The notes under the pieces are model-generated. The model had not been told where the DNA came from and did no database searches. It worked only from the letters and a program-made list of their open reading frames with translations. A program made the translations under genes and the position numbers. Below, one piece after another: positions 1 through 33,735 of a DNA stretch of 33,735 bases. The stretch's first letter is position 1. Each line of letters starts with the position of its first letter. Where the stretch lies: NCBI GenBank assembly GCA_003141095.1, contig PLKM01000084.1:42577-76311 (forward strand), written 5' to 3'. Source of the DNA: Acidimicrobiaceae bacterium (GTDB lineage Bacteria; Actinomycetota; Acidimicrobiia; Acidimicrobiales; RAAP-2).

Positions 1-640
1 TGACGGTGGTCTTGCCGGTCCCCGGCGGACCGAAGAGCATGATGCCTCTGGGCGGGAAGAGCCCGACACGTCCGGCGAGTTCCTCGTTGGCGAGCGGCAG
101 GATGACGCGGCGTTCAATGAGCTCTTTCTCTCGAACCATGCCGCCGAGTTCCTCCCAGAGGCCCGGGCCGAGCATGCGCCCGCCCACTTCGTTAAGGATG
201 CCAATGTCCGAGGAGGCAACGGACTCGATCTTCTCGTAGAGATTGAGCCCGTGTCGAACGTCGAAGCCACGGTGCTCGAGCGCCGCTACGCCGACCTCCT
301 CACTGTCGGCGAAGAGACACGAGATCCGGCGCACCCCCTGGGCCACGAGACGGTTCTCGAGGGCCTCGAGCAAGGCACTGCCGATGCCCTGGTTGCGCCA
401 GGAGCCCGCGAGGCTGATTCGCATGATCCACGCGTGGTCGCGGTCGACCATCGCCACCGCGCTGCCCACGAGATTACCGCCGACGACCGCGACGAGGGCG
501 GGCTGACCGGCACGGATCGCGCCGATGATCTCGGAGAGGCCGAAGGCGGCTGCGGCGCCCGCCGTGGCCGGGTCTCCCCATAGTGGAATCGCCAGGTCGA
601 GGTCGTCATCGTGGAAGTCGCGAATCCGCCAACTCGTCAT
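1..640 (-). CDS. GNAT acetyltransferase-AAA+ ATPase fusion (3' end cut off by window)
   Basis: Read from ATG 638-640, the frame stays open for 213 codons to the window edge. An AGGAGG ribosome site (649-654) lies 8 bases upstream of the start. Residues about 1-145 look like a GNAT N-acetyltransferase: the acetyl-CoA-binding motif A appears as RNQGIG followed by SALLEAL, and a later segment with LEHRGFDV resembles the C-terminal strand of that fold. A linker with the run GLWEELGGMVREKE leads into an AAA+ domain with Walker A GPPGTGKT at residues 204-211. Walker B, sensor and arginine finger lie outside the window. The substrate is unknown. The AAA part looks like the Cdc48/ARC/proteasome-type class of remodelling ATPases, and the GNAT part might acetylate a client or sense acetyl-CoA; both roles are inference. 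The domain calls are solid and the function is not. Confidence 0.8.
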   Translation of the reverse strand, partial: MTSWRIRDFHDDDLDLAIPLWGDPATAGAAAAFGLSEIIGAIRAGQPALVAVVGGNLVGSAVAMVDRDHAWIMRISLAGSWRNQGIGSALLEALENRLVAQGVRRISCLFADSEEVGVAALEHRGFDVRHGLNLYEKIESVASSDIGILNEVGGRMLGPGLWEELGGMVREKELIERRVILPLANEELAGRVGLFPPRGIMLFGPPGTGKTTV

Positions 641-828
641 CAGCACCACCTCCTGAGGACAGGCTACCGAGTCGCTCCACGTCGCCGCTCGAACGGTTCA
701 CGCATCGCGGTGGACGCAAGACCCGGCGGCATAGAAATTCGTCACGAGTTCACACCAACGACAACAAGAACCCAACGAAGTGGTGAGGTGCGCCCTTCAC
801 TTCAACGACCTCTTCAGGGCTCGGGTTA

Positions 829-863
829 CCCCGTCGGCGTCAGTCGTGCGAGCAGCGACGGGG
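829..863 (-). terminator. Hairpin just after the PEBP-like gene
   Basis: An 8-bp perfect stem (CCCCGTCG at 829-836, CGACGGGG at 856-863) with a 19-base loop begins 5 bases beyond the stop codon of the minus-strand PEBP-like gene. There is no clear U-tract, as is common for G+C-rich actinobacterial terminators. It would also separate this gene from the GNAT-AAA gene downstream. Confidence 0.5.
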
Positions 864-867
864 CTGC

Positions 868-1398
868 CTAGGGCTGCTCGTAAGTACCAATGATTATCGC
901 CCGCGCCAGCGTATGGCTGAAGAGATTGAAGCCCAGAAATGCCGGCGTGGCATTCTCGGGTAGATCCAAACTCGGAACATCGACCGCGTGAACAACGACG
1001 TAGTAGTAATGCTTCCCATGCCCCTTCGGTGGAGCCGCCCCTACGTAGCGCTTGAGGCCCGCATCATTCGCTAACCGCACGGAGCCCGGAGGAAGGCCGC
1101 TGCCCGTCTCGTCGCCCGCGCCCGACGCCAGTGACGTTGTTGACGCCGGAATATCGGCGACGGCCCAATGCCAAAAGCCTGAGGCGGTGGGTGCAACGGG
1201 GTCGTAGACGGTGACCGCGAAACTCCTCGTCTCTTGCGGGAAACCTCGCCACGAAAGCTGAGGGGAAGTGTCGGAACCCCCAGCCCCCATCAGCCCACTG
1301 CGCTGGGCTTTCGCCAACTCCCCACCGTCTACAAAATCATCTGATGCCACCTCGAATGAGGGCACGCTGAGCAGTTCTTCGTACGGATTTCTCGACAT
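868..1398 (-). CDS. PEBP / YbhB-YbcL family (Raf kinase inhibitor-like) protein
   Basis: This 176-residue protein is the usual length for bacterial YbhB/YbcL proteins. The phosphatidylethanolamine-binding fold is marked by [13 protein letters not shown] (from residue 66, ligand-pocket Asp and His) and by [12 protein letters not shown] (from about residue 125), the two conserved PEBP pocket motifs. There is no signal peptide, so it is probably cytoplasmic. The family binds anionic ligands or phospholipid headgroups; the role in bacteria is poorly known. The ATG at 1396-1398 is preceded by a GGAAGGA-type ribosome site. It appears to be transcribed alone: a hairpin follows directly, and the upstream neighbour is 427 bases away. 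Confidence 0.88.
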
Positions 1399-1825
1399 TG
1401 CTGTCCTTCCTCTTCATTGCAATCGCCTTGCGACAAGGGCGACGCCTTACCGGCACCCGCCGCCTCTTAGGCCACTGTAGTTATTCGCAGCTGGTCTTGT
1501 TCGACGCCACCGAGGAATCCACCGAAACACGCTGGGACGAATCCACCAGCGCCCGGGCATCCCCGGTCCCGAACTTCGCGCAGGTCCGCCTTCGCCCGCG
1601 AAGATACGCCCTGCGGCACTTGGCGTGCGATGTCGTGACGTCCGGGGCTGGTGAGGACCCGGGACGGCAGCCGCCGGACAGATGACGTCACTTTCGTTGA
1701 AGGAGACCACCGCGTGCTGTCCAGCGCACGGGACGCCGAGCGACTAATCGTCACAACTCGCCCTGAGCCAATGAGAAGTGATTTCGACGCTCGAGTACCG
1801 GCATCAATTAGTGTTCGACCGATCC
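1399..1825. other. Intergenic stretch, no credible gene
   Basis: These 427 bases lie between the start of the PEBP-like gene and the end of the GGDEF-EAL gene. Open frames here give low-complexity Arg/Ser/Thr-rich peptides without recognisable motifs and look like chance. The stretch should contain the promoter of the PEBP-like gene near its left end, and it holds a hairpin at 1640-1679. I see no RNA gene. Confidence 0.6.
1640..1679 (-). terminator. Imperfect hairpin downstream of the GGDEF-EAL gene
   Basis: GTCCGGGGCTG (1640-1650) pairs with CAGCCGCCGGAC (1668-1679) as an 11-bp stem with one bulged G and a 17-base loop. It lies about 147 bases past the stop of the minus-strand GGDEF-EAL gene, so it could be its terminator. 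The distance and the lack of a U-run keep this tentative. Confidence 0.3.
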
Positions 1826-4198
1826 TTACAGCCGAGTCACCAACCGACCGACTGTGATGTCCGACGGGTGCACCTTCGTCGGTTGGAATGAGATCTTGCT
1901 TGCGGGTGTTGGCCTGCTGATGAAGTACCCCTGGGCGAGGTCGCACCCGAGTTCACTCAACAGGTCGAGCGTGGCGACATCCTCGATGCCCTCCGCTACG
2001 ACTCGTAGGCCCATCTCGTGACCCAGGTTTATCGTTGCCCGCACAATCTCCAGGTCACGTCCACCTTCATCAGCCGCCAGCGCAGTGATGAACGAACGGT
2101 CCAACTTGAGTTCGCCGACGGCGAGGCTGCTGAGATAGGCCAACGACGTGAAGCCCGCCCCGAAATCGTCGATCGACACGATGATCCCGAGATTGCGTAG
2201 CTGCAGAATAATCGCTTGCGATCGGAGGAAGTCGGTGATGATGGTCGTCTCGGTGATTTCGATTACCAGAGCCTCCGCAGGAAGGTCGTAACGCTCGAGC
2301 AGTTCGGTTATGAGGTCCACGAATCCAGTTTGAAGGAGGTCAGTCGTTGCGACATTGACCGAAACTGCCATCGCGCGCTCTGCCGTACGCCACGCTGCGC
2401 ACTGGGAGATAGCCTCGTTGAGCACCCACGTTGTCAGCGGCCACATCAGTCCTGCTTCCTCGGCGAGCGGCAGGAACTTCATCGGTGGGATCAGTCCGAG
2501 CGTTGAATGACGCCATCGAACAAGCGCCTCAACGGCAAGAATCTGCCCGGTTCGCAGATCCAGTTGGGGCTGATAGTGAAGGACCAAATCACCCTGCTTC
2601 ACCGCTTCTCGCAGCTCATCAACCAATCTGATCTGGTCTTCGCCCCCGTCAAGGTTCTGATCGTAGAAGACGAACGGCGCGTTGCCCAACTTGGCCCTGT
2701 ACATGGCAACGTCCGCGCACCACAACAGCCCCGGGGCGTCACAGGCGTCAGAGGGCGCGAGGGCGATACCGATGCTGGCGCCAATGGTGGCGTTGATCTT
2801 GTGCAAGACGAAGGGCTCCGCGATCGCCGCCAGGATCGCTCGGGCGGCTTCTTCGGACGACTTCGCGTCGGCGTCCATCAGAATGACGGCGAGTTCATCG
2901 CCGCCCAGACGGACGACCGAGCCGGCGCCACCCACGGCTGCGATGATCCGTGGCCCCAGTTGGCGCAGCAACTCGTCACCGGCCGGGTGACCAAACGAGT
3001 CGTTGATCTCCTTGAAGCGATTGAGATCAACGAAGAGGAAGGCCAGCTCTCGCTTGGGCGCGAGCGTGCCTTGTTGTTCATCAAAGAACACCTCGAGGAC
3101 GTGAAACAACTGGCGTCGATTACCCAATCCTGTCAACTCATCCGTATGCGCCTGGCGGTGACGTTCCTCAGTCAGAATCCGAAGAACGCGCGCCGATATT
3201 GCGAGGCGTACGCCGACAGTCACAAGGGTGCCAACCGCCAGACCGATCGCCACTTCACTGATGGTATGCAAGGTCCCCGCAACCAAAATCCCGAGGCTAC
3301 AAACTGAGGCCAGGCCCGGCAGCACAAAGCCCGCGAGCCGTTGGGGCCGTATCGGATTGAGATAGCGCGGCGGCAACCAGACTGATAGGGACATGAGAAG
3401 AATTGCCAATGGCCAAGCGGCCGCATTGAAGTCACTACCGAACCTTGTCGCCAGCCCCGACGTCTGGAACAGATTGAATGTGTCACCGATGACGATAACG
3501 ATGAGCCCCGAAGCGAGCAGGTACCATTGCCCGGTTCCGCGGCCGGACAGCAGCACCGTTCCTCCGATCACCAGAATAAGGAGCAGGATGTCCCCTACCG
3601 GAAACGCCATGTTGGTCGCCGTCGCGATCGCGCTCCCGCCCGTCAGGTCCAAGATGCGGTGGAAGGCGAACGCGGCGCACAACGACGACGCGCCCAGTCC
3701 GGCGACGACCCCGTCGAGCCAGTTCGGGCGCGACAACCGACCGAGGCCCCTTTGGAGTAGCAAGACGGTCGCGACATAGGCCAGTGGGTAGAAGAGGAGG
3801 TAGAAGATATCGGCCACGGATACCGCTGGCGCAGTCGACTTGCTGAGCGACTCGGCCGTCAAGAAGATGTCTCCGACTGCCCACGAAAGGAGACTGAAAC
3901 CAAGAATCAACGGCACCGCACGGCCCGGCTGTCTGACGAGGCCGCGCGCGATGCAGACGAAAGAAGCCACGCACTCGAAAGCACAGACCGTCCAGCCGTC
4001 CAGCCAAACCCACTGCTGGTCGGGTCGTCGAACGACCAGCGAGACAATGTACGCGAGGATCAGGACTCCGAGAACGACGTAGACGAGTCGAATCCAACTG
4101 TTTCCTCGATTGACGTTGGAGACGCCCGCCGCGCGGTCGGCCAGAGCCTCAGAGATCTTTGCCGGGTCTGGAGCGAGCTGATCAGCCATGATGCTCAA
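1826..4198 (-). CDS. Membrane-bound GGDEF-EAL c-di-GMP turnover protein
   Basis: This 790-residue protein starts with about eight to ten hydrophobic segments (residues 35-340), followed by GGDEF and EAL domains. The GGDEF motif reads GGDEL at 432-436, preceded by DLNRFKEINDSFGH; the Gly-Gly-Asp-Glu core is kept. The RxxD inhibitory site expected just upstream is absent (GGAG occupies that place). The EAL domain keeps EALVR (557-561), the Asn of SVNV, the Glu of EITET, DDFGAG, the Lys of LKLDRSF, AEGIED and QGY, so all usual metal-binding and catalytic residues are present. It may therefore make and/or degrade c-di-GMP at the membrane; which activity dominates cannot be told. The start is uncertain: a TTG at 4198 or an ATG at 4187-4189 in the same frame, neither with a good ribosome site. 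The membrane part may sense an unknown signal. Confidence 0.92.
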   Translation of the reverse strand: MSIMADQLAPDPAKISEALADRAAGVSNVNRGNSWIRLVYVVLGVLILAYIVSLVVRRPDQQWVWLDGWTVCAFECVASFVCIARGLVRQPGRAVPLILGFSLLSWAVGDIFLTAESLSKSTAPAVSVADIFYLLFYPLAYVATVLLLQRGLGRLSRPNWLDGVVAGLGASSLCAAFAFHRILDLTGGSAIATATNMAFPVGDILLLILVIGGTVLLSGRGTGQWYLLASGLIVIVIGDTFNLFQTSGLATRFGSDFNAAAWPLAILLMSLSVWLPPRYLNPIRPQRLAGFVLPGLASVCSLGILVAGTLHTISEVAIGLAVGTLVTVGVRLAISARVLRILTEERHRQAHTDELTGLGNRRQLFHVLEVFFDEQQGTLAPKRELAFLFVDLNRFKEINDSFGHPAGDELLRQLGPRIIAAVGGAGSVVRLGGDELAVILMDADAKSSEEAARAILAAIAEPFVLHKINATIGASIGIALAPSDACDAPGLLWCADVAMYRAKLGNAPFVFYDQNLDGGEDQIRLVDELREAVKQGDLVLHYQPQLDLRTGQILAVEALVRWRHSTLGLIPPMKFLPLAEEAGLMWPLTTWVLNEAISQCAAWRTAERAMAVSVNVATTDLLQTGFVDLITELLERYDLPAEALVIEITETTIITDFLRSQAIILQLRNLGIIVSIDDFGAGFTSLAYLSSLAVGELKLDRSFITALAADEGGRDLEIVRATINLGHEMGLRVVAEGIEDVATLDLLSELGCDLAQGYFISRPTPASKISFQPTKVHPSDITVGRLVTRL

Positions 4199-4844
4199 GC
4201 GGCCGTTGGTTCGGGTGCCAGCAGATCGGCCGCGGCGCTCCGCTTCGACCAGGGAATTTGTACCACGACGCCCCGCGCGGCGCCATTGGCGCAGATCCGT
4301 GTTCCCGACATGCGCTCAAGTGTCTCAAGCCCTAGCCACAACAAAATCTACGAAAGCCCAACACGCGACCAATTCAAAGTACGTTATCGGCTTCAAAAGG
4401 ACCTCCCCCGGGCTCGTCAATCTCCCTCAGGAGTTCCACATCACTGTCCAAACTATCGAACCGGATGCTCCAAAAAGCGGAGCCATCGAACGAAGGTTCC
4501 CTTCACCGCGCAGTGCGCTACCCGCACCATTCCCAACGGCTCCTACTCGGCAGCTTCGCTCGCGCTAGTGCGATCACAGCCCATTCATGATGCACGCGGT
4601 GTACATAAAATGCTTGTCGTCCGCTCGCCACCTTGACCAGCTCGTTCTCGTAACCGATTGACATGGAAAGGTGGCAACAATCTCGATCTTCAACTTTTAA
4701 TCCTTGGCGAGGCACTTTCATTCTGACATCCAACCTGCGATCTTCAGAGTCAGCGACCACTCGGACGCAACGCCGTCACGGCCCTTCGATGGACTACGCG
4801 TTGCCTGTCGAACGTTGGCACATCGCAAAGGACGGATCACTTCG
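4199..4844. other. 646-base intergenic stretch, no credible gene
   Basis: All open frames here encode Arg/Ser/Pro-rich peptides without motifs or good starts, and by eye the base composition is more A+T-rich than in neighbouring genes. The stretch must include the promoter of the GGDEF-EAL gene (right to left). One dyad is visible: GCCACCTT at 4627-4634 and AAGGTGGC at 4668-4675, 8-bp arms 33 bases apart. No RNA family was recognised. It could hold a small RNA or decayed sequence, but nothing proves this. Confidence 0.5.
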
Positions 4845-5864
4845 TCACAGACTCCGAGCGTCACCCACGAAGTCTCTCAAGATGCGGCGCAGCTCCACCG
4901 TCGTCTTGTCCGCACGGGTATGAATCTCCGCGGTGATGTCGAGTGGTAACGCCAACACCTCGAACTGTGACTGCAGTTCGAGGTCCTCGTTCACCACGGC
5001 CACTTCAAAGTCAATGGCGTCACGCATTCGTTGCTCGGAACCGCCAAGGTCATCGCGCCACAGACTCGAATAGATCCGCACGGTCTCGTCATCAACCGGC
5101 GTCAAGAAGAATCCGATGACATTGGTGCCGCCCGAGTCGAGGAACTCTATGGCGAGCTCGAGATGAAATGGTGCGGTGTAGCGATACGTCAGCAGACGGC
5201 GCTGCACCAACGGTCGAATCCCCTCGGCGACGCCCGGATCTTCCCGATTGGCAAAGTCGTGCTCGTAGGCGGCGGTAAACGTGTAGCCCTCGCGGATGAC
5301 GGTGTAGTTCGGCACTTCACGAGCTTCACCCGCGCCGAAGGTTCCGACGTGGACAAAGGGGAAGTGCGCCATGTCGAGGAAGTTGTCTGCGAGTAACCCG
5401 GCGTTCGCGCGCGACTCGAGCACTGGCAGGTCCCCTTTTTGAAAGGCCGGGTCGTACGCCGCCTCGACGCTTGGTACGGGCGTCAGCGGCGGGTCGGGAG
5501 CGACGAAGACCATGCCGTGTGACTCGGTGACGGCGGCGGGCCGCTTCAACTTGGCGCGCGCCGGCAACGTCGCATTCTCTCCGAGTGCGGGGATTTCAAC
5601 GCAGACGCCGTCGGGGTCAAAGACCCAGCCGTGATAGGCGCAGCGCAGGGTGTCTCCTTCACACGTTCCCAGCGAAAGGGGCGCGAATCGGTGTGGACAG
5701 CGGTCAAGGAAGACACGCGCGTCACCGTCGCCCGAGCGGTACGTGACGTAACGCTCGCCGAGAAGTGTGAAGGCGCGAGGGGCCTCGGTCACCTCGCTCG
5801 ATCGACACAGGGGGTGCCACGCCCGACGAAGCGATGGATCGAGATTGCGGAGCCCGTCAGTCAT
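4845..5864 (-). CDS. Rieske [2Fe-2S] non-heme iron oxygenase, alpha subunit type
   Basis: This 339-residue protein has the size and layout of VanA-like (vanillate O-demethylase type) ring-hydroxylating oxygenases. The Rieske cluster ligands are C56-x-H58 in CPHRF and C75-x2-H78 in CAYHGW. The mononuclear iron site is seen as DNFLDMAHFPFVH (D160, D164, H167, H172), with the third ligand Asp likely D294 in NEDLELQSQ. It would hydroxylate or demethylate an aromatic or similar organic substrate using electrons from a reductase. No reductase or ferredoxin gene lies nearby, so a partner must be encoded elsewhere. It is divergent from the TetR gene across 167 bases that contain an operator-like inverted repeat, so control by that TetR is plausible. 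The substrate is unknown. Confidence 0.9.
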   Translation of the reverse strand: MTDGLRNLDPSLRRAWHPLCRSSEVTEAPRAFTLLGERYVTYRSGDGDARVFLDRCPHRFAPLSLGTCEGDTLRCAYHGWVFDPDGVCVEIPALGENATLPARAKLKRPAAVTESHGMVFVAPDPPLTPVPSVEAAYDPAFQKGDLPVLESRANAGLLADNFLDMAHFPFVHVGTFGAGEAREVPNYTVIREGYTFTAAYEHDFANREDPGVAEGIRPLVQRRLLTYRYTAPFHLELAIEFLDSGGTNVIGFFLTPVDDETVRIYSSLWRDDLGGSEQRMRDAIDFEVAVVNEDLELQSQFEVLALPLDITAEIHTRADKTTVELRRILRDFVGDARSL

Positions 5865-5959
5865 GAAGACAAAGTTAGTTGAGACGATTCACTGCCAATG
5901 AGGCGAAGGCCGCCGTTCAATCAAGCACGCGGTGGTCGCGAAAGTCCCGGCGGGCGCAG

Positions 5960-5979
5960 AATTGCAACATCGTGCAGGA
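5960..5979. promoter_or_regulatory. Degenerate second half-site pair upstream of the TetR gene
   Basis: AATTGCA at 5960-5966 is identical to the arm of the perfect repeat at 5995-6013. It is followed at 5973-5976 by TGCA, giving a partial dyad. It sits about 35 bases upstream, towards the Rieske gene, and may be a weaker site of the same regulator. Confidence 0.35.
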
Positions 5980-5994
5980 GTTTAGGAGATAAGA

Positions 5995-6013
5995 AATTGC
6001 AGGTTGTGCAATT
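5995..6013. promoter_or_regulatory. TetR-type operator, perfect 7-5-7 inverted repeat
   Basis: AATTGCA, five bases, then TGCAATT form a perfect 19-bp dyad 18 bases upstream of the TetR start codon and between two divergent genes. TetR-family repressors typically bind such dyads in their own promoters. Here the dyad covers the proposed -35 element and half of the spacer, so binding would block RNA polymerase. Confidence 0.7.
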
Positions 6014-6025
6014 CCGTGCGATACT
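5997..6025 (+). promoter_or_regulatory. Promoter of the TetR-ABC operon
   Basis: TTGCAG (5997-6002) and GATACT (6020-6025) are separated by exactly 17 bases. A -10 ending at 6025 places the transcription start at or within a base or two of the ATG at 6032, which implies a leaderless mRNA. The lack of a ribosome site upstream of this ATG fits. Confidence 0.5.
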
Positions 6026-6031
6026 GAGCAA

Positions 6032-6691
6032 ATGGTGGTCGATCAGGTTGGGCGTCGAGAACGAAAGAAGCTCGCAACGCATCAACTGTTGCGATCTGCC
6101 GCGTTGCGATTGGGCGCTGAGCGCGGCCTACAGAAAATCACGGTGGAGGACATCGCTGAGACGGCAGATGTCTCCATTCGCACCTTCTACGACCACTTCT
6201 CGTCGAAGGAGGACGCCATTATTGGCTTCGACGCATCTCGCGTCCTGCAGTTACGCGAAGCCCTTGTGGCGCGACCACGCAGCGAGCAGCCGCTGGAGGC
6301 CCTTCGAGCAGTACTTCGTGAACTACTCGAAGAGTCAAGCGAGGAGTGGCCCCTTCGCATGGAGGTGATCCGAACCAACCCGACCCTGCTCTCTCGGATG
6401 TTCGCGTCCTTCGCCACCGCTGAAAGGGCCATGATCGACGTCATCGCCGAGCGCACTGGTACCGACGCCAATCATGACCTCTACCCCGTCTTGGTCACCG
6501 CGGTGGCAATGGGTGCGGTGCGGGCGTCGATGAGTTCTTGGCACAGCACCGGAGAGGTTCTGCCGTTGTCGGAGATTTTTGACGCCGCGTTCGACCAGGT
6601 GAGCACCGGACTGAAGCCACCCAAGGTCACCAAGGACGACGCGCGTAACCCCGCCATCGCAAAGCCGGTCTCCAAACGGATTCGTAAGTAG
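6032..6691 (+). CDS. TetR/AcrR family transcriptional regulator
   Basis: This 219-residue protein has an N-terminal TetR DNA-binding domain: residues about 12-60 carry the helix-turn-helix with ITVEDIAETADVSIRTFYDHF and the typical SSKEDAI that follows. The C-terminal ligand domain is variable and gives no inducer. The gene stops 7 bases before the first ABC exporter gene, so the three genes probably form one operon in which the repressor controls its own efflux pump. It is divergent from the Rieske oxygenase gene, which it may also control. A perfect inverted repeat overlaps its promoter. No Shine-Dalgarno is seen; the start is probably used from a leaderless transcript. Confidence 0.92.
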   Translation: MVVDQVGRRERKKLATHQLLRSAALRLGAERGLQKITVEDIAETADVSIRTFYDHFSSKEDAIIGFDASRVLQLREALVARPRSEQPLEALRAVLRELLEESSEEWPLRMEVIRTNPTLLSRMFASFATAERAMIDVIAERTGTDANHDLYPVLVTAVAMGAVRASMSSWHSTGEVLPLSEIFDAAFDQVSTGLKPPKVTKDDARNPAIAKPVSKRIRK

Positions 6692-6698
6692 CAGTGCC

Positions 6699-8432
6699 GT
6701 GCTGACCCGCCTGCTTCGCGCCTACCTGCGCCCTTACGCGCGCCAGATCGCCATGCTCGTAACCCTCCTCGTCGCCCAGACGGTTGGGAACCTCTACCTG
6801 CCCAATCTCAACGCCGACATCATCAATAACGGCGTCATTGATGGGAATCTCCACTACATCTTGAGCACCGGCGAGGTCATGCTGGTTCTCACGCTCCTGG
6901 TCGGGGCGAGCGCCGTCGTCGCGGTGTACTGGGCGTCGCGAGTCGCAATGGGGGCGGGCGCCGATATCCGCGGAGCGGTCTTTACCCGGGTACAGGCATT
7001 TTCCGCCCGCGATATGAATCATTTCGGTACCGCGTCGCTCATCACCCGCAACACCAACGACATCCAGCAGATTCAGTTGTTCCTGCAGATGGCCCTCACC
7101 ATGATGGTCATCGCCCCGATCATGTGCGTCGGCGGAATCGTTATGGCGCTTCATGAGGGCGCGGAGCTCTCGACGCTGCTGCTCGTCGCCTTGCCCGTCA
7201 TGGGGGCATTCATTGGGATCGTCATGGTCAAGGTGATTCCCCAATTTCGGTCCATGCAGGTCAAGATCGATCGGATCAATCAGGTGCTGCGAGAGCAGAT
7301 CACCGGAGTACGGGTCATACGCGCGTTCGTGCGCAACAAGTCCGAGGCAACACGATTCGCCGGTGCGAACGCCGAGCTGACTGACACGGCGCTTCGCGTG
7401 AACCGGATCTTCGCTCTCGCCCTGCCCGTGATGATGGTGATCCTCAATCTCTCGAGCGTCGCCGTCGTGTGGTTCGGCGGCCGATTGGTCAGCGAGGGTT
7501 CCATGCCGATCGGCAACCTCACCGCGTATCTGACCTACATCTTGCAGATCTTGATGTCGGTGATGATGGCCGTGATGGTCGCCATCCTGCTTCCTCGCGC
7601 GGCGGCGAGCGCGGAGCGCGTTGAGCAGGTCCTCGATACCGTGCCGGTGGTCAGCGACCCCGCGAGCCCGACGAATCCCACTGACATCACCGGCATCGTG
7701 AAGTTTGAGAACGTCTCGTTTTCGTATCCCGGAAGTGAACGCCCGGTCGTAGAGGACCTCTCGTTCACCCTCGAACCCGGCAAGACCAGCGCCATCATCG
7801 GTGGAACGGGCAGCGGCAAGACCACGTTGCTCAACCTCATACCTCGCTTCTTCGACGCGACGACCGGCACCGTGAGCGTGAACAAGATTGACGTTCGCGA
7901 CCAGGAACAAGAAGCGTTATGGAACTCCATCGGATTCGTTCCGCAAGCCGCGTATCTCTTCAGCGGCACCGTTGCCAGCAATCTGCGCTTCGGACGACCC
8001 GACGCGACGGACGCCGAACTCTGGCGAGCCCTCGAGATCGCCCAGGCGCGCGACTTCGTGGCGCAGATGCCGGGTGGGTTGGATGCGCCTATCGACCAGG
8101 GTGGAACCAACGTCTCCGGGGGGCAGCGCCAGCGTCTCTCCATTGCTCGAGCGATCGTGAAGCGACCAGGCGTGTACCTCTTTGACGACTGCTTCTCGGC
8201 ACTCGACGCCGCAACTGACGCGCGACTTCGTGCCGCCCTCAAGGAAGCAACCCGCGATTCCTCGCTCGTCATCGTGGCTCAGCGCGTGAGCACGATCATG
8301 CACGCCGACCAGATCATCGTGCTCGACGACGGCCGAATTGCCGGCACGGGTACGCACGACGAACTACTGGCGGGTTGCGTTCCGTACCGAGAGATCGTGG
8401 TCTCCCAACTAGGTGAGGGCGCCGCGGCATGA
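6699..8432 (+). CDS. ABC exporter half-transporter, degenerate-site subunit
   Basis: This 577-residue protein has a type IV ABC exporter membrane domain (about six TM segments, residues 1-300) fused to an ATPase domain. Walker A is GGTGSGKTT (368-376), the Q-loop is in FVPQAAYLF, and the signature VSGGQ is at 472-476. Walker B ends in D496-D497, with Asp where the catalytic Glu normally sits, and the switch His is replaced by Q528 (VAQRVSTI). These are the marks of the non-catalytic subunit in heterodimeric multidrug exporters such as TM287/288, LmrCD and BmrCD. It uses a GTG start 7 bases after the TetR gene and overlaps the next subunit by 4 bases (ATGA), so equal production and pairing are expected. 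The exported substrate is unknown: a drug, lipid or metabolite. Confidence 0.93.
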   Translation: MLTRLLRAYLRPYARQIAMLVTLLVAQTVGNLYLPNLNADIINNGVIDGNLHYILSTGEVMLVLTLLVGASAVVAVYWASRVAMGAGADIRGAVFTRVQAFSARDMNHFGTASLITRNTNDIQQIQLFLQMALTMMVIAPIMCVGGIVMALHEGAELSTLLLVALPVMGAFIGIVMVKVIPQFRSMQVKIDRINQVLREQITGVRVIRAFVRNKSEATRFAGANAELTDTALRVNRIFALALPVMMVILNLSSVAVVWFGGRLVSEGSMPIGNLTAYLTYILQILMSVMMAVMVAILLPRAAASAERVEQVLDTVPVVSDPASPTNPTDITGIVKFENVSFSYPGSERPVVEDLSFTLEPGKTSAIIGGTGSGKTTLLNLIPRFFDATTGTVSVNKIDVRDQEQEALWNSIGFVPQAAYLFSGTVASNLRFGRPDATDAELWRALEIAQARDFVAQMPGGLDAPIDQGGTNVSGGQRQRLSIARAIVKRPGVYLFDDCFSALDAATDARLRAALKEATRDSSLVIVAQRVSTIMHADQIIVLDDGRIAGTGTHDELLAGCVPYREIVVSQLGEGAAA

Positions 8433-10360
8433 CGATGGCCTCGATGGGCGGACTGCGCGGCGGGGGTCCGCAGCAGATACGAAAGAGCAAGAACGTCCGA
8501 GCCACCCTGCGCCGACTGCTCGCCAAGTTGCGCCCCGAGCGAACCAAGCTGGTGCTGGCGCTCTTTCTCGGCGTCACCTCGGTCGCGTTCATGGTGTCGG
8601 GTCCCGAAATACTTGGGCGGGCCACAAACGTCCTCTTCGACGGCATAGTCAGCAAGCAACTGAAGCCCGGCACGACGAAATCGCAGGCGATTCAACTCCT
8701 CAGGGACCACGGCCACAGCCAGATCGCGTCCATGGTGGCTGGCATGAACATCACCCCGGGCGTCGGCGTCAATATAAACGACCTGGGGCTCATTCTCGGC
8801 CTCGCCGCGCTCGTCTACCTGTTTGGCGCCGCCTTCAGTTACCTCCAAGGCTTCACCATGGCCGGACTGACCCAACGCGTCATGTTCGGAATGCGCCGCG
8901 ATGTCGAGGAGAAGCTCAGTCGGCTGCCACTTCGATACTTCGACAGTCATCCTCACGGCGACATTCTCAGCCGGGTCACCAATGACATTGACAACCTCAC
9001 CACGACCATCCAACAGGGCCTCAGCCAACTGATCACCTCGATACTGACGATTGTCGGGGTCATGGGCATGATGTTCTGGATCTCCCCGCTGCTGGCGGCG
9101 GTGTCAGCCGTCACTATCCCGCTCGCCCTCGTCGTCACCCTGCTGATCGCGAAACGCTCGCAGGTCCACTTCACCGCCCAGTGGAACGAAACCGGCGCGC
9201 TGAACGGGCTCGTCGAAGAGACCCATACCGGACACGAACTCGTCCAGGTCTTCGGCCAAAGCAAATCTACGATCGGCGAATTCAGTCGGCGAAACAAGCG
9301 GCTCTACGAGGCGAGCTTTCGTGCGCAGTTCCTCTCAGGAATCATCCAGCCGTCGATGCAGTTCATCGCCAACATCAACTACGTGGTGATCGCGGTCCTG
9401 GGTGGGTACCGGGTGGCATCCGGTCTGCTCACGCTCGGGGCCGTCACCGCCTTCATTCAGTACTCGCGTCAATTCACAATGCCCATCACGCAGATCGCCA
9501 GTCAAATGAACATGCTCCAATCAGGCATTGCCTCAGCCGAGCGCGTATTCGAATTCCTCGACGCCGACGAAGAGTCCCCCGATATGACCACCCCGCCGAA
9601 CCCGGTCTCGCGACTTCACGGATCTGGCAGCGTGAAACTGGAGAACGTCACCTTCCGCTACGACGCGGACAAGCCGCTCATCGAGGACTTCAGCCTCGAC
9701 GTGGCGCCCGGCCAAACGGTGGCGATCGTTGGTCCCACGGGCGCTGGCAAGACGACCATCGTGAACCTGCTGGTGCGCTTTTACGAAATTGACGCCGGTC
9801 ACATACTGCTCAATGGCACTGACTACCGCGACTTAACCCGCGACGAGGTCCGCACCGCCTTCGGCATGGTCTTGCAGGACACCTGGATGTTTGCCGGCAC
9901 CATCCGCGACAACATTGGTTACGGAAAACCAGAAGCCTCCGACGAGGATATTGTCGCTGCCGCGAAAGCCGCCTACGTCGACAGCTTCGTTCGAACCCTG
10001 CCCGACGGCTACGCCACCATCCTCGACGAGGACGCCTCCAATCTCTCGTCAGGCCAGAAACAGCTGTTGACAATTGCCCGCGCGTTCCTGGCGAACCAGA
10101 GCATCCTGATCTTGGACGAAGCAACGAGCAACGTTGACACCCGCACGGAGGTGCTCATCCAAGGGGCCATGGCTCGGCTGCGAGAAGGTCGAACCAGTTT
10201 CGTCATCGCGCATCGGCTCTCGACCATCCGTGACGCGGACACCATCATCGTCATGGACCACGGACGTATTGTCGAGCAGGGCAATCACGACGAGCTCATG
10301 GCTCACCGGAATCTGTACTTTTCGCTCTACAACAGTCAGTTCAGCGAAGCGACCACGTAA
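8429..10360 (+). CDS. ABC exporter half-transporter, catalytic subunit
   Basis: This 643-residue protein has an N-terminal extension, an exporter-type membrane domain and a C-terminal ATPase. Walker A is GPTGAGKTT (435-443), the Q-loop is in MVLQDTWMF, Walker B keeps the catalytic pair D563-E564 (LILDEATSNVD), and the switch H595 is present. Its signature is LSSGQ (539-543), altered at the first Gly. It would face the degenerate Walker site of the partner, while the partner's intact VSGGQ faces this functional Walker site. The two subunits therefore complement each other as one working and one degenerate ATP site. Between TM1 and TM2 there is an unusually long polar insertion (about residues 70-115, with LKPGTTKSQAIQLLRDHG), probably outside the membrane. 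It is part of the TetR-ABC-ABC operon. Confidence 0.94.
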   Translation: MTMASMGGLRGGGPQQIRKSKNVRATLRRLLAKLRPERTKLVLALFLGVTSVAFMVSGPEILGRATNVLFDGIVSKQLKPGTTKSQAIQLLRDHGHSQIASMVAGMNITPGVGVNINDLGLILGLAALVYLFGAAFSYLQGFTMAGLTQRVMFGMRRDVEEKLSRLPLRYFDSHPHGDILSRVTNDIDNLTTTIQQGLSQLITSILTIVGVMGMMFWISPLLAAVSAVTIPLALVVTLLIAKRSQVHFTAQWNETGALNGLVEETHTGHELVQVFGQSKSTIGEFSRRNKRLYEASFRAQFLSGIIQPSMQFIANINYVVIAVLGGYRVASGLLTLGAVTAFIQYSRQFTMPITQIASQMNMLQSGIASAERVFEFLDADEESPDMTTPPNPVSRLHGSGSVKLENVTFRYDADKPLIEDFSLDVAPGQTVAIVGPTGAGKTTIVNLLVRFYEIDAGHILLNGTDYRDLTRDEVRTAFGMVLQDTWMFAGTIRDNIGYGKPEASDEDIVAAAKAAYVDSFVRTLPDGYATILDEDASNLSSGQKQLLTIARAFLANQSILILDEATSNVDTRTEVLIQGAMARLREGRTSFVIAHRLSTIRDADTIIVMDHGRIVEQGNHDELMAHRNLYFSLYNSQFSEATT

Positions 10361-10544
10361 CGGTTGCGCCGGAAACGTTTGGCGGCGAGGCGACCCGCCA
10401 CGCCCGCCTTCGCCACGAGCGCTTTTCTCAGCTCGGCAGATTGCCAATGACGCCCACTGGCGCATGATGAGGGTCCGAGGGGATCAATGTCGTCGGGTTA
10501 ACTAAGAGTTTCGTAAACAAGCGGTCAAAAGAGACTTGGGTCCG

Positions 10545-10573
10545 TAGACGTCGACGTCCGCATCGCCTATAAC
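10545..10573 (+). promoter_or_regulatory. Likely promoter of the SHOCT-domain gene, with a palindrome at -35
   Basis: TAGACG (10545-10550) and TATAAC (10568-10573) are 17 bases apart, 30 bases before the SHOCT gene. The -35 region overlaps the perfect 12-bp palindrome GACGTCGACGTC (10547-10558), which could be a regulator site. Confidence 0.45.
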
Positions 10574-10591
10574 TGAAATACAGGAGAAAGG

Positions 10592-10606
10592 ATGAGTCCA
10601 TTATGA
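10592..10606 (+). CDS. Possible four-codon leader ORF overlapping the SHOCT gene start
   Basis: ATG at 10592 opens a frame encoding only Met-Ser-Pro-Leu; its TGA (10604-10606) overlaps the SHOCT ATG (10603-10605) as ATGA. The AGGAG at 10582-10586 is 5 bases from this first ATG but 16 bases from the SHOCT ATG, so it fits the mini-ORF better. This could be translational coupling or just chance. Confidence 0.3.
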   Translation: MSPL

Positions 10607-10890
10607 GGCCATTCCAATACATGAACGGCGGAGGCGACGGCGGAGACGGGATTCTGGCCCTCATCTTCTTAGTACTGATCATCGGGGCGGTGATCTGGGT
10701 GGTCATGGCTCTCGTGCGCGAGCGCGATTATCGCCATCACGGCCACGACGACAAGGTCGTGCACAACGGTCCCCCCGTCGCGAAGGGTTCAGACGCGATG
10801 CGGATTCTGGATGAACGATTTGCCCGCGGCGAGATTGACGCCGATGACTATCAGCATCGCCGAGATCTCTTGCGCAGCAACCCCGAGTAG
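10603..10890 (+). CDS. Small membrane protein with C-terminal SHOCT domain
   Basis: This 95-residue protein has a short Gly/Asp-rich head, one strong transmembrane segment (about residues 18-40), a basic and His-rich stretch, and a C-terminal SHOCT motif (about 64-93: AMRILDERFARGEIDADDYQHRRDLL). SHOCT is a short domain found at protein ends and thought to mediate oligomer or partner contacts. The exact function is unknown. It stands alone between the exporter operon and an MgtA-like ATPase that begins about 490 bases further on. A promoter with TATAAC lies upstream. Confidence 0.85.
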   Translation: MRPFQYMNGGGDGGDGILALIFLVLIIGAVIWVVMALVRERDYRHHGHDDKVVHNGPPVAKGSDAMRILDERFARGEIDADDYQHRRDLLRSNPE

Positions 10891-11384
10891 GAGCGACGTC
10901 GACTACTGGAGCGGTTGACGTGATGAAGGCGCTGTCGACGTGTGTGGGCTTGAACGTTGCTCTCGTGGCAGTTTTCATTGCTGGATGATCTTCCCTCGTC
11001 GCCCAGGGCGTTACTGGTCTGCGGTACGCCAAGGACCAGGCCGGAAGATTGCTAGCAATGCGAGTTCTGAAGGTCTTCGTGCCAGGTCACGAGATGACCG
11101 GGCGGATGGTGCCAAGTCACCTATCGGTGAGTTGGGCCGTCACGAAGCGGCCAGGAATGAAGCAATCGCCATCGTGTCGGTCGACTGAACGTTCCGACGA
11201 AGTATTCGAAGTGGGGATGGTTACCCGGATAACCGCCGCTTCCCGCGTCACGAGAGTTTGCTCGCACGTCGCGCTCTATCCCTGCCCGTCCCAGGCGGAT
11301 GCTTGAGTTCGCGTTCCCGTCCAATTTTGCGAACCGTCGAATGGGCTGCGTCGCAATTCCCTGAAGACACTCAGCAGGGGAACT
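10891..11384. other. 494-base leader/intergenic region before the MgtA-like gene
   Basis: No convincing full gene is seen. One plus-strand frame starts with ATG at 10923, encodes 21 mostly hydrophobic residues (a plausible single TM peptide) and stops at TGA 10986-10988. The same frame is then open to 11306, but its product has no recognisable motif. A small dyad, CTGGTC and GACCAG, flanks a 14-base loop near 11014-11039. I do not recognise the conserved core of the M-box magnesium riboswitch here. The region may be a long 5' leader of the transporter. Confidence 0.45.
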
Positions 11385-14066
11385 GTGCGCCAGACTGTTC
11401 TCGTGGTGATCGCAACGGACAAGTTCGATGAATTGACGCTTACCGGTGCGTCGTCGCTCCCCATCGACGACGTGGTGTCGCGCCTCACGAGCCGTAACGA
11501 GGGGCTGACGTCGAGCGAGGCGAGTGAACGGCTGGTCACGTACGGCCCGAATATCCTCACGGTTCACAAGGTTCACGCGCTCATGGTCTTATGGCGTCAA
11601 CTCCGTAATCCCATACTTCTCTTGCTGCTCGGAGCGGCGCTGGTGTCCGGAGTGACTGGCGGTGGTACCAACGCAATCATCATCGCGGTCATCGTTGCCC
11701 TCAGCGTCGGGCTCGGTTTCTTCAACGAGTACGCCGCTGAAGTTGCGATGGCGTCGCTGCGTTCAAAGATCAGCCAGAACGCGCAGGTGAGAAGAGACGG
11801 CCAGATCATTGAGGTCCCCGTGGTCGCACTCGTGCCAGGCGACCTCGTGTCGCTTCGTATCGGTGCCATCGTGCCAGCGGACCTGCGTCTCGTCGACGTT
11901 GCTGAACTCGAGTGCGATGAGGGCGTGCTGACCGGTGAGTCGATGCCCGTCGCGAAGTCCGTTGAGCCGGTCGCAAAAGACACGCCAGAGCTCGCGAATT
12001 GCGCGTACATGGGAACCATTGTCCACCAGGGGTCGGCGGTGGGCGTCGTCGTAGGAACCGGCACCCGCACCGCATTTGGTCACATAGCCGCGGGACTCTC
12101 GGAGCAACCTGGCCAGACCGCATTCGAAGTCGGCCTTTCGAAGTTCTCGCGATTCCTCTTCTTGGTCGCCGCCGTGCTCACCGCCTTTGTCTTCGCCATG
12201 AACATCATCCTGTCGCGCCCGCTGATCGAGGCGCTGCTCTTCTCGCTCGCGATCGCCGTCGGCATCGCTCCCGAGATGATGCCCGCGATTGTGACCATCA
12301 GCCTGGCGTCGGGTTCCAAGGCGCTCGCCGCGAAGAAAGTGCTCGTAAAGCGATTGGTTGCGATTGAAGACTTGGGCAACATCGAGATTCTCTTCACCGA
12401 CAAGACCGGAACGCTTACCGAAGGTTCAATCACTTTCGAACACGCGCTGAGCGGCGAAGGCGAGGAGAGCGACCGTCCCCTTTTGCTGGGGCTAGTGTGC
12501 AACGAATCCACCATGGGCGATAAGGGGCCCACGGGCGGGAATTCGCTCGATCAGGCCCTCTGGTCTGCGCTCACGGAGAAAACGCACACGCTCGGCGCCG
12601 AAGCCGGCGCCTTCACTCGCAAGGCGGTGCTGCCGTTCGACCACGAGCGCCAACTCGTGTCGGTGCTCGTGGAGGACCGCGCCAAGGCACTTCTCGTCAT
12701 TACAAAGGGCGCGCCGGAAGTCTTGCTCGCTCGCTGCACGCAAGTAAGCGACACCACCCGACAGCTTCTGGAGAAACTCTTCTCCGAAGGTGAGCGGGTC
12801 ATCGCGGTGGCGAGCCGGCCCGGCACGGCTGGAGCGGTCACGCTCAGCGCCAGTGACGAACAGGGACTCAACTTTGAGGGGTTTCTCACCTTCGCGGACC
12901 GTGTGAAGGACGACGCCGGTGAGTCACTGGCGAAACTCCAGCGACTCGGTGTCGAAGTGAAGATCATCACCGGCGACAACGGACTCGTCGCCGCCAAGGT
13001 CTGCTCGCAGATCGGACTCGAGAGTACCGGGCTTTTGAACGGTACCGACGTTGAATCTCTGAGTGACGACGAATTGGCCCAGGCAATCCTGCGAACGACC
13101 GTGTTCGCTCGCATAAGTCCCGACCAGAAGTCGCGAATCATCAAAGTTGCCCGTCGCACCGGCAAGGACGTTGCCTACTTGGGCGACGGAGTGAACGATG
13201 CAGTGGCCCTGCACCACGCTGACGTCGGAATTTCAGTGGACTCGGGAACCGATGTCGCGAAGGACGCCGCCGACGTGGTCTTGCTCGACAAGGACCTCGG
13301 AGTCCTCGCCGAGGGCGTTACCGAAGGGCGAAGAATCTTCTCGAACACCATGAAGTACGTGCTCATGGCCACGTCGTCCAACTTCGGCAATATGTTCAGC
13401 GCCGCCGGTGCCTCCGCGTTTCTCTCGTTCCTGCCGATGCTTCCCTCGCAAATCTTGCTGAACAACCTGCTCTACAACGCTGGCCAGCTGGTGATTCCAA
13501 CCGACCGGGTTGACTCGGAAACACTCGCACGTCCGGCCGCATGGGACATGAAGTTCATTCGAAGGTTCATGTCGATCTTTGGTCCAATCAGTTCGATCTT
13601 TGACTTCTTGACGTTTTGGGTGATGTTGTCGATACTGCACGCACACCACGTCGAGTTTCGCACCGGATGGTTCGTTGAATCGATTGCCACCCAGACGCTG
13701 ATCGTCTACATCATTCGAACGAGACGCGTGCCCTTCTTCAAGAGTCGGCCCAGCCTCGCCATGATGTTGGTACCGACGGGCGCTGCCCTCGTCGGAGCAG
13801 TGCTTCCCTTCACGGGACTCGCCCATCTACTCGGTTTTAGCCCGCTGCCCGCTGTCTTTTTTCTCTGGCTTCTCGCCATGGTGGTGGTCTATCTCATCTT
13901 GGTGGAAGTAGCCAAGACGTTCTTCTACCGCTCAATGAAGGTACATGCGCCGGAGCGAGGAACAAGTCATGCCCAGCGTCTGGAACGTCGGGTGCGTCGG
14001 CGCGCCTCTCGCTTCATCCAACTCGAGGCCCCGAGATGGAGTCGTTCCCCTGCCAAGAAGAACTAG
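11385..14066 (+). CDS. mgtA: P-type ATPase, MgtA-like (magnesium/cation transport)
   Basis: At 893 residues it matches the length of MgtA/MgtB. The actuator motif TGES is at 183-186, the phosphorylated Asp is D339 in DKTGTLTEG, and the hinge GDGVND is at 600-605. The fourth membrane helix has PEMMP (296-300), close to the PEMLP of MgtA, and the following stretch (SGSKALAAKKVLVKRL then AIEDLGNIEIL) also resembles MgtA rather than Ca2+, Cu+ or K+ pumps. About ten membrane segments are present, with a basic C-terminal tail. It should drive cation uptake, most likely Mg2+, at the cell membrane. The GTG start at 11385 follows an AGGGGA ribosome site. Specificity is inferred from sequence resemblance only. 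Confidence 0.88.
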   Translation: MRQTVLVVIATDKFDELTLTGASSLPIDDVVSRLTSRNEGLTSSEASERLVTYGPNILTVHKVHALMVLWRQLRNPILLLLLGAALVSGVTGGGTNAIIIAVIVALSVGLGFFNEYAAEVAMASLRSKISQNAQVRRDGQIIEVPVVALVPGDLVSLRIGAIVPADLRLVDVAELECDEGVLTGESMPVAKSVEPVAKDTPELANCAYMGTIVHQGSAVGVVVGTGTRTAFGHIAAGLSEQPGQTAFEVGLSKFSRFLFLVAAVLTAFVFAMNIILSRPLIEALLFSLAIAVGIAPEMMPAIVTISLASGSKALAAKKVLVKRLVAIEDLGNIEILFTDKTGTLTEGSITFEHALSGEGEESDRPLLLGLVCNESTMGDKGPTGGNSLDQALWSALTEKTHTLGAEAGAFTRKAVLPFDHERQLVSVLVEDRAKALLVITKGAPEVLLARCTQVSDTTRQLLEKLFSEGERVIAVASRPGTAGAVTLSASDEQGLNFEGFLTFADRVKDDAGESLAKLQRLGVEVKIITGDNGLVAAKVCSQIGLESTGLLNGTDVESLSDDELAQAILRTTVFARISPDQKSRIIKVARRTGKDVAYLGDGVNDAVALHHADVGISVDSGTDVAKDAADVVLLDKDLGVLAEGVTEGRRIFSNTMKYVLMATSSNFGNMFSAAGASAFLSFLPMLPSQILLNNLLYNAGQLVIPTDRVDSETLARPAAWDMKFIRRFMSIFGPISSIFDFLTFWVMLSILHAHHVEFRTGWFVESIATQTLIVYIIRTRRVPFFKSRPSLAMMLVPTGAALVGAVLPFTGLAHLLGFSPLPAVFFLWLLAMVVVYLILVEVAKTFFYRSMKVHAPERGTSHAQRLERRVRRRASRFIQLEAPRWSRSPAKKN

Positions 14067-14163
14067 CCGGCCTGCTGAGTGGCTACGAAGTTCATCCGGC
14101 GCTCGCGGCCCGGCGCTGTGGCGTTGCACCGGTCCTCGCAGAGCCCCGTGGCCCCAGTCGTGA

Positions 14164-14601
14164 CTAGAGCAGCGCAGCGTCAAGGGTGATGGTCGTACCG
14201 GTCAGTGCCTTGCTCACCGGACACTGAGTCTTCGCGTCGTCAGCCGTCTTCTTGAAGGCCGCGTCGTCCATGCCTTCGACCGTGCCTCGCACCGTGATTT
14301 CGATACTGGAGATTCTGAAGCCGCCCGCCGGATCCGGCGAGAGCGTAACCGTCACGTCGACGTCCAGGCCAACCGGTGTACCACCGCCGGCCGCGATGAG
14401 CGCGGAAAGCTGCATCGCGTAGCACGCAGAGTGCGCGGCGGCGATAAGTTCCTCGGGACTCGTGGTGCCGGACGCATCATCGGCGGCGCGCTTGGGAAAT
14501 GAGACCTCGTACGATCCCGCTCCACTGCTCGTGAGCGTTACCTGGCCCGAACCGTCCTGCAGTCCGCCAGTCCAACTGGTGTGAGCACTTCGCTTTGGCA
14601 T
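14164..14601 (-). CDS. osmC: OsmC-family peroxidase
   Basis: This 145-residue protein is typical of OsmC. The two reactive cysteines are C60 in SPEELIAAAHSAC and C127 in CPVSKAL, with the conserved Glu of the SPEE motif next to the first. OsmC/Ohr proteins reduce organic hydroperoxides using dihydrolipoamide- or thiol-based donors. The sequence around AAHSACYAM and CPVSKAL favours the OsmC rather than the Ohr branch. The gene is convergent with the MgtA-like gene, with 97 bases between them and no clear hairpin there. An ATG with GGAGGAATC upstream gives a good start. It probably belongs to stress defence together with the Bcp protein encoded at 18537. Confidence 0.92.
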   Translation of the reverse strand: MPKRSAHTSWTGGLQDGSGQVTLTSSGAGSYEVSFPKRAADDASGTTSPEELIAAAHSACYAMQLSALIAAGGGTPVGLDVDVTVTLSPDPAGGFRISSIEITVRGTVEGMDDAAFKKTADDAKTQCPVSKALTGTTITLDAALL

Positions 14602-14676
14602 GATTCCTCCTACGTTGCTTGTGCTCAGTGTAAGTGCGCAGCGAGCGAACGCCGCACTCGAATCAATTCGAAGTGC

Positions 14677-15084
14677 CTAACTCGCTGGTGGATACGAAGA
14701 TGCCACGAAAGGACCGCCGCCAAAGAGTGTCTTGTTGGATCCGTTCACGCGGGTGTAGTGGCCGTCTCGGATTCGGTACGCGGAAATCGTGACCTGCGTA
14801 CTCTTCCAGGTGCCGCCCGCGCAGTCGGGTGTGCAGTCGTTCCACGAACCGAGGCCCGTGGCAGTCGCGGTGGCGCTGCCCCAATTGGTCCAGTGGAGAT
14901 CCTTCACGAGTGAGTTCTCGTCGGCGCAGGACAGCACGAACGTGGAAGGTGCGGTCGAAGCTTGACTGGTGCAGTCAAAGATCGTCGTAGAACTCATATG
15001 AGCCTGGTGCCAAGACAACAGGCCCGCTCCGGCCGAGCCGATGGTTAAAACAATGAGGATCAGGAAGGGAATATAGCGACGCAC
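14677..15084 (-). CDS. Secreted or membrane-anchored hypothetical protein
   Basis: This 135-residue protein begins with a hydrophobic segment (residues 5-24) that could be a signal peptide or anchor. The rest is Cys-, Trp- and Thr-rich, including DLHWTNWGSATATATGLGSWNDCTPDCAGG. This W-x2-W-G ... N-x-C-x-P-x-C-A-x-G pattern recurs, to my recollection, in many short exported actinobacterial proteins of unknown function. Four cysteines outside the membrane may form two disulfides. The function is unknown. It is divergent from the MscS-like gene, with 123 bases between them. Confidence 0.75.
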   Translation of the reverse strand: MRRYIPFLILIVLTIGSAGAGLLSWHQAHMSSTTIFDCTSQASTAPSTFVLSCADENSLVKDLHWTNWGSATATATGLGSWNDCTPDCAGGTWKSTQVTISAYRIRDGHYTRVNGSNKTLFGGGPFVASSYPPAS

Positions 15085-15207
15085 GTTTGAATAGTAGGTC
15101 CATTTCGAGGGGGCGAAACTAGAGCCTTTGGTAATGAAACACCGTCAGCAGCGTGCCCGCCGAGGTGTCGCAAAGATCAAAATGGTGGTTCGTTACAGTT
15201 GTAGGTA

Positions 15208-15852
15208 ATGGCAAACAAACGGGCTCGCGCAGCCCTAAGCGCTCGAACGCCTGAACTAGTGACAACGATCATCGTCGGACTCGTGGCCCTCGCCGCGTTG
15301 GTCGTGGGATCGGATTTGCAGAGAACTCACACCTCGCTGGCTCACGCGACGCTTTTTGAGTGGATTTGCGCCGCGGTTCTCGTTCTCTCTGGTGTAATTA
15401 CGGTTCGACGCGTTGCCGGGTTGTTCGGACGCATCATTACGCACCAATCGGTGAAATCCGCCGGGGCGGCCGTCCGGCTCGTGGCGACGGGCGTGGGCTA
15501 CGTCATCTTGCTGTTCGCAATATTTGCGGTTATTGGCGTCTCGGCCCAACGCCTGCTCATCGGAGCCGGAGTGGCCGGCGTTGTCATTGGAATTGCGGCC
15601 CAGCAGAGCCTGGCGAATATCTTCGCTTCGCTCGTGCTGCTCTTCGCTCGCCCTTTTGGAGTTGGTGACCACATTCGAATCCGCTCGGGCGCGCTTGGGG
15701 TTATCGACGTGTGGGTCGAAGGGATCGGGCTCACCTACGTCACGGTACGCACGGACGACGGAATACTTATGATCCCTAACTCCGCCATGCTCGCTTCGGG
15801 CATTGGCCAACTTGCGACCCTGTCGGAAAAGACCGGGGAAAATGATCATTAG
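15208..15852 (+). CDS. Short MscS-type mechanosensitive channel
   Basis: This 214-residue protein has about four hydrophobic segments, then the pore helix and beta domain of MscS: GIAAQQSLANIFASLVLLFARPFGVGDHI is split across residues 131-160, followed by a Gly-rich turn (SGALGVIDVWVEGIG) and MIPNSAM. Channels of this family open under membrane tension and release solutes during osmotic downshock. The protein ends about 20 residues after the PN motif, so the large C-terminal cytoplasmic alpha/beta domain of E. coli MscS is missing. A TACAGT hexamer 8 bases before the ATG suggests a very short leader. Family call firm; activity untested. Confidence 0.85.
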   Translation: MANKRARAALSARTPELVTTIIVGLVALAALVVGSDLQRTHTSLAHATLFEWICAAVLVLSGVITVRRVAGLFGRIITHQSVKSAGAAVRLVATGVGYVILLFAIFAVIGVSAQRLLIGAGVAGVVIGIAAQQSLANIFASLVLLFARPFGVGDHIRIRSGALGVIDVWVEGIGLTYVTVRTDDGILMIPNSAMLASGIGQLATLSEKTGENDH

Positions 15853-16110
15853 TCGTTCCCGCTTCGAGATCGAACCCCCGTCGATGGACGTCGACGATGG
15901 ACGGGACCCTTCATTCGCGACGTTTCACCCGGCCGATCTTTAAGAATGTTGTAAAGAGCTCGGACCGAGGCATCAATCTCCGAGGGGACAAAATGTTCCT
16001 CCTTATACTGAGTACTGGCGTAGGTAGCGGGCGGAACCGGAGAATCGATTTCCGCCCGACCTATCTCGTCACATCCACTGCACGGCAAGTCTTAGATAGC
16101 GGAGCACCCC

Positions 16111-17562
16111 ATGAAGTTCCCACGAACAGCACTCCTGGTTGCCTCATTGGTCACCTTGGTGTTCGCCGCGCCCGCCAACGCCAGCTCCGATCCCGCGTGG
16201 CAGAGTGCCCGGGTGGCGGCTCTTCCCGCCGGTGGAACGGGAGTGTATGGCGGGTACCTGCCCTTCCTCTCTTGCCCGGCGGCGGGAGACTGTGTCGCCA
16301 GCGGCAACTACGTTGACTCTTCTGGCATTGATCGCGGGCTTCTGCTCAATCAGATCAATGGCGTCTGGCGGTCGCCGACACCGGTGACGCCGCCCGCCAA
16401 TGCCGTTGTGAAGGACGGCCTGACGGTGCTGGGCGTGTCGTGTGGATCGGTCGCCCATTGCAGCGTGGTGGGCACTTACTACGACGCCGCCCTTAATCAA
16501 CTCAGCTTCATCGCTGACGAAGTCGCCGGTAGGTGGCTCGCGGCGAGAGAGGTCTCCCTGCCCGCCAACTCCCTGAAGAGCAACCAAGTTTCTGCGGTCC
16601 ACTCGGTCTCGTGCCGCTCGGCGGGAAACTGCAGCGCAGTTGGCACCTACGACGTGAATGCCAGCCCTACGTCGCTGACCGAGGGTTTTGTGGAGGATGA
16701 GATCGCCGGCAAATGGCTGACCGCCCGCGAAGTCCGATTGCCTGCTGGCATCAGCGGCAATCCTTACGTATCGCTCGATCAGGTTGCCTGTGGGTCACCG
16801 GGAAACTGCAGCGCGGTTGGCTCGTACATCGACACCAACAATGTGACCCACACCCTCGTGGTCGATGAGGTCAGTAGGACGTGGAAGACGGCGCAGTCCA
16901 CGTTCCTGCCGGGTGACACCAGCCCCTTCGCCGGAGCGACGCTCAGCGAGGTGGCGTGCGTCAGCGCCGGAAACTGCAGCGCCGTGGGAACCTACAACGC
17001 CTCTGGAGCTGGCGTCGAGGGTCTCGTCGCCAACGAAACCCGCGGAGCCTGGGGCCGGGCGAGTGAACTGCGCATGCCGGCGAGCGCGGCGGCGAACCCG
17101 CAAGTGCTGCTCTTCGGATTTCAGGGGATTTCCTGCGCCTCGGTTGGAAACTGCGCCACCGGCGGGCAGTACCTGGATAGGAGCGGCAAGTACCAAGGGT
17201 TTCTCGTGAACGAGGTGCACGGCGCGTGGCGGGGTTCGAGCGAGCTCATCTTGCCGGACGGAGCTCTACAAACGAGCCACAACGGAGGCGTCGTTTCGGT
17301 CTCTTGCTCCACAGCCGGAAACTGCAGCGCCGGAGCCGCGTACCTTGACGCCGCGGGAAACTATCAAGCGCTCATTGTCAACGAAGTCGGCAACGTTTGG
17401 AGAGCCGGGGCCAAGCTCACCCTGCCCGCCAACGCCGCCAGCGTCGGCGTTGGCGGAGGCGTCTACGCTCTCGCCTGTCAAAGAGGCGGCGCCTGCTCGG
17501 CTGTAGGCAGCTACTTGCGCGGTGCCACGACCTACTCCGGCTTTACGGTGAACGCGCCGTAG
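16111..17562 (+). CDS. Exported protein with eight Cys-paired repeats
   Basis: This 483-residue protein has a Sec signal peptide (residues 1-25, with likely cleavage after ANA). The mature part is almost entirely eight tandem repeats of 56-59 residues. Each has a C-x5-C pair (C55/61, 111/117, 168/174, 227/233, 283/289, 342/348, 399/405, 456/462), usually as SC-x-SAGNCSAVGTY, followed by a conserved G-x-L-V-x-E-x2-G-x-W segment and an LPA motif. The regular length and beta-rich character suggest a propeller or solenoid, with each Cys pair possibly a small disulfide; this is inference. No enzyme motif is seen. A TATACT hexamer at 16004-16009 may be the -10 element. It could be a surface or secreted binding protein. 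Function unknown. Confidence 0.85.
   Translation: MKFPRTALLVASLVTLVFAAPANASSDPAWQSARVAALPAGGTGVYGGYLPFLSCPAAGDCVASGNYVDSSGIDRGLLLNQINGVWRSPTPVTPPANAVVKDGLTVLGVSCGSVAHCSVVGTYYDAALNQLSFIADEVAGRWLAAREVSLPANSLKSNQVSAVHSVSCRSAGNCSAVGTYDVNASPTSLTEGFVEDEIAGKWLTAREVRLPAGISGNPYVSLDQVACGSPGNCSAVGSYIDTNNVTHTLVVDEVSRTWKTAQSTFLPGDTSPFAGATLSEVACVSAGNCSAVGTYNASGAGVEGLVANETRGAWGRASELRMPASAAANPQVLLFGFQGISCASVGNCATGGQYLDRSGKYQGFLVNEVHGAWRGSSELILPDGALQTSHNGGVVSVSCSTAGNCSAGAAYLDAAGNYQALIVNEVGNVWRAGAKLTLPANAASVGVGGGVYALACQRGGACSAVGSYLRGATTYSGFTVNAP
16273..17496 (+). repeat. Eight tandem coding repeats of about 170 bp
   Basis: The coordinates span from the first Cys of repeat 1 to the last Cys of repeat 8. The repeat unit is 168-177 bp. 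Similarity is visible at DNA level around GGAAACTGCAGCGC, which recurs near 16624, 16801, 16969 and 17319, suggesting expansion by duplication with partial later divergence. Confidence 0.75.
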
Positions 17563-17616
17563 CGTCCGTCCGGTCGGCCTTCGTGGCCTGACGCGGGCCC
17601 CTTGGCTCTGGCCGAT

Positions 17617-17649
17617 GACCACCAGAGTGTTTTGGGCCAGGCAGTGGTC
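17617..17649 (+). terminator. Weak hairpin after the repeat protein gene
   Basis: GACCAC (17617-17622) and GTGGTC (17644-17649) form a 6-bp stem with a 21-base loop, followed by a short T-run (CGCCTTTTCT). It lies 54 bases past the stop codon of the repeat protein gene and could terminate it. Confidence 0.3.
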
Positions 17650-17834
17650 GCCTTTTCTCCAGTTACCCGAAAGGTTTCATTTAATTACCACCGTTCGATA
17701 GCACAGCTTTCACCTTGCGGTAACCAAGATTCTTTACGTTGGCCTGATGACACGTGAGCGATCTCGCACTCCCTGGCCGGGCCGGTCACGTGTCGCATTT
17801 ACTGGGTTGGCGTCGGTCTCTCGACGAGGCGAGC

Positions 17835-18527
17835 ATGGCTGATCCCGAGGGGCGTAGCGTCGTGATGGTCGTCGAGGACGAAGAGAGTTACCAGGACGCG
17901 CTCAACATCGGACTGACCGTCGAGGGTTTCGTGGTGGTCGCGGCAAGCACCATCACCCAGGCCCGCGAAGTCATGAGTAACACGAAGCCCGATCTGGTGC
18001 TGCTCGACGTGATGCTTCCCGACGGCTCGGGCATTGACTACTGTCGCGAGATCTACGACACCTCTCGAATTCCCGTAATCATGGTGTCGGCTCGAACCTC
18101 TGAGGTTGACATCGTGCTCGGATTGGAGATCGGGGCGGCCGACTACGTCACGAAGCCGTATCGGCTTCGTGAGCTGGTTGCTCGGATGCGGGCGGTGCTT
18201 CGCCGCCCCGTGACCATCGACGAGGACGAGATCGTCACCTTCGGCGACCTGCGCATTGACTTCGTTCGCCGCACCGTCACCCGACGAGGCGTCGAGATCG
18301 AGCTGAGCCGCAAGGAGTTCGACCTCCTCGCGCTCTTCGCCTCGCGTCTCGGACAGGTGGTCACCCGCGAGGTCTGTCTCGACACGCTGTGGTGGGGCCT
18401 CGAGCTCTCCGATACTCGAACCCTCGACACTCACGTCAAACGCCTACGCCAAAAGATCGAGGACGATCCCGGGAGCCCCCGCCACCTGATCACCATCCGT
18501 GGAGTGGGCTTTCGCCTGGACGTTTAG
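17835..18527 (+). CDS. OmpR/RegX3-type two-component response regulator (orphan here)
   Basis: Counted from ATG 17835, this is a 231-residue protein. The receiver domain has the acidic pair in VVEDEE, phospho-acceptor D58 in LLDVMLPDGSG, Ser in VIMVSAR and Lys in YVTKPY. The C-terminal winged helix (about 130-230) contains LSRKEFDLLALF, RTLDTHVKRLRQKIE and the RGVGFRL wing. The frame could begin at GTG 17754, but the added 27 residues look like noise, and the ATG has a GAGG-containing upstream sequence. No sensor kinase gene is adjacent, so its partner is encoded elsewhere. The WWGLELSDTRTLDTHVKRLR segment resembles mycobacterial RegX3. Target genes are unknown. Confidence 0.9.
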   Translation: MADPEGRSVVMVVEDEESYQDALNIGLTVEGFVVVAASTITQAREVMSNTKPDLVLLDVMLPDGSGIDYCREIYDTSRIPVIMVSARTSEVDIVLGLEIGAADYVTKPYRLRELVARMRAVLRRPVTIDEDEIVTFGDLRIDFVRRTVTRRGVEIELSRKEFDLLALFASRLGQVVTREVCLDTLWWGLELSDTRTLDTHVKRLRQKIEDDPGSPRHLITIRGVGFRLDV

Positions 18528-18536
18528 TCTGGCCCC

Positions 18537-18992
18537 ATGCAAACAGGCGACCTCGTTTCCGATTTCACTCTCTCGGACCAGGCCGGCGTTCCGCGCACGC
18601 TCAGCACGGTTCTCGAGGCCGGTCCTGTCGTGCTCTTCTTCTATCCCGCGGCCATGACCAAGGGCTGCACCAAGGAGTCGTGTCACTTTCGCGACTTGGC
18701 GGCCGAGTTCGTTGCCCTTAGTGCCCAGCGCGTCGGCATCTCAATGGACAGCGTTGACCGGCAAGCCCAGTTCACATCGAAAAATAACCTGGACTACCCG
18801 CTGCTCGCCGACGTCGACGGAGCGGTAGCCAAACAGTTCGGCGTCAAACGCGCCGTCGACTTCTTGAGGGTCAAGCGAACGACGTTCGTGATCGGTCAAG
18901 ATCGCCGAGTGATCGACGTCATCACCAGTGAGATGAATATGAATATCCACGCCGAACGCGCTCTCGAGGCGCTGGCGAAACTAAAGCCCTAA
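18537..18992 (+). CDS. bcp: Bcp/PrxQ-type thiol peroxidase
   Basis: This 151-residue protein has a thioredoxin-like peroxiredoxin fold. The active site P37-x3-T41-x2-C44 (FYPAAMTKGC) holds the peroxidatic Cys. C49 five residues later is the usual resolving Cys of the PrxQ/Bcp class (GCTKESC). Such enzymes reduce H2O2 and organic peroxides with thioredoxin. It starts 9 bases after the response regulator gene ends, so the two are probably co-transcribed. Its stop overlaps the stop of the convergent E2 gene by 4 bases. Confidence 0.93.
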   Translation: MQTGDLVSDFTLSDQAGVPRTLSTVLEAGPVVLFFYPAAMTKGCTKESCHFRDLAAEFVALSAQRVGISMDSVDRQAQFTSKNNLDYPLLADVDGAVAKQFGVKRAVDFLRVKRTTFVIGQDRRVIDVITSEMNMNIHAERALEALAKLKP

Positions 18993-20362
18993 CCCGCCAA
19001 AAGCTGGGTGGCGGGATCCTGAAGGAACTTGCCGATATGCGACAGGACCGCTGACGCCATGGCTCCATCGACCTGACGGTGGTCGAAGGACATCGCGATC
19101 TCCACCACGTGGCGAACCACGACCTCATCATCGACGACCCACGGGGCCTTCGCGATCTGGCCAATGGCGAGAATCGCCCCGGTACCAGGCGGCAAGATCG
19201 GCATTGCGGCGTCGACGCCAAAGGGGCCGACGTTGGTGATCGACAACGTCGTGCCGATCATCTCGTTGGGCGTGGTCGTACCGTTTCGAGCCTTGTCAAC
19301 GAGCACGTTCAACGCCGCCGACATTCCCACGAGGTCCAACTGATCGGCACCCTTGATATTGGGCACAATGAGGCCACGCGGGGTGTCGGCGGCGATTCCC
19401 AAGTTCACGCTGCGGCGCACGACGACCTCGTTGGTGGTCGAGTCGAAACTGGAGTTAATCCCGGGGAAGTGGCGAGCGGCGTCGCAGACCGCCAGCGCCG
19501 TGATCGTCAACGGCGAGAGACGCACGCCAGCCATGTTGGGATGCTTCTTCAACGCCGCCAACAGCTCCATGGTCTTCGTAGCATCGACGCGCACCCACAC
19601 CACGGCGTGCGGCGCGCTGAACGCGCTTTGCACCATGGCGTCGGCCATGGAACGAAGGACGCCCTTCACGGGAATGCGCTCTTCCTTGGGTCCGGTGGAC
19701 CACGACGCAAGTTCGCGACCAACAAAACGAGACGTCGAGGTCGGGCCCGTGATCGGTGCGCTCGCACGCGCCGATGCGCTTTGAGCGGCGCCGGCCGGTC
19801 CACCCACGGCACGTTCCACGTCGCCGCGGGTGATCAGGCCGTCACGACCAGACCCGGTCAGCGTCGCCAGGTCGACGCCGTGCTGCTTGGCGTAGAGGCG
19901 AACGGGCGGCGTGCTTCGAGGCGCGGAGCCGGCGTAGGCCGCGCCCGCGCCGACCACCGGCGCGGGCGAAGCCGCAGCGCCAGAGCGCCGGTGCTTACGA
20001 GTGGCCAAGCCGTCCTCGTTCGCAACGCCGTAGCCAATCAGCACCGCTTCGCGGCCTTCGCCAACTGGCGCTTCGATCATCTCTGACTCGACCGGTGCGG
20101 GCGCGGAGGAACTTCCATCGCCTCCGACATCGAAGGTGATGAGCGGCTGGTGCACTTCCATCACGTCACCGACGTCGCCGTGCAGCTTGACGACGGTGCC
20201 CGCATAGGGACTCGGGAGTTCAACCGTGGCTTTCGCGGTCTCGATGTCGACGAGCGGCTGGTTCAGAATGACGACGTCACCCACCCTTACCTTCCAGGTG
20301 ACGATCTCGGCTTCAACAAGTCCTTCGCCGACGTCGGGAAGTAAGAAAATTTCCTGGCTCAA
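18989..20362 (-). CDS. bkdC: Branched-chain 2-oxoacid dehydrogenase E2 (dihydrolipoyl acyltransferase)
   Basis: This 457-residue protein has the classical E2 layout. One lipoyl domain carries the lipoylated Lys K44 in DIETAKATVE. Then come a Gly/Ala/Pro/Ser linker, a peripheral subunit-binding domain at about 149-185 (PPVRLYAKQHGVDLATLTGSG), a second linker and the catalytic acyltransferase domain ending with DHRQVDG (427-433), which holds the active His. It transfers the acyl group from E1 to CoA and forms the core of the complex. The start overlaps the E1-beta stop by 4 bases (ATGA), so all three subunits are in one operon. Branched-chain rather than pyruvate specificity is inferred from the separate alpha/beta E1 and the ETAKATVE lipoyl site. 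Confidence 0.9.
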   Translation of the reverse strand: MSQEIFLLPDVGEGLVEAEIVTWKVRVGDVVILNQPLVDIETAKATVELPSPYAGTVVKLHGDVGDVMEVHQPLITFDVGGDGSSSAPAPVESEMIEAPVGEGREAVLIGYGVANEDGLATRKHRRSGAAASPAPVVGAGAAYAGSAPRSTPPVRLYAKQHGVDLATLTGSGRDGLITRGDVERAVGGPAGAAQSASARASAPITGPTSTSRFVGRELASWSTGPKEERIPVKGVLRSMADAMVQSAFSAPHAVVWVRVDATKTMELLAALKKHPNMAGVRLSPLTITALAVCDAARHFPGINSSFDSTTNEVVVRRSVNLGIAADTPRGLIVPNIKGADQLDLVGMSAALNVLVDKARNGTTTPNEMIGTTLSITNVGPFGVDAAMPILPPGTGAILAIGQIAKAPWVVDDEVVVRHVVEIAMSFDHRQVDGAMASAVLSHIGKFLQDPATQLLAG

Positions 20363-21345
20363 CTTTCGTATCCCATCACTCGGTCCACCGCGTCAAGGAT
20401 GCGGTCGACGCTCGGTCGGTATTCGTCTTCGATGCGCGACGGCGGATAGGGCACGTGATAACCGCTCACGCGAATCCCCGGAGCGCGAAGTGAGTAGAAG
20501 CAACGCTCGGTCAGTTCGGCGACAATTTCGGACCCCATCGATGCCATGTGGGGGGCTTCCTGCACGACCACCAGTCGGCCAGTCTTTTCAACTGACTTGA
20601 CCATGGGTGCCAAGTCGAGAGGCGCGAGCGAGCGAGCGTCGATCACTTCGAGGGACCGTCCCTCAATCGCCCCGGTCTCTGCGGCGCGAAGAATCGTCTT
20701 CACGCTCGAGCCGTAACCAATCACGGTGACGTCACTTCCTTCGCGGCGAACGACCGCGTCGAAAAGTCCGTGCGGGGGGTTGTCGAGATCGACTTCACCC
20801 TTTTCCCAGTAGCGGCTCTTCGGCTCGCAAAAGATGATCGGGTCGTCGTGCTCGACGGCCTGTTGAATCATCCAGTACGCGTCGTTCGGCGTCGAGCACG
20901 ACACCACGCGCAGACCAGCGGTCTGGGCGAAGTACGCCTCGGGACTCTCCGAGTGATGCTCGATTGCGCCGATGCCGCCCTGGAACGGAAGGCGAATGAC
21001 GAGGCCCATTGTGTACGAACCCTCAGATCGCTTGCGCAACTTGGCGACTTGGGAGACTATCTGGTCAAACGCGGGGTAGACAAACCCGTCGAACTGTATT
21101 TCACACACTGTTCGATAGCCCCGGATAGCCAGACCAACCGCCGTCCCGACAATCGCTGATTCGGCGAGCGGGGCATCTATGACGCGATCCTCGCCGAAGT
21201 CTTTCTGAAGGCCGTCGGTGATGCGAAACACGCCTCCCAGCTTTCCAATGTCCTCACCCATGAGAAGAACCTTCTTGTCCTTCTCCATGGCGCGTCTCAG
21301 CCCGTCATTGAGGGCTTTGGCCATCGTCATTGTCTTCGGACCCAT
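20359..21345 (-). CDS. bkdB: Branched-chain 2-oxoacid dehydrogenase E1 beta subunit
   Basis: This 328-residue protein matches the beta subunits of alpha2-beta2 E1 enzymes. Recognisable segments are LMGEDIGKLGGVFRITDGL near residue 30, DAPLAESAIVGTAVGLA and IQFDGFVYPAFDQI, the transketolase-like pyrimidine-binding part, and EAPHMASMGSEIVAE in the C-terminal domain. It forms the thiamine diphosphate site together with E1 alpha and decarboxylates branched-chain 2-oxoacids. The start overlaps the E1-alpha stop by one base (TGATG), and the end overlaps the E2 start. In-frame Met codons at residues 6 and 8 are alternative starts, but coupling favours the first. Confidence 0.93.
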   Translation of the reverse strand: MGPKTMTMAKALNDGLRRAMEKDKKVLLMGEDIGKLGGVFRITDGLQKDFGEDRVIDAPLAESAIVGTAVGLAIRGYRTVCEIQFDGFVYPAFDQIVSQVAKLRKRSEGSYTMGLVIRLPFQGGIGAIEHHSESPEAYFAQTAGLRVVSCSTPNDAYWMIQQAVEHDDPIIFCEPKSRYWEKGEVDLDNPPHGLFDAVVRREGSDVTVIGYGSSVKTILRAAETGAIEGRSLEVIDARSLAPLDLAPMVKSVEKTGRLVVVQEAPHMASMGSEIVAELTERCFYSLRAPGIRVSGYHVPYPPSRIEDEYRPSVDRILDAVDRVMGYES

Positions 21346-22412
21346 CAGTGTGCACCTGCGCTGATTCCGAGCTCGATCATTTCACGGCGACCCTCTTCAA
21401 TGAGTGGGTGCGGTGCGGCGTACGCGTTGTCGAACATCGTGATGGGATCAGGACGACCCATGGCCAATACGTCCTCGCGAAGTTTCAGCGCCATGGTGTC
21501 GGCCTCGACACCGACCTCGTCGAACGCCGCGCTCTTCATGTTGTGCTCGCGCACGAGCAGGGCCTTCACCCGCTCGACCGGGTCGCGGTGCTTCCACACC
21601 TCGACCTCCGCATCGATGCGGTAGCGAGTTGGATCGTCGGACGTGGTGTGCGCCCCCATGCGATAGGTAAACGCCTCAATCAACGTCGGGCCGCCGCCGA
21701 CGCGCGCGTTTTCGAGCGCTCGCTTCGTGACTTCGTACACGGCCAATACGTCGTTGCCGTCGACGCGAACCCCCGGGAACCCAAATCCTCGAGCGCGAAG
21801 GTAGAGGGGCACCTTGGACTGCAACGTAGAAGGTGTCGAGATTCCCCACTGATTGTTCTGGCAGAAGAACACGACGGGGGCGTTGAAGGACGCCGCCCAG
21901 ACGAACGATTCGAGCACGTCGCCTTGACTGGACGCTCCGTCACCGAAGAACGTCATCGCGGCCTCTTCGGCGCCGTCGCGCTGAATGCCCATGGCGTAGC
22001 CCACGGCGTGAAGTGCCTGATTACCGAGCACAATCGTGGGCACGGCGTGGCGGTATTTCTGAGGATCCCACCCACCATTGCTTACCGCGCGAAACACTCG
22101 AAGCATGTCCTCGGGCGGCACGCCACGGCACCAAGCGATGCCGTGCTCGCGGTACGAGGGAAACGTGAAGTCCATCGGGGCCAGCGCGCGGCCGGCGCCG
22201 ATCTGCGCGGCCTCCTGACCCTGGACCGGAGCCCAGAGGGCCAACTGACCCTGACGCTGCAGCGAGGTCGACTCATTGCAGAGCCGACGAATGATTGCCA
22301 TGTCACGATACAGACCGAAAATCTCTTCGCCACTAAGCACGCTCTTGTAATCCGGATGCGAAACGCGCTCGCCTTCGGGCGTAAGTAATTGGACCAATTC
22401 CTCGTCGATCAT
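21345..22412 (-). CDS. bkdA: Branched-chain 2-oxoacid dehydrogenase E1 alpha subunit
   Basis: This 355-residue protein has the thiamine diphosphate/Mg-binding motif from GDG (157-159) to NN (186-187), within GDGASSQGDVLESF and CQNNQWGIS. The phosphorylation-loop-like segment YRMGAHTTSDDPTRYR is also present. The enzyme decarboxylates 2-oxoacids from Val, Leu and Ile and reductively acylates the E2 lipoyl group. It is first in the operon, with a good AAGGAG ribosome site before ATG 22412. No E3 (lipoamide dehydrogenase) gene is in the window; E3 is commonly shared and encoded elsewhere. The 55-base gap to the divergent MFS gene must hold both promoters. Confidence 0.93.
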   Translation of the reverse strand: MIDEELVQLLTPEGERVSHPDYKSVLSGEEIFGLYRDMAIIRRLCNESTSLQRQGQLALWAPVQGQEAAQIGAGRALAPMDFTFPSYREHGIAWCRGVPPEDMLRVFRAVSNGGWDPQKYRHAVPTIVLGNQALHAVGYAMGIQRDGAEEAAMTFFGDGASSQGDVLESFVWAASFNAPVVFFCQNNQWGISTPSTLQSKVPLYLRARGFGFPGVRVDGNDVLAVYEVTKRALENARVGGGPTLIEAFTYRMGAHTTSDDPTRYRIDAEVEVWKHRDPVERVKALLVREHNMKSAAFDEVGVEADTMALKLREDVLAMGRPDPITMFDNAYAAPHPLIEEGRREMIELGISAGAH

Positions 22413-22467
22413 CGACTCTCCTTAGACCACCAACCCCTTAGAAACCATAGTCTCCTACGATGAGCGA

Positions 22468-23691
22468 GTGCCCAGGCTCTTCGTCGACACTCGACCTCTC
22501 CGAGAGAACCGAAACTTTCGTCTGCTTTTTTTTGGACAGCTCGTTTCGCTACTCGGCAGTAACCTGACAATCGTCGCGGTTCCGTATCAGGTGTACCAAG
22601 AAACGCATTCCAGCCTTTGGGTCGGACTCGCCAGCGGCTTTCAACTTCCCTTCCTTATCGCGGGCTCGCTCTGGGGCGGAGCGTTGGGTGACCGCCTCGA
22701 CAAACGAACACTTCTCGTGGTCGGCTCGCTCGTCTCCGCACTGCTGAGCGCGGGCCTCGCCCTTAACGCGCAGCTCCAGCACAGCGTTCTCGTGGCGCTA
22801 CTCTCTCTCGCCGCGGTCGCCGCCGGCATCGCGGGATTCTCTGGTCCAATTCGAAGTGCCGCGATTCCTAAGTTGGTGAAACCCGACCAACTCATAGCCG
22901 CGTATTCGCTCAATCAAATCTTGGTGAATCTCGGCACGGCGCTCGGCACGGCGCTAGCCGGCGTTCTGCTCGCGGCGGTCGGACTCTCGTCGTGCTACGC
23001 GATCGACGCGGTCACATTCGTCGCCCTCGCACTCTTCACCATGCTCATGTCGGCGATGAAGCCCAGCGGGGAGCACACCGGCGTAGCGATGCTGCGAGCA
23101 ATTGGCGACGGATTCAAATACGTGCGAACGAACGTCATTGCCCAGGCCGTGTACCTCGCGGATCTGAACGCCATGGTCTTCGGTCTTCCCCGGGCGCTCT
23201 TTCCGGCGATGGCCATCGCCGTCTATCACGGTGGGCCTCAAACGCTAGGGCTGCTTTACGCCGCCACGAGCGTTGGCGCCCTGATCATGGCGATATTCAC
23301 GGGCTGGGTCGACGGCGTACGCCGACAGGGTCGCCTCATCGCCATCGTGATCATGGCGTGGGGCGGATCGATGGCGCTCTTTGGAACCGTGCACGTGCTG
23401 TGGGTCGGACTCGGGTGCCTCGCGTTCGCGGGCGCCACCGACGTGATTTCAACGATACTTCGCAACACCGTGCTGCAAAATGCGATTACCGACGAGTTCC
23501 GAGGCCGAATCTCGTCGGTGCAGATGGCGGTCGTCACCGGGGGCCCGCGTCTCGGTGACATGGAGTCCGGCGTGGTCGCCAGCCTCACCTCGGTTGAGTT
23601 CTCGATCGTTTCAGGGGGCATTGCCTGCATTCTCGGCGTCATCGCCCTGATACGCCGGCGTCCGACCTTTTGGAGCAACGATACGAACTAG
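22468..23691 (+). CDS. MFS exporter, EntS-like
   Basis: This 407-residue protein has about 12 transmembrane segments. The N-terminal NRNFRLLFFGQLVSLLGSNLT and the loop GGALGDRLDKRTLL (the MFS A-motif form G-x3-D-R-x-x-R/K) resemble the EntS/enterobactin-exporter group of the major facilitator family. Substrates are probably small lipophilic compounds or siderophores; this cannot be decided here. The GTG start has no good ribosome site, but a TACGAT hexamer (22456-22461) ends 6 bases before it, so the mRNA may be leaderless. It is divergent from the E1-alpha gene, and its stop overlaps the stop of rlmN by 4 bases. Confidence 0.88.
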   Translation: MPRLFVDTRPLRENRNFRLLFFGQLVSLLGSNLTIVAVPYQVYQETHSSLWVGLASGFQLPFLIAGSLWGGALGDRLDKRTLLVVGSLVSALLSAGLALNAQLQHSVLVALLSLAAVAAGIAGFSGPIRSAAIPKLVKPDQLIAAYSLNQILVNLGTALGTALAGVLLAAVGLSSCYAIDAVTFVALALFTMLMSAMKPSGEHTGVAMLRAIGDGFKYVRTNVIAQAVYLADLNAMVFGLPRALFPAMAIAVYHGGPQTLGLLYAATSVGALIMAIFTGWVDGVRRQGRLIAIVIMAWGGSMALFGTVHVLWVGLGCLAFAGATDVISTILRNTVLQNAITDEFRGRISSVQMAVVTGGPRLGDMESGVVASLTSVEFSIVSGGIACILGVIALIRRRPTFWSNDTN

Positions 23692-24728
23692 GCGGACCTG
23701 ACGGGAATCGAACGACGCTTGGCGTTGGTGACGTTGGCGAGTTGCCCGCACGCAGCGTCAATGGAACGACCGCGCGTGTTGCGAACCGTGACGTTGATTC
23801 CCTCGGCCTCGAGCCCATCGCGAAACTGACGAACGCGCTCTGGCGTTGAGCCTCGAACGAGGTAACCCGGCGTCGGATTGAGGGGGATCAAGTTGACGTG
23901 GGCGCGCAGCGACGCGGCGTAGCGTGCCAGCTCCTCGAGCGCTTGGTCCGTGTCGTTCACTCCGTCTATGAGTGCCCATTCGAAGCTGAGCCGACGCGAG
24001 GTGGTCTCTATCCAGAACTCGCACGCCTCGTGAAGTCGCTCGAGTGGGTAACGCCGGTTCAAGGGGACCAGTTCATTTCGAGTTTCGTTGTTCGCCGCGT
24101 GCAGGCTCACCGCCAGAGTGAGCGGCAGTCCCTCCTTCGCGAGGCGCTCGATGGCCGGAGCGACACCAACGGTTGAGACCGTGAGATGACGCGCCGACAG
24201 TCCCCGGTACTCGTGAAGGCGCCGCACGGCCTCCACGGTCACCCGGTAGTTCGCGAGCGGCTCGCCCATGCCCATGAACACCACGTTGGAGAGACGTCGA
24301 GGCGCCGCCGCTCGTGCGGCGAACATCACCTGTTCGAGGACCTCACCCGCCGTCAGTTGACGGGTGAATCCGGCCTGACCGGTGGCGCAGAACGTGCAGC
24401 CCATCGCGCACCCGGCTTGGGAGGAGACGCACACCGTCACCCGGTCCTCGTAGCTCATGAGCACGGTCTCAATCGTCGACCCGTCGAGAAGACGAAAGAC
24501 CCATTTACGGGTGGCCCCGCGATCGCTCTGCACGTCATTGACCACTTCGAGGCCGGGCGTGAACCGTTCGGCCAGTCGAGCTCGCAGTGCCTTCGGCACC
24601 GTCGTGATCTGACCGATCTCTTGTCCCTCGGTCCACAGGCCGTGCCAAATCTGATCAAGGCGATAGCGCGGCTCGCCCGTGAGAAGGCCGGCCAGCTCCT
24701 CTTTCGTGTATTCGTAGGCGGAGGGCAT
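23688..24728 (-). CDS. rlmN: Dual-specificity RNA methyltransferase RlmN
   Basis: This 346-residue protein is a radical-SAM enzyme with the cluster motif C107-x3-C111-x2-C114 (GCAMGCTFC). The methyl-accepting Cys near the C-terminus is C327 in IDAACGQLA. It methylates C2 of A2503 in 23S rRNA and A37 in some tRNAs. Other RlmN hallmarks are VFMGMGEPLANY, LTVSTVGVAPAI, SLHAANNE and LIPLNPTPG. It is transcribed alone on the minus strand and is convergent with the MFS gene. Confidence 0.96.
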   Translation of the reverse strand: MPSAYEYTKEELAGLLTGEPRYRLDQIWHGLWTEGQEIGQITTVPKALRARLAERFTPGLEVVNDVQSDRGATRKWVFRLLDGSTIETVLMSYEDRVTVCVSSQAGCAMGCTFCATGQAGFTRQLTAGEVLEQVMFAARAAAPRRLSNVVFMGMGEPLANYRVTVEAVRRLHEYRGLSARHLTVSTVGVAPAIERLAKEGLPLTLAVSLHAANNETRNELVPLNRRYPLERLHEACEFWIETTSRRLSFEWALIDGVNDTDQALEELARYAASLRAHVNLIPLNPTPGYLVRGSTPERVRQFRDGLEAEGINVTVRNTRGRSIDAACGQLANVTNAKRRSIPVRSA

Positions 24729-24894
24729 GCTCTCACGCTAGAACACCCGGGTCCGGCATCGTTCATTGAACCCCAGGACGCCTTCGCGCCTTCTGGGAGG
24801 CTCGATTCTTAGCCAACCCTTCGTCTGGTTTTGTGGCTCTCTTCACCTGGTCCATCACACTTGAAGCGAGCAACAAACAAGAAAGAAGGACATC

Positions 24895-25125
24895 ATGTTC
24901 GCAGCGATCTTCTCATTCTCACTCATCCCGGTCGCCATCGCCATCGGCGTAGGACTCCCCTGGGCGTGGCTTCACTGGGAACTCAAGTATCAGGACAAGC
25001 TCCTCCATGAATCGCTGGCGGCCCAGGCTTCGATTATCGAGGACCAGGAGGCCACCATCGATGCTTACCGCGAAGTAGTCAGCGTCACGATGGACGATCT
25101 CGAGGCGATTCCACAAAACGCCTGA
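24895..25125 (+). CDS. Small single-pass membrane protein, unknown function
   Basis: This 76-residue protein has an N-terminal transmembrane segment (about 3-25), then an amphipathic, acidic helical tail (30-70) that may form a coiled coil. An AGAAGGA ribosome site lies 6 bases before the ATG, which supports a real gene. No family was recognised. It stands alone between rlmN (divergent) and the SDR gene, 111 bases away. Confidence 0.7.
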   Translation: MFAAIFSFSLIPVAIAIGVGLPWAWLHWELKYQDKLLHESLAAQASIIEDQEATIDAYREVVSVTMDDLEAIPQNA

Positions 25126-25236
25126 TAGTTACGCAGTTCTCCTGGCGATCGTTTCGTTGAACCGGCGCACCCGATTTGTCTGCTTTACTCGTGTACGGTC
25201 TGGCAGACCTTTGCTGACCCTAAGACAGGAGTATCC

Positions 25237-26013
<777 letters not shown>

Positions 26014-26022
26014 TGTAGCCGC

Positions 26023-26072
26023 GCCAACTAGGTGCGACGCCCGCGCAGGCGCCGGCGTCGCACCTAGTTGGC
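26023..26072. terminator. Perfect 19-bp stem hairpin between convergent genes
   Basis: Arm 26023-26041 and arm 26054-26072 are exact reverse complements (19 bp, beginning GCCAACTAGG), with a 12-base loop. It lies 10 bases after the SDR stop and contains the stop codon of the convergent ABC permease gene in its right arm (26064-26066). It is symmetric and could end transcription from both sides. There is no T-tract. Confidence 0.8.
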
Positions 26073-27650
26073 CAGATCGCCTCGGACGAAACGCGCCCAA
26101 CCGAGCGCGCCCGCGGCAATCCCGGCCGCCGTCATCACGATGGTCGCGCCCCAGTTCGTCGCCACGTCTGGAACCAGTTTGAGGTGATAAAAGGGCGAGA
26201 GGTCGAGGAGCCACCTCGGCCAACTGAGGGTTGGCCCGAGCACCGCGATGATGTACATGACGCTGAGCAGCGCCGCCATGATGATGTACGAGAAGCGCGG
26301 CGTCGTCGCAATGACCAGCACGCACACTCCCGCAATGAGCGGCGCAGTGGTGAGGGCGTTGAGCATCCCTTCCAGAGGCACGGCCACACTCATGGAGGTT
26401 CCACTCACCACCACACCGGCCCACGTGGCCACACCGCAGCACAGGGCGATCGTGAGCGTGGTGAGCGTGGTCGAGAACACTGCGCTCGCCATCCACTTCG
26501 TTCGACTCGTTCCGAACGCGAGGGGAAGGTCAAGTCGGCCCTGCACCTGGTCAGTGGCGACCATGCAGAGCATGGTGACCACCAAGAACCCCAGCGCCAC
26601 GGCCATGATGACGCAGACTTCGCTCACGAAACCTCGGCCCGTGACCATTGACCCGTAGCCCCAGCGGTTGAGCAGCTTCACGAAGGCGGGATCCGAACGA
26701 CAGAACTGGACGAGGGCGTTGGTGAGATAGCCGAACGTCAGTCCCAAGGCGACGAGTCCCACCGCCCAGACGCCAAAGGTACTCCGTCGCTCTCGCCACG
26801 CGAAACCCCAGGGCGTCTTCAGCCACGTGAGTCGCGCCTGGGAACGATCGGCGCGCGTCCACCACGCAATACCGATGTCACGATGCTCCTGGAGCCTCCA
26901 CGCGATGAAGGTGATAGCGAGGGACCCCAGGAAGAGCGGCGCGCACCACACGACGGATCGGTGCTGAAAGGCGCCGATGTTCTCCAACCAGCCGAACGGT
27001 GTGGCCCAGCGGATCCACCCATTGGACGCAGTGGCGTCGGCGAACATACGAAGAATGAACGCGAGCCCGAGTGCGCTAAGCGCGACCTGCGTGGCGCTGC
27101 GCCGTGGCGAGAAGAGCTGGGACGACAGGACGCCGATCGCCCCACCGCACCAGGCCATGCCAACGATGCCGAGCGAGGACAGCAGGGAGTCGGTGGTGCC
27201 TTGGGATCCGCTGAGAAACGTGAGAAACGTGACCAGCCCGACCGCGAGCCCGCTCTCCGCGAGTACCGCCATGGCGATGGCGAGCGCGGGCTGGCGACCG
27301 GTTCGCCCAACGACCAGAAGGTCCCACGTCTCGTCGTCTTCGCCGCCGCGGGTGACGCGCGTGGCCATCAGGCCCGACCAGATGGCGACGGCGAACGCGA
27401 GGTACATTCCCATCTTCCACTGCACCAACGAGCCCGCGGTGGGCAGTGACTTGGCCCTTCCGTACAGGGCGCTGATGGCGGGATTCTTCAAGAGCACCTG
27501 CATCGACCTCATGCCGGTGACTCCGCCGCTCGCGTTGAACGAGACGAGCCCAACCTTTACGAAGCTCAGCAGCAGCGCCGAGACGACCACGGTGCTCGTA
27601 CGGATTTGGCGCCACACCAGGGCGTGCACCGACGTCGAGGCGCGCCTCAC
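26064..27650 (-). CDS. ABC-2 type exporter membrane subunit
   Basis: This 528-residue protein has about twelve transmembrane segments in two similar halves, a pattern of actinobacterial ABC permeases annotated as exporters of polyketide antibiotics. No ATPase motif is present. It starts by a 4-base overlap (ATGA) with the ATP-binding gene upstream, so both are co-translated and form one transporter. The last codons and stop lie inside the hairpin shared with the SDR gene. The substrate is unknown: a drug, lipid or peptide. Confidence 0.85.
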   Translation of the reverse strand: MRRASTSVHALVWRQIRTSTVVVSALLLSFVKVGLVSFNASGGVTGMRSMQVLLKNPAISALYGRAKSLPTAGSLVQWKMGMYLAFAVAIWSGLMATRVTRGGEDDETWDLLVVGRTGRQPALAIAMAVLAESGLAVGLVTFLTFLSGSQGTTDSLLSSLGIVGMAWCGGAIGVLSSQLFSPRRSATQVALSALGLAFILRMFADATASNGWIRWATPFGWLENIGAFQHRSVVWCAPLFLGSLAITFIAWRLQEHRDIGIAWWTRADRSQARLTWLKTPWGFAWRERRSTFGVWAVGLVALGLTFGYLTNALVQFCRSDPAFVKLLNRWGYGSMVTGRGFVSEVCVIMAVALGFLVVTMLCMVATDQVQGRLDLPLAFGTSRTKWMASAVFSTTLTTLTIALCCGVATWAGVVVSGTSMSVAVPLEGMLNALTTAPLIAGVCVLVIATTPRFSYIIMAALLSVMYIIAVLGPTLSWPRWLLDLSPFYHLKLVPDVATNWGATIVMTAAGIAAGALGWARFVRGDLAN

Positions 27651-28534
27651 GAGACGGGCGACGTCGATTCGTCGTAGTACGACAGGAATATCTCCTCGAG
27701 CGAGGCTTCTCGGGTTCGCAGTCCGGTGACGTCCTGGCTCGACAGCGCCGCCAGCAGCGGCGCCGGCGAACCGGTCACTCGAACGCGCACGCCATCGGGC
27801 AGCGGCGACACATCGCTGACACCGACGACCCCAGAGAGGTCGCCAATCGTGCCCGAGATTTCGAACTCGATGCCCACGTGAGTACGAAGCTCAGCGACGT
27901 CGGAGACCTTCACGAGCTTTCCGCCGCGGATCATGGCCACACGAGCGCAGAGATGTTCGACCTCTGACAGCATGTGCGAACTCAGCAGCAGAGCCTGGCC
28001 TCGCTGTTGACAGTCCAGTACGCATTCACGAAATGCGCGCTCCATCAAAGGATCCAGGCCCGACGTCGGCTCATCGAGCAGAAGGACGTCGGCACGAGTC
28101 GCGAACGCTGCCACGATCGCAACCTTTTGACGATTGCCCTTCGAGTAAGCGCGGATCCGCTTCTCCGGGTCCAACTCGAAACGGGCAATCAGTTCGTCGC
28201 GATACGCATTGTCCATTGAACCGTGGAGCGAGCCAAGCATGGAGATCGCCTCGGATCCGGTCAGCTGGGGCCAAAGGGCAACGTCACCCGGCACGTAGGC
28301 CACGTGCTCGCGCGCGAAGTCCGAGCCCGCCGCGTGTCCGAGAACGGTGGCCTCGCCCGATGTCGGTCGCAGTAGCCCGAGGAGCATGCGTAGCGTCGTT
28401 GACTTGCCGGCACCGTTGGGCCCGAGAAACCCCACTACTTCACCAGCCTCGACGGTCAGATTCAGCGAATCGACCGCCGGCACCCCGCTGAAGACCTTCG
28501 TTAGATTCCTGGCCTCAATCGCGTGCGTCGTCAC
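27647..28534 (-). CDS. ABC transporter ATP-binding subunit
   Basis: This 295-residue protein has Walker A GPNGAGKST (38-46), a signature altered to YSKGNRQ, as often seen in CcmA/DrrA-like exporters, Walker B LLLDEPTSGLD and the switch His in LLLSSHMLSE. A C-terminal extension (about 210-290) is typical of DrrA-like proteins. It energises the permease encoded directly downstream. It starts with GTG; GGAGGG lies about 13 bases upstream, rather far, and a TAGGTT hexamer ends 6 bases before the GTG, so a leaderless mRNA is possible. Confidence 0.92.
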   Translation of the reverse strand: MTTHAIEARNLTKVFSGVPAVDSLNLTVEAGEVVGFLGPNGAGKSTTLRMLLGLLRPTSGEATVLGHAAGSDFAREHVAYVPGDVALWPQLTGSEAISMLGSLHGSMDNAYRDELIARFELDPEKRIRAYSKGNRQKVAIVAAFATRADVLLLDEPTSGLDPLMERAFRECVLDCQQRGQALLLSSHMLSEVEHLCARVAMIRGGKLVKVSDVAELRTHVGIEFEISGTIGDLSGVVGVSDVSPLPDGVRVRVTGSPAPLLAALSSQDVTGLRTREASLEEIFLSYYDESTSPVS

Positions 28535-28651
28535 AGTAAAAACCTAACCCTCCGGACGAAGGGCGAAAGTCCCTTGTTGGACCACCCCGCAGGCTGGTCG
28601 CGGTAAATCGGGACGCACGAACCACTCGCCGTAACTCGCTCCTAAGCGACC

Positions 28652-29246
28652 TCACGCCGCGGGAACTCCGGCGCGGGTGCCGTCGAGCAGAGCCAATATT
28701 TCCTCGGTCGGACCAGTTTCGCCCAGCCTGGGGAAGATGCGAGTGACGCTGTTCACGTGCGCGTCAAGGCTCATGTCGGTCATGTCGGTCATGGCGTCGA
28801 CGGCCAGCGTGACGTTGAATCCGTTTTCGTGCGCGTGGCGTGCGGTCGACTCGACACCGATTGCTGGTGCCGACGCCGACGCCGACGATGACGACCTGCG
28901 TAACGTCAAGGTTCTTCAGATACTCCTCGGGGTCCGTGTTCGTGAACGCTCCCCACTGCAGTTTCGTGACCGTGTGGTCTTACAGCTGCTGGTTCAGCTC
29001 GGGGACCAGATCGGCCCACCCGGCGAGAGTCGGTCTGGCGCGTCGAACTTGCTCCGTTCGGCCAGCTGGCGCACCTGCGACGGTAACGAGCACGACCGGA
29101 AGGCCGTGGCGGCGAAACGACGCTGCCAACACGCTGGCGTTGTGCACGACCTCAACGACCGAGTGAGCGGTCGGCAAAGTGACGATGCCGTTCTGGAGGT
29201 CGACCGCGATATGGGCGGTCTTCGGGTCAAGCGTGATCACCGGCAT
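28652..29246 (-). pseudogene. Isochorismatase/cysteine-hydrolase family gene, broken by a stop and a frameshift
   Basis: The gene starts at ATG 29246 with an AGGAG ribosome site 7 bases away and reads MPVITLDPKTAHIAVDLQNGI, including the conserved catalytic-type Asp. After LVPELNQQL a TAA (28980-28982) interrupts it. The same frame then continues with DHTVTKLQWGAF and DVTQVVIVG, as expected for the family. Near 28861 the reading must shift by one base to continue as IGVESTARHAHENGFNVTLAVDAMTD and end with RLGETGPTEEILALL. Next to the shift lies a GCCGAC triplicate (28868-28887 region), and the family pattern suggests one unit too many. Intact relatives are about 190-200 residues. The gene overlaps the MFS gene end by 20 bases, so it was coupled to that transporter. 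A sequencing error could explain one defect, hardly both. Confidence 0.8.
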
Positions 29247-30999
29247 GATGCACTCCTTCTGCTGATGGTGAATGGATCTCCTCGAGTTGCGCGCTGAGGT
29301 GATCTTCAGATTCGAGGTGAACGTACTTGGCACCCCTCGACCAGGAGGCCCCCGCCGCAATCAACAGCACGACGGCGCCAAATATGAATGCCGACTTCAG
29401 GCCCGAGTGGAACGGGGCCGAGATCAAATGCGGAAAGTACGAGTGTCCGATCAGATCGGTCCGGTTCGCAACCGAGAGATGTCCGAGAACCTTCGAACCA
29501 ACCAGCGACTTGATGGGGTTGTAGCCGAGAAACGCCGCGAAGAGAATCGACACCGGGGGCAAACTGCCGATCTTGGTCGCGACCGCCGCGGGCACACCGT
29601 GCACAATCAGTCCGTGCGTCAGTGTGACGGACAACGTTGTTGAAAGCCCGATGATCATCAGGGTGAAGAAAATGCCTATCGAGAGCACCTGCGCGGAACT
29701 CTGAAACGTCGCGTTCATCCCCCCGCCGGCGCCGCGGTGGCGAGCCGGGAGGCTGTTCATGACCGCGGCCCGGTTCGGCGAGGCGAAGGCTCCCATCGAG
29801 ATTCCAAAGGCCAGCAGGATGGTCGCGAAGTCCAAGTAGCCGAAATTGATTGGGAGCGTGAGTAGAAGCACGAACGACCCCGCCGAGCCGATCATGCCGC
29901 CAGTGGCGAGGTAGCGAGCCCCAAACTGGTCCGAGAGGTAGCCCGACAACGGCCCAGCGATCAGGAAACCCAACGTCAGCGGGAGCATCAGGATGCCCGC
30001 CCATAGTGGCGTGCGGGCGAAACTGTAGCCGTGCAGGGGAAGCCAAATCCCCTGCAGCCAGATGATGAGCATGAACATGAGACCGCCGCGACCAATCCCG
30101 GCCAGAAAGGTCGCGAGCGTGCCGAAGGTGAAAGCCTTGATCTTGAAGAGCGGAAGTCGGAACATCGGTTCGTCGACCCGCGATTCAATGACCAGGAATG
30201 CCATCATCGACGCAACGCCCACGCCGAGTTCCAGCAACACGGGCAGACTGGTCCACCCCATCGTTTTGCCGCCCGAGGGCTCAATCCCGTAGGTGATGCC
30301 GATCATGACCAGGATCAGCCCGACCGCGAAGGTCAGGTTGCCGGCCCAGTCGATTCTGGCGCGGTGACGCTCACCGAGTTCCTTCAAGTTGATGTACGAC
30401 CAGATCGTCCCAAAGAGCCCGAAGGGCACCGAGACGAGAAACACCAGCCGCCAGTCGATCGCGCCGAGGACCCCGCCGAGGATGAGGCCAATGAATGCTC
30501 CACTGATTCCCGCCATGTTGTTGATACCGAGCGCCAGTCCGCGCTGGTTCGAAGGGAATGCGTCGGTCAGGATCGCGGCCGAATTGGCGATCAGGAAAGC
30601 CGCGCCGACCCCCTGAAAGAGGCGTCCGACGATCAGCCAAAGTGCACCCGATTGGCCAGTCAATGGATCGACCGTGAGCACCAGAGAGGCGGCGGTGTAG
30701 ATGACGAATCCGAGGTTGTACATCTTTACCCGGCCGTACATGTCGCCGAGCCTTCCGAGACTCACGACCAGCACACTGCTCACGACCAAGAAACCGAGGA
30801 TCATCCAGAGCAGGTAGAAGCTGTTACCCGGAGCGAGGGGGTTCAGCTTGACCCCACGAAAGATGTCGGGCATGGCGATCAACATGATCGATGAGTCGAT
30901 GGTCGCGAGCAGCACGCCGACGGTCGTGTTGGTCAGGACCAGCCATTTGTAGCGCGGTGAGACCATCGGTGTGATTCTGAGAGTCGTGTCCACGCTCAC
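29227..30999 (-). CDS. MFS transporter, DHA2 (14-TM drug:H+ antiporter) family
   Basis: This 590-residue protein has about 14 transmembrane segments. TM1 region LLATIDSSIMLIAMPDI and loop LGRLGDMYGRVKMYNLGF (motif A) are typical of DHA2, as is the motif-C-like GINNMAGISGAFIGLILGG. The family exports toxic organic compounds in exchange for protons. The start overlaps the MarR stop by 4 bases (ATGA), and the end overlaps the hydrolase start, forming a MarR-pump-hydrolase operon. MarR-controlled DHA2 pumps commonly answer to the compounds they export. The C-terminal polar tail (HSPSAEGVHHAGDHA) is unremarkable. Confidence 0.93.
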   Translation of the reverse strand: MSVDTTLRITPMVSPRYKWLVLTNTTVGVLLATIDSSIMLIAMPDIFRGVKLNPLAPGNSFYLLWMILGFLVVSSVLVVSLGRLGDMYGRVKMYNLGFVIYTAASLVLTVDPLTGQSGALWLIVGRLFQGVGAAFLIANSAAILTDAFPSNQRGLALGINNMAGISGAFIGLILGGVLGAIDWRLVFLVSVPFGLFGTIWSYINLKELGERHRARIDWAGNLTFAVGLILVMIGITYGIEPSGGKTMGWTSLPVLLELGVGVASMMAFLVIESRVDEPMFRLPLFKIKAFTFGTLATFLAGIGRGGLMFMLIIWLQGIWLPLHGYSFARTPLWAGILMLPLTLGFLIAGPLSGYLSDQFGARYLATGGMIGSAGSFVLLLTLPINFGYLDFATILLAFGISMGAFASPNRAAVMNSLPARHRGAGGGMNATFQSSAQVLSIGIFFTLMIIGLSTTLSVTLTHGLIVHGVPAAVATKIGSLPPVSILFAAFLGYNPIKSLVGSKVLGHLSVANRTDLIGHSYFPHLISAPFHSGLKSAFIFGAVVLLIAAGASWSRGAKYVHLESEDHLSAQLEEIHSPSAEGVHHAGDHA

Positions 31000-31469
31000 G
31001 AGTTGGCAATCCTGCTGATGATTCCGCTAGCGGACGACAAAATTTGGCACTCGTCTGGGGAAAGCTCACGTAGTTGCGCTTGCAACCACGCGTGAAGTCG
31101 CCTGCGGGTTTCGGCGATGAGAGCGACGCCTTCAGCCGTCGCCACCAAGATCACCTTGCGGCCGTCATGGGGGTCATCTCGTCGCTCCACGTAACCGGAC
31201 TGGACCAAGAGATTCACCGTTTGATTCATCGACGGAGGCTTGACGTGCTCGTGATCACTCAGCTCGCGGAGCGTGTGCGGCCCTTCCTTCACCAACAGTG
31301 CCAACACCGTACGGTGTGAATCACTGAGTTGGTGGTCGACCTTGCCCGCGCGCAGGCGTCTGAAAAGTCGAGAAACCGCGGAAGAAAGATCCGCATCCAA
31401 CTCCTCGACAACTGCGTCGCGGGAGACGCGCTCGTCGACCCTCGCGGCGGTGGATTGGGTTTCACTCAT
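30996..31469 (-). CDS. MarR family transcriptional regulator
   Basis: This 157-residue winged-helix protein has the recognition region HTLRELSDHEHVKPPSMNQTVNLL (about 75-100) followed by the wing VERRDDPHDGRKVILVATAEG, which carries the conserved Asp and Arg of MarR proteins (D-x-R-D-x-R pattern as RRDDPHDGRK). It heads the operon with the DHA2 pump and probably represses it. The ATG at 31469 has a GGGGTGAG ribosome site. A perfect 40-bp palindrome lies 12 bases upstream. No tandem Cys for redox sensing stands out, so a small-molecule ligand is more likely. Confidence 0.93.
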   Translation of the reverse strand: MSETQSTAARVDERVSRDAVVEELDADLSSAVSRLFRRLRAGKVDHQLSDSHRTVLALLVKEGPHTLRELSDHEHVKPPSMNQTVNLLVQSGYVERRDDPHDGRKVILVATAEGVALIAETRRRLHAWLQAQLRELSPDECQILSSASGIISRIANS

Positions 31470-31480
31470 GGACTCACCCC

Positions 31481-31520
31481 GATTTCATTAGGTAACCTAA
31501 TTAGGTTACCTAATGAAATC
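31481..31520. promoter_or_regulatory. Perfect 40-bp palindrome, double MarR operator
   Basis: The two 20-base halves (31481-31500, 31501-31520) are exact reverse complements. Each contains one copy of a near-symmetric 13-mer, TTAGGTAACCTAA at 31488-31500 and TTAGGTTACCTAA at 31501-31513, directly abutting. Two MarR dimers could bind side by side. It covers the proposed promoter of the MarR-MFS operon, so autorepression is expected. Confidence 0.85.
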
Positions 31521-31526
31521 CGCCAA
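31498..31526 (-). promoter_or_regulatory. Putative promoter of the MarR-MFS operon
   Basis: On the minus strand TTGGCG (31526-31521) and TAATTA (31503-31498) are 17 bases apart, with a predicted start near 31491 and a leader of about 20 bases carrying the ribosome site. Spacer and -10 lie inside the palindrome. The -10 match is modest. Confidence 0.4.
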
Positions 31527-31599
31527 AGCAAGTTGGCCCTTGATCCAAACGGAGGCACTTGGGGATGCCACCAGAGTTAAGGCTCCCACCAGTTGCCAT

Positions 31600-31622
31600 G
31601 ATCTGGTTCTCGGAACTAGATC
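31600..31622 (-). terminator. Hairpin across the dnaB stop codon
   Basis: GATCTGGTTC (31600-31609) pairs with GAACTAGATC (31613-31622), ten pairs including one G-T wobble, with a 3-base loop. The dnaB stop codon (31616-31618) is inside the stem. It could be the dnaB terminator; there is no T-run. Confidence 0.4.
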
Positions 31623-32983
31623 TCGCGTGCCTCGGCCACATTGTCGAAGCGGGCGAACTCGCCTCGCCACGTTAGGTGCGCCGTGCGCGTGGGCCCGTTT
31701 CGGTTCTTGCCCACAATGATTTCGGCTTCTGACTTCTTGTCATTCGCCACCTCGCCGTACTGCTCGGGTCGGAACAAGAACAGCACCACGTCGGCGTCTT
31801 GCTCGAGCGATCCCGACTCACGCAGGTCGCTCATCATTGGCCGCTTGTCGGCGCGTTCCTCAAGTTTCCTCGAAAGCTGTGAGAGGGCAATGACGGGACA
31901 CCCGAGCTCACGAGCCAGGATCTTGAGCGAACGACTCATCTCCGAGACTTCGACCTGTCGGTTCTCGGCTCGCCCGCGTGAACTCATCAACTGTAGGTAG
32001 TCGATGATCACGACACCAAGGTCGCCGTTTTGCTGCTTGATGCGACGCGCCCTCGCTCGCACGTCCATCACGGTCAAGCTTGGATTGTCATCGATGAACA
32101 CCTTCGCGGACTGCAGATATCCGAAGGCCTCGTGCGCGCGGTTCCAGTCGGAGTCGCTGAGGTCACCGGTGCGCAACTTGGATGAATCAATACGCGCCGT
32201 TGACGCGAGGATACGCTCGGCCAATTCCTGACGACTCATTTCGAGTGAGAAGAACAGCGCGGGGCGCTGCACCACCGCTCCCACGTGAACCAGGATCCCG
32301 AGGGCGAATGCGGTCTTACCCATGGCGGGACGAGCTCCAACGATCGTCAGACTGTTCGGCTGCAAACCCTGCAGAACCAGGTCGAGCGACTTGTAACCCG
32401 TCTCGAGGCCGTTGAACTGACCGCGGGTCTCACCACGCTCCTCGAGAATATCCGCCTCGTTGAGTAGGAGCCGCTGCAGGGGCGACACGGAGTCGGTCTT
32501 GCGGTCGTCACCAATCTGATTGATCTTTCGCTCGGCTTCATCAATGAGGCCGACAACGTCGTCAGTGGCGACGTACGCGTCGTCAACGATCTCACCGGCC
32601 ACCGCAATCAACCGACGTTGTTGCGCCTTCTCGCGCACGATCTCTGCGTAGTGCTGAGCGTTCGACGCCGACGGGGTGTTCATCTGAAGTGAGGAGAGCA
32701 CCCCGAGCTCCACCGCAACAGCGCCGCGTTCTTGCAACTTCGCCTGCACGGTCACGTAGTCAACCGGCTCACCGGCGTTCGCGAGTGCGATGATGGCGCT
32801 AAAGATCTGACCGTGAAGTGGACGATAGAAATCCTCGGGCTGCACGGTCTCGTACGCAACGCTCACCGCCTCTTGCGAAAGGAGCATCGCGCCAATGAGT
32901 GACTCCTCGACCTCGATGGCACTGGGAGGTATCCGACCACTGCCGGGAGCGGATCGGATGCGGTCTGTTTCTATCTGAGTCAT
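31616..32983 (-). CDS. dnaB: Replicative DNA helicase DnaB
   Basis: This 455-residue hexameric helicase unwinds DNA ahead of the replisome. The N-terminal domain (about 15-120, beginning PPSAIEVEESLIGAML) binds primase; the C-terminal RecA-like motor has Walker A GARPAMGKT (216-224), Walker B VVIIDYLQLM and the SLEMS and SGSLEQDAD motifs. The length is normal, with no intein inserted at the usual Walker A site. ATG 32983 has a GAGGT ribosome site. It follows rplI by 160 bases, the common bacterial order, but the hairpin after rplI suggests its own promoter. Confidence 0.97.
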   Translation of the reverse strand: MTQIETDRIRSAPGSGRIPPSAIEVEESLIGAMLLSQEAVSVAYETVQPEDFYRPLHGQIFSAIIALANAGEPVDYVTVQAKLQERGAVAVELGVLSSLQMNTPSASNAQHYAEIVREKAQQRRLIAVAGEIVDDAYVATDDVVGLIDEAERKINQIGDDRKTDSVSPLQRLLLNEADILEERGETRGQFNGLETGYKSLDLVLQGLQPNSLTIVGARPAMGKTAFALGILVHVGAVVQRPALFFSLEMSRQELAERILASTARIDSSKLRTGDLSDSDWNRAHEAFGYLQSAKVFIDDNPSLTVMDVRARARRIKQQNGDLGVVIIDYLQLMSSRGRAENRQVEVSEMSRSLKILARELGCPVIALSQLSRKLEERADKRPMMSDLRESGSLEQDADVVLFLFRPEQYGEVANDKKSEAEIIVGKNRNGPTRTAHLTWRGEFARFDNVAEAREI

Positions 32984-33092
32984 AAGACCTCAACGGTTGT
33001 CGATAATGGTTGTGTGTCGCTAGAACAACAACATGGGGAAAATCCTGTGCCTAACTTCCATTAGCAACCTGCCATAGAGCTGTGACATTGAA

Positions 33093-33119
33093 ACTGCCGG
33101 GACACAAGGCCCCGGCAGT
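33093..33119 (-). terminator. rplI terminator hairpin
   Basis: ACTGCCGGG (33093-33101) and CCCGGCAGT (33111-33119) form a perfect 9-bp stem with a 9-base loop, 24 bases after the rplI stop codon. On the minus strand it is followed by TTTCAATG, a short T-run. It should end the ribosomal protein operon before dnaB. Confidence 0.75.
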
Positions 33120-33143
33120 ATCAAAGATCCAAAAACTATTGCG

Positions 33144-33590
33144 CTACTTCGCCACAACCTCCACGTTGACCGTGGCGATAACGCCATCAAACAACGTCGC
33201 GGCGACGGTCGAAGTACCCAGTTCCTTCAGGTGTTCGGCCATTGAAATCATGTGACGATCCAACGAGATGTTGGTGGCGGTGCGAATGGCGTTGACGATG
33301 TCGGCCTCGGTCACCGAACCGAAGAGACGACCGTTGGCGCCCGCACGAGCCGACACGATCACCGTGGCCTTCTCGATGAGTGAACGCTGCGTCTCAGCAG
33401 CGTCACGGCTCTGGGCGTCACGAATGTCGCGGGCCTTGCGCATCGAAGCCGCTTGGACTTCCATGGTTGCGTTCGCCTTCAGGGCCGCGCCCGTCGGCAG
33501 CAGGAAGTTACGTGCGTAACCAGATTTCACATCGACAATGTCGCCACGGCGGCCTACGCCGGTGACATCACTACGCAGCAGGACTTTCAT
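33144..33590 (-). CDS. rplI: 50S ribosomal protein L9
   Basis: This 148-residue protein is standard length for L9. The N-terminal rRNA-binding domain has VTGVGRRGDIVDVKSGYARNFLLP, a family hallmark; a long helix follows (about 40-75), then the C-terminal domain with GRLFGSVTEADIV. It binds 23S rRNA near the L1 stalk. The start overlaps the stop of the upstream gene as ATGA, with a GGAGGT ribosome site, so they are co-translated. Confidence 0.97.
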   Translation of the reverse strand: MKVLLRSDVTGVGRRGDIVDVKSGYARNFLLPTGAALKANATMEVQAASMRKARDIRDAQSRDAAETQRSLIEKATVIVSARAGANGRLFGSVTEADIVNAIRTATNISLDRHMISMAEHLKELGTSTVAATLFDGVIATVNVEVVAK

Positions 33591-33735
33591 TCGCTGACCT
33601 CCTGGGCGGGCTCGGCCACGAATACTTCAGCCGCCTCGCTGGCGTCTTCCAGTAGAACGCCGGGTTCAACGGTCGACTCGGCGCTCTCTCGGTCGGGACG
33701 TGGACCACGCGGACCACGGTCGCCACGGTCGCCAC
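33587..33735 (-). CDS. C-terminal tail of the gene upstream of rplI (5' part outside window)
   Basis: Only the last 49 codons are present. They encode a Gly/Asp/Arg/Pro-rich stretch (GDRGDRGPRGPRPDRE) followed by an acidic, Ala/Glu/Val-rich end (AEVFVAEPAQEVSE). The usual neighbour here is rpsR (S18), with ssb and rpsF before it. The tail is not the normal end of S18 and lacks the DDDIPF-like tip of SSB, so identity is open: an extended S18 or S6 are the first guesses. Its stop overlaps the rplI start by 4 bases. Confidence 0.6.
   Translation of the reverse strand, partial: GDRGDRGPRGPRPDRESAESTVEPGVLLEDASEAAEVFVAEPAQEVSE

Follow-up and report, generated by a model that had tools for sequence, protein, structure and literature searches.

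Several described groups of beta-propellers, that is, rings of four-stranded antiparallel blades, lie close to the protein analysed here. The Asp-box propellers of the YCF48/HCF136-like, PSII_BNR (PF14870) type are its nearest family by profile, weakly, and the beta-propeller domain of CylK is its closest PDB fold by Foldseek, at 12% identity; CylK is described as seven-bladed, fused to a Ca2+-binding domain and carrying Ca2+ sites that bridge its blades (PMC8916777). Bacterial lectins of the PLL/PHL type, PLLs being reported as seven-bladed (PMC12203525), and CV39L are propellers among the best fold matches (8–13% identity), and the VCBS supercluster, the 'actinolectins' and the tachylectin-like propellers are secreted actinobacterial propellers too, as our protein is predicted to be. 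According to PMC8023676, a G and a W are conserved in the C–D loop of VCBS-group propellers, a likeness to the present family, and DxDxDG is not universal within that group, so that its absence alone is not decisive.

The protein is encoded in a 33,735-nucleotide stretch of Acidimicrobiaceae DNA (assembly GCA_003141095.1, contig PLKM01000084.1, positions 42,577 to 76,311), called the window below. It differs from YCF48/PSII_BNR proteins in lacking the Asp-box, in carrying a Cys pair in each A–B hairpin and in having eight units; from CylK in being eight-bladed in its predicted model; and from the VCBS group in lacking DxDxDG and in an FG-GAP profile score at null level. The fold is known and the variation modest: what is unusual is the stabilisation, in a family without a name. 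We read the protein as a secreted, disulfide-stapled eight-bladed beta-propeller that acts as an extracellular binding scaffold, with a probability of about 0.6.

Gene, export signal and repeat units

The propeller is predicted to be the product of an ATG-started ORF of 483 amino acids (16111–17562, + strand), and a dN/dS of about 0.2, estimated against two 73%-identical orthologues, argues that this ORF is truly coding and under purifying selection. A GGAG (16101–16104, +) is a likely ribosome-binding site, and CTTATACT (16002–16009, +), which lies roughly 100 nt before the start codon and is invariant across six aligned upstream regions (the window and five others), is a possible −10 element; a consensus promoter scan returned 0 sites. 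Residues 1–24 (16111–16182, +) have the make-up of a Sec-type signal peptide (charged start, hydrophobic core and A-N-A cleavage motif, which places the presumed cleavage site), and the protein is therefore likely to be exported, in keeping with a preliminary description that suggested it may be displayed or secreted. In the AlphaFold2 model this region is a low-confidence helix (residues 5–17).

All 16 cysteines of the protein fall into eight C-x5-C pairs, one per unit, with first cysteines at residues 55, 111, 168, 227, 283, 342, 399 and 456 and successive spacings of 56, 57, 59, 56, 59, 57 and 57 residues; eight such pairs arose in none of 20,000 shuffles of residues 26–483, the shuffle maximum being five. 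Both the strict pairing and the occupation of the whole mature protein by the eight units had been described beforehand and hold, while the accompanying G-x-W / LPA pattern is present but looser than stated, with G-x-W in five of the eight tryptophan strands and LPA in four of eight (read by eye). The DNA similarity between units was likewise borne out, as a 50-nt stretch common to seven of the eight units, six of them at 60–76% identity to the reference copy.

From the units and the model together, blades 1 to 3 are assigned to 16234–16401 (Cys55–Cys61), 16402–16572 (Cys111–Cys117) and 16573–16749 (Cys168–Cys174), and blade 5 to 16918–17094 (Cys283–Cys289), all on the + strand. Conservation adds to the assignment of four further + strand units: blade 4 (16750–16917, Cys227–Cys233), with a conserved B–C loop; blade 6 (17095–17265, Cys342–Cys348), with the best-conserved D–A loop and a G-G-Q-Y strand; blade 7 (17266–17436, Cys399–Cys405), with a conserved N-G-G-V-V loop; and strands A–C of blade 8 (17437–17559, Cys456–Cys462), with a conserved G-G-x-Y loop.

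Predicted fold and relation to known propellers

An AlphaFold2 model computed from an alignment of 38 sequences has a mean pLDDT of 91.6 and a pTM of 0.89 and consists of eight four-stranded blades, with strands A, B, C and D recurring in every unit. This confident model, a ring of four-stranded antiparallel blades as in known propellers, supports the propeller that had been proposed from the sequence, as do its fold matches. By Foldseek the top PDB match is CylK (7fh6, E 8.6e-11), with PLL/PHL lectins at about 1e-6 among the matches listed, and among those listed by VIA-align are the WD40 protein TBLR1 (Z 27.8, rmsd 3.1 over 321 residues), CylK (24.4–24.9) and the lectin CV39L (21.4). The best 50 PDB structure matches are presumably all propellers, as far as we recognise them.

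Within each unit of the model the first cysteine is placed close to where strand A ends and the second close to where strand B begins. Every pair thus flanks a tight A/B hairpin turn, with its two cysteines predicted to be near each other. Of the 252 orthologue units to which the search pattern applied, 197 have a glycine four residues past the first cysteine, a placement that, by standard hairpin geometry, fits a three-residue turn setting two cysteines opposite each other. Because the pairs flank hairpins, aligned orthologues keep them and the genome holds two VKOR matches above cut-off, eight intra-blade disulfides are likely, as the label 'disulfide-stabilised' had supposed; the VKOR genes are a possible oxidation route for these cystines.

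Unit 8 is missing the tryptophan strand and the N-terminus has one ahead of unit 1, around W30 (residues 27–39; 16189–16227, +), from which we infer that this strand is the outermost of blade 8 and closes the ring, an assignment that follows the fold topology. Propellers usually close, according to PMC3797127, by assembling one blade from strands of the two termini.

Sequence searches did not place the protein in a described family: Pfam and NCBIfam gave no usable match (best E 0.2 and 0.16), so that none to a well-described family was found at a useful score, a PDB sequence search gave none, and the open-access literature among the matches listed held no description of such a family. Two-unit profiles were compared for the own family (100 segments drawn from the first 140 of the 225 prepared) and for FG-GAP, PSII_BNR, WD40 and PQQ (from fetched loci), against nulls of 12 column shuffles. 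PSII_BNR was the only one of the four propeller families above its shuffled null, scoring 18.4 and 20.0 by direction against a null maximum of 12.3 (12 shuffles), with an alignment in register over the whole blade, from strand A to the tryptophan, at an HHalign probability of only 7–12%. FG-GAP (8.1), WD40 (8.8) and PQQ (7.8, from a target alignment of only 19 segments) stayed inside their nulls; as a yardstick from the same run, WD40 scored 23.8 and BNR 13.8 with PQQ. The strict Asp-box S-x-D-x-G-x-[TS]-W occurs in 0 of 32 orthologues and a loose pattern in four, DxDxDG in the A–B loop (VCBS/FG-GAP) in 0 of 32, and for WD40 there is no Pfam match and the WD dipeptide appears once each in five of 32 proteins. 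We take the PSII_BNR score, weakly, as a lead to the Asp-box group and not as membership.

A phage or plasmid origin was considered and set aside, tblastn with this protein giving no match among 72,556 plasmid and 50,697 phage records. A viral peptide-pattern search matched two stretches, neither encoding a relative, and the PHROGs row was insignificant. Among viral proteins, 91 fold matches reach E 0.001 or lower, the best of them 1.3e-11; identity is low, and they are taken as shared fold only. A 14-unit relative has plasmid matches in four records, at 25–32% identity.

Unit number in orthologues and relatives

Some member of the family occurs in 34 of 37 genomes of the genus, the window genome included, and, on our reading, an orthologue in 32 of the 37; three genomes (G001, G013, G026) have no match and two (G006, G016) other members only, several of the genomes without an orthologue being incomplete assemblies. 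In wider searches at E 0.001, with the own genome and genus included, matches came from 35 of 247 genomes at class level and 13 of 396 at phylum level; the four relatives found that carry a name are metagenome assemblies of Acidimicrobiaceae. The window genome encodes one other family member, of 599 residues.

All 32 aligned orthologues, window gene included, have eight units (the G021 orthologue, split over two contig ends, was left out), and C-x5-C is strict throughout in 30 of them, L056 and L059 differing in spacing. For 253 of 256 units the best match is the same-position unit of another orthologue. This fixed number, together with the same-position matches, argues that the eight units were already present before these genomes diverged and are specialised by position. 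The preliminary description had read the similarity between units as ongoing expansion and had suggested comparing repeat number among strains; that number is constant, and mean unit identity is 32% in the window protein, just below the 34% median of 94 family ORFs. The fixed count, the same-position matches and the 32% identity speak against an expansion still under way here, and we reject that reading for this protein. At synonymous codons, agreement between units (210, against a permutation mean of 187, with 41 of 2000 permutations reaching 210) is slightly in excess, so that a weak residue of shared ancestry, or a local bias, may be present.

Mean internal identity is higher in some relatives, such as L077 (71%) and L093 (57%), which look more recently amplified, in line with the ongoing blade amplification described in PMC9218822. 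L077 (1349–2425, −) has five units and is a candidate for recent amplification.

Relatives were counted in family ORFs from regions chosen among the best matches and not drawn at random: 96 had two or more unit hits, 81 were complete within their locus, and 34 orthologue rows were set aside (two being the same window gene, and L069–L071 being placed there on length and score rather than on gene neighbourhood). By the Cys motif, the remaining 47 comprise 15 ORFs with eight units, 16 with seven, nine with 13–15, and seven with 5, 6, 9, 11 or 12; by HMM hits, 18 have seven, 12 eight, two nine (the extra hit in one of these being short and N-terminal), nine 13–16 (seven of them 14), and six other numbers. 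Clustering at 7–8 and 13–15 is what closed rings, single or double, would give; seven of these 47 ORFs fall off one or two rings of 7–8, and some of the seven may hold units that the pattern missed. The model of a 14-unit relative is moderate (pLDDT 77.0, pTM 0.65), too weak for a choice between one ring and two; YCF48 chains match it at Z 15.6–16.5, behind CylK at 22.0.

Additional domains are present in part of the family. An fn3 match occurs in one of the 38 alignment members, and fn3, TIG, Big_3_5 or He_PIG domains lie above cut-off in seven of 20 longer relatives scanned; Ig-like and fn3 domains are frequent in extracellular binding proteins. DM9, DUF5980, DUF2510, DUF6087 and other weak Pfam rows in relatives were discarded as covering short stretches or few members. 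One ORF (L026, 1143–3479, +) joins a family propeller to a SecDF P1-head-like domain (over cut-off).

Conserved loops, alternative readings and genomic address

Loop conservation among orthologues differs between blades. Mean information in the D–A and B–C loops is 2.94, 2.75, 2.51 and 2.40 bits in blades 6, 7, 4 and 8, and 1.73–2.15 bits in the rest; blades 6–8 rank second of 56 triples in this respect, a triple picked after viewing the conservation and among eight units only. D–A and B–C loops lie on the same top face of propellers, as stated for the structure treated in PMC8916777. Because loop conservation peaks in blades 4 and 6–8 and these loops share one face, we infer a putative one-face binding surface formed mainly by these blades.

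The sequence of events suggested by these data would begin with export by the signal peptide, followed by formation of eight cystines outside the membrane, each linking strands A and B of one blade (to judge from the model hairpins, their conservation and the VKOR genes). The N-terminal strand would then complete blade 8 and close the ring, and a ligand, which might be a glycan, a wall polymer or a protein, would be bound through the conserved D–A and B–C loops of one face. If this reading is true, it assigns to an unannotated secreted protein family a fold, a way of folding and a face predicted to bind; it offers a naturally disulfide-stapled propeller whose blades are testable one by one, and an approach to the question of what soil bacteria of the little-studied Acidimicrobiaceae type place outside their cells. 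Tentatively, and with the odds somewhat against so broad a statement, the family may be a separate extracellular propeller lineage with many members in Acidimicrobiia; a cystine per A–B hairpin would replace metal or Asp-box stabilisation in it and one or two 7–8-bladed rings would form rigid recognition modules, the window copy being an old, position-specialised member with one conserved ligand face.

An alternative interpretation is that the protein is a structural or surface-layer-like scaffold, with rings packing together and no specific ligand. The export signal, the lack of a conserved charged site, the fixed unit number and the Ig-like and fn3 domains of some relatives would all agree with this, but we consider it unlikely because the loops of some blades are better conserved than those of others, a pattern that points to a single functional face. 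Less probable still, the protein could be an exported enzyme that acts on polysaccharide, such as a sialidase- or lyase-like one. Sialidases and glycoside hydrolases are indeed numerous among the Foldseek matches listed, and the top one, CylK, is an enzyme; however, of the 87 mature-protein positions with at least 90% conservation none holds a charged residue (D, E, K, R, H), and of the 123 with at least 80% four do (E twice, D twice), leaving no conserved catalytic acid or arginine set, and neither a Pfam/NCBIfam family match nor a strict Asp-box was found in the searches above. A catalytic propeller is thus disfavoured, and the protein is probably not an enzyme.

Downstream of the propeller gene lie two constant neighbours in conserved order, neither counted as part of the system: a response regulator (17754–18527, +; Pfam Response_reg and Trans_reg_C) and an AhpC-TSA/Redoxin (Bcp-like) protein (18537–18992, +; Pfam). 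The gap between propeller and regulator is 72–227 nt at 22 of 31 loci and 707–1637 nt at nine; L057, the only one of 32 loci without the regulator downstream, also lacks the Bcp-like gene. The Bcp-like protein was searched in eight genomes, of which two (G016, G026) gave distant matches only; the loci fetched from the other six (one, L131, ending inside the regulator) gave no propeller match at E 0.001. Since the regulator/Bcp pair also occurs without a propeller, these neighbours are a stable address of the propeller rather than established partners, and an operon with the regulator is disfavoured on the same ground and by gaps of up to 1637 nt. That the propeller partners the pair, as its exported sensor or target, is very improbable: the regulator follows on the same strand at 31 of 32 orthologue loci tested, but the pair stands without a propeller in L126, L129 and L130 (where the upstream sequence covers some 4 kb or more) and in L127 and L128 (contigs ending about 1.1–1.2 kb upstream), and nine of 31 loci have 707–1637 nt between the genes, seven of these with an opposite-strand ORF in between.

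Other genes were seen around this address. Seven loci (L032, L033, L034, L036, L038, L039 and L040) share an opposite-strand ORF of 306–405 amino acids between orthologue and regulator, which we take to resemble acetamidase/formamidase; the ORF there in L045 is presumably transposase-like. In genomes without a propeller at this place, a small protein with S-I-G-S / S-F-S-I-G-S type repeats lies near the regulator (L126, 3896–4375, −; L127, 383–898, −), and L130, also from a genome without a propeller, has at its left end (−), near the regulator, an exported-looking protein of 835 amino acids that is kelch-like by eye. In the window itself, a small protein that looks exported and has no Pfam match (14677–15084, −) also lies near the orthologue in several genomes, and a GGDEF-EAL protein (1826–4198, −) would be expected to act in cyclic-di-GMP turnover.
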